Shown: one piece after another, positions 1 through 64,000 of the stretch
How positions within the stretch are numbered: the stretch's first letter is position 1
How the letters are laid out: every line of letters begins with the position of its first letter
Assembly: GCA_947034895.1 (NCBI GenBank)
Contig: OX344764.1
Coordinates: forward strand, 51,007,348-51,071,347
Source: Rhytidiadelphus loreus
Taxonomy: Eukaryota; Streptophyta; Bryopsida; Hypnales; Hylocomiaceae
DNA: 64,000 nt
Direction: 5' to 3'
Notes under the pieces: model-generated
Database searches by the model: none
Told to the model about the DNA's origin: nothing
The model's input: the letters and a program-made list of their open reading frames with translations, nothing else
Program-made: the position numbers and the translations under genes

Positions 1-1128
1 CCTTCTCCTTGAAACTAGAAATTGGGCCTAGAAACTTCGTTGCCATGTACTTTACGTAATGTCCAAAAATAGAAAAAGGGCATGAAATATGTAGGATTCA
101 CAAATGAAAAGGATTATTTTGTAGGAAATTATGCCGTCCCAATTTCACCTAAACCACTACTAACTTTTTTAGTACATGTGTTGCATGAGGTGGAGCTTGT
201 GTGAAGAGGTATACTATTAAATAGAAGAAATAAGAAACTAAATTTTAAAACGTTTTTAAAACTCACTTTAGTTAAGATTTAAGATTTATTAACAGTCATG
301 TAAAATTTCGAATCTAGTTTAATATGCTATACCCTAAACAAATAGTATAAAAATAGCCTTTGACTATAGAAGAACATTCAAAACTTTCTATTGAATGTGA
401 ATTCATTATTTTGGTATTTTTGATGATTTGAATATTGAATTCCATTGAATGAAGTTACACTTCAAGTTCTGTAGCAAAGTTATTGAACAATCACATTCTA
501 TATCTTTTTAGTTAGTGCAAAGTTATAGTTGTGAAAATATGTTATTATTTTCAGTTCTTCTACAATATTACCATTCTACCATTCTCCTATTCTTTTAGCC
601 TATTCATACAAAATGTTGATGTGGACATAGTATATATCACTTAAACTTTCAACGAATATAATATAATAGGGTTCTAAATTTCATGAAGTGTAACTGTTTG
701 AAAACAATTATATACTCCATGATAATAATTTTGCCAATTTTGATTAAGCACGCAAAGAACTACTTCATGTTTTCATTTCACATACATTATTTTATTGTTT
801 AGCCGTTTAACATTGAGACGGACGGTTTGCATCTAACGAATGACCCCGAATTCTCTTGTGTAATTATGACCAAAATCACACTATTCATCTTCGGAATTAG
901 GTATAGAAGGATAAATCTTCTACTGTTACTAGATTCCAAATGAATATTTATGATTTTTTAACTAGATTATGTCACATGATTCCCAAAAGGCTGATTTCGA
1001 TGGACACGTGACAAACCCGATGTTTATGGATTAGAAACTTGCATCCGTAAATAATATGCCTTCCTGAGTAACTTGCCTTTTAAACCTAGTTTATTCAGGA
1101 ACTTTTATCAGGAATTTGCATGCAAACC
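1..1128. other. AT-rich spacer, no gene seen
   Basis: No convincing coding region, RNA gene or ordered repeat was seen. The stretch is AT-rich with stop codons in all frames. Confidence 0.6.
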
Positions 1129-1455
1129 TCCATTGCGACCATCCATTCCTAAGCTGCATTCCAAACTTGCATTTCGAACCCGTATTTTGAATTAGAATCC
1201 CAAAACAACATTAAGAAATTGTACCGGTTTCCGAACTTACTTTTATAACTTGCATTAACGACTTTGCATCCCAAACTTACTTTACAAGTCGATTCCGAAC
1301 CTGCATTCCAAACTTGCCTTGTTGGCTTGGCATCCCACACCTAAATCCCGAACCTACAACCCGAGACTATGTCCCAAACCTGCATTTTAGGCTCGGCATC
1401 GCACACGATTATCCCGAACCTACAACCCGATCGATGTCCCGAACCTGAAATGGCG
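1129..1455. repeat. Degenerate ~13-bp tandem repeat
   Basis: About 25 back-to-back units of 12-14 bases follow a loose consensus CATCCCGAACCTG (variants such as CATTCCAAACTTG and ATCCCGAACCTAC). The array lies directly upstream of the GC-rich minisatellite. Short open frames across it are repeat-derived and show no protein family. Confidence 0.6.
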
Positions 1456-1489
1456 GCTCGGCAGTGGTTCGGTCGTTCATCTCCCTCCG

Positions 1490-1775
1490 TCAGTCTCGCG
1501 CTTCCTCTGCTGGTGTGTGCGCGCCCGATTCTCTGCTGGTGTGTGCAGTCGCGCGATTCTGTGTGCGCGCCCGATTCTCTACTGCGATTCCGAGGTGGTG
1601 TGTGCGCGCCCGATTCCTGTGCTGCATGTGTGCGCGATTCCGAGCTCGTGTGTGCAGCCGCGCGATTCCTCTGCTGGTGTGTGCGCGCCCGATTCCTCTG
1701 CTGCAGTGTGCGCGATTCCGAGCTGGTGTGTGCGCGCCCGATTGCTCGGCTGGTGTGTGCGCGCCGTAAGTATTT
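1490..1775. repeat. GC-rich minisatellite, alternating TG/CG tracts
   Basis: Imperfect copies of a ~25-35 base unit containing GTGTGCGCGCCCGATTC followed by CTCTGCTGG or CCGAGCTGG. The TGTGTGCGCGC runs alternate purine and pyrimidine, a sequence type that can adopt Z-DNA. Composition contrasts sharply with the flanking AT-rich DNA, so this may be a CpG-rich promoter or leader region for the locus downstream (inference). Long open frames on both strands here are by-products of the repeat. Confidence 0.55.
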
Positions 1776-2419
1776 TTCTGTGCCCTTTCCTGCTGGTGTG
1801 TGCGAGGGGTTCTGTTTTTTTTCCCTGCTGCTGTGTCGGAGCGCGCTTCCGTTCTTTTCCTGTTGGTGTTCCCGAGCGTGCTTACTTCCTGCTGCTGTGT
1901 GCGTCGCCATCTCTGTCGGCTGTGGTGATCTCGCGGGAATGCGGTGTGTGCACTTTTCTGTTGATTTCCGTGAGTTGGATAGAAGATCACCGTCAAACAC
2001 CAAGCGTGTCTGAATCAACTGCTGTGTATGCCTCTCTCAATGTATTTGATTTTGTAGTGACTAAGTTCAGCTTGTCCCTGTTTGCATGACTGCGATTTCA
2101 GCGTTTTCGTGATTGGTTTGGGTTCTGATTCTTGGGCTGGAAAAGTTAATCATAGAAGGTGTTTAATGGTTGTGGGTTCTGCAGATAAGAACGAATGTAC
2201 ATACTTCTGTAAATCAGTAGCTGTTGAGGGATTAGTAGTTTTTTGCAAATCGGTAGCTGCGGCTGAAGTATTCTTCCGCTGGTCTCCTTCGGGTGGAGCC
2301 GAGTTCGACCTTCTCCAACGTGATCTCCCTGATCTGCCTGAGTCGCAAAGTTGCAGGGATCCGGTTTTGTTTTCTTCAATTTTTGAGCGCAATCGTTCTG
2401 CCTCTGCATTCTTGAGCAG

Positions 2420-2482
2420 TGGAGGAGACGACGCCAACAGCAAATCGACGCCAACAGCAAGTCGACGCCAACAGCAAGTGCA
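2420..2482 (+). other. Possible 5' non-coding exon with 17-bp tandem repeat
   Basis: Three copies of GACGCCAACAGCAARTC lie at about 2430-2480 and end in CAG followed by GTATGG, a good splice donor at 2483. The next acceptor-like site is CAGCAG just before the ATG at 3631. This could be the leader exon of the ParB/methylase-like gene; no transcript evidence is available. Confidence 0.3.
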
Positions 2483-3628
2483 GGTATGGTTCTTTTCATT
2501 TCATTTTATTCTACTTGTTTGGAGATGAACACTTTGAGTTTTCAGGCGGGGTTTTGGCCAATGTCCATGGCCGGATTTTGCGTTCACTGTCATTTTATGT
2601 TTTCCAATTATTATGTGAGTTACTTTTTCTCTCAAATTTCCAGGTGCTACGGTTACAGTACTTCAGGTTTCAATTTTGTCTAGTTGAAGTATGGGAAAGT
2701 TGTGTAGAGTGAGCCCGGGAGGAACTTCTGTCGGATCAGCAACTCCATTTCGTTTTGCATTCTGTCAATTTCTGTGTGCAGGTCTGCTCATGCTTGCCGT
2801 GTAGGGTTTAGGATTTCTGTGTTGCTGTACTTCACACATTGGCAATTCAAGTGTTGAGAAGCACTGATTGTTTGCAACAAATTCAGCTTGCCTGAATTCA
2901 AATTCAATAAACATATAGGTTCAGGGTTTATGAGCTAGGGTTTACGCATCAAAGTGGATAAAGGTTTACGAGTCAAGGTTAATTAGCCTCGACACGAGGA
3001 TAAAGTTAAACGGACTGAGGAATAGACCAGCCGAACTGCCTATTCAGAAGTAGAGCTTCATACTTGATTAGCCTCGAGTCGAAGATAATGGAGATACGGG
3101 CATTGTAGATCCAATAAAACAATGAACATTGCCCAGATTACCCCGAGGACCCAAAACAACTGAAATAACAATGCACATCTGAAATTAAAATAATTAAAAC
3201 CAGAGAAGATAACTCATAATAACAAATAAATCTGAACACTTTTACCTTCGAGTCGAAGATAAAGAAATAACAATGGTCAGTCCAGGGAAAATTACACCTT
3301 CAATAGTATCAGATTCAACAAAAATCAGTACATGCAAGAATTCATGTTAATATATGATGCGATAACGTTAGAAAACAAATAGTCTCCATTGGAAAATTGA
3401 GGTCATTCAATTATTGAACTCATAATTAATAAACTCGTCTCTTACACCTAATACGATGATACGATTAATTATCTTCGACTCGAAGATAATTCTAATTTAA
3501 CTAATTACTAAAGAAACTGCCCCGCCATTCTATATCCACAGGATATGCTGACCAACAATTCACACTATCATATTACCCTCGTCTCGAAGGTAACTAACAG
3601 GCTTTCAATGTCTACAGACTTCACAGCA
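2483..3628 (+). other. Putative leader intron / 5' region with palindromes
   Basis: No protein-coding frame was seen. The stretch holds five of the locus-specific 21-bp palindromes (2983, 3068, 3242, 3469, 3573) and runs up to the start codon at 3631. Confidence 0.35.
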
Positions 3629-3630
3629 GG

Positions 3631-6600
3631 ATGGCGGAAGGAGCAAATTATGACTACTCTAGCACGCTGCCCTTCATGGAGCCTTTCCAAAACCCATTTA
3701 CAGACGGGCCCTTCATAGATGAAATGCCAGAGGCATTTGGGGACCTCTGGCAGTTCAAGCAGCATGTTGCTGCTTGGTCATTTGGCATAAACCGGTTCCA
3801 AGACTTCGTGCATCTACGGTACCGGGTCCACAACCAGCCAGACTTTTTTCCATGGCATCTGCAGGAGAAGGTCACAAACATTGAATCCGTCCGCGAGAAC
3901 TTCGTCGTGATCGTGCTGCAGGAGGCACGAGAAGACGGCAAGGACGGGGAGCACATCCATTCAATTGTGATGAACGTGAATGACATATGGGCAAAGTTTG
4001 AAATGGAGGAGTTAGAGTCATTTCTCCAAAACGCAAAATTAGACTACTTAATCAACACATTCAAAACTGCCAAATACATACCGTGGATTGAAGGCACTGC
4101 CAAAGTAAACTGCCGAAGACTCCTGAACATTTGGAAATCATTGGACAAGCATGCTCGACAGTATGTGAAGTCCCGGCCACTGATAGGCCATCAGATGAAG
4201 AAGAAGCAGAGGCCATCACTGGAGGGGCAGCCTAGTGGGTCCACTCCCCTACTGTCGGGCAGCACAGCAACCGGTCAGGGTCAAACTCGCTCAGAGCCGC
4301 GAAAACGGGCAGGAACTCAGTCCGCTGACGCAACGCAGGCAGGGGGCTCAAAATCTAAGCGACCGAGGGCAAGCCGAGCTGCCACAGTAACCGCTGCAGG
4401 AAGCTCAGGATCGGCTCTCACGAATGTCGCACTGCCAGAGGAACCCATGAGTCCGAAGGATGACGCTGACAAGTTTGGCCGCATTCAGCGAGACTTCTGG
4501 GCTATGTACAGAGGATGCTACGTCCTCGGACAAGATCCGAAAGTTGTCGACATCAAGCAGTGTATACCTGCAAGAGACGACTATGTCATCCGGGGTATGG
4601 AAGACCGTATCCTAGAATCGGTGAAGCGCAACCTCATTGCGCTAGGCCACATTCGGGAGCGCCAACGACTGTGTCTGACTCCTATCGACAAACGCAACAA
4701 TCTCCTGAAGGAGCCTCCCAGGAAATGGGAGGATATAAAGGATGGGAAGTTCATGATAATCAATGGTCAACATAGTGTCCAAGCATCCAAGGACTTGCAG
4801 AGAGAGAAGTGTTGTGAGCAACGTCGAGTTGAACTCAAGACCTGGGAGGCGTACATTGTTTGGACCCTTGATACATCGAAATTGGTGAATATATCAGAGT
4901 TTTACAACTCGACTAATCACCTAGACCACGCCCAACCAACATGGGGGAGCCAGATTATAAGCTTCCGCAACGTATGGATCAACTGCCTCCGACCGACTCT
5001 AATCGCCGATGAGCTGGTGAAGCGGAGAAACGCGTCCATCCTTAGCGAAGGGCAATGGAAGGTGATTTCTCCTCCTGACCTGTTTCCCTCGTCTCGAAGA
5101 TAAATTTCTCAGTTCATGGTTCGGCAGTTCAGTAATTTTCTGATTCATTATTGTTTCACTACTACTTCGTCTTTCTATAAATGTGTACTTGTTGTATTAT
5201 CTTCGAGACGAAGATAACTGCTGAAGAACTCGGTGTTCACACAATGTATGTCCACTGTACTGCAGAGTTTCACTAATGCGGTAGTAAAACGATTCCAAAA
5301 TATCAATCCCGAGAAAGAAGGCAAAAATATAAAACATGCCGGTGATCTCAAGAGCGAGATCAAGATTATCACTCTACGTGATGATATCTGGAGGCTCTGG
5401 AAAGAGTTCCTCACGAAGTACCCAGAGGGCTATCTCGTGGAGCCCGTCTCCCGACAGCTCTTCCGGGATTTGGATGACTTCAGCCGGAAGTCATTCTTCT
5501 TGAAGAGAGAGTTCTTCAAACATTTGGGCCACTTCACAGATTGTGATCTCGAGACTTTTGCAAAGCACCTCCTCAATCTAACCGAAGATCGTAGACTGAA
5601 GCACCCAAAGGTGTCCGTCAGCAAGACAAAATATCTTGTGCCGGACAACCAAACAGCGCAGGACTGGGTGGAGCGTAGGAAGAAAAAGAAGATCATCTAT
5701 GAAGAGTTGATGACAATAAAGCCCAGTCTGAAACTGCGAGATGAGAACAACGACACTGACCTGACCGTCTGGAGGTCGTGGAAGAAGAGGCACAGCTTCT
5801 CGTCGTCGACGTGGGATTTTCTCCTCTCCTACCCAAAGCCGTCATACTTCAGTAAACGGCTTACAAACGATGAAAAGTTGAAACGGGCCAAGGATCTTGG
5901 GGAAAAATTTGCGGACGAGGCAACAATGTTTCAGAGGTTTATGAAGTCGAAGTATCGGCTTCAAAAACAATGTGGAGGTTTCGAGTTCAGGGGCCTGGAC
6001 GCGAAGTCCAGAGTTCTGGTAACAACTGGAATGTACCAGTACATCAGTCGACCCCTTCCATTTGCTCTTCTTGACGTCCGGTACATGAACAGACCCGCCA
6101 TCCCTGATAACACATCCAATCTGGACCCGTTCCTTGAATACGTGGCCACCAGCCTGGAACCCCAGGCAACTGACGCAAGTGTCTGGCTTTGGATCCTCGG
6201 TGGAGACGAGGACTTCAACTCGGCATACAAATTCGCGACTGTCGACATGCCGAATTTCGACATCGTGAAGTCTGTATACATCGCTTCCCACGCGGAGCGA
6301 TTGGACAGTGTGTCCAATCGGTTTAAAACCGCTCCTGACGTGCGTATGCTCTTCCTCTTCAAGAGAGGTGACATGCATGCCAACGAAGTGCGGGACAGAG
6401 TAAAGGCAGAATACTGTCCTGCCGAAATTTTGTATTACCAAGAAAGTAAGTACAACAACGAGGCAAAGTGGAGGATATATGCCTACGAACTCCGAATGGA
6501 GTTCTATTTTGAGATGCTCCAATACTTCGCAATTCGTGAGGAAAACGTCTTGGGAATTTTTGCTGGAGCGAAGATTGCGTTGGCCGCCAAGGTGAGATTA

Positions 6601-8597
6601 TCCTCGAGTCGAGGATACTGCCTGCTGTCTTCTACCTGCATTCTTATTTCATTATTTTCATGTGGAGGCATTCGATTACCTTCGATTCGAGGTTAATTGC
6701 CCTCGTGAATCATGTTTAAATGTTTGTGTGTGTTGCTGTCCATAATCTGATATTCCTATGTCTCCCGTTCACATGTCAATGCTTATAGCGGTACGGAGGT
6801 CCACAGTTTACCTTCGAGTCGAAGGTAAATTTAGGCTTGCTTTGAATTCTTACATTTGCATATCAATCTTTTGTTCTCAGATGTTCGGGACATACTACTA
6901 CGGCCTAGTCGATACGGACATGGGCACGGTGCACCGTGCCATGACAAAATCGGCAGAGTACTTGGACATGAATGATTTCTTGCATTCAAATTCACCGTAC
7001 TCAGTCAAGTACTTGAGGCCATTGTACATCGATGCGCCAGTACTGACATCTGTCTCTCCGCCCTCGGAAGAGGATCTACAGTCTCCTTATTCTAGTAGTG
7101 ATGAGACTAGTACTGCATCTGAGGGGGGAGGGTCTGGAAGTGGAGACGAGGGAGATAAGTCAGGGAGTGGGGATGGCATCGACGTTTCTAGTTCCGAACC
7201 AGCTGACTCAACGAGGGACTCATCACCTCCTCCTGACGCTACGGACGCGGGAAGGGATGACGTCTCTCCCCCTGAAGAACATAGGGACGCCGGTGCTGGC
7301 ATCGGAGGCCTTGACGAGTATGGCACCAACGCCGATGCCATGGTGCGTTGGGAAGCTCAGCCTCGACTGGATGGTGAAGTGCCCAACCATGTAGTCGAAG
7401 ATGTCGAGACAGACACGGAGTTCCAAGAGCAGCAACACCTGGAGCGCTTGCGCGAGAGCCAGAAGTTGGAGAAGAAGTCTGCTTCGATGACCTCTAGAGG
7501 CGCCGAGGGCCACAGTCGTGAGGGGCGCGAGGGCGGCAGAAAGCTGAAATCCAAAGTGGAGCGTGTTGTGGAAAATCTCAGCGACATCGACACTGACACG
7601 CTCCCGCAGTCGTCGGATTTCGATGACAGCGACAGCGACGACGGCAAAATCCCCGACGTCCCTCCTACTCCCATCCCCGGAAAGATTCAGACTGGGTGGT
7701 GGCAGGCGATGGTCGAGAGGAAGGCGAAGAAGGCAGCGAAGAGGATGGCAATGCAAGAAGAGCTTGACAAAAGGGACAAACAAATCGCAGACGCTCTCCT
7801 CGCCAGCAAGGAATCGGAGGCGAAGAGTCAGGCCACAACAGAACGGCTGGAAGTTCTGGAAAAACAAATGCACGACTTTTTTGCTTTAAAGGAATCCCAG
7901 TCAGTTCCTGTTCCAAGCCTGCCACCCTCCGAGTCTGCCCTAAACCCCCCTCCCTCCACACCCGGTCTGTCGCAGGAGGCCCGTGAACTGGTCTCTGGGC
8001 TGGCGGATACTCGACTCGAGGATACACCTGCCGAGAATGCGCCACCTGAGCAGACAGGTCATGGAGTCGATCCAGGGAGTCGTCCTGTTCCTTCTCCCAC
8101 ATCCCCTGGTAATGTTGCTGGGATTTATCCTCGACTCGAGGATAAATCTGAAGTGGGTCCTTCGCTTCCCCAAGATGATAGGGTTGGTGATGCTTCTGTG
8201 GATGCTCCACAATGCACACCGTCCAGGCAGGTGATAGAGGAGACAGCTACTCCAGGTGTACCCGAGCAGGAACAAGTCGACTATGGCGACTACGACGACT
8301 TCCTGCAGGATAACACTGTCGACGGGGGCGAAGAAATGCCTTCTGAGGCACCATCTCAGGAAGGAGGAGATGAGCAGCCTGCCGAATCGGTTGAGGTATG
8401 CTCTACTGATTCCTATTGACTTTCTCTCCCTCTGTACATAGTCTGCGTCGAAGTCACCTCTTCGTTGTCGATCTCATAGTCTCCGCATTCTGATATGATT
8501 ATCTTCGACTCGAGGGTAAATTTAAGAGATGTGGGTGAGTCGCTCTTCTTGTCACTTATACTGTATGCATTTTGCTTGACAGGACGGTCCTCTTTGA
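3631..8597 (+). CDS. ParB/Srx-like plus degenerate amino-methyltransferase fusion protein
   Basis: Four exons: 3631-5061, 5266-6591, 6881-8395, 8583-8597. All junctions are GT-AG and phase 0, giving about 1,428 residues. Residues ~290-470 resemble a ParB/Srx domain, with NGQHS at 378-382 in the place of the family's GxHR-type motif. Residues ~700-950 have the order of beta-group N4/N6 amino-methyltransferases. The DPPY position reads DVRY (747-750). The late SAM-binding FxGxG reads FAGAK (909-913). The helix after FAGAK continues across the second intron (IALAAK joined to MFGTYYYGLVDTD), which confirms that splice. Loss of both prolines and the second glycine suggests a binding rather than catalytic protein. 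The tail is acidic and disordered, with a coiled coil at ~1192-1258. ParB-methylase fusions are known in phages and bacteria; a nuclear plant copy is unusual. Function is unknown; the role as a binder of the local palindromes is inference. Confidence 0.7.
5062..5265 (+). other. Intron 1 of ParB/methylase-like gene
   Basis: The donor is AAG/GTGATT and the acceptor is CTGCAG/AGTTTC, phase 0. Two 21-bp palindromes sit inside (5083 and 5197). If unspliced, the reading frame ends at the palindrome at 5083, whose last bases supply a TAA stop. Confidence 0.65.
6592..6880 (+). other. Intron 2 of ParB/methylase-like gene
   Basis: The donor is AAG/GTGAGA and the acceptor is TTCTCAG/ATGTTC, phase 0. 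It splits the methylase fold just after the FAGAK motif. Three palindromes (6598, 6676, 6808) lie inside. Confidence 0.75.
8396..8582 (+). other. Intron 3 of ParB/methylase-like gene
   Basis: The donor is GAG/GTATGC and the acceptor is TTGACAG/GACGGT, phase 0. One palindrome (8499) lies inside. The exon that follows codes only DGPL before a stop, so it may be one of several alternative last exons. Confidence 0.5.
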
Positions 8598-8726
8598 TTG
8601 TTTGGCGTTGAAATCCTGACGAAGTCGTCTTCACAATGCCCCGTGTAGAGTAGTGTAGCATAGCAATCACTTGTGATGTTTTCCGGCCTTAGATGAGGGT
8701 GGCATCGTCAATATGTACTCTGTAAT

Positions 8727-8753
8727 ATTTGTAAATAAATATGTATGCGATTC
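8727..8753 (+). terminator. Polyadenylation region, first copy
   Basis: Contains AAATAAATATGTATG about 135 bases after the stop at 8597. The 27-base block recurs with one change at 9873-9899, after the phosphatase-like frame, so both are probably 3' ends. Confidence 0.5.
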
Positions 8754-8808
8754 AGTTTCCATACGCGTCAATCTAATTGCATTTTCCTGACAATGTTATG
8801 TTGCTCAG

Positions 8809-8937
8809 CCAAACATTCCTAGAAGTTTGCACCGCCCGATGGCAATGAAAGCTTTTCCTAAGGGGAGCAAGCAGTCGATTAGTGGATTTCAGTGCTCCTT
8901 CCCATTGTCTGGCTCACTTGATTCTGCATTCAAACAG
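8809..8937 (+). CDS. Possible internal coding exon (43 codons)
   Basis: The exon is bounded by GTTGCTCAG before 8809 and CAG/GTAACT after 8937. It is open and phase 0 at both ends, matching the phase of the preceding and following exons. It could link the third exon of the ParB/methylase-like gene to the exon at 10016. No family was recognised. The gap to the next acceptor at 8971 is only 34 bases, too short for a normal plant intron, so a join to 10016 is more likely than one to 8972. Confidence 0.35.
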
Positions 8938-8971
8938 GTAACTCCATTTCTATGTTGTCTGATTTAATCAG

Positions 8972-9730
8972 GTAGGGTCTAAGGGAACCGGAGAGCTCGT
9001 GCCGCGGAATATCTCGCCGGTAGTGCCTGACCGGAGGAGGTGGCTGAATATAGTGTTCGACTTAAACGGAGTCCTGTGCCACTGCGAGCCCAAATCTTAC
9101 TGTAGGAGATTTAAGCCGTATAGTGTCGAACAAAATAATCTATGCCACTTGAACCCCACCCTCGTAGGCCCCAAGGCGGTATTCGCCAGGCAAAATCTGC
9201 GCGACTTCCTGCATGAGGTCTCGGAGATCACGGCGAGGGTCGTTGTCTGGTCCTCCATGAAGCACTCCACTACGGAGATGGTGGTGGAGCACCTCTTCAA
9301 AGGGATCAGGGCCCCCTTCGAAGTTCTGGGTCAGGACCATTGCAGGAAGATTGAGACCTTCTAGGGGACTTTCCTCCACTTCAATAAGAAGCCGGTCTTT
9401 CTGAAGGTCCTGGCCGAGCAGGTGTTCACGATGGTGGGTGGGGATGAGGCCTTCACCAGAGACAACACCCTTCTCATCGACGACTCTCCCGAAAAGAGTG
9501 TCTGCAATGAGAAGGGGAATGCCATATTCCTTCGCTCCTGGCGTCATAGTCATCGGCTGGACAACTTCTTAATGGGGGAACTTTTGCCGTGGCTCGGGCG
9601 TCTGGAAATGGAGTGTGAACCCGGTCGTCTGCGGGAGTATGTACAGGTCAATCGGATAGGGGAAAGGCCGTTGGCCTATGTATCCGAGTATGTCCAAGGC
9701 ATCGTCTCGGCGATGAGAGATTCCGCATAG
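8972..9730 (+). pseudogene. FCP1/NIF-type HAD phosphatase-like frame with internal stop
   Basis: The frame is continuous from an acceptor at 8971 to the stop at 9728-9730, except for one in-frame TAG at 9362-9364. HAD motifs are visible. VFDLNGVLC starts near 9053 and holds the nucleophile Asp at 9059, but the usual second Asp of DxD is Asn. VVVWSS fills motif II. TLLIDDSPEK (Asp pair at 9479-9484) fills the acidic motif. Length and motif order fit an FCP1-like C-terminal-domain phosphatase fold. The DxN variant occurs in plant relatives and may lower or remove phosphatase activity. No ATG lies near the start, so it is probably a downstream exon rather than a free gene. The TAG makes it a likely pseudogene unless read through, edited or spliced around. 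One palindrome-bearing exon follows at 10016. Confidence 0.6.
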
Positions 9731-9872
9731 AATCTCGGCTCGCGTTTCGAACTTCCTGGGTTCGATGTAGTTATAGAGCCCGATGGACATAGGCCTTAGA
9801 CTAGTCTTCTGCCCCGACATCCAATAGTGCACATTTTGTAATTTGTGATTGTATATTCTGTACATTTGTAAA

Positions 9873-9899
9873 ATTTGTAAATAAATATGTATGCGGTTC
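9873..9899 (+). terminator. Polyadenylation region, second copy
   Basis: The 27-base block differs from 8727-8753 at one position and includes AAATAAATATGTATG. It lies ~145 bases after the phosphatase-like stop, about the same spacing as in the first copy. Confidence 0.5.
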
Positions 9900-10015
9900 G
9901 GAATTTACATTAAAAGTTGCGCGTTTCTGTCGTCTTGGATCCGCGCTCGTGTCGTCTGCTTTGGGCCTGGGGGGGGAATGTATAAGAAACTTGTAAAATT
10001 TATATCTTTTTGCAG

Positions 10016-10945
10016 GTTGGAGCTCAAAATGTTGGAGACTCGCCTAAGAGGTTGAGGATGACAAGGAGCCTCCTCTCTGGATCGGGGAAGTCGCTTTCGA
10101 TGTCTTCCGGATCGGGATCGGAATCGAAATCTCCGGGAGGAACGTTCGTGCCGTCAATGTTCTCCGGGCCTTTCATGATGCGCACGGCCGAGGACGCTGC
10201 TTCTGCGGCCATTGACTTCTCCAAGGGGGACGTGGAGGACAGCGCCGTGGACAGCCCGCTAAGCCGAGGTCCGGGGAGGACCCCCGTTTGTTCCCCGTCC
10301 CCGTTGAAGCGCGCATCTTCGAATCGAGGATGCTCGTTCTCTCCAACACCACAGAATGAGGCGGGGACCAATCGGAAACTGCATCTTCCCGTTCGCGGGG
10401 GCAGTCAAGATCCTCCACTGCAGGATACTATTTTCACGGAGCTCGACCGCCCAAATGTCCCCGTCACAGCCTCGAAGACGACCGCCCAAGTGTTACCAGG
10501 AACGTATACGAAGAGTGACGATGCGGGTCTTCCAAGGGTGGCTCGTTTGCCTCGCCTCGAGGGTAATCGGGCAAGCCCTTCACTATCTGCTGGAGGTAGG
10601 CGGTCGCCTTCAGCCGACTCCCTTTTTCGTCAAAGGATTATAAGAGACCAAAGGCGATCTCTGGACTCCAAATCAACTGGATCTGGACTTCCATACATAA
10701 GCAATGTAAACTCAATGCTCCCAAGGCCGCGCCCTCATGGGTCAAAATCTATGTCCAGTTCCGAGGTTCCGCGAAGCACCCTGAAGTTGAAGCGGAAGGA
10801 GAGTGACTCTCAAAGTGTGGGCTTCTCCGGAGCGGTGGACGGTGGAAATGGGCCCCATTATCACTCTCGACGCGAGGATATATTTAGAGGGTTGGCGAAG
10901 CTAAAAGCGTTAGAGGCAGCGAAGAGCAACTGTACAGGCAAATAG
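10016..10945 (+). CDS. Ser/Arg/Pro-rich disordered terminal exon
   Basis: The exon follows a clear acceptor (TATCTTTTTGCAG) and is open in phase 0 for 309 codons to a stop at 10943-10945. It is rich in Ser, Arg, Pro and Gly with no recognised domain; a Lys/Arg-rich start (KRLRMTR) could serve nuclear import. Three palindromes lie within the coding sequence (10313, 10546, 10861), read as parts of SNRGC, PRLEGN and RREDIF. No nearby ATG fits, so it is best read as the last exon of a longer transcript from the ParB/methylase-like locus, perhaps joined to 8809-8937. Alternatively it is a decayed separate gene. Confidence 0.45.
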   Translation, partial: VGAQNVGDSPKRLRMTRSLLSGSGKSLSMSSGSGSESKSPGGTFVPSMFSGPFMMRTAEDAASAAIDFSKGDVEDSAVDSPLSRGPGRTPVCSPSPLKRASSNRGCSFSPTPQNEAGTNRKLHLPVRGGSQDPPLQDTIFTELDRPNVPVTASKTTAQVLPGTYTKSDDAGLPRVARLPRLEGNRASPSLSAGGRRSPSADSLFRQRIIRDQRRSLDSKSTGSGLPYISNVNSMLPRPRPHGSKSMSSSEVPRSTLKLKRKESDSQSVGFSGAVDGGNGPHYHSRREDIFRGLAKLKALEAAKSNCTGK

Positions 10946-11533
10946 TGACTCGTCGGGATGCAAGAATATTTTTTGAAGCCAGTCTTTAAAACGTCCCTTA
11001 CTATAAATAGCATGGTAAATAAAAAATTACAAACCAGGAGTAACGATAGTTGAGAGCTTGCATGATCAGTAAGCATCTAATTTTGTAGTTCATTTAGATT
11101 CATGACACTGTCAGATTTACTTTGTCCATTGGATGAAGCAATTTAGTGAGACAATTAACATTAGTGAATGTAAATTCATCCGCATTTTCATCTACTACTG
11201 AATTCTTGATGCTAAACATGTGAATGTTTTACATCATGACTGTCTATCCTTGTAATCCACATTGTTTTTTTGGAGGGGCGGACAAGTATGTTAAGGAATT
11301 ACACTAGAAGTGTTCTAGCACACGAGAGGTTGATTTCACACTAGGTAAGAACCCGCTACCACGGCATTAGATTTAGGCACCTCACGACCATCACCCTAAA
11401 ACATATTGTAAAAATGTGTTCAATAATTTCTATTTTCCTTTGGGTTTGGCAAGTATTACTACATTAAAGCTTCACACCCTTATTTTCAAAGTCTCAAAAT
11501 TGCCAAATTGTCTCAAATTAACGAATAAGGCCT
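10946..11533. other. AT-rich spacer, no gene seen
   Basis: Past the stop at 10945 there is no supported gene. A short minus-strand frame around 10861-11076 overlaps the exon and lacks family features. Confidence 0.5.
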
Positions 11534-13190
11534 TATAACTATAATCCCTCCAAAGCATTGAGGGAGGGATTATACCTCCTTGACAAGGGAAGCATTTTGG
11601 CTAGTGAATAATGTTATGAGGTTCCTATGAAGTCAATTCTGGTCAGATGTTCACAAAATTTTACATTGTTTACATTTTACATTGTTCTTCTACTATAGAC
11701 GAGTAAATGAATCCATTCTTAAACCTTAAAAAAAAGTATAATTGTCTATTGAATGGACAATTGAAAATCCAGATAGATTCCTATGAAGTCAATTTTGGTC
11801 GGATGTTCACAAAATTTTGACACAAGGTGTGAACATATATTCCTTAGTAGGAATATTATTTCTTTTTTATATGGTGCCCAAATTAGAAGTTATGCAACCT
11901 TGAAGGGTGTTTTTTTTCCTTATAGGGCAGCTTTTGCAAAACTCCTCTTTCACTTCTAAAATTTGCCAGCTGTATAACTTACATGATACAAGATGAAAAT
12001 GCTAAAAGAAATAATCATGTGTAGTATAAAAATCTCATTCTAGGAGGATTTTAAGGTTGCTAGCCCTATAAGGCAAGGTAAGAAAAAGACTCTTCTAACT
12101 TCAAACGTTATAATCTTTCAATCCATGTAGTCAAAGTTTCTCAAATTTTTTCCACACATTTCCATAGTAATCTAGTACACATTTGTATGGTTGAATTTTA
12201 AATAAAAAAATTTAATTTTTTGTTTTTCTCATTGCCCTAAAAAGTGATAATTTTCACAATTTCTGCCCAAAATATGCTTTGAGTGGACCTTTAGAAGTTG
12301 AAGAATGTTTTAAATGTGTGGCTTTGTCAAGATTCATTAGTTTTCTATGTGAAATACACATTTCAAAAATTTGATATTTTTCTCATGTAGTAATACAAAT
12401 CTGAAATTTATCTTCATTTTTTCATAATTAAGGTAAAATTTATGTCATTTGTTAACATAATTTTTCTATAAAAATCATGGTAATTATAAATTGCTTTTAA
12501 GTAGTATGAAATTTTGAACAAAAGTAGAAGTCATATTAACAAACATCATGCTATAACTTTGTAAGTATGCAATTGATATGCCTTTTGAGCTCATCCACCA
12601 AGAGAAATTTGATTAAATTTTTTTTTTAAAAGTCCAAAAGTGTTGCATTATTAAACTTTCAAGATGCTACCCTCAAAATGTTACAAAAACTACAATTATA
12701 ATCATATTCAAAATTAAAAAAAGGATTTAGAAGTAGATTATTGGATCTACATTTTCTTAGTCAAGATTTAAAGCATTTAAAATAAGAAACTATGTGACTT
12801 TTAATAAAATAAACTACTACAATGGTCATTATAATTAAGCTTTCAATGCAAATATATTCACATTATTGATATATATTTTTTTTGACCAACTCCAACTTCT
12901 TTGTAACCTCTATAGCTCTCTAGATAGAAAATAAAATATTATTTGTGAATTTGAAGGAAAATTAGCGCACAATTGTACAAGAAATCATGTAAATTATGAG
13001 AAATATTTTTTTGAAATTGTGATTGTATATTTGTAAACCTTAGTTGAATAGAAGCTTCATCACCTTTGAAGTAAAAAATTTAGCCTCAAGAAAACAATTT
13101 TACCATTTGAAATATGTTTTTTTTTGTATTATTTGCTTTTTTTTAAAGAATGTCCAAACAAGTTTAGCATCTAATTTAAGAAATATTTTT
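11534..13190. repeat. Dispersed ~1.6-kb AT-rich repeat, copy A
   Basis: Begins with a short inverted repeat (ATAATCCCTCCAAAGC ... GAGGGAGGGATTAT) and matches 62433-64000 in the same orientation over its whole length, with small indels. A third, interrupted copy lies at about 46300-47600. No coding capacity was seen. It is probably a non-autonomous or decayed mobile element. Confidence 0.7.
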
Positions 13191-13802
13191 TGACCCTAAA
13201 CAAATTGTAATGCCAACTCATTAAAAATTGTATAGTTATCCTTTCATGTCCTTCATTCCATGCATCTAAAAGTGTTTTTTTAATCCCTTTTGGAATTGAT
13301 GGACATACAACCCTAAATACTTTAACTACCTTTTTATGAATTCAAGTTATACCTTTTAAATTATTCATTTTTTGTATATAATATTAACTAAGAAAATGAC
13401 GCGTAATTAAGTTTAATTTTTGTACCATATTTTTCTTAATCTAAGAATTCAATGGATTATTGCATTGCAAGCTCTTAGTTTTTCAATCCAAATATAGGCT
13501 TACTAACAATATGTCAATATATTTTTTTTCAATCTCAATTTTTAACTTCAAACTCTCTATTGAAAATGCTTTAACCTCTAACTATAAAGAGATTTTTTTA
13601 ACTCCAAACTTCAAGTTTGGTAAACATATAAGATGTTACCATTATATGTTACAATCATAAATATTTCATAATACGTTATACTTTGAAAATTTACAATAAA
13701 TAGTTTTCTCAATTATCCAATACAAATTCTAAAAATGAACATGCATAGGAAGAAGGATTTTCACATATAAACATTACGAGGGTTTCACCATTCAATTATG
13801 AC
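13191..13802. other. AT-rich spacer, no gene seen
   Basis: Only short low-complexity open frames are present and nothing was recognised. Confidence 0.5.
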
Positions 13803-15066
13803 ATTAGAGAAAATTTGAGGCCTCCAGAGGGTCGTTCTGCAATGACAAACACAGCTATTAAAAGAGAAGTAGGGAGCCTATGGAATACGTTGAATCTGTG
13901 GTGTCAACTTGGGTGAATATCGCAAATGTTGTCAGACCAAATTAATTAACAATTATTAAGGCAACAATGTATAGGGCAATAAGTACATGGTGTGTTATAC
14001 TATTATTGCCAATTAAGCAAGTTCTTTTTTTTTTGACACAAGTAATAATTAAGCAAGTTTTTGGTCATTTACTTTATTTCATAACACCAACTACAACGAG
14101 CTACTTACTTGATTTAAGTGTGGAGGATTGTCAGGAGAGAAGGTCTTTATACAAGTGGGGTAGTGGTAGGTACAACAACCCATGTGGGATATGTGAATTA
14201 GGACTAAAATGAGGAGCTTCACTGCTCATAGTTATGTAAAAATGCAGAAAATGTGTTGAAAAACAAATTTTAGACTTAATTTAGGCATAGAAGAGTATCT
14301 TTTTTCAAAAAGCTTTGGTCTAAAAAACGTTAAGGAATCAAGTCAAGTTTTATTTTCAAAAATCCGTTTCAAGTTTTGGCACTCCACTTAAAAGTTATGG
14401 AAACATTTCAAAGAGGGTGTTTGAAAATGTTCAAAAAAATGACCCTTCCAACCCCTCTTTGAAATTTTTCCATAACTTTTAAGTGGGGTGCCAAAACTTG
14501 AAACGGATTTTTGGGAATAAAACTTGACTTGATTTACCAACCTTTTTTAGACCAAAGCTTTTTGAAAAAAGATACTCTTCTATGCCTAAATGAGGTCTAA
14601 AATTTGTTTTTCAACACATTTTCTGCATTTTTACATAACTATGAGCGGTGAAGCTCCTCATTTTAGTCCTAATTCACATATCCCACATGGGTTGTTGTAC
14701 CTACCACTTCCCCACTTGTATAAAGACCTTCTCTCCTTATCATCTTCCACATAAAAATGGTAATGAAGTGTATCATTAATACGCCATAAAAAAAAACCTT
14801 GCATGGTAGATGGTCAATGGACTACCTTTAATATTATTGTGTTTTCCACAACTTGGTTGGAGTGCAAGGTATTCAATAATTAGGTTGAAGGTGCATTTGA
14901 ACACCTTCATCTTGATTATTGTAACCTTTGTACTTGGATTCCGAGGCATTGACAAGCATGCGACGTTGTGACAGAAGGTGAGCGAAAATAGGGGAATAAA
15001 GTTCAATTTGCAAGGTCCTTGGAGGGTTGTGGAGCGGCCCTTCAGAGGCCTGCGATTTTCTCTAAT
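13803..15066. mobile_element. TIR element, ATTAGAGAAAA..AGGCCTC family, with internal foldback
   Basis: The left end ATTAGAGAAAATTTGAGGCC is matched inverted at the right end (ATTAGAGAAAATCGCAGGCC read from 15066 leftwards). No clear target duplication was found. A second member with the same termini is at 59994-60371, and a related single end is near 18433. No transposase gene lies inside. Confidence 0.55.
14117..14757. repeat. ~640-bp foldback (long hairpin)
   Basis: Two arms of about 300 bases, ~14117-14425 and ~14445-14757, are inverted copies with few changes around a ~20-base centre. A transcript would form a very long hairpin of the kind that can feed small RNAs. It is nested in the TIR element at 13803-15066. 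Confidence 0.8.
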
Positions 15067-15563
15067 GATACCGTACGTTCATGGCAAATTCGGCACCCAA
15101 GTGTCAAAATAATTTAATTTTGGGATTTTGACAATTCAACACCTTGAATTGATTTTCCTAGCTTTCGACACATTAGTCCTTTAAATTTTTTGAATTTTTG
15201 AACTCACTTTTATGAAATGGGTTGAATTTTTCTATTGATACCTAAATGTGTTCATTTTTCTAAATTTTCTTATGAAGAATGATTTTTTTGATATTCAAGA
15301 TTTGGTAGCATTGAAATTTTCTCAGATTTTTAGAAACAGCTACGCAATTTTTCATATTTTTCAATTTTTTCTTATTTATTTATGAACTTGACCTAATCAT
15401 AGTCAACATAAGATAGATTATAGTCATTTCACTTTAAGTTTAAAGGACTAAGGCACAATTCAAACAAAAATGATCAAAAAATGCTACTTTTTAGGGCAAT
15501 AAGAAAAAAAATGATAAAAGTTTTAAATTGGAATTCAACTCAACAAGTTTGTACAAGACAATA
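15067..15563. other. AT-rich spacer, no gene seen
   Basis: Nothing was recognised apart from AT-rich low-complexity sequence. Confidence 0.5.
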
Positions 15564-16000
15564 GGGGTAGTCACACCTTCTTCACTCCGGAATTGAAGAA
15601 TGGAGAACACGTACGTGGTGGTTTGGAATTTGATTGAACTTGTCCTTTCAAGAGAGAATATACTTAAGTACGTATATCTTCCGCACTCCCACTCTTCACC
15701 TCCGGAGGTGAAGAGTGGGAGTGCGGAAGATATACGTACTTAAGTATATTCCTTTGTGCTCTACACTTTTACCTTTCATTGCCGCTTTACCTTTCTTGTT
15801 GCCGATTTCCCTCCAACTTTACGTCTAATCTTAGGTTTAGGTAAGTTGTTTTTCCACTTTTTTCATTCTCCACTCTCAACACATCTTTTAGGTGTCACAC
15901 CTTCTTCACCCACCATGGCTTCCCATTGGCTCCTCCAAACCCTCCCCAACTTCTCATTCTCCATTCTTCAAGTGCCAAGTGAAGAAGGTGTGACTACCCC
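15564..16000. mobile_element. Stowaway-like MITE, TA target duplication
   Basis: Inverted ends GGGGTAGTCACACCTTCTTC are flanked by TA on both sides (15562-15563 and 16001-16002). A subterminal match (TTGAAGAATGGAGAA) follows on both sides. The element is 437 bp and non-coding. A third internal copy of the CACACCTTCTTCAC motif is near 15896. Confidence 0.7.
15656..15751. repeat. Perfect 96-bp spacerless palindrome
   Basis: Reads identically on both strands, centred between 15703 and 15704 in CCTCCGGAGG. It is nested in the MITE at 15564-16000. Perfect palindromes without a spacer are normally unstable, so it is probably recent. Confidence 0.9.
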
Positions 16001-16319
16001 TAATGTCATGTCGGACTGTCAATATCTTAATTTTTTTTAATCCCGCCTAGCACGGCGGCCAAAGCGTGACGTCCAATGGATCATTGGATCATTCTCGAGC
16101 AACTCGCGTTGGTGGCTAGCTCCGCCACTCCGCCACTGCGGGCCCAGCGGCAGCAACTCAATTTTGCAGCTCCGCCACTCGTCTAATAAACTGCACTCGT
16201 CTCAACTGCCCGCCACTGACTTTCATTGGAACCGGTCTGGACTCTCGACGTTAAGATTGCTAGAAGGGTATCCAGAACTACCCCAGCCAGCCGTTTTCCA
16301 TGACTACGACGAGTCCCGA

Positions 16320-16395
16320 TCGAGTTTCCTGTCAAGCTCTCCTGCCAGTCACCCAAAGTGCGCTTCACCAGTGACGCTCTTGAGTTGTATATAAA
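16320..16395 (+). promoter_or_regulatory. Germin-like 1 core promoter
   Basis: TATATAAA lies at 16388-16395, about 160 bases before the ATG. A GTGCGCTTCACCAGTGACG block sits just upstream. After the TATA box comes a family-conserved stretch ending GTTGTAACAGCAACAA. The same arrangement is found at four other copies in this window (20997, 41771, 54577 and, degenerate, 61925). Confidence 0.7.
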
Positions 16396-16556
16396 CCCAG
16401 ACAACCGAAGCAGTTGTAACAGCAACAATCAAATTCCAGTATCTCACAACTTCCAACTTCCACAACCATCTAGCGCACTCTGCTCCGATCCCTTGCAGTA
16501 CCACTCCAGAATTGATATTTCAGTTTCTAGCAGCAACGATTGTTGCAGTCGTAGAC

Positions 16557-17222
16557 ATGGGAATCATGGCCCGCAGAAGCTTGTGGGTGACCGTGGCCGT
16601 GTTCCTCAGCGTGGCGCTGGTGCCCATGCTCGCCATGGCAGCGGACGAGGATCCACTCCAAGATTTCTGCGTCGCAGACTTGAAGAGCGGAACCACCATC
16701 AATGGACTCACCTGCAAGCCCGCCGATAAGGTCTCCGCGGACGACTTCACGTTCGCTGGCTTGAAGAACCCAGGAAACACTAGCAACCCCAACAACGCCG
16801 TGGTCACGCCTGCTTTCGTCCAACAGTTCCCCGGATTGAACACTTTGGGCATCGCCGCGGCTCGCATCGACTTCGCCAAGGGAGGCATCAACCCCCCGCA
16901 CACGCACCCCAGAGCCACCGAGATTCTGCTGGTGGTGAAGGGCGAGTTGTACGTGGGTTTCGTGAGCACCAACAACACCTTGTTTGCCACCACCCTGAAG
17001 GAAGGCGAGCTGTTCGTGTTCCCCAAGGCGCTGGTGCACTTCCAGCTGAACGTGGGCAAGGGTCCCGCTTTGGCGTTCGCCGCTTTGAGCAGCCAGAACC
17101 CCGGCGTGCAGCAGATTGCTCCGGCTTTGTTCACTCCGGACATCAAGGACGAGGTTTTGGAGAAGGCATTCATGATCGACGAGCAGACGGTGGACATGAT
17201 CCAGAAGAAGTTCCGCATGTAA
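16557..17222 (+). CDS. Germin-like protein 1 (subtype A, intact)
   Basis: 221 residues, intronless. Germin-like proteins are secreted, Mn-binding single-cupin proteins, usually cell-wall oligomers; some have superoxide dismutase or oxalate oxidase activity, which sequence alone cannot decide. The signal peptide is residues 1-28 (VALVPMLAMA before ADEDPL). The paired Cys are C38 and C53. Cupin motif 1 carries H115, H117 and E122 (PPHTHPRATE). Cupin motif 2 carries H161 (FPKALVHFQLN). Likely N-glycosylation sites are N74 and N139. The ATG at 16557 is chosen because the upstream in-frame codons belong to the 5' UTR shared with the copy at 44019. Codons are GC-rich compared with the AT-rich surroundings. 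A subtype A product is marked by SADDFTFAGL and AVVTPAFVQQ. Confidence 0.93.
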   Translation: MGIMARRSLWVTVAVFLSVALVPMLAMAADEDPLQDFCVADLKSGTTINGLTCKPADKVSADDFTFAGLKNPGNTSNPNNAVVTPAFVQQFPGLNTLGIAAARIDFAKGGINPPHTHPRATEILLVVKGELYVGFVSTNNTLFATTLKEGELFVFPKALVHFQLNVGKGPALAFAALSSQNPGVQQIAPALFTPDIKDEVLEKAFMIDEQTVDMIQKKFRM

Positions 17223-17458
17223 ATTGGTAGTTCATCAGATTGATCAGAGTTTGTGGACACGTATCGTCATCTTCACTGTCAGGACGGTTACTAACATTCG
17301 TTTGGAAGCAAGAAAGGGTCCGATAACTTCTGATTCGTTAGCATGATTGTATTTTGTATTGCTCATTTGCCCTCGTAGTGGCTGGTCAAACCTCGTCCAA
17401 GTGTGAAGTGATCCTTCATTTGGTTTGGGCAAAAGTTGGACCACATCTACTGTAATTG

Positions 17459-17464
17459 AATAAA
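17459..17464 (+). terminator. Poly(A) signal of germin-like 1
   Basis: AATAAA lies about 240 bases after the stop, in a block (TGTAATTGAATAAAGATAA) that recurs after the copy at 44019. Confidence 0.6.
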
Positions 17465-20125
17465 GATAAGTCACTCAGCAGGTTCTCGTTTTCATAAAAC
17501 GGTGTACATTGTTTTGAAGTATCAATGACTTTTCTGTGCACAATGTGAAACCCTGTGCATTTGCATCATTCTTACTTTGAGGAAAGTGTACGATGTTTGC
17601 AGACATTCAAATTTCAAATGAGATATATGTTTCTGTTCACATGCAAGGACAGTAATAAATGATTGTAATAGTTTTCAGCCTCGTTTATCTTCAGTTACTT
17701 AGTAGTTACTTGAAATTTCTGGCTATGATGTTGCATTTATAATTTATTAGGCTCGCCGTGTAAGATATATAACCTGCAACTAAAGTCGCATACGTACTCT
17801 GTTTCAGTTCAGCTTCTGAGTTCTCAGTACCTCGTTAATTTCTCAGTGACTTTGCGGAAGCATATGATTCATATTATTAATAGTAGATGCCTGCATCTAA
17901 TATTTTGAGATTTACTGAAGCTTACTAATGTTATAGTAACTAGGAAGTCGAAGTTGAAGGACGGTAATTAAACTTAGAAGTTGAAGAAGTAGACTAGACT
18001 TCACATTGGTTGGATGACTACAATTCGACAAGTGTCCGGGTCAGTTACAATTGCTAAGTTCTCGGTCATCCATTCAACGCTCTTACCGTCTCACTCATTC
18101 AGACGAAGCATACATCCTGAAGTTTCATGCGCCTAGAAATGAAGAAAGATGATCAAAATCTTCAGAATGATGCAAGCAAATGAGATATATGTTTCTGTTC
18201 ACATGCAAGGACAATATTCATTTTTGCTTGAGCTGCTATACCACTCGAAGATGTGCGAATACGAAGATAGGTAGTTACTAACATTTCAAATACTGGCAGA
18301 AGAGGCAGTGTGATTGTGTTAATAATTAAATAATATCAACTTCTTTGATTATGCAATCAAACAATGGAATATTTATTGTAAATACAGGATATTCCTTTGT
18401 TCAAATATTTGGTTCTTTGCTTCAAAAGCATCAGAGAAAAACCGAGCTCTCCAGAGGGCCGTCAAGGTTTGTCAAACCAGCCTATTGTTTATTGTTTATA
18501 GGTAGGCAAACTATCAAAAGTACACAATCTTGTTGTCAACTTGTGTGAATATTCTGAGGTTACTAAGATAGATTATCTTTTCTTAGTATTGTAATGTCTT
18601 TGTGTTAGGGAACAAATATAGAAGAAGGTTCGAAAACAATTCGGGCATTAAAAACCATCCCTATAGAAGTGCCCCAAACAGTGCACAGGGATATAGAAAA
18701 GGAAGTGACTTTTTGTGGTGAGAAGCAACCATCTAATGTGTGTGGTTTTAGGCTATTGAGTAGGTGACATGGTTCACCATCATGTGTGATTTTGCTCATA
18801 ATAATGTCCTAAATTTGGTGAGGTCTGCAAAATGGCTTTGAAATGTCAAAAAATAACAAGAAAAATTGCAAAAAACACATCTGAGCAAGATCCTCCTACT
18901 AAAATGCTTCTCGGCCACTCATAACTTTTTGGGTTGATGTGAAATTTTAACCACACAAACTAAACTAGTATGCACAACTTTTACAAAAAAGTTTATTGGA
19001 AACGGACACTTTATGGAGAAGAAACAAGCCGTCGAAGTTCACTACAATCCAAAACTATTGAGATTTTGAACTTCAAATTGCTCCCAAACATTCAAAACTT
19101 TGATTGAAATGAAAATTTTACCACAATAACTAGACTAAAAAGGGAACATAATTCAACGAATTTTTATTGAAAACGAACATTGGACGAAGGAGATACAAGC
19201 CCCCAAAGTTGCAGCCATGAAATGCAATTTGGTGAACTCAAATTGAACCTGTAAAATTTGATTGGCTTTCAAAAATCAATACATCTTGAATTGATCTACC
19301 ACACAAACTAGAAGAGAGAGAGCAAAAATTTCTCAAAAACTTTCATTGAATTTGGAGCATCAAGGTATTTTAAAGCATATCTTAATTTTGTCCCCTACTT
19401 CTTAACCATTTAGAATTATCCAAGTGTTTGGTGATCTAAAATTTCAGATACCGTACAACTATACTAGCTATGTCGTATAAACATCGTATTTTCTTTGACA
19501 AAGGTACTGCAAAACCACATAGGTACTCCAAACTCAGAAGATGAACACAGAGAAATCAGAAAATCAGGTAAGTACTCTTAGCTCAGAAAATGAACACAGA
19601 GAATGCAACTATAGTGCACGAGATTTTACTGTCACGACCAGTTGGATGCAAAGTCATAACCCGACTTTTCAGGTGAGTGAAAATAAATGAGGCAGCAAAC
19701 TTTTCTGATGGACTTCTGAATACAAAAAACTCTTTGAAAAATACAAACACAATTCACTTCACCTTCTCATGGGGTTACCAAAACTCCGAAACATAAACAT
19801 TTCGCAAACGCGAACACATACAGAACTCTGACTTCAACACATGCACTGGACACCGTCACATGAAATGAGATGAACTGTGAACCTGAGATTTCATTAAATG
19901 TTGTGCAACTATGGCGGGTGAATTGAAGCCCAAATGAAGGGACACCTCGATCACACTAGCTTGGCCGAATCTTCGACCAGCGCTTCTCAAAACAATTTAC
20001 TCTCATGCTAAAGAATCAGAAGTCTTATATTAATTAGACCCCGTCTTGCAAAGAATGTTGATACTAACTGCCAAGGGACATGATGTTCCCAAACTAGCTC
20101 TCATCAAATGTTATGATCTATTAAT
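17465..20125. other. Spacer between germin-like 1 and 2
   Basis: No gene was seen. It contains a 36-base direct repeat (17616-17651 and 18178-18213), a possible single TIR of the ATTAGAGAAAA family near 18433, and the left arm of an inverted repeat (~18880-19370) whose partner is at ~22400-22900. The last 300 bases (19820-20030) are the conserved 3' flank of minus-strand germin genes, also found at 43740-43935 and 60770-60850. Confidence 0.6.
18880..19370 (-). repeat. Inverted repeat arm, left
   Basis: Matches ~22400-22900 in opposite orientation. Each arm is itself made of about three ~170-base units with the motif TCTAGTTTGTGTGG followed by AAAATTT. The arms bracket germin-like 2. Confidence 0.6.
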
Positions 20126-20791
20126 TTACATGCGGAACTCCTTCTGGATCATGTCCACCGTCTCCTCCTTGATGCGGAACGCCTTCTCCAAAACCTCGTC
20201 CTTGATGTCCGGAGTGAACAAAGCCGGAGCAATTTGCTGCACGCCGGGGTTCTGGCTGCTCAAAGCGGCGAACGCCAAAGCGGGACCCTTGCCCACGTTC
20301 AGCTGGAAGTGCACCAGCGCCTTGGGGAACACGAACAACTCGCCTTCCGTCAGGGTGGTGGCAAACAAGGTGTTGTTGGTGTCCACGAAGCCCACGTACA
20401 ACTCACCCTTCACCACCAACAGAAGCTCGGTGGCTCTGGGGTGCGTGTGCGGGGGGTTGATGCCGCCCTTGGCGAAGTCGATGCGAGCCGCGGAGATGCC
20501 CAAAGTGTTCAATCCCGGGAACTGAAGGACGGACGCAGCCGTGACGTTGGCGTTGTTGGGGTTGTTGGTGTTTCCTGGGTTCTTCAATCCATCAAACACG
20601 AAGTCGCTGACCCACACCTTGTCGGTGGGCTTGCAGCTGAATCCGTTGATGGTGAGTCCGCTCTTCAAGTCGGCTACGCAGAAGTCCTGGAGCGGATCCT
20701 CGTCCGCTGCCATGGCGAGCATGGGCAGCATTGCCACGCTCATCAACACGGCCACGGTCACCCACAAGCTTCTGCGAGTCATGATGGCCAT
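20126..20791 (-). CDS. Germin-like protein 2 (subtype B, intact)
   Basis: 221 residues, intronless, minus strand. Features are as in other cluster members: signal peptide to residue 28, C38 and C53, metal ligands H115, H117, E122 and H161, C-terminal EFRM. It is subtype B, marked by VSDFVFDGL, an extra N-glycosylation site (NVT) in NPNNANVTAAS, and GFVDTNNTLFATTLTEGE. The chosen ATG (20789-20791) is the first of two close in-frame Met codons and aligns with the start of germin-like 1. A substitution near the end (RIKEETVDM) is unique to this copy. Its own TATA box lies about 210 bases upstream, so it is probably expressed. Confidence 0.93.
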   Translation of the reverse strand: MAIMTRRSLWVTVAVLMSVAMLPMLAMAADEDPLQDFCVADLKSGLTINGFSCKPTDKVWVSDFVFDGLKNPGNTNNPNNANVTAASVLQFPGLNTLGISAARIDFAKGGINPPHTHPRATELLLVVKGELYVGFVDTNNTLFATTLTEGELFVFPKALVHFQLNVGKGPALAFAALSSQNPGVQQIAPALFTPDIKDEVLEKAFRIKEETVDMIQKEFRM

Positions 20792-20996
20792 GTGGAGTAG
20801 ATCGATATCAGTCGCTTCGGGCTGCTGGAATTTGAATCGAAATCCTGGTCGATGAGTTCTGGAGTTGAGCTTGCTGCTAGAGTGTCGAGCAGTGTCAGTT
20901 GCAGGAGAATGATGTCACAGTGTCCGGGAGCTAGATGGGTGTGGAAGCTGTAGGATGTGTAATATTGCTGTTGTTACAATTGCTTGGGTTTTGAGG

Positions 20997-21060
20997 TTTT
21001 ATATCCATCTCAAGGCGTGACTGGTGAAGCGCGTTATCCAAGACGCGGGGTGACTGGGTG
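20997..21060 (-). promoter_or_regulatory. Germin-like 2 core promoter
   Basis: On the minus strand, TATAAAA lies at 20997-21003, followed by the family stretch CCCAAGCAATTGTAACA. Upstream, at about 21027-21052, is the conserved CGCGTCTTGGATAACGCGCT block shared in varied form with the other copies. Confidence 0.65.
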
Positions 21061-22338
21061 GAAAACTCGGAAGAAAAATTCGGAAATAACTTATCTCACT
21101 CTGAGACGACTAAAGAAAACGAGGCAGGCTGCAGACAGGGTCCCGCAGGGCCCCCCTCTGGGATTCGTTAGAAAGTAAACTTGAAGACCGGGTGCACTGG
21201 AAGTCCGAGAGAGGACTTCTGACGTGTGAGCCGCAAAAGCGAGGGGCGGTTGTGAATGGAGAAAGATTGGGAAGACCGCCACGCCACGCCAGCCGTGGTT
21301 CTTGGAGTTCAAGTTTTCGTCTCCTTGCAAGTCCGGGGGGGAATCTTCGTCTCTCACAAATCCTGCGGGACCCTGCCTGCCTCCTTTCCTCTCCACTCAT
21401 CCGAGTCGAACTGAATCTAGAATTGTTTTCATCCATTAACTCTAGAAGGAAGCCGCGGACTCTAAATGTCCAACGGATGACTTCACGGAAGATTATAGGG
21501 TGGGAAAGAACGTTTTCTCATCCAATAAGTTCTTTGAAAGTTGCTTGAGCACATTAAAGGACAAAGGGGTGGCCTTGGAAATCATCCCTTTTCATTTTTC
21601 ATTACATGTGAATCATTGACTTAAGAAATAGCAAAAGCACTCATTAGAAATCAAACTACTATAGAAGACCTCCCCTTTTCACAACTAAATTCCGAGGATG
21701 AATTGTTGTACTTTTGTCCCACTAGATGGATGACAAACGTCTTCCTTGACATTTAAGGGTTAAAGTGAATGGTATTGCAAATTCCCTCATTATGGTATTA
21801 TTGACTTATGTGAAGAAGAAGACACTTCATCCACGGATCATCCTTGTAGTGTATTTTGAGCATTTCTTGTTATTTACTTACATGAATTTGAGCCATAAAA
21901 ATGATATTTTTTGAATTTGAGTCCAACTAATGAAATGAAACTTATCAAGTGAAGTTTCTACTCCAATTGGAAATTTTGAAACATTCATTAATTCTTAATA
22001 TTTTATAGCAATATAAACTTTGAGCTTATAACTATGGTTTATCATTTATCAGTGATCTTCTAATTTAGAGTCATGGTAACTTTGGTTTATACCATGATGT
22101 TATACACTATAATATACATGTATCCAGAAATTTTAGAACATACATGTATCTAGAAATTTTAGATTTTTTGAATATATTTTGTGTTTGATATGAAATTTCT
22201 TCACTTTTCTCTTAAAAATTTGCAATAATTTCAAAAAAATTCCAAAAAATTCCAAAATTTACAACTTGTATTAGACATAAGATTTCATCATTGAAAATTA
22301 AATCAATGGTTGCCCTTCTTGGGTTAAGGTACAGTGTC
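21061..22338. other. Upstream flank and AT-rich spacer
   Basis: The first ~500 bases are GC-richer and related to the upstream flanks of germin copies at 54.6-54.95 kb and 61.96-62.1 kb. The rest is AT-rich. Short open frames on both strands (21091-21548) have no family features. Confidence 0.5.
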
Positions 22339-23306
22339 TTAACCCTTCATCGCCTGAGGGGACGAAAAGTGTCTTCATGTATAATTCAAAGTGTTGTAAC
22401 TTTTGCATCCGATATCCAAATTCAATCAAACTTGTTGGTAAAGTTGCGCTCTCTCTTCTAGTTTGTGTGGTAAAATTTTCAGATCAATACAAGACTTACA
22501 AATTAAATGGAAGCCAATCAAAGTTGACAGGTTCAATTTGAATTCACCAAAACTGCATTTGATGGCTGAAACTTCGGGGGGTGTATCTCCTTCATACAAT
22601 GTTAGTTTTCAATAAAATTTGTTGAATTATGTTTCCCTTTTAGTCTAGTTATTGTGGTAAAATTTTCATGTCAATACAAGCTTCTTTGAATGTTTGAGAG
22701 CAATTCAAAATTTAAAATCCAGCCATTTTCGGATTACAGTGAAATTCAGCGGCTTGTAACTTCTTCATACAGTGTCCATTTTCAATAAAAGATTTTGTGA
22801 AAGTTGCGCATACTAGTCTAGTTTGTGTGGCCAAAATTTCACATGAATCCAAAAAGTAATGAATGACTGAGATGCTTTTTAGTGGAGGAGGTTTAGCCTT
22901 ACTTGGTGTTTTTTGCAACTTTTCATGCTATTTTTTGACATTTCAAATCTGTTTTGCAGACACATTGAGGCAATTGAATGATATTTTTTTTCACCAATGT
23001 GTTTATATGCTGATTTTGTATCACTTTATAGTCTCAAATTTTTTCATTTGAGTAGGTTTAGAAGTCGAATTTCACCTCCAATTGTGTTTTTTGGAGAATT
23101 TCAGCATCTTTTTTTAACACTAAAACATTATAATCTTTCAATCCAAGCGGTCAAATGGCTTCAAATTTTTTTTGTGTCATCTACAACACGTTCACTACAA
23201 TATTGTACGGTTAAGATTTCTATAACTTAGCGACATCTAAGTTTACAACACTTCAAAAGCAACGCTGTTTTTGACCTCGTTTGGACTTCAGGCGATGAAG
23301 GGTTAA
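22339..23306. mobile_element. TIR element, TTAACCCTTCATCGCCTGA ends
   Basis: Twenty-base inverted ends lie at 22339-22358 and 23287-23306. No clear target duplication and no transposase was seen. It contains the right arm (~22400-22900) of the inverted repeat that brackets germin-like 2, which suggests a second, inverted insertion of the same family at 18.9-19.4 kb. Confidence 0.5.
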
Positions 23307-23712
23307 AGTACGTGTACCCTACATTAAGCCCTTAAATGGTGTAGTTATCTATTGAAAATTGTCAATGAGTGAATATGGTAGTTCATCATAGAACCATTGG
23401 CCATTTTGGTATTAGTGACATGCTTCTAAGCTCACATCACATGTTAATTTGTTTCTCTGACAAGGTAATCATTCTTTTCTCTTCTTTGAAATACATGGAC
23501 AATTCCCATGAATTATTGACAAGCTTTTCTATTTCTTGTTGGTTACTAATTTGGTGCTTTTTTCATTGTTTTAAACACGATTGCAACTCCATTTCTTTTC
23601 ATTCTGACACCTTGGGAGGGGAACTTTGTGCATGTGGCTGTTGTGTTGATTTTCAGTGAAGCCTATGAGCGCTTTTGAATACTTTACTTCCAAAACTTTG
23701 TATCCCTAATGT

Positions 23713-24015
23713 CACTATAAGAAACCGGCGTTTTTCCCTGCGTTTTTCATGAACGTGTGATGTTTTCCATGATGTCAACGCATTTATTGAAAAACGCAAA
23801 AAAAAACAGCCGTTTTTTTGGACGTCGTTTGTGACGCGTGCACAAAAATGAAAATTAAATTGAATGTCGCTTCCGACATGTTGTTTCAAGAGATGTCAAA
23901 AACAACGTCCACATGTTTTTTATGACGTCCAAAAAAACGCACTTGTGCCACATCAACGACTGCGTCCTTATCATCTGCGGTTCATTTCACTGAACGTCCT
24001 GCCCAGTCAGGCAAA
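23713..24015. promoter_or_regulatory. CACTA left subterminal region
   Basis: TIR followed by repeated GACGTC-, GATGTC- and AACGC-type motifs in both orientations. By analogy with En/Spm these are probably binding sites for an element-encoded protein (inference). Confidence 0.6.
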
Positions 24016-24115
24016 AGATTGCCCGACGCTAAAAACTACATTGTGTAGGCAGCTTCTTCCTTTTCTTCCATACAAGATTTTTACATGGATGCAAATGCTT
24101 CCATCCATTCATGCA

Positions 24116-25640
24116 TGAAATAGACATTATAATTTTTTTTCTTTGAATTTTATTTTTTAATTTCCAACTTATTTTGGACTTGAACTCTCTAGGACTTAGA
24201 AGGAAGTTAAGAAAAAAACTAAATGTCTAAATTCAAGTAGACTAATTTATACTTTGTTTGATTATTGAAAACCCAAAATTAATAAAAAAAAAAGAAAAAA
24301 GAAGAAAGACTAAGCATGGATGTTGTAGGAGAACTTAAAAAAAAAGTTTCATACTATAGAAAGAATAAAAATGCAAACAATATGACAATTTCCTGATGGT
24401 TTGGGGGAAGAAGGTTTTTCATTTTTTTTCTGTCTTACCCCTCTAGGACTTAGATGAACTTTAAAAAAAAATAAAAAATGACTTGTTAAATCTTCCATTG
24501 ACTAGTGAAAATCCAAAGTCAAAAAAGAAATACAAAGAGTAAGCATATGCAAGTTCCACTAGAACTTGCATAAAAAAACATGTAAAGGAAAAAGAAAAAA
24601 AAGAAAAAAGAAAAGGGCACGGCAATTTTTTTTTTTTTTTTTCCCCTCTTTTTTTCCTCCTTGAACCTCCAGGACTTTTAGTGAACTTACAAGAGCAAAT
24701 ATAGTATGACTCATGAATTAAATCTTCCGTTCAGTAGTCAAAATTCAAAACTCAAAAAAGAAACACAAAGAATAATCTGATGCAAGTTCTAGTACAACCT
24801 GCATTTAAAAATGAAGAAAAGGAAGGATTAAGAAATGAAAACGCTAACGGTATGGCAAATTCTTCATTACCTTTGCATCACTTTTCCTTTTTTCGCTTTT
24901 TTTTTCTTCTTCATCCTCTAGGACCTACAGGGAATTCAAAACAAAAGTATCTTGAGAGAGTCATCACATCTTCCCTTCTGTAATCAATATCCAAAACTCA
25001 AAAAGGAAAGACAAAGAGTGAGCACATGGCTGTTCCTGTAAAACTTGCATTAAAAAAAATATAAAACAAAGAAGTGAGAATAAAAACGCAATGGGTATGG
25101 AAATTCCTTTCCATTGTTTTGTTTCTGTTTTCCCCCTTACTTCATTTTTTTTTCCTTCACCTTTTGGGACTACGAGGGAACTTACTTGAAAAATGATTGT
25201 ATTACACGCATTCAATGTTCTATTCTCTAGTCAGAATCCTGAAGTTGGCCAAAAAAAAGAAAAAGAGTACGCAAAAGCAAATTCTAGAGAGCTTGCGTTT
25301 TCAAACAATGTGAAGGAAAGAAGAGATAATTAATGAATAAATAACGGATACGGCAATTCCTTCACTTTCTCAGCTTTCATTTTTTTCCTTACTTTTTGAC
25401 ATCTATCCTCACCCTCTTGGACGTACACGGAACTTTGAACATTAAATATTCTATTACAATCATTCTATCTTGCCTTGAGAAGTCAAATTCTAGAATTCGG
25501 CAGAAAAAGACCAAAAAATTAGCATATGCTATAAGATCTACTATAGCTTGCATTGAATACACAATAACAAAATTCATTATTCAAATTTTCATAGCACATA
25601 AAATCAAAATCCATGAAAAAAATTACTATGACACATAAAA
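24116..25640. repeat. Degenerate ~245-bp tandem array inside CACTA
   Basis: An anchor such as CTCTAGGACTTAGA followed by GAACTT recurs near 24182, 24444, 24669, 24918, 25162 and 25411, so periods are 225-262 bases. Each unit also carries an AAACTCAAAAAAGAAA block and a TATGGCAATTCCTTC-like block. A stray unit occurs near 26428. The array is non-coding. Confidence 0.7.
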
Positions 25641-25839
25641 ACATCAGGATTTATAAATACAATAGAAATAACAATCCATTAAAATTTGTAATTCACAAAC
25701 TAAATACAGCAAATGATATTGTCATTCATAAATAAAATGTAACACATACACTCATAGTGCATAAAAAATTATATAACACAAAATATCTGAACTCATAAAA
25801 AAACTACAACACATAAAATAATAAGGCAAAAAATAAATT

Positions 25840-26035
25840 GAGCTAGGAGAAGCATGGAGGCCAATTACATTCAAAACCAATAGAATACAAAATACATTGG
25901 GCTACGAGAGGCATGGAGGCCAATTACCTTCAAAACCAATAGAAAACAAAATCAATTGGGATACAAGAAGTAGGGAGGCCAACTACCTTTGGTATTGTCA
26001 CCTCCAAACCAATAGAAAACAGAACAAATCTAATA
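25840..26035. repeat. Three ~65-bp tandem units inside CACTA
   Basis: The blocks carry AGCATGGAGGCCAATTACCT and AAAACCAATAGAAAAC three times in succession, the third with an insertion. Confidence 0.7.
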
Positions 26036-26689
26036 ATATGAAAATATAAAAAACAAATCTCTTCATCTCCAAGCCATGTCTTATATAATGAAAAATGTTC
26101 TGCTTTCGCTTTCTATGAATATCTTCTAACTAAAAACATCGAATGAAGTAGAAGTCTTGGTTTCAGTTAGAAGATTTTGAAGTAAGAGTTTATATCTCAT
26201 CCAAATTTTGATTAGACACTTCAGCTAAAGTTCTAATTTACTTTTACTTCATACTCTTGATTGCTTATTTTTATAATTATTTCCAAATATTTTACTCTCC
26301 ACCCTCAGTTCCACATAAAAAGGGAAGGGAAGAACAGAGAATATATATACGAACAAAGTGTACGGCAATTCCTTAGCTTTGCTTCTATTTTTTTTGCGTC
26401 TATCTAGTATTTCCTTCTTGTCCACCTTCCAAGACTTAGAGGGAATTCGAAAAATAAAAAAATAGTTTAGAGTCATTAAGTCTTGCTTTAATTAGCACAA
26501 ATTTAGACCTTCCCCCCCCAAGAATGACCTTTATTGAAGAAGAAATCAATTTTCATAGTCAAACACTCTGATAACCAATGATTAAAAAATATATAGAGAA
26601 ATAAATAAATTGTCATTGAGATGGAAAAAAAATATATATATTTTCCATCAATGACAAATAGAGTGTTGCCAATAAAAGTGATTTGATGT

Positions 26690-27185
26690 AGCACCTCCAA
26701 AAAATAGGAAATGAGAATGCTAAATGCCTTCGAACTAAAAATGGGAAGTGACCACATATAAAGGTACAAGAAAATAGGGAATGAGAATGCTAAGTGACTT
26801 GGAACTAAAAGTGGGGAGTGATTTCATGTACAGGGCAAAAGAAATTAAGAAATGGGAATGGTAAGTCACTTGCAACTTCAAATGGGGAGTGATTTGATCT
26901 GAAGGTTAACGAAAATATGGAATGATTTTGCTTTGTGCCTTCAAACTAAAATTAGGGAGGGATTTTATTTCAACGTTCTATTTTGTTTTGGAATTCATGA
27001 TTTTGCTAACTGACTTGGAAGTAAAAATGGGGGGTGATTTGATCTAAGGGTGAAAAAAATATTCAACGACAATGCTAAGTGACTTTTCACTAGAAATGGG
27101 GAGTGATTTGATGTAAAGGTAGAAAGAAATGTGAAATGTCTTTGCTAAGTGACTTGTCACTAAAAATGGGGAATGATTTGATCCA
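26690..27185. repeat. ~70-bp tandem array inside CACTA (7 units)
   Basis: The anchor GGGGAGTGATTTGAT recurs near 26739, 26813, 26886, 26955, 27030, 27099 and 27168 (spacing 69-75). Related GAAGAAGAAATCAATTTTCA blocks flank the array at ~26533 and ~27271. Confidence 0.75.
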
Positions 27186-28320
27186 AGGATTTAAAAAAAA
27201 AAAGAATGCTTCTGAAGAAAGAATCAATTTCACTAAACAAAGAATCAATTGTCATAGTCAATTGCCATTCACTGAAGAAGGAATCCATTTTTATAGTCAC
27301 AGTCTTTACAAAGTCTTCACGGTCATGTGAATTGGCACCGCAATTGAACATGTTAATTGACATGGCAGACAACGTCCACATATACATGATTATGCGCATC
27401 ACACTACGTCATGTTGAACATGAACTCACACATCAATTTAGACTGTGCACATACTACTCAGCATCGTCGACTCTGACAACAATTAGGCATTGTTGCCCTC
27501 CCGCGTGGAAGACTGCACAACAACGGGGATGTATGTTCCACCAACGTTACTAGGTTCTCTGTCTGGTTCTACTTCCAACATCCGTGGATGCAATCCAACG
27601 AAGTTTTGGTCGTCCCCAACATCGGTCATAGTTGGCATGCTTTCATTCACTTGTAGTTGTCCGCGTCTGCCTCTAACATCTGTGCGACATACTACCTTCC
27701 ACCCCGGACTCTTCGTATCATCAGATAGAAAAACTTGTTGACAATGCAAGGGAAAAGCAAAAGAGTCGGCATGAACTTTCCCATCCATGCGGTTGAAGTT
27801 GGCCAAGGTGAATCCATACTCGTCTCTCTTGATGCTAGGGTACCGTACATCTGTAGAAGTGCAAACCCAATCACATACAAGAACGGTTGTGCAGTGGTTT
27901 CGGTAGTCCAACTCCAAAATCTCTTCAATGTATCCCACATACTCCTTGCTTACTTCTATAGGGCGTCCACTGGAAAGCCCCCACCGAAGTTGTTCTGTAA
28001 AGGATGCTATAACAACGGAATCACATGTCACACGGTCACCTTCTACATTGCAAACGCGTAGATGCATACCAAAGGCATGCATTTGGCGATGTGCAGTTGC
28101 ATATCGTTGTGGAGGCATCCCGTACTGAACGACATCTGGGTCGACATGCTGACCGGCATCTTGTAGCACCCAAATTTCGCCAGCCAACCACGACGGAAAG
28201 GGTGGCAAGTCAAGAAGATGAGGTGGATAGCATACTGCCATTGTAGAATGCCGTCGGCGAAATTGTCGCCGGAAGGCCTCTCTTTCCTCCCATCGTTGCC
28301 CTCGAGCTTCCACATACTTC

Positions 28321-28625
28321 CTACAAGTCAAAAATAAAATGCATAGTCAGAGAAAGAATAGGACATCAAAATGCAGTCATAGCAAACTAGAACTGTGGAT
28401 GTGTTCACGCAATGTTCACTGTGATGTTCGATATAACATTTACGTGTCCTTGTAGACGTCAAAGTAGACATACGCTAACATGCGTGCATGTTAAATGTGA
28501 CATTCCTCAGGACGTCAACAATGTTGTCTGCATGAACGATGCTGTCGACCATAGATGAAAAGAACAGGGATTCAAAGCACGAGTATATGTACTTCCTGGG
28601 GGAAAAAAAGGGTAACAGTACTCAC
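28321..28625 (-). other. Intron 3 of the CACTA transposase, GACGTC-rich
   Basis: Donor GTGAGT, acceptor CTTGTAG. Contains several ACGTC and GTTCACTGTGATGTTC motifs like those of the element's subterminal regions. Confidence 0.7.
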
Positions 28626-29879
28626 TGCCGCCAAGGAGCCAAGGAAGCTACATTGTCCAAGACGAAGGCATGTGCATGACTTCGGAAGTCGTCAGACATC
28701 TTTCGGCTACGTTTGGAGTTGGTCCGCAGTATTTCATCATTCATGATGGGTTCCTCTATGGCATCCCACACACGTTGCACTGTTCCCCCATACGTGCGCA
28801 TGTACTCTATGCAGAATCCAAGTGTCTCTTCCATGCGGTACCCTTCGGCAATGCTACCCTCCGGATGTGCCAAAGTTCTTACGTAGTCCTTCAGCGTCTT
28901 CATATACCGCTCTATTGGATACATCCAGCGGCAGTGCACAGGACCACAACGGAACAATTGCTCCACTAGATGCACCGGTAGATGCGACATGATGTTATGG
29001 AAGGTTGTTGGAAATTCCTTCTCAAACTCAGACATCGCTAGCACTACGTCGCGCATCATGTCATCTTTGTCTTCAAGTCGTACCTCCTTTGCGCATAGTT
29101 TTTGAAAGACCCTGCTCATTTTTATAATGGCTAAGCGCACACGCTTGTCTAGTATGTTGCGGACCGCGATGGGGAGGATCTGTGCACCATGTCCAAGGAA
29201 ACAAAAGCAATTACTGCACAGCCTAGTCTGTATACAACTGCTGTTCAACATTAGAGTAGCCCGTCAAAGATAACGTCAAATACAGTGCCACAGTTAACAA
29301 GAACCACAACATACAATATGACACTACACAGAAACGGCAATGACATGCAATTGCACATCACCTTCTACACTTCTCTCTACATATTTGTACTTTGGATGTG
29401 TCATGCAGCATGCCAAAGAATGCTAGAACAATTCTAGCATAGTACTTGTACAATGTAATATATTGAACTCAGTAATTTCAGATGAAATTAAGAGCACAAA
29501 AGATGCAGAGCTGTTTAGGTCAGTTTCATACCTGCTGCATTAGCACATGATAATCATGTGTCTTCATGTACTGTAGCTTTCCATCCACTAAACGCTTGTG
29601 AATGCTGCCAACGTAGTTTGTAGGAGTTCGAATATTGGACACAATTCCGACAAACTCCTTGCGCTTTGTGGCCGTCATTATGAAAGGGGCATGTGGCATG
29701 TAAAATTCAACGTTCTGTCTTCGCGCGGGTTGCAACCATATTTCTCGTCGGATACCCAATTCCTCAACATCCAATCGACTACCGGGACTGTCCTTCATGC
29801 CAAACAGAGTCTTCAAAATGTTTTCGCAGAAGTTCTTCTCGCAGTGTATAGTGTCGAAAATGTGAGGTTCCAGCAAGTG

Positions 29880-30190
29880 CTGCACAAGCAAAAGAAAAAT
29901 AAATCCCATGCGTATCATGCCGTCTGCCTTCTTTCGTAATTCTTACCCTCCCCACATTTTTTAGTACTCAGAATTGGACGTACAACTTTCGACTGCTACG
30001 AGGATAGTTCCCTGATGTCGTCAACCATGCACAACTTGACGTCATTATGGACGTCACAGAAGACGTCACAGTGAACGTCAAAATGAACATTGACAGCATC
30101 AGGTTCTTCTGAATGAAGCTGGACTTCAACGATGCAAGCACACTTTCATATATAACAATTTAAACTTGTAGCGCGGCTTCTTGTCCTCAC
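29880..30190 (-). other. Intron 1 of the CACTA transposase, GACGTC-rich
   Basis: Donor GTGAGG, acceptor GTGCAG. Around 30030-30085, TGACGTCA-type palindromes recur every 12-16 bases. Confidence 0.7.
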
Positions 30191-32560
30191 CTGCCAGTAT
30201 GGCAACTCTTGAAATGGGCTCAGTTGCTTAACCCCTATGGTATGCACTGGATCTACAGGCCCATTCTCTCTTCCTCCTTGTGCAAGGTAAGAGTCCCGCC
30301 ATGCTGCATATCGGATTCTATCCAGCTGTGTTTGAATGTGTGGACGATCACGAACCTCCTCTTGCCCATTGAATCTTTTATTGCGTCGATAAGGGTGATG
30401 TCTTGGTAAGTACCGACGAATGCCACCGTATACAATCTTTGAGCCCTTGGTTTTTCTATTAGGAAGCATGTCACCCATTTTAGCCATCCTCGCATCAATG
30501 TTTGTTCCGCAAGAAGGGCAACCCTTGTATCCTTTGCAGCACAATCCCGAAATGAGTCCAAATGCAGGAAAATCAGAGATTGTCCATAACACTAACGTAC
30601 GGAGTGTGAAACTACGACTCCCTTCTAGTTGGGAGAAGTCAAGGGCAGGTACTCCATGCCACAATTGAAGTAGCTCTTTCACCAAGGGCCTGATGAAGAC
30701 ACCTATACCTTTGGATGTTGGCGAGTGCTTGCCCGAAATCAATATGCTTAATGAAATAAAGAATTTTTTTGTGACAAACCAAGGCTCAAAGTTATATATC
30801 AAGACCAGAATAGGCCAAGTTGACCAATTAGTGTTATTAAGCTTGAATGGGTTGACACCATCTAAGGCCACAACAAGACGCATATTTCTAACTTCAAATC
30901 CAAAGTTGTCAAACGCGACGTCAGTGTTGACGTGCTTCCACGCAGGACTATCTACCACGGACCGCATGATTCCGTCTATGCTGACGTGTTTTGTGTAGCC
31001 TGTTAACATGCGCACTATCTCTGACGACCTCCACATCCGTTTCAAACGAGGAATGAGGGGAAAATGTCTAATGACCTTTGCTGGAATGTTGTCAGTGCCA
31101 TCCATCCACCGCGAAGTACTACAATTTGGACAGCTCTATAGTGCTGAGTGCTCATCTTCAAAAAGAATGCATCCATTGGGACAAGCATGCACGTTGTTGT
31201 ACTGTAGGCCCAATTTATGAATGCTTCGGCGTGCTTCATAATGGGAATGGGGTAGCTTATTCCCTCTTGGAAGCAAGTCGGAAGACAAGTAACGGAACAA
31301 CTCATCCGTGAATTTATTGCTAACACGAAAGACCGTGCACATGTTCATTATGATGATGGTGGCCGATATGACGCTTGTTTGAGAGTTCGGATACGCAGGT
31401 GTGGTAGCCTGCCTATACAAATCCTCCAATCCGTCAACGTTCTCAACGATGCTGTCATCTTGGTCTCCAAAATTCTCTTCGTCTACAGCCTCTTCGTGCA
31501 AAGCGTCGCCTCTGTTCAATGCCTCCATGACCTGGCGGTGGACTTCGTGATATTCATCCAAAGGACGATTCCAGTCACCTTCAAGAAGATCTGCACCTGC
31601 AGGTTCTAGACCCATGTTATCCATGTCGACAGGAACATCAAGTGAAATATCAGGTGCAGTGTTTTCAACGACGTCATTGTCGTAAGCGGTATCTTCAACC
31701 CACATCCCTTCAAGTGGATATCCCCCAGGGGGGTCTCCCCCTACTACAGACTTCTTCAAAAATGGATCCCGGCCAACCTGGGAATGGTGCCGCCTAATGA
31801 CATGGATTGTTTTTAGATAGGCCCCCTTGCAATCCCTGCAAGGACACCTGAAGGATCGCAGATTTTCCTCGGTGGCCACTCTCAGCTCCGTCTGTAGGAT
31901 GATGTCACCAAGTGGGATGTGCCGGAGCGTTCGTCCATCTTCAGAAATACGAATGGTAGCGCCCTTCCCTCTAGAATTCCGATGTTGTTGGAACGCCATG
32001 TCGTGTCTGTTCGGAGAAGGGGACGCTGTTGGGATGTCTTCAACCTGCCACGTCCATCCTGAGATGTGAGAAGAGGACACATGTGAATGCCGGAAATAAC
32101 ATTGTACGTGACAATATTGCTATGGTAGAACTGGGTGTACAGAGGACAACATCAATCTTCAAAAGGAATGTATGAACTGAAGAGGTATGCAAATTCATAG
32201 CCACGAAGGAAACTTTAGATGGATAATTTGGCGGGGCTCCTTAGGTGCCATGTCATAGTGAATGTTCTAAACAAGGCAGACTGAGGTTAGCTTGTTAAAC
32301 GTGGTGTCAACCTCACGTTCTTGTGCATGTCCGGATTGACAAATATATTCACGCTGAACATTTAGGAAAAAAAGTATGTCACGAGTGACGTCTTCTGCGA
32401 TGTCAAGTGTGACATACAGTCCGTACCCATCCACTGTTTTGCCCTACGAAGAAGCCCACGTGTAGTATGGGAGCCGTATCATGGAAGACCGCAGAAGAAG
32501 GCTGTCACTTACGCTTTTCAGGCCTGAAAGAGTATTGAAGTAGAGTCAGTAATTCCCTTG

Positions 32561-35500
32561 ATGTTCGCCAATCTCAACGCAATGGCTGTGTCTTCCGATT
32601 TGAGGCGTAGGAAAATTGTTCGCTTTGCTTCACCGGTCACAGAAGTGGTTGCCGCAGAGGATTGTGAAGCGGCTTCATTGCTCACGAATCTACGACCGCA
32701 GCGACTGAGCATGGCATCCGCATCCCCCGTGCCTCCAAGAAGTGAAGAAAGAACTCTGCTGCGACGCAGCAGACGCAGAAACCGCGTGGAGGGTTTGTCG
32801 ACGCCGTTCACGGTCACTGCTGAGCGAGAGGGCCCGAAGAAGATTCAGGAGCAAGTAATTTTCCCTTAAGATTCTCTCTTTCTTCAGTCTTTTGAAGACG
32901 ATGCCCACTTCAATTGGAAAGTGGCCTGAAATTTCCTAGGAATCGGAACCCTGATTTCTCAACGCTCGTACTTTGCAACCAAGGCGTCGCCAGCTTCCCA
33001 CGGTCATAGGGTCTAGAGAACCCTAAGGCCGTGGACTCTATGTCTCGAAATCCAAGGCCTTTATTACAGTTTTGGATGCGAATGCCGTCGTTTTGGGCAC
33101 GTTTTTCAGGACGCCTCCTTCTTCTACAAATTGAGGAGCCTATGTTCAAGTTGACACATTTGCTGTTCATTCTTCTCCTACCCTGTGTCCAACGATCTTT
33201 CGGTGAGTTTCCGAAGCCACGATCTCATTCAGCTTGGTCGCCTTCCTGCTGCACCTGTCAATCGGAATTGCGTCGAGAAATTGGGGCCTCGGCGGACAAG
33301 GTTCCTGAATTTCGAGGACAAGGCATTGGAGGGTTGTGGGTTTTCTTCGGTGGCGGCAGCGTACTGAAGTTTTGAACTATTCTTCTTTGCAGTTGTCCAT
33401 GGTCGTTGTTTGTCTTTTCTAGTGACCCCGATTGACTTGGGAAACCTAGGTCTGCCAAAGTCGGTGGACTTTGCCGCCCGTTTTCGTGACAGTGAACCCT
33501 GAACTGCTCCGTCCATTCTGTTGACTGAAACGATGAGTTGCTTCCTTGCAGGACGCTGAGTTATTCGTGCGCTGGAGAATGGATCAGCAGAGGAGTTCTT
33601 TGCGCCGATCCTCGGCACCACAACGGAAACTAGCTTCTCGGAGGGACTCAACGGAGGAGGTCCTACAGAGGAATGAGCGCCAATCGAAACATCGGGAGGA
33701 CGTCAGCCGCACTTCGAAGGGGAAGGGGAAGGCGAGAGAGCTTAGTCCGCCTCCGAAGCGCAGGCGGGAAGTGGTGGAGGAGGAGAGCTCGCCGTCAGAA
33801 GCCGTAGGGGACGTGGAGCAAAGCGAGGCTTTGCCATCTCAGGATTGGAGGTATGGCCTTCAGAGCCCGCTTGTTCTTTGTCGCATGGGTCTTCGGTGAT
33901 GTGGGTGATAAAGTTGTATGAGAACTTGGGCACCAAGTCATGGCCTGGACGTTGCGGCCATCACATTACTCCGCAAGCGTTGAATGTGGCGTTTGTTTTG
34001 ACATTAGTATGTTCGCTCTGACGTTGTCTGTAGTGTCGACGCGTTACCATAGACGTTGTTTTTTACGTCCACGCGTTACCAGAGACGTTGCTTTTGACGT
34101 CCACATGTTACAAGTGACGTTCATTTTGACGGCCACACGTTACAAGTGACGTTCATTTTGACGGCCACACGTTACAAGTGACGTTCATTTTGACGTCACC
34201 ACGTTACAAGTGATGTTCATTTTGACGTCTCCACGTCCTCTGTGACATCCACGAACATGTAGGCTTCTCACTGTACTTGTACATGTCCCTTTCTATGTGA
34301 AGTGGAGACATAGAACCCCACATCGTGGATGCCTTGCTTCATTTTTGTCTTGATAAGCCGTGTGTAGTAATCCGTAGCCACTAAGCGTCAGTTACTTCTG
34401 CAGTAAAGGGTATGACAGTGCATCAGGCGATGATGGCCACGAAGGCGACCAACAATCAGATGCAGACACTGAAGACCTAATCGACGACCTGAACCCAACC
34501 GAGAAATGGAAGAAAGGTTCCAATGTCCCCAAGAAACCCATTGAACTGGATGAGGCCAGTGAGCCATACGGAGGAATGAAGAGCGGAATCAACAGCGACA
34601 TCAAGAAGTATGTCCGAGAACTTGATCCATGGACTGGATGGGAGGGTCAACCAGTGTATGACAGACGTCGCTTCTTCTCCAGACTCTACATAGGTTCGCT
34701 TATCTTCATCATCAGTCTGTGTTTGTGGTTCAAGCGTAGCCCTCCCAACCGTGCGGTGCCAACTTTTTGGCTTGAGCTTTGCACCTTAGTGATGGAGGGA
34801 ACAAGTAGCCATTCTTTTCAAGGTGCACGTGGACTTTGACGTCGCATACGACGTCGAAGTTCACGTCGCAGGATACATCTTCGTTCACACAATTGTGTGT
34901 CATGTGTTAGTAGTGCATGGCCGATTTATGGCTGATTTGCGATGTGTGGGCTTTGTCTACGAATGCTGTGTCGTGAACTTTCTACTATATTCACTCTGAG
35001 TGAAGTTGTTGACTTCCATGCAGTAGTTCCTGTATGTGTCATATGAAATTGACGTACTGTACTGTTTTCCATAACTTGCAAACTGGCAAATGTGTGGGGA
35101 GGGCACTAGAGTTTCGGAGAAGTGGATGCAGCCTATCATAATGAAGGCCCTCATCTTAGTTCGATTCAACCTGAACAAAATTATAGACCGTGATGGGAGA
35201 AAGCCCTCTGGAATGGAGCCGCAAGTGTGGGCAGACCTCGTGGCCAGTCGGCAATCGGAGGCAGCGCAACAAAGGTCGGTGCACATGCGGTCCATTTCAC
35301 AGGGGAAGGGGTCTACCGCAGCGCAAATGAAGGCCATTGAGAGAGAAGTCGTTGGCCGTCTGGTGAGCACCTTGCCCTATATTTTATTTTTTGCTTTGTT
35401 TTTTTTCTTTTGATTGTCGTGTTCGACGTCATTATCAGCGCGTAGTCTGCTGTTGACGTCATGTTGAATGTTCAAAATGACGTCACTGTGAATGTTAGAA

Positions 35501-36872
35501 ATGACGTGGACAGTGATGCACCCATGTCGGAGGATGTCGTCTGTAGCAAGTGTGGTACATTTGATTTCAAGCGGAACATGTTCTCCTTCTCTGAGTTTAT
35601 GCTTTCTTGTCTTTTTTGCTTCTCGTAGCCTATAGATTCTTTATAACCATCCGCACATTGAGTTCTGGCATTCTATTTTGTAGACTTTGTTAAAAAAACG
35701 ACCTCTTTTTGATGCGGAGGTGGCTTCCGAGTACACGCGTTTGCAAGAAGAGAAGCGCCGAGGTCGAACTCCGCATACTTTGGAGTTGGAGGAGATGCGC
35801 ACAAGAATGACTAATTTGGAGAAAAGCCTACATCGCTTGGAGGAGAACATGACAACGTCGCACAAGGGGCTGGAGGCCATGTTGAAGAATGTTCTGGATG
35901 GTTTGGGACAATCAAGTGGTAACGCGTTGCAAGAAGTCGCTCATCCAGTGGCGTGCACTGACGTTCAAGATCTGGGAGCTCCCAATTTGAGCGGAATTGA
36001 AGCGTGGAAGACTATGGAGACCAACTTCTTACCACTTATGCTGGATGGAGGAGGTACGTCAACTGCTGTTCACGATGTCGGTGTGGACGTCACGGGAGAC
36101 GTCCAAAGAAATGTCGCAGTTGACGAGCAGGTAGAGCAGGACGTTGGCGGCAATGGGGACGCGGCCGACGTCGTTGAAGGTGACGTTGAAGAGGACCGCA
36201 CTGAAGATGTTGCAGACGCTCCCGCAGTTGAGGCCGGTTTAGGCGTAGGAGCTTCCAAGTCCACGACGCCATCAGCGAAATCAGGGCCGGAGGGGAAAGT
36301 AGACTCCGAGACGCCCGAGGAGGTACATCAGAACCTTTTCACGTATTTTGTGCGTGGTGTCTGAATGTGTGGAGTAATTGGTGGAGTTCCTCCCTCGGTA
36401 CTTAATAGAGATGTCAGAAGTGACGTCCACTCCGACGTCAATTGTGACATGTTCAGATGTCCAGTGCGACCCAGAATGTTTTTATGTTTTAAGTTCTATG
36501 TATTTGGCCATTTTCTCTGTCACAAGTGCTCAAGTGACGTTGCTGAGCGTGTTGTTTTCCTAGGAGTACACTGAGGTGCAAGAGGATTCATCAAGCCGCC
36601 TTCGACGCATTACGAAGAATTCGCAGGCTGCCAAGGGTTCGGAAGCCGCACCTAAAGGTGCAATTTTGAAGAGCGGAACTCCTAAAGCACCAGGTCTACC
36701 AAAGCCTACCCAAGGAAACGCAAAGGTACCTCAAGTCGTTCGTGTTTTGTTCTTCATTTCATTTCACTATGTGCTCCTTTGGATTCAGGGTTTCTGATGT
36801 GCATTCCTTGGTTTCTTTGGATTCATGCAGGGCGGGAGTGGAAAGAGAGCAGTTGCCCCGAAGAAGAAGTGA
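32561..36872 (+). CDS. CACTA second gene, Transposase_24 (Ptta/En/Spm) type
   Basis: Seven exons inferred on the plus strand: 32561-32854, 33552-33850, 34404-34693, ~35112-35362, 35684-36322, 36564-36725, 36831-36872, about 658 residues. Phases agree at every junction. The acceptor before 35112 lacks a good pyrimidine tract and is the least certain. The N-terminus is basic and disordered. Exons 3-4 hold the Transposase_24-like core (ELDPWTGWEGQPVYDRRRFF, later EPQVWADLVASRQSEAAQQ and GKGSTAAQ). Exon 5 carries a coiled coil (LEEMRTRMTNLEKSLHRLEE), then an acidic stretch with repeated Asp-Val pairs encoded by GACGTC motifs. The C-terminus ends KRAVAPKKK. In this superfamily the second protein usually binds subterminal motifs; that role here is inferred. 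An ATG at 32582 is an alternative start. No break was seen. Confidence 0.75.
34018..34250. repeat. 32-bp tandem array in CACTA intron
   Basis: About seven units of a ~32-base repeat containing ACGTTACAAGTGACGTTC and TTTTGACG lie in the intron between exons 2 and 3 of the plus-strand gene. Each unit carries two ACGT cores. Confidence 0.85.
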
Positions 36873-36889
36873 CCACATGAATTTGTCGC

Positions 36890-37474
36890 CGACATCCACA
36901 GAAACACAATACGTTGTTCACCTGAGCATGCGAAACCGATGTCAATGTCAATAGTGACATCAAAGAGAACAGCTCATTGCCGTTCAAGAGAACAACCTCT
37001 TACGTAATGACGTTCAATTTGACGTCGAGGACAACCTCTTACGTAATGACGTTCAACTTGACGTCGAGGACAACGTACGCTAATTTTTTTAATGTCATGC
37101 GGTACGTCCACTTTGACGTTAAATTTTTGGTCAACAGAGTCAGCAAGAAATGCCATGTCAGATTTTTGAAGACTCCACGTCACATTTCAAAGGGGTCCAC
37201 GTCAGATGACACGTCATGGATGAAAAGTCATCCTACGTGTCGCTACCCGCTCGAAAAAGATGACGTGGCATGTTGCATATTAAAAATTAGACATCACATT
37301 CGACGCACGTTCAATTTTGCGTTTTTGGCTTTGACGCCGCGTCAAATACTTGTTCTTCAACCCGTTTTTCGCTTGTCCTTTTTGACGAATTTTTTTGCAC
37401 ATCACAGTTGACATAAGCTCGTCCAAAAAAAGGTCCATTTTGACATTATTTCTCCACTACGTTTTCTTATAGTG
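36890..37474. promoter_or_regulatory. CACTA right subterminal region
   Basis: Dense GACGTC/CACGTC motifs, including a 45-base direct duplication around 36990-37070 (AACCTCTTACGTAATGACG), lead up to the right TIR. Confidence 0.65.
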
Positions 37475-37477
37475 TGT

Positions 37478-38724
37478 GGTCTCATATTTGTCAAAATCTA
37501 AATTTATTTTGTGCATGTCTTCCTTTTCTACACATCTCTGTACAATCTTGTATTCACTATTATCTACTTAGCCTTCAAATTACTCAGTCCAATTTGTGGT
37601 GCTTTTAGGTGGTACCCACCTTAACCCCTAAAGGACCTAAAGGACCAAACATTCAAATTTTGAACAATGGATGAATGTAAACATGATTATCCCAAGCACA
37701 TAGAAACTTGTTTTTTTCATTCACCTAAATATTGATAATTCTTGTGTTAGTTTTCTTCCATTTGTATGGTACTATAGGTTTTTAGAACTTTTCTTTGTAA
37801 ATATTCTATAGTTTAAAAAGCACAAGTATATTTGACTTCAAAAACTAACATTTTTTAGTTAAAGAAATGGCCATTCAAACTTCAAGAATGACTTGAATAA
37901 ATAAGTAAAACAAAGATCTCAAAACATGACTATACTCTCAATTTAGTCTTGTGACAATTTGTCATGGATATAAATTGTAACAAAGTGTGAAAATAAACTC
38001 AAGAATTTAGCAAAAGCAGTCCAGTCATTTACAATTCCTTTTCAAAGTACAATTAGCAAACTAACACTGTATACTAATTGTAGTAAAATTTTATCAAGTA
38101 ATTATTTTATTTTATTTCTCACAAAACACACGTAGCTATGACTTTAAAATCAAATTGTTGTCATTAAGCTAAATCTACTCTTTATAAAATTGAGCAATGA
38201 ATTTTTGATATTTTTTAAATATGAAAATCCTTCTTGTTGTCACTATAAGAGAAAGGGGTGTTTTAAATATAGTCCTAGGAGTATAGTCCTAACAATAATA
38301 ACCTTTTTAGGACAAATTGAGTTTCCACGTTAGATTCTTAGGGGTCCACATGACCTTAGACCATTCACAAGATGACACGTGTCACTTTTTTTCAAAAATG
38401 ACTTAATTTATACCGAATCTAACCTTCAAGTAGAGTACATTGAAGTTAAAATTATATGAATGAAAAATACTCAATATTCTTGATATTATTTGGGATCTAA
38501 AACTTATAGCTTATAATTGCAATAATTTAGTGAGTTCTTGGTAACTTAAGAAGAAAAAAAATTGGAAAAAACAAACAAGTTTGTTAGGCATCATTTTATT
38601 GGTTTAAATCATATATAAAATATATATATTACAAATAAGATACAATTTAGATTAGTTGAAGCCTTGAAGGTCATCCAAAGTTTTATATATACAATCATTT
38701 GATCAATCTAAAGGGAATCAGTAA
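37478..38724. other. AT-rich spacer, no gene seen
   Basis: A block near 37611-37690 (TTAACCCCTAAAGGACC, then ATTCAAATTTTGAACAATGG) recurs inverted at ~58110-58175. CACTATAAGAGAAA at 38241 may be a relic CACTA end. Confidence 0.5.
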
Positions 38725-38987
38725 GAGCATCCCCACCAATCTATTCTGTATCCCTAAAAAATTAGAGAGAGGACCTTAGATGGGGATGGGGATACAGAAG
38801 CTTGCGCGCACTAGTCTCGGAACAAGATCTCTACCCCAAATTTATAGAGAACTCGGTAAAAGTTGGGCCCAATTATCTATATTTAAGTTCATATAGAGAA
38901 CACGCGAGGTCTCGTCTCTATAAAGTCAAGATTGACTGGATTGAGGTGCCGAGTTTAGGGAAAGAGAACTCATTGGTGGGGATGCTC
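38725..38987. mobile_element. Tourist-like MITE, TAA target duplication
   Basis: 263 bp with inverted ends GAGCATCCCCACCAAT and TAA duplicated on both sides (38722-38724 and 38988-38990). This is the pattern of PIF/Harbinger-derived MITEs. An open frame across it is not a gene. Confidence 0.85.
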
Positions 38988-38990
38988 TAA

Positions 38991-41060
38991 ATGCTTTTGG
39001 AAGCGCTAAGTCAAGGCCCTTTAGAGGTTGATTGTATAATTTTTAAAGAGTTCACTTGCATCCAAATTTGTTTGGGTCAAAATATTTTTATAAAGTTAGG
39101 TATTATAATTATTTATACATTATTTCAAAAATTATTGTTAGTATAAAAACATTAGAGGAAATTTGACCCTTGTAGAGGGCTATTTGACTTTTAGCCAATG
39201 TGCAAATCCAAGGTAAAAAGAATTTTTATTTTTTTTTATTTTTTGAAAATATTTTTAGACCCCAATCTTGCATGGCACCAAGTGACCACATGGGCCAAAT
39301 TTTATATGTTTATTTAGTTTGGATATTACTTTTTGTAATTGCACATTTTCTTGCAATCAAATGATCCTATGCAGGGTCCAAATTTCCTTTAATGTGAAGA
39401 AAAAAACAAAGAACATTTTAAATGGTAATTTTCTTTAAGCAATTTGGATACTCCAAATGAAATGCAATTATTGATCAACTAAGGTTTACAATATAACTAC
39501 ATATTATCCAAATCAATCTTAGAAAAAGAATACTTTCTTAATGAAATGAATCCTTATACACCACTTTCGCTTAAAATTTATAAAATTTTATTTTTCATTT
39601 TAGAGAGCTATAAAAGGTATAAAGAACCTAGACTTAGTTGAAAAAAATCATATACTATTAATGTGAAGATTTGTGCATTCAAAACTAAATAATAATCATA
39701 CTTGTAGTTTGTTTAAAATAAAGATATAAAGGTCTAAAATCAAGGATTAGTTTACCACTGCATTTCACAATGGGTGTTTTCACAATTGGTTTCAAAGTGC
39801 TAAAATATTGCCAATTAACCCCTAAAAGATCATTGTCCATTTGAGGGACAAATGGGATTTAGGGCAGGTACCTGCAGGCTGAATTTTTTTCATGATTTTT
39901 TGAAACTTTTTTTGAAGCTAGTAAAACTGATTAGCTTCAAGGGAATATGATTTTTTTCAATCGATGTCCGGGAACAAAAGTTATGTCCAAATAAGCTCAA
40001 AACAAGGGAGAGGGGGCAGCAAAAAAAAATTCAAAATTTGAGTTTAAGTTTTTTCTCTCTCATAGATTATATTTTTGTCAACATGGAAAGCTTTTATTTA
40101 TTCCATTTGGATTTGTTGTGAGAAAGTTATGGAAAATCTTGTTATGGGGGCAATTAGAATATCTTCCTATAAAAATAACTTGTGGGATTCATTTATGAAT
40201 GCAATTTTTTCATTTGAGAAAAAGAAGTTCTACATGGTTTAGATTGCTTCCTTGAACAATCTCACCATTGGAATTAGTGCGTTTTAATTTTCTTTCTTAG
40301 ACTCTCAATTCAATTCCTCAAAATAAAGATTTAAAGCTCAAAACCATGTAATGCAGAAAATTTAATTTAAGAAGCGGTTCAAAGTCAAATAATCTAGACC
40401 CGCATTGTGATGAAATACTTTCAACGCAGATATATTGCAATTTGTGCTGTCAAAAAATTTGAAATTTTTCCACACATTCTCATATTAGTTAGTTGTTAGC
40501 TGTAAGATCCTATGGTTGGATGAGCAAAAAAAACAATTTTTGCTATAGAAATGGTAGTTTTTAGTGTTTTTCGGCAGAAAAAAGGCCGTGGTTCCATTGG
40601 GGTTACTGTCATCAACATTTTTAGACATTGAATGGCTTTCCTTAGCCACAAGTCTCCAAAAAAAATCAATGGGAGTTGAAGAGTTTCTTGAGGCAATACA
40701 TAGGAGTTTAAGGCAATACATTTTGTACTTCAAGGTGGCCATTTAAGGGGAGTTCAGTGCATGTGTAGGTCTGATGAAGCCATGTAAGTACCTTCTGCTT
40801 TCAACTTTAAAAATTCGCACAGTATTACAGGAGTACAGTATTGGAAAATCATGAAACCTCCTAGATTAGGTTTCTCTTAAGGTCACCAATAAGCACATTA
40901 AAAAAAAATTGTAATTCTACCTTAGAGGAGCCTGCAGAATCAGAAAAAGTCGCACTTCGGGTGCTTGTACCTTAGAACAGCCACTGATTCCTGATTCTCT
41001 GCTCAACTACTCAATCCAATATTTGGGGTGAGACATTTGAGAACTGTGCATAACATTCTT
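38991..41060. other. AT-rich spacer, no gene seen
   Basis: Only low-complexity open frames. A TTAACCCCTAAAAGATC block near 39816 resembles the ends of other dispersed repeats here. Confidence 0.5.
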
Positions 41061-41719
41061 GAATAGTGAAGCTGGGGTCGCGGTTTCTACGATGTCATTG
41101 CACTCTGGCCGACAATTCAAGGGGAAGCTTCCCTTCAAGATTTTCTACTGGAGACTTGATTCACGGGGAGCAACAAATTTCCGCTGCAATTAATGAAGTT
41201 CTGAAATGCGACGTACTCCGGTGCATATGTACGTCAAATCCATCTCGTAAATTAGCGTTCATTTCTTCGTACCATGGGCTCATTGGACCGTCCATTGATA
41301 TAATTATTCAACTCTTATGAAATTGAAGCGAAAAACGACCACCTGTTTGACCAAAGTCCACGGATTTCGCAATTCTACTTTGACACTCATTTCAACAGCG
41401 AGAAAATATTATTCAACAAATACTTCAACGACGACAAATTCATGTCCAAAGATTTTCCAAATTTTTCCTTGATCCCAATTGGCACTGTACATACGGCTAA
41501 TTGCAATTCCAAAAAAGAAAACAGGCCAAACATTTCCTCTTGCCATAACACCAAGTTCTACGACCATTAATCGCCGTTACCGAAGCATGGTCGACACTTG
41601 CGAGTGGCTTTCCAAATTGGGAAACCCATTCACACCGCAGTACCGTACTATTCAGTTTTCTTTCTCCACAGTAAGCCACTTCCGAGATTTCCTCTCAGTC
41701 ACCGGACTCACCTCCAGGG

Positions 41720-41776
41720 TCACTCCGCGTCCTCCAGAACGTGCTTCAAAAGTCATACCCACGAGATGAATATAAA
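41720..41776 (+). promoter_or_regulatory. Germin-like 3 core promoter
   Basis: TATAAA lies at 41771-41776, followed by CCCCCACAACCCAAAGCAAT and a GTAACAGTAACAA leader. The upstream block CGCGTCCTCCAGAACGTGCT is shared, in varied form, with germin-like 2, 5 and 6. Confidence 0.7.
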
Positions 41777-41966
41777 CCCCCACAACCCAAAGCAATTGTA
41801 ACAGTAACAACCACCCCAGCGGCATTCTCCAACTTACACCAACATCTCGATCAACTGACACTGCTCTCTTGCAGCTGACTGAGCTCGACTTGCACCTGAA
41901 CTCGATCCCGAACTCCTCCTCCAATTTCTAGCAGCGCCGATTTTTGCAGTGATCGACTTGATCATC

Positions 41967-42623
41967 ATGGCAGGCCGCAGCTTGTGGGTGACCGTGGCCG
42001 TGTTGATGAGCGTGGCGCTGGTGCCCATGCTCGCCTTGGCAGCGGACGAGGATCCGCTCCAGGACTTCTGCGTAGCCGACTTGAAGAGCGAACTCACCAT
42101 CAATGGATTCAGCTGCAAGCCAGCCGACAAGGTGTGGGCCAGCGACTTCGTGTTTGATGGATTGAAGAACCCAGGAAACACCAACAACCCCAACAACGCC
42201 AACGTCACGGCTGCGTCCGTCCTTCAGTTCCCGGGATTGAACACTTTGGGCATCTCCGCGGCTCGCATCGACTTCGCCAAGGGCGGCATCAACCCCCCGC
42301 ACACGCACCCCAGAGCCACCGAGCTTCTGTTGGTGGTGAAGGGCGAGTTGTATGTGGGCTTTGTGGACACCAACAACACGTTGTTTGCCACGACCTTGAC
42401 GGAGGGCGAGTTGTTCGTGTTCCCCAAGGCGCTGGTGCACTTCCAGCTGAACGTGGGCAAGGGTCCCGCTTTGGCTTTCGCCGCTTTGAGCAGCCAGAAC
42501 CCTGGCGTGCAGCAAATTGCTCCGGCTTTGTTCACTCCGGACATCAACGACGAGGTGTTGGAGAAGGCATTCCGCATCGACGAGCAGACCGTGAACATGA
42601 TCCAGAAGGAGTTCCGCATGTAA
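41967..42623 (+). CDS. Germin-like protein 3 (subtype B, intact)
   Basis: 218 residues, intronless, starting MAGRSLWV at the first in-frame ATG; it is three residues shorter at the N-terminus than its paralogues. The signal peptide is residues 1-25. The paired Cys are C35 and C50, the cupin metal ligands H112, H114, E119 and H158, with the usual PPHTHPRATE and FPKALVHF motifs. It is subtype B (ASDFVFDGL, NANVTAAS, TLTEGE), closest to germin-like 2 but in the opposite orientation. A TATA box about 190 bases upstream and a poly(A) signal ~270 bases downstream suggest a working gene. The likely role is a secreted, metal-binding cell-wall cupin. Confidence 0.93.
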   Translation: MAGRSLWVTVAVLMSVALVPMLALAADEDPLQDFCVADLKSELTINGFSCKPADKVWASDFVFDGLKNPGNTNNPNNANVTAASVLQFPGLNTLGISAARIDFAKGGINPPHTHPRATELLLVVKGELYVGFVDTNNTLFATTLTEGELFVFPKALVHFQLNVGKGPALAFAALSSQNPGVQQIAPALFTPDINDEVLEKAFRIDEQTVNMIQKEFRM

Positions 42624-42892
42624 ATTGATGAATGGCTCTTCAGATTTATCAGAGGTCTGGAAACATATATATACATATAGTTCTTTAGTATGTAGAACCA
42701 TTTACTATCAGCTAGCTCTATTTAAGAAACGAGAGAGAGGTCCAATGACATCTGATTCGTTATTTGCAAGGAAATTTCTCCCAGAATTGCTTGTCTAGCT
42801 AGTAGCCAACTTTGTAGTGTTCCTTGACCTCATTTGGTCTTCCTTGTACATTTGGTCTTCCAGGCCATAGCATGACAACACTTTGAACATGA

Positions 42893-42898
42893 AATAAA
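42893..42898 (+). terminator. Poly(A) signal of germin-like 3
   Basis: AATAAA, about 270 bases after the stop codon. Confidence 0.55.
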
Positions 42899-43735
42899 GT
42901 TATTCAGTTCACATAAAATGTCATAAGTTCATGGAATGGTGTGCACTGTGTTGAAGGATGAATGATTCGTGAACTTATGCATCTCTTAACTTAAGTATCC
43001 TTTTAGAAGATAAACAAACAGTGGATGTTTGCAGATGAAATTTCAGAGAGATGCTTGTCACTGAGTTGTGAAGGTCACTCCAGAGTCCAGACAGTAAGCT
43101 AGATGATGGCGAGCACTAGCTAGTTTTCTGTCTCGTTTAGTCATTGTCTTTCAGTTTTGTGGAATTCTTGGTCATGATGTTGCATTCATTAACTAAGTTA
43201 TGTAAATTTAACCTCCAATGAGTTTTTGCACCAGGCCACCGGTCTTAATTTTCAGTAAGAAATGTCAGTTTCGTTAAATTGGGGATATTCCATTACTTAG
43301 GCGAGTGAGGCCTGGAATCAAAATTCCGAAATCTACATAGATCTGTGTCCTAGTTTGTGGCCTGAAATTAGACCATTGTGAAGACATATATCACATTTTT
43401 TGGCTTGTTGAATATTTCCAATTTGCCTAAATTGACGTGAAGAGTTTTGTGCACTTAAATGTCGCAATCTTGGCTCTATGAAACATGCTATGATCATTTA
43501 AACACACAAAAGACTATTTGATTTTGTAGGTGGATAAATGAAAGAACACGCAAGTTCTATTGTTCCAATGATCTCAAGATTTGGTGTTTTTCTTTCAAAT
43601 CTTAAGATAGGATGACTGATTAACTTTTTGAAGATAAATTTTTTATACATTTCAATCTATTGTTGAGAGCCAATGTTATGCCGCACTAATCACGAAATGC
43701 TCAAGCTTGTGAAGCAAATCAAATAAACCACATAG
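42899..43735. other. Spacer, no gene seen
   Basis: AT-rich 3' flank of germin-like 3; nothing recognised. Confidence 0.5.
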
Positions 43736-43938
43736 AACTCAGACTTCAACACTTGCACTGGACACCGTTTTATGAAACATTTGAGATGCATGAACTGTGA
43801 ACCTGATATTTCATTAAATGTTGTGCAACTGTGGCGGGAGAAGTCCAAATGAAGGGACACCACACACTAACTTGGCCGAATCTTCCACCAGCGCTTCTGA
43901 AAACAATTTACTCTCATGCTAAAGAATCAGAAGTCGTA
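43736..43938 (-). other. Orphan 3' flank of a minus-strand germin gene
   Basis: Matches the region downstream of germin-like 2 (19820-20035) in the same orientation, including TTTCATTAAATGTTGTGCAA and CTCTCATGCTAAAGAATCAG. No minus-strand germin gene follows; it joins directly to the 5' UTR of germin-like 4. Confidence 0.75.
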
Positions 43939-44018
43939 TATGAACTCCGATCCCTTGCAGTACCACTCCAGAATTGATCCTGCAGTTTCTAGCAGCAACG
44001 ATTGTTGCAGTCGTAGAC

Positions 44019-44682
44019 ATGGGAATCATGGCCCGCAGAAGCTCGTGGGTGACCGTGGCCGTGTTCCTGAGCGTGGCGCTGGTGCCCATGCTCGCCATGG
44101 CAGCGGACGAGGATCCGCTCCAAGACTTCTGCGTCGCAGACTTGAAGAGCGGAACCACCATCAATGGACTCACCTGCAAGCCCGCCGATAAGGTCTCCGC
44201 GGACGACTTCACGTTCGCTGGCTTGAAGAACCCAGGAAACACCAGCAACCCCAACAACGCCGTGGTCACGCCTGCTTTCGTCCAACAGTTCCCCGGATTG
44301 AACACTTTGGGCATCGCCGCGGCTCGCGTCGACTTCGCCAAGGGCGGCATCAACCCCCGGCACACGCACCCCAGAGCCACCGAGATTCTGTTGGTGGTGA
44401 AGGGCGAGTTGTACGTGGGCTTCGTGAGCACCAACAACACCTTGTTTGCCACCACCCTCAGGGAAGGCGAGCTGTTCGTGTTCCCCAAGGCGCTGGTGCA
44501 CTTCAGCTGAACGTGGGCAAGGGTCCCGCTTTGGCGTTCGCCGCTTTGAGCAGCCAGAACCCCGGCGTGCAGCAGATTGCTCCCGCTTTGTTCACTCCGG
44601 AGATCAATGACGAGGTGTTGGAGAAGGCGTTCCGCACCGACGAGCAGACGGTGGACATGATCCAGAAGAAGTTCCGCATGTA
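44019..44682 (+). pseudogene. Germin-like 4 (subtype A), frameshifted, promoterless
   Basis: The gene aligns with germin-like 1 along its full length. One C is missing near 44504 (CACTTC/AGCTGA), so the frame stops at 44508-44510 after 163 residues, right at cupin motif 2, removing the last metal-ligand context and the C-terminal strands. The remaining homologous sequence continues in another frame to 44682. Other changes: L9 to S in the signal peptide, I104 to V, and the second Pro of NPPHTHP to Arg next to the metal ligands. Upstream homology to germin-like 1 stops inside the 5' UTR at about 43939, so the TATA box and promoter are absent. Probably a dead copy. Confidence 0.88.
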
Positions 44683-44937
44683 AATCAGTAGTTTATCAGA
44701 TTGATCAGAGTTTGTGGACACGTATCGTCATCTACACAGAGTCAGGACAGTTACTATCAACATTCGTTTAGAAGCGAGAAAGGGTCGGAGAATTAACTTC
44801 TGATTCATTAGCATGATTGTATTGCACATTTGCTGTCGCAGTGACTGGTCAGACCTCGTCCAAGTGTGAAGTGATCCTTCATTTGGTTTGGGGCTTTCGG
44901 CAAAAGCTGGACCACATGCATCAGTCGACTGTAATTG

Positions 44938-44943
44938 AATAAA
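44938..44943 (+). terminator. Poly(A) signal block of germin-like 4
   Basis: Same TGTAATTGAATAAAGATAA block as after germin-like 1, at similar distance. Confidence 0.5.
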
Positions 44944-46295
44944 GATAAATAGGTCACTCAGCAGGTTCTCACTCACGGACTTTTGTCAAACTGGTGTTCG
45001 ATTTCCTCAGTATATTTCCGTAAGAGGTTGAAGAAGAGAATCGTAAGTTCTCAGATCATGGATTGTAGGATTGGGGCAGGACACGAAAGTCGGCACGTCA
45101 CCCAGAACACAGAGTGCTAAAAATTTACTATCTGAGGGAAATTTTGATATTTCCATGATCAAATATTTGACCATTTTTGTGCTATCTAGAGAGATCTATC
45201 ACATAATAGATCTCACACTATACAATGAGGGTATGACCATATGAGATTCAAAACTCAACACCAAACTCTAAAGTAGAGCCTATCATGGGTGGATAACTCC
45301 ACAAAAAAATCATTGATTACCTAACAACTATGTAATTATGGAAGATGAGTTCTAGAATTTTATCCAATTAGATGTACAAAATTTCAATCATATGCTTGAA
45401 ATAAATATTGCAATTTTGTTGAATTTTTAGGGTAATCAGCTTTACATTTGATTCAAAAATTATCTACAAATGTTTTTTTCAAAACTGACAAAATAGATCA
45501 TTTATTAATGATGTGTAGCAAAATTTATATTGATGAAAACCTTGAAACTTGTGAAAGACATATTTTATAGCTCATTCACGTAAGTTTTGGGTAAGAACTT
45601 TTGGGTCATTATTCATTAGGGGTGGACCTAAGATTAAAAATGCACTTGAAACCTTAAAATCTCAAATATTGGCAATTTGCCATTAATATCATATTGTGTT
45701 TTGGAACAATTATTAAATGCATCTAGGATCTATTAGCCCAAAAGGCTTGGGATACATTCTAAAGAGAAATGGCCAAAAATTGTCATTTACTAAGGCACTC
45801 TAATTGGTGAAAACTTGAAGTCAATGGCAAGTAAACTTTATTTTTATAAGCAAATAGAATTAGACTAGATTGTTATGGAAATGTGTGGCAATGTGGGAAG
45901 AAATTCATAAATGAATGATCTCATAGATTCAAGGATTATAGCATTTGAATTTAGAAGACAAAATAATTTTGACCCTATAGAATTTAAAGTTATTAAACAA
46001 AATAATTCAAACCCTATCCAATAGGGCTAACAAATTTCATTTCCTCATTCCTACTTGGAGTGATATTTTTAATTACTCTAATCATCCTTTTCTTTTGGAT
46101 CAATTACATACCAAATTGTAATCATTACATAATCGCAAGATATTGGAAATGACAAAAGAATTTAGCTTAAGTTACTAGCTCAAAGTTGTTGCCTTGTTGT
46201 GCACTATAACTTTTGAATAATCTAGACACCCACCAAAATATTTAACTACTACAAAGGGGGATTGGAGACATGTCTACACTTGTGTCAAAAATTCA
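44944..46295. other. AT-rich spacer, no gene seen
   Basis: Nothing recognised apart from AT-rich dispersed-repeat-like sequence. Confidence 0.5.
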
Positions 46296-47600
46296 AAAAG
46301 ATTAACCCCTAAAGGACAATTGTCCGTTGAATAAACAATTGAAAATCTGGATAGATTCTTATGATGTCAATTTTGATTGGATGTTAAAGAAATTTTGACA
46401 CAAGGGTGGATGCAAGAAACACCGAACGATTTAGGGGGCGTTCTGCCAAAACTGTGTTTTTTCTACCCAGTACTACAAGTACTGCTAGTACTGCAAAACG
46501 GAGCAATCTCAATCGTTGATTTGAAAAATCAATGGCCAGTAGTACTTTTGAGTACTTAATAATACTGAAATTGTACTACTTAAAAAAAATGACAGTTTGT
46601 CACAAAAAGTAGATAAAATTAAGTATAAATTAATAATAATTAGAAAATCATGAATAAAAAAAAACTAAAAATTGGCCATTTGTAGAGACTTGATAGTGAT
46701 TACATTTCACCAAAAACTAAAAATTGAAACCATCATAAATGTTAGGAGCGCTATGGGCAAAGGACCCCTATTTGCATGCATGTTGAAGACAAAGAATTGT
46801 GTTTTTTTTAATGCCCTTTGGTGGGCACATGCCTTTCTATTGTGGCAATAGCCCACAACAATCCTAGACGTACATCATCATTTTTGGATGCTCCACAGTA
46901 CTAAAAAACCCTAAAACGCAAAGTGTGACAAATTAGGTAAATTACAATTTAATTGAAGTATTTTTTTTCAAAATTTTTCAAAAGTAAGGAATCTGAGGAC
47001 TTCCAAGTTAGCCATCTTCAATAAAAATTTCAAGTACATGGACTTCATTTCCCAGAAGATATGGCAAATTGCATCTCCGTCATTCTAATTGTGAAGCCAA
47101 ATAGTACCGGTGTTTCTTGCATTCACCCACAAGGCGTGAACATGTACCCCTTAGTGGGATTTTATTTTTCCGATCAAGTGCCCAGATCAAAAGTTAAGCT
47201 GCCCTGAAATTCTTTGACAACTCATGGAACTTTTGCAAAACTCATTCTATACTTATGAAATTTGTCAAATATGTAACTTACATGATACAAATGCAAATGT
47301 CAAAAAAATTAACCATGTATAGTGTAGAAAACTCTTTTTAGGAGGAGTTAAAGGTTGTTGGGCCTATCAGGCAAGGTCAAAATAAATAAAAAATTTCTAA
47401 CTTCAGACATTATAATCTTTCAATCTATGCAATCAAAGTTTCTGAAAAATTTTCCCCACATTTCCATAGTAGTCTAGTAAAAATTTGTACAATTGGATTT
47501 TGAAAAAAAAAAATTGTTCATTTTATTCTAATTGGCCTAAAAAGTGGTAGTTTTTCACAATTGTGCCCGAAATATGCCTTCGGACTTTAGGGGGTAACTT
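46296..47600. repeat. Dispersed repeat, copy C, interrupted by an element
   Basis: 46296-46403 and 47129-47600 together match 11740-12290 and 62620-63180 (copies A and B). The break is filled by a 725-bp TIR element. Confidence 0.7.
46404..47128. mobile_element. 725-bp TIR element, GGGTGRATGCAAGAAAC ends
   Basis: Inverted ends of 21 bases with one mismatch. ACAA flanks both sides; 4-6 bases are possible because of overlap with the termini. The uninterrupted repeat copies at ~11820 and ~62705 show the empty site. A second, more decayed member starts near 58981. No transposase was seen. Confidence 0.75.
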
Positions 47601-48275
47601 GAAATTGACTTCATATGAGCTTGATTATGAGCTTGATTGAATTATTTATCAATTGTTTTTTCTCACATTCACAACAATTGTCCTTCGAGGGTCCAACTTA
47701 AGAATTGAACATATAGAACACAAATTTAGTTGCAAGTTAACTTCCACAACCTATTAAGTGCAAAATCAAAAATAGTAAATTCAAGTAACTACCGTGCATG
47801 AAAATTATTGAGGCTGCTGGGAACTGGCAGAAGTGTAATTATAAGTACTGTCTTGCCTTCAATTATGAACACCAACATCTCTCATGAAATTCGTTCTACA
47901 AACGTCACAGACTCCGTTGATCTCGTAAAATAAGTTGCAAATGAAGTCAAATGTACAAATTGCACCGCTTGCACATGCATAGAACAGTCACATGCAGTAT
48001 ACACCGTTTTCTGAAATCAAGAAGAATTGGGAACCTGTCTTTATATAATTCAATATTGTATAACGATGGACAGGAATTGAACCCCTACTTCAAGAACATT
48101 CAAATTTGGGGTCCTAGACCAGCCATTCGGAGAACAGTTTTCATTTATAATTTAACTAAACAGAAGTCATCAGACCCTGTCTGGCTTCCAAAAGAATGGT
48201 GATACTATCAATGACTATATACGATGTTTCCAAAGACTTGAAGAACTAAATCGGATGAGCTATTCCATGATCGAT
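47601..48275. other. Spacer and 3' flank of germin-like 5
   Basis: No gene. 48170-48275 is nearly identical to 60965-61067, the 3' flank of germin-like 6, showing that copies 5 and 6 arose by duplication. Confidence 0.6.
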
Positions 48276-48790
48276 TTACATGCGGAACTTCTTCTGGATC
48301 ATGTCCACCGTCTGCTCGTCGATCATGAATGCCTTCTCCAACACCTCGTCATTGATGTCCGGAGTGAACAAAGCCGGAGCAATTTGCTGCACGCCGGGGT
48401 TCTGGCTGCTCAAAGCGGCGAACGCCAAAGCGGGACCCTTGCCCACGTTCAGCTGGAAGTGCACCAGCGCCTTGGGGAACACGAACAACTCGCCTTCCGT
48501 CAGGGTGGTGGCAAACAAGGTGTTGTTGGTGTCCACGAAGCCCACGTACAACTCACCCTTCACCACCAACAGAATCTCGGTGGCTCTGGGGTGCGTGTGC
48601 GGGGGGTTGATGCCTCCCTTGGCGAAGTCGATGCGAGCCGCGGCGATGCCCAAAGTGTTCAATCCGGGGAACTGTTGGACGAAAGCAGGCGTGACCACGG
48701 CGTTGTTGGGGTTGCTGGTGTTTCCTGGGTTCTTCAAGCCAGCGAACGTGAAGTCGTCGGCGGAGACCTTATCGGCGGGCTTGCAAGTGA

Positions 48791-49004
48791 TGTTATTTCA
48801 TAACTACTGAGCATTTCCAGGAAGTCTAGCTTCTCAGCTTGTATTAACATAGGAAACTCAAGAGAGTTACAATGGCCTTAGAGGCAAGTATAAGTACAGA
48901 ATAAACAGATGAAAAAAAGAGGCAAAAGTTAACAGATGAACAGTGACGAACTAAAGTACATGTGGCAGATTAGTGTACAGGAGAGTGAGTGTAAATCTCC
49001 AACA
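48791..49004 (-). repeat. 3' LTR of the copia element
   Basis: 214 bp; differs from the other LTR by one extra A in an A-run near 48910 and T for C at about 48990 (plus-strand reading). Confidence 0.95.
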
Positions 49005-49017
49005 CCCCCTCTCGCTC
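49005..49017 (-). promoter_or_regulatory. Polypurine tract
   Basis: On the minus strand it reads GAGCGAGAGGGGG immediately before the 3' LTR. It primes plus-strand DNA synthesis in the element's replication. Confidence 0.85.
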
Positions 49018-49050
49018 ACGACCTGGTGTAGGACTAACAAGTTTTTGGTG

Positions 49051-49592
49051 ATGGCTCGAGTGGACTGGTTGCCGGAAGAGGCACTTGCAGTGATTCGTGA
49101 GCAGATTGATCAATTTTCGCCGGTGAGTGTTGGTGAGTCTGGGTTGCAAGAAAAAATGTCTGAGCCTCTGGGGAGTTGTGTTGATAACTTAAGTCTGACC
49201 GTTTGGGTTGTCGGGAGTTACAGATACAGGTCATTGCGTTGATTTTGTGGCTCTGCGTGCTGCTGGTGCGTTGGAGAAGCGATTTCGTCTTGGACTTCAT
49301 CCTACGTTGGCTTTTTGATTCTATATGGAGTCGTCGAAGTGAGGGCGCGGTGCGGACATGTTCTCTTGCGGTACGAGCTGATGTAGACAAGCTAGCCTCG
49401 CAGGAGGTTAGGGTTGATGAAGTTCTGTGGCAAGAGTACTTCTCTGACCCGAGCGCCTGGTGGGATAATAGATCAAGCAAGAGGAATAGTAAAGCTCCTG
49501 ATTTCAAGCACAAGGTTACCAAGCAAGCCTTGTGGATTGAAGGATGGTACACGCCGGAGTGGGTCAAAATTAGATTTAGGGTAAAAAAATGA
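49051..49592 (+). pseudogene. Captured host gene fragment with PDF motif (OSB-like), antisense
   Basis: Lies between pol and the 3' LTR, opposite to the element. The frame at 49203-49592 includes EYFSDPSAWWDNR and APDFKHK (49497-49514), which together resemble the PDF motif of plant organellar single-stranded DNA-binding proteins (OSB family), including the WWDNR-spacer-PDFKHK-ALW spacing. Upstream, an ATG frame from 49051 ends at a donor-like CCG/GTGAGT (49123), with an acceptor-like ATACAG at 49229, so intronic sequence may have been carried along. Another frame after 49230 (HCVDFVALRAAGALEKRF) also looks protein-like, suggesting a frameshift or different splicing. It is probably a transduplicated fragment, possibly transcribed antisense to the element. 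No full OB-fold was identified. Confidence 0.5.
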
Positions 49593-49614
49593 AAGAAATC
49601 CTATACTGAAGGTT

Positions 49615-52590
49615 CTATCTAGATGGAAGAGGAAAGAGTCCAGTGCTCTGCCTGTTGATTGCGAATTGGGGTAGTGATACTGGTTTGGTGAGATAGTCGG
49701 CTTGCTGTTGAGTCGTAGGAACATACTTGACTGTAATATCTTGGTCGTGAACCTTTTCACGAATAAAGTGGTCTTGAATATTGATGTGCTTTGTTCGAGA
49801 ATGGAGCACGGGATTGCTCACTAGTTTGATACAAGATTCATTGTCGCTTGAAATAGATGTAGGCTCTTGACAAGTTTCTCCTAGTTCTTGGAGCATACGA
49901 CGGAGGTAAATGATGTCTTTTGCAACTTCACTGAGGACTCGGTATTCAGCTTCAGTTGTCGACAAAGAGACGGTTGGTTGTAGCTTGCTCGTCCAAATAA
50001 TACTTGAATCTCCTATTTTATGAAGAATACCTGAGGTCGATCTTCGTGTGTCAATGTCACGTCCCCAATCAGCATCAACATACGTATGCAATATGTTAGA
50101 ATTGTTGTGTGGGAAGAATAGGCCGAAATTCATGGTACCTCGAAGATACCGCAGTATGTGTTTTGCTGCCGTTAGATGAATTTGTTGCGGCCTGTCCATG
50201 TAGCGGCTAACTGAACTCACTGCAAAACTAATGTCAGGGCGAGTATTAGTGGCGAAGATGAGACTACCTACAATTGAACGATAATGTTGTGGGTCAACAA
50301 GCTGCGTGTTGGTTTCTTTACTGAGAGGTATTTTAGGATCCATAGGTAGCTTTGCCGAGTTGCAATTTTGCATTTTGAACCTTTCCAACATGCGTTTAAT
50401 ATAGGTCTGTTGATGAAGAAAAAGCCCCGAATCATGATGTTGGACTTCTGTGCCGAGATAGTTAGTGACACAACCAAGATCTGTCATTTCGAATTTGACA
50501 TGTAGAGCAGTTTTCAAGGCTGAGATTTTTGCTAAATAGTTGCCAGTAATCAATAAATCATCAACGTATACAAGTATAATAATAATCTTGTCTTGTTGAC
50601 GTAAAAAGTAAAGATTGGAATCTGATGAGCTGCGGGTTAGTCCTTGCGAGAGAAGCCATTCGTCAATGGTACGATACCAGGCCCTTGGAGATTGTCGAAG
50701 ACCGTATAGCGCTTTTCTCACCCTGCATACTTTTGTCTGATCACCGGCACTTGGAAATCCATCAGGGATTTCCATGATAACTTCTCCTTCTAGGATGCCA
50801 TTTAAAAATGCAATAATCACATCCATATGTTCAAGTGGCCAATCGTACTTTGCCGCGAGAGCAAATATGAGGCGTATTGTCGACCAACGAACCACTGGGG
50901 AAAATATTTCATTGTAATCGATTCCTTCCTGTTGCTGGAAGCCACGAGCAACTACTCTGGCTTTGCATTTTTCTGGTTGTCCTGATGCTCCTTGCTTGAC
51001 TTTATAGATCCACTTCGCAGTGATTGGTCTCATATCAGGTTGCCTATCTACTACCTCCCAAGTCTGGTTACGATGGATAGAGTCGATTTCTTTTTGCATT
51101 GCCAATTTCCATTTGGGATTTAAATTTGCTTCTGAGTAATTCATGGGTTCCTCGAGGAGTTCTGCAGCAAGGGTCCAAAAATCTCGTAGCCTAGTCGATG
51201 GAGTACGTGTACGGGTGGAATATCTGCGAGGATTTTGTGGGATTGGTTGACTAGTTGGTAGAGTTGAATCAAGGTGAGTTGGCGAGGTGGGTGGTGACAA
51301 GTTGTTATCGTCTAAGTTTAGAAGATGGTCTTGATTATCTGTGCGGCTCGGGAGAATATCTGGGTTGTCAGTGAGCGGGATCAAAGATAAAGGTACTGAC
51401 GGTGGTTGTGTTGGCTCTATAGATTCGGAATTTGTGGATGGCTCAAAGCTTTCTAGATTGCTATGACTATGAATAGGTTGTTCTAGGGGAAATGAACCAG
51501 AAGGTGGCGTTACGGGATTGGATAAATGATGAAAGCCAATTTTGGTTTCATCAAATGCGAGGTCCCTTGTAATGATGATCTTCCTATTTTGTAAGTCATA
51601 GGCTCTGTAAGCTTTGCTATTGATATCATAGCCTAAGAATAAACACTGTCTACTTTTACTGTCAAGCTTCGTGCGAGATTCCCTGGGAACGTGGTAATAT
51701 GCCATGCAGCCGAAAATTTTCAAATGACTGACAGAAGGTTTTTGTCCAGTGTACCTTTCTTCAGGAGTCATCCCAGCATTGGCACGTGTAGGACTTCGAT
51801 TTACAAGATAATTTGCAGTAGAAACCGCTTCGCTCCAGAGAAATAGTGGTAATTGACATTGTGTTGCTAGACTTCGAGCGCGTTCCATTATGGTGCGATT
51901 TCGGCGCTCTGATATACCGTTTTGCTGTGGTGTATGAGCTTGGGTAAGTTGACGCTGTATGCCTTGTTCATCGCAAAAACTGTTAAAATCATATGAGGTA
52001 TATTCGCCCCCTCTGTCTGTGCGCAATATTTGAACCTTGTTGCTAGTTTCGACTTGAATTTTTGCAAGAAATGTTCGAAAGTATGAGAAAGTCTGATCTT
52101 TGCTTTTCAAGAAATATACCCAACTCTTACGGGAAAAATCGTCTGTAAATACAAGAACATACCTCGATCCTACCAACGTTGGTGTTGATAGTGGTCCCAT
52201 CAAGTCAGAATGAATAACACTGCCAGCTTTTGAAGCTCTTGAAAAAGACATTTTTGGAAATTTCTTTCGTTGTTGACGTCCAGTCAAGCAGTTCTCACAG
52301 ATACGAGACGTAGATTGGATCGACGGGAGTCCTATAACTCGATCGAACTGAGATAAATGATATAAGCTCTGGTAGCTTAGATGGCCGTAACGCTTATGCC
52401 ATAGTGAAGCGGAATTTTCAATTTCTGCAATGTTTGCCTGTAGCTGCGGACCAAGAGAATATAAACCATTTGTACAATCCCGATGTCCTATTGCAGTAAC
52501 TTGTCCCTTCTCGTCAAGTATCCAACAACATGCGTGAGAGAAAACAACAACTTTGCCTTCATCGGCCAGAGAACCAACAGAAATGAGGTT
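49615..52590 (-). CDS. copia pol: integrase, reverse transcriptase, RNase H
   Basis: Open from just after the frameshift near 52586-52590 to the stop at 49615-49617. The integrase zinc-binding region ends CENCLTGRQ. The catalytic core shows HSDLMGPL, FTDDFSRKSWVYF, RTDRGGEYTS and NGISERRNRT. The RT has MDVIIAFLNG and the YVDDLLITG active site. RNase H shows DADWGRDIDTRRSTSG, TTEAEYRVLSE and SDNESCIKL. All three catalytic regions look complete, and the frame ends ADYLTKPV. In the element's life cycle these produce and insert cDNA. It is downstream of a broken gag-protease frame and would not be made as a normal polyprotein from this copy. Confidence 0.93.
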   Translation of the reverse strand, partial: NLISVGSLADEGKVVVFSHACCWILDEKGQVTAIGHRDCTNGLYSLGPQLQANIAEIENSASLWHKRYGHLSYQSLYHLSQFDRVIGLPSIQSTSRICENCLTGRQQRKKFPKMSFSRASKAGSVIHSDLMGPLSTPTLVGSRYVLVFTDDFSRKSWVYFLKSKDQTFSYFRTFLAKIQVETSNKVQILRTDRGGEYTSYDFNSFCDEQGIQRQLTQAHTPQQNGISERRNRTIMERARSLATQCQLPLFLWSEAVSTANYLVNRSPTRANAGMTPEERYTGQKPSVSHLKIFGCMAYYHVPRESRTKLDSKSRQCLFLGYDINSKAYRAYDLQNRKIIITRDLAFDETKIGFHHLSNPVTPPSGSFPLEQPIHSHSNLESFEPSTNSESIEPTQPPSVPLSLIPLTDNPDILPSRTDNQDHLLNLDDNNLSPPTSPTHLDSTLPTSQPIPQNPRRYSTRTRTPSTRLRDFWTLAAELLEEPMNYSEANLNPKWKLAMQKEIDSIHRNQTWEVVDRQPDMRPITAKWIYKVKQGASGQPEKCKARVVARGFQQQEGIDYNEIFSPVVRWSTIRLIFALAAKYDWPLEHMDVIIAFLNGILEGEVIMEIPDGFPSAGDQTKVCRVRKALYGLRQSPRAWYRTIDEWLLSQGLTRSSSDSNLYFLRQQDKIIIILVYVDDLLITGNYLAKISALKTALHVKFEMTDLGCVTNYLGTEVQHHDSGLFLHQQTYIKRMLERFKMQNCNSAKLPMDPKIPLSKETNTQLVDPQHYRSIVGSLIFATNTRPDISFAVSSVSRYMDRPQQIHLTAAKHILRYLRGTMNFGLFFPHNNSNILHTYVDADWGRDIDTRRSTSGILHKIGDSSIIWTSKLQPTVSLSTTEAEYRVLSEVAKDIIYLRRMLQELGETCQEPTSISSDNESCIKLVSNPVLHSRTKHINIQDHFIREKVHDQDITVKYVPTTQQQADYLTKPVSLPQFAINRQSTGLFPLPSR

Positions 52591-53720
52591 TTTCTCATAG
52601 ACGGAACGTACTTAACTTCTTTTAATTTTATTGAACCTCCTTGGGTTTGCACAGACGCAGTACCGGTAGCTGCTACTTTATGAGATTCCCCTCCACCAGT
52701 TTTCACTTCTTGAATCCTAACGGTGGAGGAGCTAGGCTCTGATAATTCTACCTTATGACCATCAGAGGCGATGTGTGTGGATGCTCCACTGTCCATGTAC
52801 CATGGTCCATAACCGTAATTTCCCCAATACTCAGAGAGTGCCGCATCAAAGAACTCAGCCGAATTTGCAAATGCTGAATTCTGAGGGTTGGGAGAGGAGG
52901 CATTACTTGTTCGTGGCTGTCTACAGTCTCATGAAAAATGGCCGATGCGGCCACAGTTGTAACAGATGAGAGGTGGACGCGGTCCTCGCCCAGGATAGGG
53001 TCCTGGATATGTTCTTGGAGGACCGTATCTTCCACGGCCTCTGGGGTACGAGTTGTTTCGCAAGGACGCGTTCCGTTCGAAGGTGGCAGCAAGAGCCTCT
53101 TCGTCGCCTAGTTGCAGAGATCGATGTTCCCGTCGGTGTGACTCAGTGAGTAAACTCGAAGAGACCTGTTCGAAAGTCATATCAATATTCAAATGAGTCA
53201 AGGTTTGAATTGTACTATCATAGCTTCGAGGAAGGCCGTTGAGTATGATCTGTATCATAGTCTTGTCCGTGATTGTCTCTCCCATGCTTGTCAACCGATT
53301 TCGAAGTTCTCGGGCTTTCTTGATGTAGTCCTCCGCTGATCCGCCTTCTACTAGCTTGGTTGAGTGCAGCTTACTGGTGAGAGTCAGAATTTGTGCTTGG
53401 TCGCCAGATTGGAATGCTGACTTCAAGGCCGCCCATGCAAGGGCCGGATCTGTGAATTCGGCGATAGTATCTACAAGACCATCGCTTACCGATAGTATCA
53501 GTGCAAAGACCGCATTTGCTTTGGTGGTCTCCAGTTGAGCTTCCGTAAATGTGCGTCCTCCAAGATTTGCTGGAAATGCCTCCCGGTTGAAAACTTGTTC
53601 AGTGAGGCGCCACCAGTTCTCCCTTCATAAGATGGCTCGCATCTTCAAGCTCCACACATAATAGTTCTCCATACCTGTAAGTTTGTTAGTGTCACCAATC
53701 GATACATTTCTGTCACCCAT
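52488..53720 (-). pseudogene. copia gag-protease, two stops and a frameshift
   Basis: The frame starts at the ATG at 53718-53720, about 300 bases after the primer-binding site. It reads the usual gag region (GMENYYVWSLKM; later ALAWAALKSAFQS and RLTSMGETI), a CCHC zinc knuckle (CYNCGRIGHFS..DC) and a protease with DSGASTH. TGA codons interrupt it at 53625-53627 and 52929-52931; the second falls inside the zinc knuckle. Both fit C-to-T change at a CGA codon. A one-base loss in a run of A (plus-strand T-run, 52586-52590) then shifts the frame before the integrase, so gag and pol are in different frames. Confidence 0.88.
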
Positions 53721-53744
53721 TTTTTTTTTTTCGTATTCTACTGC

Positions 53745-54018
53745 TGACGTTTGATCTTCTGTTCTATCTGTTCACGACAAAATGGGCCGAGCTATGTTCT
53801 ACTCAGATCGATGGATCTGTACTTTCACACTTTGGTACTATCGTAACTCACTCTGGTATGTCGTTTCTAGATCGATGGATCTATACGTTCTCACTCGGTT
53901 ACTATCGTACCTCAATCTGGTACTGTCGTAGCTCAGTCAAGTTCTGGATCGATGGATCTCATGAGTTAGACTACGCTGAACTGGTAAATCTCTTGCAACC
54001 GACTACTCTATTGTAACA
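53745..54018 (-). other. copia untranslated leader with short repeats
   Basis: GATCGATGGATCT occurs three times and TACTRTCGTA-like blocks three times at ~70-base spacing. This could be a packaging or regulatory leader (inference). Confidence 0.5.
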
Positions 54019-54031
54019 GGCTCTGATACCA
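54019..54031 (-). promoter_or_regulatory. Primer-binding site (initiator-Met tRNA)
   Basis: Minus strand TGGTATCAGAGCC directly after the 5' LTR, the standard plant Ty1/copia primer site. Confidence 0.93.
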
Positions 54032-54244
54032 TGTTATTTCATAACTACTGAGCATTTCCAGGAAGTCTAGCTTCTCAGCTTGTATTAACATAGGAAACTC
54101 AAGAGAGTTACAATGGCCTTAGAGGCAAGTATAAGTACAGAATAAACAGATGAAAAAAGAGGCAAAAGTTAACAGATGAACAGTGACGAACTAAAGTACA
54201 TGTGGCAGATTAGTGTACAGGAGAGTGAGCGTAAATCTCCAACA
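54032..54244 (-). repeat. 5' LTR of the copia element
   Basis: 213 bp, near-identical to 48791-49004. Confidence 0.95.
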
Positions 54245-54576
54245 GGTGAGTCCATTGATGGTGGTTCCGCTCTTCAAGTCTGCGACGCAGAAGTCTTGGA
54301 GTGGATCCTCGTCCGCTGCCATGGCGAGCATGGGCACCAGCGCCACGGTCACCCACAAGCTTCTGCGGGCCATGATTCCCATGTCGAGTAGATTGGTATC
54401 GGTCGCTTAATTAGTTCTAGCTAGTTGCAAGAATTGGATCTCCTGATGGATGAGTTCTGGAGGTTAGCTAGCTGCTGTCTGTTGCAACTTGCAAGAGATG
54501 TGGTACTGACCCTGCTGGAGCTGGTTGTGGAATACTGGAGTAGTTGTTGCTGTTACAATTGCTTGGGTTGTGGGGG

Positions 54577-54635
54577 TTTATATACATCTCGGGGTATGAC
54601 TGGTGCAGCGCGTTCTCCAGGCAGGACGCGGGGAG
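54577..54635 (-). promoter_or_regulatory. Germin-like 5 core promoter
   Basis: Minus strand TATATAAA at 54577-54584, then CCCCCACAACCCAAGCAATT and a GTAACAGCAACAA leader. The upstream CGCGTCC..GGAGAACGCGCTG block is at about 54605-54632. The promoter looks intact although the gene body is split. Confidence 0.7.
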
Positions 54636-54799
54636 GGCTGGAAGGAAAAACTCTGAAGAAAACTCGGATGAGGTGGCCCGGGAGGTGGCTAAAGGAAACG
54701 AGGCAGGCACGGACCGCCCGCCCGCAGTATATTCTTGACGGTAAAGTAAAGACCAGGTCCAATGAAAGCCCGAGTTAGCCGACGCGTGATTCGCCAAAG

Positions 54800-57700
54800 T
54801 GAGTGAGGTGCAGGTGCGGATAGGGATGGCACTCCCCGACCACCACGTTTGCCGTGATTCTTGGAGTTAAAGGCTTTCCGTCTTTTCGTCTTCTTGCAAG
54901 TCCGGAGAAAGTTTAGTCAAACTCCGTCGTGTTCGCTTCAGTTCTTTGTCACTCTTGCATTGATCTGATTCTTTTCACCCAAGAAAGGGTGCAAGATGGG
55001 GGAATTTTTTAATTGCCTCAGCCTTTCCAGATTGAAACAGACTCACTAGGAATGGAGCCTTATTCAAATTGTCTCATATGACGTCGGGAGTCATGAGTTG
55101 CGAGTCATTTGTTATCCCAAAAATCATTGTATGGATTAATTCGCACAAGACAGATCCTTCATCTCTGCAATGGTAAGATATGGAGTATAGATTTTGGGTG
55201 CACCATTTGGGATATTTATAGTTTATTCTTCCAATGTTCAAAACAACATTCTAACAGAATCTAAAATCCTCTTTTGACTATAGTAGAACCTCTCTAAACG
55301 GCAATAGGTCCGAGACCACAAGACACTATTACTTTAGAGAGGTTCCTTGCATTAAAAAGAGTTTGTACTATAGAAGAATCTAGCTACGACAATGGTACAT
55401 GTGACACATCCTTATGCCAAGAAGCTTGTTTAGAAGAATATTTTCCCTTTTTTTAACAAGGTGTAGGTCCACCACAATTTGCTTGGCGAGCTCTCATTTA
55501 GTGCTATCACTTATTTTATTCCAAAAGCTGGGACCTCTCAAACCTATTGCTTTAGTTAGAAGGGTTTATTGACTTGTGAAGGATGTACTTCAAGAGGTTC
55601 TTTAGTACCAATAAGATATTTTTTTTTCTTCTTTCAATTTAATATTAGCCTATGAGGAAGGAGGTGCACTTTATATAATTATTGTTTCAATATGTTTGCT
55701 TTCATTTATTCAGGTGTAAAAATATATGGAAAACTAGGACAAATTTAGTTTGTTTTTTAAACAACAAGAACATTTTGATTCTTTTTTTATATATAGATTC
55801 TTAATTCAATTTTTGAACACATCATAAATATGCTCATGATGTAGAATACTTGCACTTTTTCTTGAAAGTATTCAAAGATAGAATTGAATCTTTAGAAAGC
55901 TTACTTAAAATTTGGTTTTTGAAGTTTAAATATTATGATAGTGCAATTGGTTGTTTTTGAAAAAGACAAATGTTTTGAGTTTGAAAAAAATATAAATATA
56001 GAAGATATTGTCATGTTATTTGATTACAAAATTTATATTCAATTGTCATGTTAATAACTATCAATTATTTTTACATTCATCTACGTTATCATTTCACATT
56101 TATACGGTTTGTTATTCAAACAACTTCATATTCCTACGATGTTTTAGATTACATTGTCCTACTATGGAAATGGGAGGCAATAGCCCTCACAAGTCACAAC
56201 CAACTTTTCCCAATAGAAAAGTATTCCCTAGACAATATCCCTCACAACACATTTTCTAATAGAAAAAACTCATTGTTTTCTATTGGAGTGTAGCCATACC
56301 CATCATAATTAATTTTCTACTAGTAGAAAGTATTCAACGACACTAGCATGTGAGCCTAGAAATGTGAGCGTATGAGCCTCGAGCCTAGGTGTAAGTATGT
56401 ACTTTACAACTATTGAAGGCGTTTATAATATACATGCTTATAATATAAGTACCCTATACCCATGGAAGGTGCTGATAACATAGGTACCTATAATATAATT
56501 TGGCATATATAATATAGACATCTTATAACCATGGAAGGTGCTTAAAACATAAGTACCTACAATATAGATACTAAGATACCTATAATATAGGCATCTATAA
56601 TAGATCCTAGGCTCACATACTAGCAACCGTGGAAAGTATTCACTACTCCCTAATTTTCTATTGGAGTATTTGAGAGTTTACATAATTCAAACTTTCTTAG
56701 AAGGTTAGGTATATTTGTTTTCTATTTTAGGTGACTTTTAGAATGCTTTATGTAGCTATTTGAAACCTTTACTACAGTATTTAAGTGCTTTTAAATCACA
56801 AATGTCATGAAGAGACCTTTGGAGTTATTTGGTATTATTGTATATATTTCAAATCCTAAGGTTTTTAGAATTTCAATGTCAAGAAATCATGGAAGATCTA
56901 TATGGTCTTGAGGATTTTGTTTGTTTGTTTGTTTGTAATTTTCTTTTTGTTTTAAGTTAGTGAAATAAAGACCCAAAATTTGGTCTTCAAATCAATTTGA
57001 ATTCATCATGTACAGATGGTGAAGTTTTAAAAGAATGTTGTAGTTTGTAGAAGTCAAATCTCTATAGAAGATTAGGCATATTCTTTTAGTACTTAGATGG
57101 TGTCCTTTAGTACTTAGGGGATCCCTAGTATCTAGCAAACCTCTTTGTCCTCTTGGACCATTTTCAATTAGACATCAAAAAATTCTAGTTAATTTTGGAC
57201 TATTTACATCCAACAACTATACTCATCCATTCTAATATTCAAGGAACAAATCCTTCACCCCTAGCCCCCATTGAGATCAATTAAGAAATAAAATATGATG
57301 TTGATAATCAAATGAGGACATCTCAAATATTTCATCCATTAGAAAGGTTGTAGACCTTCAATATTAGAGAATGTAGGTAGGAGCCTTTTTCAATTCTAGT
57401 GTCATCCATGCACCCAAGAAAATCAACAAATTTCATCAATTTTATGATTATAACAAACAAAGTCTAGTCAATAATAAAGAGTTTTAGTCAATTTCATAGT
57501 AAAATCTTTGTGTTGATACACAAGAACCATATATATATAAAGAAGGGGAACCACCCCAGAAACTCAAGATAACTCAATTATAGTTCTAAATTGAAGCATC
57601 TAGGTTTTGAATTTTAGCCTTTTGCATCTAGTTTTGTGACCTTTTTCCTCCTAATATGTCTAACATGAAGGTCTTTGCATAATTCCAAGATCCCAAGCAA

Positions 57701-59064
57701 CATCTTGAGCTTAAACTTTTTCTTTCTATGTCATAATCATCAAACCAACTATTGTAATCTTTAGATCCTTCACCATCACAATTTCAAGGCAAAGGCAACT
57801 CCTCAACCTAACAAAGACAACCTCACATTGATCAGTCTTGGCATAACAATCATCAACCTAACAACTAACATTCAAGTCTTAGTAATCATATTGCAAATAG
57901 GAAGTTTAGAAGTTAGTTTAGATAATTGTAACTTGTAAGATCTTCATTTATGAAAGTTTTTTTTTTTCTATCTTAGCATGAACAAATTCAAAATTTTACA
58001 TAAGAATCAAAAAGCATTTAGTGACAATAGTCACATTAGTGAAGTACATCCAAAATTGAGCATGAATCTTCAAAAAAATTGATGGATGAAAAATGCATTT
58101 TTGCATGTTTAGGACGTGTTTGTATTCATCTATTGTTCAAAATTTGAATGCCTGGTCCTTTAGGGGTTAAAGACCTACTATGGCCAGATGATCAAACATC
58201 ATTTCTATACTCACATTAACCTTTCATTTGAGTTTCAACCTTACATTTTTAGTACATAAAACTACATGATGTCTAGATAAATGTGGAAACTATCTATTTT
58301 GTTTGTAGAATTTTGACATTGAAAAAAAAAATCTATATTAAGAAGGTGAAAATAAAATAAATGGATATAGTAAAAAGAGTCCAATAAATTGAAAAGTTCT
58401 TTTCATTTAGGTAAAAGTAACAAACTAGTGATGTTGAATGGTGACAAAGTTCATTTATTACACCCAAAATGCTCTTAGAGTCTTAGTTATGAGTCTTACA
58501 ACCTCCAAGTCAACTTATCATCACTAAGGTATAATTAGTCTATATAGAATTACTTAATAAATATTTAATAATTTTTCTAAATTATATAAAATTTATAGAG
58601 TATCAAATATGAAATATAATTTATAATTATATAAGCAAATGAGCAATTTTATAACTAAAGGTTCACAACTTCTTTTTTATAGACATCTTTGTATAATAAA
58701 GGTTAATTGCTGAGTAGTTTTTTGCACTCTAAAAAAGTTTATTTGGGACTTGGGGGAGCTCTCTTTAATTTCAAAAGGACAATTGTTTAAAACAACAGAG
58801 AATTGGAAATTGGAATTGATCTTTTTAAAGCTTTGACACATGGCATAGACATATATGTAACTATGTATGGAATTCTTTTGTGGGAATTGATCAAAAATTC
58901 TATTGGATGTTCCTAGTTATGCACTTATGCTACTTGAAGTTTTTAGGGTTGTGTACTTGTGTAGGTAGTTTTGAGCAACTGAGTGGTTGCAAGAAAGACC
59001 AAACAATTTTGATAGCGTTTTGTCAAAATTGTAGTTTTTTGTGCTCAGTACCATTACATGTGTT
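54800..59064. other. AT-rich spacer, no gene seen
   Basis: No supported gene. It holds a short inverted repeat around 55285-55355 (AGAACCTCTCTAAA / TTTAGAGAGGTTCC), a ~70-base duplication at ~56459-56600 (CCATGGAAGGTGCT with ACATARGTACCTA), an inverted match to 37611-37690 at ~58110-58175, and from ~58981 a decayed relative of the 46404 TIR element. Confidence 0.5.
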
Positions 59065-59204
59065 TTGGCTCTCGGGGAGGGCTGCGAGTTCCCAACTCGA
59101 AATCCCCCCGAGAACCGCCAAAATCCGCCGTTCCCGGCCTATGCTGACCTGGCCGAGAGACGGCCAGGTCAGATTTTTCGAAAAAAAAAAAAAAAAAAAA
59201 AAAA
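59065..59204 (+). other. GC-rich island ending in a 24-base poly(A)
   Basis: About 115 GC-rich bases (CTCGGGGAGGGCTGCGAG..) end with a perfect 11-bp hairpin, CTGACCTGGCC / GGCCAGGTCAG (59144-59172), then TTTTTCG and a pure A-run at 59181-59204. It interrupts the relative of the 46404 element. The GC contrast and A-tail suggest a retroposed small RNA or SINE; the identity was not recognised. Confidence 0.35.
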
Positions 59205-59832
59205 TTAACTTTGTTTCTCATTTTAAGGACTTAAATTATTATTATTATTATTATTTTTTTTCAAAAAAAATAAAATCTGTCAACGGCATTCTTTGACTGT
59301 CGGGGGAACGGCCCCGAAACAGCCCTTAAAATCCTGAAATCTCTTCTAATGTATAAGTACTACAATAATATGAAACATAACAACCTGAGTTGTTGATTTG
59401 AAAATCGACAACTAATAGTACTTTTGACTACCTGTAAGTACTGAAAAAGTACTATTTGAAAAAGAAGATAGTTTGTCACAAAAAATAGATCCAAGTAGGT
59501 ATAAATTAATAATAATTAGAAAATCAAGAACAAATAAAAACTAAAAACCATATAGTATGCATTTTTGAAAGAGAAAAAACATCATGTTTGGTACAAAAAT
59601 CTTACTCCAATTCTTGCTTATCTAATAGGGTAGGGTCATAATTTTTGTCAATTGTTCTTAAAACTTAAAATTTTATAATCACACAATGTGCACAGTAAAA
59701 GCTTTTGAAAAAACAACTTCCATAGACTTCTATATTAGACCAGTACAAATGTACATTGTTGTCCTGTTGAAATTTATAAAAAAAGAAATTCTCTTCTATT
59801 TGATTTTTTTTATAAATGAATCTATTTTATTG

Positions 59833-59869
<37 letters not shown>

Positions 59870-59993
59870 CAAGCTTGGTTACAGGTTCAATTGGTTTATG
59901 GTCTATTCAATTTCCAAGCAGAAGAGATTGCACATGAATCAAGTTTATAAAACAAAATTAATAGAAGAGAAATCTATTACAAGTTCAATTGGT
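59205..59993. other. Simple repeats and element remnant
   Basis: Contains an (ATT)n tract at ~59236-59255, a TA-rich tract at ~59838-59862, and 59340-59550, which matches the interior of the TIR element at 46480-46660. Confidence 0.6.
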
Positions 59994-60371
59994 CATTAGA
60001 GAAAAAATGAGGCCTCTAGAGGGCTGCTCCGGAATGACCAAACAAGGCTATTGTTTTCAAAGTAGTCCTTGGCTAGAATGTAGTTGCAGAGGGAAGTCAC
60101 CTTGGGTGAATATTGTTGGAGCAGTCAGCCTTAGCGATTAAAAATTTATTTATTTATTTATAGTTTTTTTTAGTTTTCATTTTCTGCGACTAAATTTTTT
60201 TTTTTTTTTTTTGAGAAAATAAAATAAAATGTAAAACTGGGTTCCTGTGCCACTAGCAACATTAAAAACTGTAGGTTTGAAATGGGCGATTTTAGAGAAA
60301 AAACTTTTTTTGCCAAAAAAAAAGATGGGAGGATAATTCAGTCCTTCGGAGGCCTCGTTTTTTCTCTAATG
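59994..60371. mobile_element. 378-bp TIR element, ATTAGAGAAAA..GAGGCCTC family
   Basis: The ends CATTAGAGAAAAAATGAGGC and (inverted) CATTAGAGAAAAAACGAGGC match those of 13803-15066. Non-coding; no clear target duplication. Confidence 0.65.
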
Positions 60372-61067
60372 TTTCCATGAAGCAAAGAGAAAATCAAACA
60401 GAGTGAAATGTGTATGCATTTTACATTAAATTTTTTTTTTTTTTTTCAGACAATGTAATAATGTGCAGTATCATGAGTTTATAACAAGTACATTATTACG
60501 AATCTTGAAAGGACTCGGCATGTTTTGGGGAAAAATTGTCAAAAAATAATTTCTACTGATTCATGATTTCATGTGCAATCTCTTCAGTTTGATTTTCTCT
60601 TTTGCATCGTGGAAGCCAATTGGACCTGTAAAAGAACCCTTTGCTGAAAAATACAGCTTCGGATCTCGGAGTAGATCAGAAAATGTGCACACATGGCTTC
60701 GCCTTCTAAATGCGTAACAAAGCCTCCGAATTTGAACATTGCTCTGCAAAAAAAAAAAACTCCGACTTCGACACATGCACTGGACACCGTTTTATCAAGT
60801 GGTAACTGTGAATCTGGTATGTAAATATTTCATTAAATGTTGTGCAACTATGGCGGGATGAACGAACTCTTCACACTACCGAAGCTGCGTCGGGTCCTCA
60901 ACCAGGAATTCTGAGAACACTGAACATACTTTGACTATCTAGCTTAATATACCCGAAGTTATTAGAGCCTGTCTGGCTTCCAAAAGAATGGTAATAGTAT
61001 CAATGGCTATATACGATGTTTCCAAAGACTTGGAGAACTAAATCGGATGAGCTATTCCATGATCGAT
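60372..61067. other. 3' flank of germin-like 6
   Basis: No gene. 60770-60850 is the conserved downstream block of minus-strand germin copies (CATTAAATGTTGTGCAACTA), and 60965-61067 matches the flank of germin-like 5. Confidence 0.6.
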
Positions 61068-61733
61068 TTACATGCGGAACTTCTTCTGGATCATGTCCAC
61101 CGTCTGCTCGTCGATGCGGAATGCCTTCTCCAACACCTCGTCCTTGATGTCCGGAGTGAACAAAGCCGGAGCAATTTGCTGCACGCCAGGGTTCTGGCTG
61201 CTCAAAGCGGCAAACGCCAAAGCGGGACCCTTGCCCACGTTCAGCTGGAAGTGCACCAGCGCCTTGGGGAACACGAACAGCTCGCCTTCCTTGAGGGTGG
61301 TGGCAAACAAGGTGTTGTTGGTGCTCACGAAGCCCACGTACAACTCGCCCTTCACCACCAACAGAATCTCGGTGGCTCTAGGGTGCGTGTGCGGGGGGTT
61401 GATGCCTCCCTTGGCGAAGTCGATGCGAGCCGCGGCGATGCCCAAAGTGTTCAATCCGGGGAACTGTTGGACGAAAGCAGGCGTGACCACGGCGTTGTTG
61501 GGGTTGCTGGTGTTTCCTGGGTTCTTCAAGCCAGCGAACGTGAAGTCGTCGGCGGAGACCTTATCGGCGGGCTTGCAGGTGAGTCCATTGATGGTGGTTC
61601 CGCTCTTCAAGTCTGCGACGCAGAAGTCTTGGAGTGGATCCTCGTCCGCTGCCATGGCGAGCATGGGCACCAGCGCCACGCTCAGGAACACGGCCACGGT
61701 CACCCACAAGCTTCTGCGGGCCATGATTCCCAT
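61068..61733 (-). CDS. Germin-like protein 6 (subtype A, intact)
   Basis: 221 residues, intronless, minus strand, starting MGIMARRSLW at 61731-61733. In-frame codons further upstream match the 5' UTR of its paralogues and lack an ATG, so they are excluded. The signal peptide is residues 1-28. Cys are C38 and C53, metal ligands H115, H117, E122 and H161. It is subtype A throughout (SADDFTFAGL, AVVTPAFVQQ, GFVSTNNTLFATTLKEGE), nearly identical to germin-like 1, but the 5' UTR (GTAGATCGATATCAGTCG on the plus strand) matches subtype B germin-like 2. That indicates gene conversion or recombination at the start of the coding region. The TATA position is degenerate, so expression is doubtful although the coding sequence is intact. 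Confidence 0.92.
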   Translation of the reverse strand: MGIMARRSLWVTVAVFLSVALVPMLAMAADEDPLQDFCVADLKSGTTINGLTCKPADKVSADDFTFAGLKNPGNTSNPNNAVVTPAFVQQFPGLNTLGIAAARIDFAKGGINPPHTHPRATEILLVVKGELYVGFVSTNNTLFATTLKEGELFVFPKALVHFQLNVGKGPALAFAALSSQNPGVQQIAPALFTPDIKDEVLEKAFRIDEQTVDMIQKKFRM

Positions 61734-61924
61734 GTCGAGTAGATCGATATCAGTCGTTTCGAGCTGCTGCAATTTGAATGTTCAGTCCTGGAATTCGATC
61801 AGTTGCAGGTCGAGGTTTCTCAGTTGCAGGAGAGTAGTGTGCACGTACGGAGGTGGTGGAGGAAGCTTAAGATTGGGACTGGAGTAATGGTTGCTGCTGT
61901 GATGATTGTTTGAGATGTGGGGGG

Positions 61925-61995
61925 TTATGTAGATCCCGAGTCCATGACTTGCACTTGTGATGAAGCGCGCTTTCCAGGACGCGTTGGCGGTGGCT
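61925..61995 (-). promoter_or_regulatory. Germin-like 6 promoter, degenerate TATA
   Basis: The conserved upstream block (minus strand CGCGTCCTGGAAAGCGCGCT) is present at about 61964-61983. At the TATA position the minus strand reads CTACATAA instead of TATATAAA. Confidence 0.5.
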
Positions 61996-62432
61996 GGAAG
62001 GAAAACCCTGAGGAAAGCTCGGCGGAGGAATAAGGACGGGAAATTGTGTGGGGTCTCGACCCTCGAGAGTAGAGTTCGGGTCCAATGGAAGTCAGCGGCG
62101 TTTTCCAAAAGTCACAATCAGTTTGACCATTTTTTCTTCTAAGCTGTGTTTTACATTGTTCTTCTCCTGTAGACGAGCAAGTGTGAATCCATTATCCTAA
62201 CCCATAACCTCTAAAAGAAAAATGTATAATTGTCTATTGAATGGACAATTGAAACGATAACATTATTCACCAACATGGAGGGGTCCCTTTGGCTTCCTAA
62301 TAAAGTGTTAGCCCCTCAATGTTGAAGCTTTTGAAATCAATTTTGAATCTTTGCAGTAGCCACTCACAACTCTATTCACTAATACAAGCATGACGAGAAC
62401 TTGCGTAAGCCAACTAATGATATTGATTACAT

Positions 62433-64000
62433 TATAACTATAATCCCTCCAAAGCGTCGAGGGAGGGATTATACTTCCTTGACGAATGACGAGGGAAGCA
62501 TTTTGGCTAGTGAACTGTTATGAGGTTCCTGTGAAGTAAATTTTGGTTAGATGTTCACAAAATTTTACATTGTTCTTCTACTATAGATGAGTAAATGAAT
62601 CCATTCTTAAACCCTAAAAAAAAGTATAATTGTCTGTTGAATGGACAATTGAAAATCCGGGTAGGTTCCTATGAAGTCAATTTTGGTTGGATGTCCACGA
62701 AATTTTGACACAAGGTGTGAACATATACCCCTTGGCCCCTTAGTAAGAATATAATTTTCTTTTGATATGGTGCCCAAATTAGTAGTTATACTACCTTGAA
62801 GGGTATTTTTTTTTATAGGGCAGTTTTTGCAAAATTCTTCTTTCACTTCTAAAATTTGGCAACTGTATAACTTACATAATACAAGATGCAAATGATAAAA
62901 GAAATAACGGCATGTGTAGTATAAAAATCTCACTCAAGGAGGATTTTAAGGTTGCTCGCCCTATAGGGCAAGGTAAAAAAAAGACTCTTCTAACTTTAAA
63001 CATTATAATCTTTTAGTCCGTGTAGTCAAAGGTTTCTCAAAAAAATTCCACACATTCCCATAGTAATCTAGTGCACATTTGTATGGTTGAATTTTAAATA
63101 AAAAACTTTATTTTTTTGTTTTTCTCATTGCCCTAAAGAGTGTTAGTTTTCACAATTTTTGCCTAAAATATGCTTTGACTCTTTGAGTACACATTTAAAA
63201 TTTTTGATATTTTTGTCATGTAGTAATACAAATCTGAAATTTATCTTCATTTTTTCGTAATTAAAAACATTAAAGTAAAATTTATATCATTTTAAACATA
63301 ATTTCTCTATAAAATAGTATGAAATTTTGAACAAAATTGGAGGTCATATTAACAAGCATCATGTTGTAACTTTGTAAGTATGTAATTGATATGCCTTTTG
63401 AGCTCATCCACCAAGAAATATTTGATACAAAAAAGAAAAAAAGCCCAAAAGTATTGCATTATTAAACTTTCAAGATGCTACCTTTAAAATGTTACAAAAA
63501 ACAAAATTATAATCATATTCAGAAATTTTAAAAAAGGATTAAGAAGTAGATTATTTATTGGATCTACATTCTTTTAGTCAAGACTTAAAGAATTTAAAAT
63601 AAGAAACTACGTGACTCTTAATCAAATAAACTACTATAATGGTCATTATAATTAAGCTTTCAATGCAAATATATTCACATTATTGGTATATGTTTTTTCC
63701 AACCAAGTCCAACTTCTTTGTGACCTCTATAGCTCTCTAGATAAAAAAAACAAAATATTATTTGTGAATTAGAAGGAAAATTGGCACACAAATGTACAAG
63801 AAATTCTTGTAAATTATGAGAAATATTTTCTTGAAATTGTCATTGTATATTTGAAAACCTTAGTTGAATAGAAGCTTCATCACCTTTGAAGTAAAAAAAT
63901 TAGCCTCAAGAAAACAATTTTACCATTTGAAATATGTTTTCTTTTGTATTATTTGTTTTCTTTTAAAGAATGCCCAAACAAGTTTAGCATCTAATTTAAA
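62433..64000. repeat. Dispersed ~1.6-kb AT-rich repeat, copy B
   Basis: Same orientation and high similarity to 11534-13190; continues past the window end. Begins with the inverted ATAATCCCTCCAAAGC / GAGGGAGGGATTAT hairpin. No coding capacity was seen. Confidence 0.75.

Follow-up and report, generated by a model that had tools for sequence, protein, structure and literature searches.

In En/Spm, a second element protein, TnpA, binds many short subterminal repeats, regulates the element and helps its transposition. The bacterial segregation system ParB-parS (with Noc and KorB) employs a protein that carries a GxRR motif and binds parS by an HTH domain; VANDAL transposons are of the MuDR type. 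The available portions of PMC5735166 and PMC10398659 describe the Arabidopsis transposon VANDAL21, the second gene of which encodes the anti-silencing protein VANC21; the 9-bp motif of VANC21, YAGTATTAY, is arrayed in a single orientation, is concentrated in noncoding regions of the element including introns, and has been amplified by tandem repeats. Sola elements, as characterized in the available portions of PMC3627910 and PMC10741241, have TIRs, 4-bp TSDs that in Sola2 are AT-rich and, in one Sola2, a transposase of 888 aa; some exceed 15 kb, and Sola is reported in the moss Physcomitrella.

The window analyzed here is the whole stretch of 64,000 nucleotides from Rhytidiadelphus loreus, in which a 21-bp palindrome, TTAYCYTCGA-N-TCGARGRTAA, was searched with a PSSM built from its 16 copies. 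The original prediction of 16 TCGA-S-TCGA palindromes within one 8-kb locus holds: the copies have 0 to 4 mismatches and score 19.2 to 34.6 bits, compared to 13.5 bits for the next best place in the window, 6.7 bits for the one after it, and a maximum of 12.0 bits over 20 first-order Markov shuffles. The 13.5-bit place (7357..7377, in exon 3), barely over the shuffle best, is probably a decayed 17th palindrome. Under a gene model with splice sites inferred from sequence, the predicted placement in leader, introns and coding segments is borne out. Five copies lie in the leader, at 2983..3003 (30.0 bits), 3068..3088 (31.8), 3242..3262 (32.5), 3469..3489 (32.8; counterpart aligned in locus L032) and 3573..3593 (30.5; counterparts aligned in L032 and L034). 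Intron 1 holds two, at 5083..5103 (27.1) and 5197..5217 (30.2), both with an aligned counterpart in L032, and intron 2 three, at 6598..6618 (32.8; 6 bases past the exon end), 6676..6696 (26.4) and 6808..6828 (32.2), the first and third with a counterpart aligned in L032; one more follows exon 3 (8499..8519, 33.4 bits). The five coding copies are found in exon 3, at 8005..8025 (22.0 bits, encoding TRLED) and 8125..8145 (34.6 bits, YPRLEDK), and in the last exon, at 10313..10333 (21.8 bits; outer arms changed in step, GC...GC), 10546..10566 (25.6 bits) and, in decayed form, 10861..10881 (19.2 bits).

The host gene is modeled on the plus strand. Exon 1 (3631..5061, 477 aa) shows, by fold comparison of an AlphaFold2 model, a ParB N-domain fold at aa 302-431, in agreement with the predicted ParB-like character, and a weakly PH/PTB-like region at aa 41-176. 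Exon 2 (5266..6591, 442 aa) is conserved in Ceratodon purpureus relatives and matches no known domain in Pfam; neither a site-binding HTH nor a CTP switch was seen in exon 1. Exon 3 (6881..8395, 505 aa) is mostly low-complexity and is followed by a small exon 4 (8809..8937; inferred splice sites, AG acceptor), to which the copy on C1 aligns at 98%. A palindrome-free FCP1/NIF phosphatase-like exon (8971..9730) contains one in-frame TAG at 9362-9364; the Pfam NIF match has E = 1.2e-06 on its first piece and 0.0078 on the second, the latter below Pfam's cut-off, and NIF is also present in the three Ceratodon relatives. An open frame at 10016..10945 (309 aa, low-complexity) is modeled as an alternative last exon. 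The methylase-like character also predicted for this protein was not recovered, with no Pfam match and a PRMT7 at E = 0.51 as the best PDB match. The likeness to ParB-parS consists in the modeled fold of exon 1; the differences are that the setting is a plant transposon, that the sites number in the thousands and are tied to that transposon, and that NGQHS replaces GxRR.

The host gene makes up the right half of a TIR transposon 19,440 bp long (C4:50999442-51018881, locus L036), of which the right 11.5 kb occupy window positions 1..11534 on the plus strand, as delimited by the TIR pair and TSD. The right TIR (11508..11534, minus strand) is identical to the left one (C4:50999442-50999468) in 25 of 27 bases, and the TSD ATAA is present at 11535..11538 and C4:50999438-50999441. 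Upstream of window base 1, the remaining left part of 7,906 bp contains a transposase-like ORF of 967 aa (DUF7869, E = 5e-43) and eight further palindromes, 3-4.5 kb upstream of that base. Of the resulting 24 palindromes, 19 are noncoding. With up to 3 mismatches, the TIR occurs in the genome at 359 + 366 places, compared to 0 for the reversed pattern. A copy on C1 is 96-98% identical up to window position 8975, and two others on C2 were read at both ends; the TSD is exact at C2:55327939-55347827 (ATTA) and not at C2:13897069-13916921 (GAGT/AGAG), so that 2 of the 3 full elements have a 4-bp TSD. On the transposase side, the TIR was found near the predicted spot in all 9 ends examined, with differing flanks; at the far end, it was found in 2 of 3 stretches, the third (L050) having missed the end, which the genome-wide TIR scan locates beyond that stretch. 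The unit has the features of a TIR DNA transposon of the cut-and-paste type, with its own TIRs and TSD, sharp-ended copies at unrelated places and a transposase-like ORF. The family comprises 16-23 kb TIR transposons with 4-bp, mostly AT-rich TSDs and a DUF7869 transposase-like protein. By their 4-bp TSDs, TIRs and large size, which Sola elements share, its members may be called Sola-like; the available portions of PMC3627910 and PMC10741241 mention neither a ParB-like/FCP1 second gene nor palindrome arrays for Sola.

Across the genome, the palindrome occurs with up to 2 mismatches at 6,231 places, compared to 10 for the reversed pattern. The prediction that the family is private to one 8-kb locus is therefore wrong, for the genome and also for the element itself, the eight further copies of which lie upstream of the window. 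The clusters coincide with the predicted gene family: 22 of the 23 listed on C1 (drawn from the first 100 rows of the genome scan, each an exact match, with rows up to 30 kb apart merged by eye and the array at C1:37.619 Mb left out) contain element parts, two being assigned by coordinates alone and L020 by 82% likeness to a miniature element, with no TIR found. Three of the searches give lower bounds, the share of candidates scored in them being 47 of 2,147, 40 of 116 and 89 of 1,068; in cluster L060, no element part lies within the 3.4 kb examined. Palindromes also accompany a gene with a 37-38% identical exon 1 on L004, a contig filed under another organism. Among the protein matches of the relatives, P0004, P0017 and P0022 need an added stop sign, as the proteins end there, P0024 is a match of another kind and P0007 is the ORF of L004 itself; the intron-1 signature is absent from the clade around P0006. 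A ParB-like exon lies within 20 kb in 32 of the 48 transposase rows listed (two of them pieces of one copy, both paired), always head-to-head, compared to 0.59 by chance (computed with an assumed 60 Mb for C5, which is 50.7 Mb). The palindromes occupy the 5' regions of both head-to-head genes as well as introns, and tandem arrays have units of 40, 44, 122 and 329 bp. The palindrome is thus the signature of a giant transposon family; the original prediction overlooked this giant TIR transposon, its transposase-like partner gene, the thousands of palindromes and the miniature derivatives.

These gene-less derivatives, 255 or 377 bp long, contain two or three palindromes each, and 14 of the 15 copies read have exact 4-bp TSDs, although four of the copies read, each 377 bp long, are at one and the same target site. 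Their link to the large elements is through similar TIRs (5 of 27 bases off the large-element consensus) and TSD length; some of their TSDs contain G or C. The miniatures were found via a palindrome match and likeness to that match, so that the sites they retain do not count as independent evidence.

The presence of the palindrome in the control regions of both genes and in gene-less offspring suggests that it probably serves as the element's own recognition site in DNA, and the transposase or some host factor may just as well be what reads it. We consider it fairly likely that the palindromes are cis-acting recognition sites of the transposon family, read by a dimeric element-encoded protein, for which we infer the host-gene product with its ParB fold as the most likely candidate; it would bind both TCGA-centered half-sites. 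The dense array would mark the DNA as the element's own, and the bound protein could keep a copy active, by anti-silencing or transcription control, or aid assembly of the transposition complex; the miniatures, we propose, retain their sites because the proteins of the element serve them in trans. From sequence, the predicted self-recognizing unit of site array and gene family is well supported by the coincidence of the two in this genome and on L004; the ParB-like character is supported by the fold, and the methylase component finds no support.

The palindromes of the gene-less derivatives, which start 42 bases inside one end and 70 inside the other, the sites immediately preceding the transposase ORF in those clusters that contain one, and the decayed palindrome 653 bp from the right end of the element are all compatible with the transposase as the reader of internal or subterminal transposition sites, the ParB-like gene having another task. 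However, the palindrome nearest to the left end is about 3.5 kb away from it, and 16 of the 24 sites of the element are located within or ahead of the ParB-like gene, so we regard this reading as rather unlikely. It also seems unlikely that a ParB-parS-like system operates, in which a ParB-fold clamp would load at arrays in the element's own promoters and introns, spread over the element, and keep it open or partition it, with parasitic miniatures carrying the same loading sites so as to profit from this service.

Matched changes in both arms, predicted for several copies, are clear only at 10313 among the 16 window copies. In these, position 6 is matched in 10 of 16 (8.1 expected; p = 0.33), all arm positions together give p = 0.019 and the noncoding copies alone p = 0.46. 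Among 87 non-redundant genomic copies, the prediction does hold at position 6, which is matched in 68 (51.3 expected), a value reached in 0 of 3,000 within-element permutations. With permutation within loci, positions 6, -1 and -2 covary, position 1 does so weakly, and positions 2, 4, 8 and 10 show no covariation within elements; without the locus restriction, 2 and 8 also covary. Such covariation would be expected of a structural device, that is, hairpins in the transcript RNA or extruded DNA cruciforms, yet the four silent positions speak against one. Moreover, in 103 sites from 11 loci, counted without de-duplication, the mixed copies show at position 6, on the strand of the ParB-like gene, C-A 17 times and the T-G wobble 6 times, the opposite of selection for RNA pairs; the covariation of the arms is thus not that of RNA pairs. 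In the transposase transcript, two of the C-A sites, from the L034 cluster that precedes the transposase, would read T-G, and the argument leaves cruciforms untouched; overall, a structural role appears very unlikely.

Between diverged copies (three loci aligned), the palindromes differ by 10%, threefold less than the 34% of same-position noncoding flanks, with bases taken as independent, partly overlapping flanks, gaps scored as differences, sites without a counterpart left out and two aligned coding sites uncounted. Between two close copies, palindromes show no extra conservation (1.4% vs. 1.5% for the rest), and CpG loss in the palindromes of aligned copies is not significantly lower (33 kept and 1 changed vs. 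444 and 55, p = 0.24). Arm matching would also be created by quasi-palindrome correction, a known mutational route, which, together with the tandem arrays and the lack of extra conservation between close copies, would fit palindromes that have no function and were multiplied by tandem duplication and by hairpin-templated repair; the low divergence in diverged copies and the occurrence of palindromes with the gene on L004 make this highly improbable.

For recognition by an element-encoded protein, the best reading is by analogy: the reader, the binding of which we infer, would work like VANC or TnpA. The likeness to TnpA is a second element protein with many short sites, as proposed here; the differences are that the sites are mostly internal (leaders, introns) and that TIR, TSD and transposase type differ. 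To the extent described in the available portions of PMC5735166 and PMC10398659, the likeness to VANDAL21 and VANC21 is one of layout: a plant transposon that carries a second gene, an array of its own motif in noncoding parts and growth by tandem units. The site here, in contrast, is a 21-bp palindrome rather than a 9-bp motif in one orientation, and the element has a ParB fold and an FCP1 exon; Pfam scans covering the exons in the window and the alignments of the relatives list neither of the VANC domains DUF1985 and DUF287.

On the Ceratodon U chromosome, the annotated hypothetical proteins that belong to the host-gene family may be products of transposon genes. A palindrome present at 6,231 places, a plant gene family with a ParB fold and a giant transposon come together as one testable system. 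If the ParB-like protein reads the sites, self-recognition of a plant transposon would be built from parts other than those of VANC, and a ParB-like site system, of which we know no earlier description in a eukaryotic mobile element, would operate in one.

The 16 copies of the 21-bp palindrome were all recovered at the positions named in the original prediction, with scores far exceeding anything else in the window, and a 17th, decayed copy was found at window 7357. However, the family is not private to this 8-kb locus, as had been proposed: a scan of the whole 407-Mb genome, in which the window occupies C4:51007348–51071347, at ≤2 mismatches found 6,231 places, compared with 10 for the reversed pattern. 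The expected coincidence of palindrome clusters with the gene family was borne out, in that 22 of the 23 clusters defined by the exact matches listed for C1:0–46.4 Mb lie with a ParB-like gene, a transposase or a miniature element. The single cluster with none of these (L060 1233–2017, a stretch read at C1:43.207 Mb) contains 8 palindromes, shows no element gene or terminal inverted repeat (TIR) within the 3.4 kb read, and resembles the element and the miniature element in its palindromes alone. In another stretch (L023 2562–2946) the arrayed sites have a different core, TCGAGGCGA, suggestive of subfamily-specific site drift.

The window's palindromes belong to a transposon of 19,440 bp (C4:50999442–51018881), flanked by ATAA on both sides, whose left end, AAGGGCTTATTCATTAATTTGAGACAA, has its inverted partner at window 11534. 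A copy on C1 matches this element at 96–98% identity over a stretch that reaches from 7.9 kb ahead of the window as far as window 8975 and is broken off there. Genome-wide, the TIR occurs 725 times at ≤3 mismatches (reversed pattern, 0); among the 100 exact ends listed, 23 neighbouring pairs are inverted, with a spacing of 16.3–22.9 kb, and no neighbouring pairs within 30 kb have any other orientation. The TIR was present near the predicted place at 9/9 transposase-side ends and at 2/3 far ends read, the third stretch having missed the end. One of two complete copies with both ends has the target-site duplication (TSD) ATTA, and the other is flanked by GAGT and AGAG. Window 11533–13000, which starts right at the element's right end, is 84–87% similar to 62432–63820, so that the insertion may have taken place in or next to a repeat. 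Some 0.7 kb beyond the left end lies an ORF (L036 712–1425) that we take to resemble a germin-like host gene.

Upstream of the window, a 967-aa ORF with DUF7869, directed away from the ParB-like gene, is the putative transposase. No stop codons interrupt its frame in five other copies (94–98% identity), and activity may therefore be recent. Exon 1 of the ParB-like gene was found within 20 kb in at least 32 of 48 transposase rows, head-to-head in 32/32 (random placement: mean 0.59, maximum 3); this is a lower bound because 89 of 1,068 exon 1 candidates were scored, and the other 16 rows have no exon 1 among the matches listed. Within the window's element, 8 of the 24 palindromes precede the transposase ORF, 5 lie in the leader of the ParB-like gene, and another 6 are intronic or follow exon 3; coding sequence contains 5, compared with 11.1 expected there under uniform placement. 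Exon 3 and the FCP1 exon are each followed by a stretch that contains a poly(A)-like signal (window 8714–8753 and 9859–9899, respectively); the two stretches are nearly identical (90% of 41 bp), as if the last exons had been duplicated.

Gene-less miniature elements occur in two sizes, 255 and 377 bp, which differ by a 122-bp unit with one palindrome; their TIRs are related to those of the big element. Exact 4-bp TSDs flank 14 of the 15 read, 4 of the 15 sharing one target site. Each of the 15 carries 2–3 palindromes (30/34 fit without mismatch), although this retention is not independent proof, the family having been recovered via a palindrome and by likeness.

In two diverged copies, the palindromes at 14 aligned noncoding sites differ at 30/294 positions versus 418/1,225 in the noncoding flanks (p = 6 × 10−18). 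Between two close copies there was no difference (1.4% in palindromes vs. 1.5% elsewhere). Palindromes could not be distinguished from the sequence outside them by CpG loss (p = 0.24). Matched changes in the two arms were found by within-element permutation at positions 6, −1, −2 and, weakly, 1, and did not hold at positions 2, 4, 8 and 10. Symmetric sites of the C-type and T-type classes occur together within elements. RNA pairing is not the property kept in the arms, since among mixed pairs at position 6, read on the ParB-like gene's strand, C-A (n = 17) outnumbers T-G (n = 6).

The motif is present in five prokaryote records, and in just one of them, L004 (CADCWO010000074.1), in more than a single exact copy. 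L004 is a plant-type contig filed in a Synechococcales MAG; it encodes the same gene, whose leader contains 4 palindromes and whose intron 1 contains 1, and its ORF is listed publicly as a cyanobacterial protein (P0007). Where public gene calls read through intron 1, YPR[LV]ED or LSSxRR peptides result. At ≤1 mismatch, 11 of 31 public proteins contain a motif-coding window (three of them only with a stop codon added at the protein end), whereas five shuffles, 241,550 windows in all, gave 0; the match in P0024 is of another kind than the rest. Among the public relatives, the clade around P0006 has no motif peptide at the intron-1 place, and some relatives end ahead of it.

Elsewhere in the window are remains of a CACTA-type transposon (27483–32080, minus strand; tnp2 transposase and DUF4216 ORFs, plus a transposase-associated domain matched weakly, under the Pfam cut-off), a Copia-type polyprotein (49615–52287) whose open frame of 889 aa includes integrase and reverse transcriptase, and long self-inverted stretches at 14119–14751 (~636 bp at 92%) and 15656–15751 (96 bp at 100%).

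A 4-bp TSD is also a feature of Sola elements, which are reported from moss (PMC3627910, PMC10741241) and are candidate relatives of the palindrome transposon. The nearest working parallel to the proposed system is VANC21; this protein binds a motif concentrated in the noncoding DNA of its own element and causes methylation loss (PMC5735166). On the favoured reading, the palindromes are protein-bound DNA sites: a dimer encoded by the element itself, with the ParB-like protein the likeliest candidate, would read them and would mark the element's own copies for activity.
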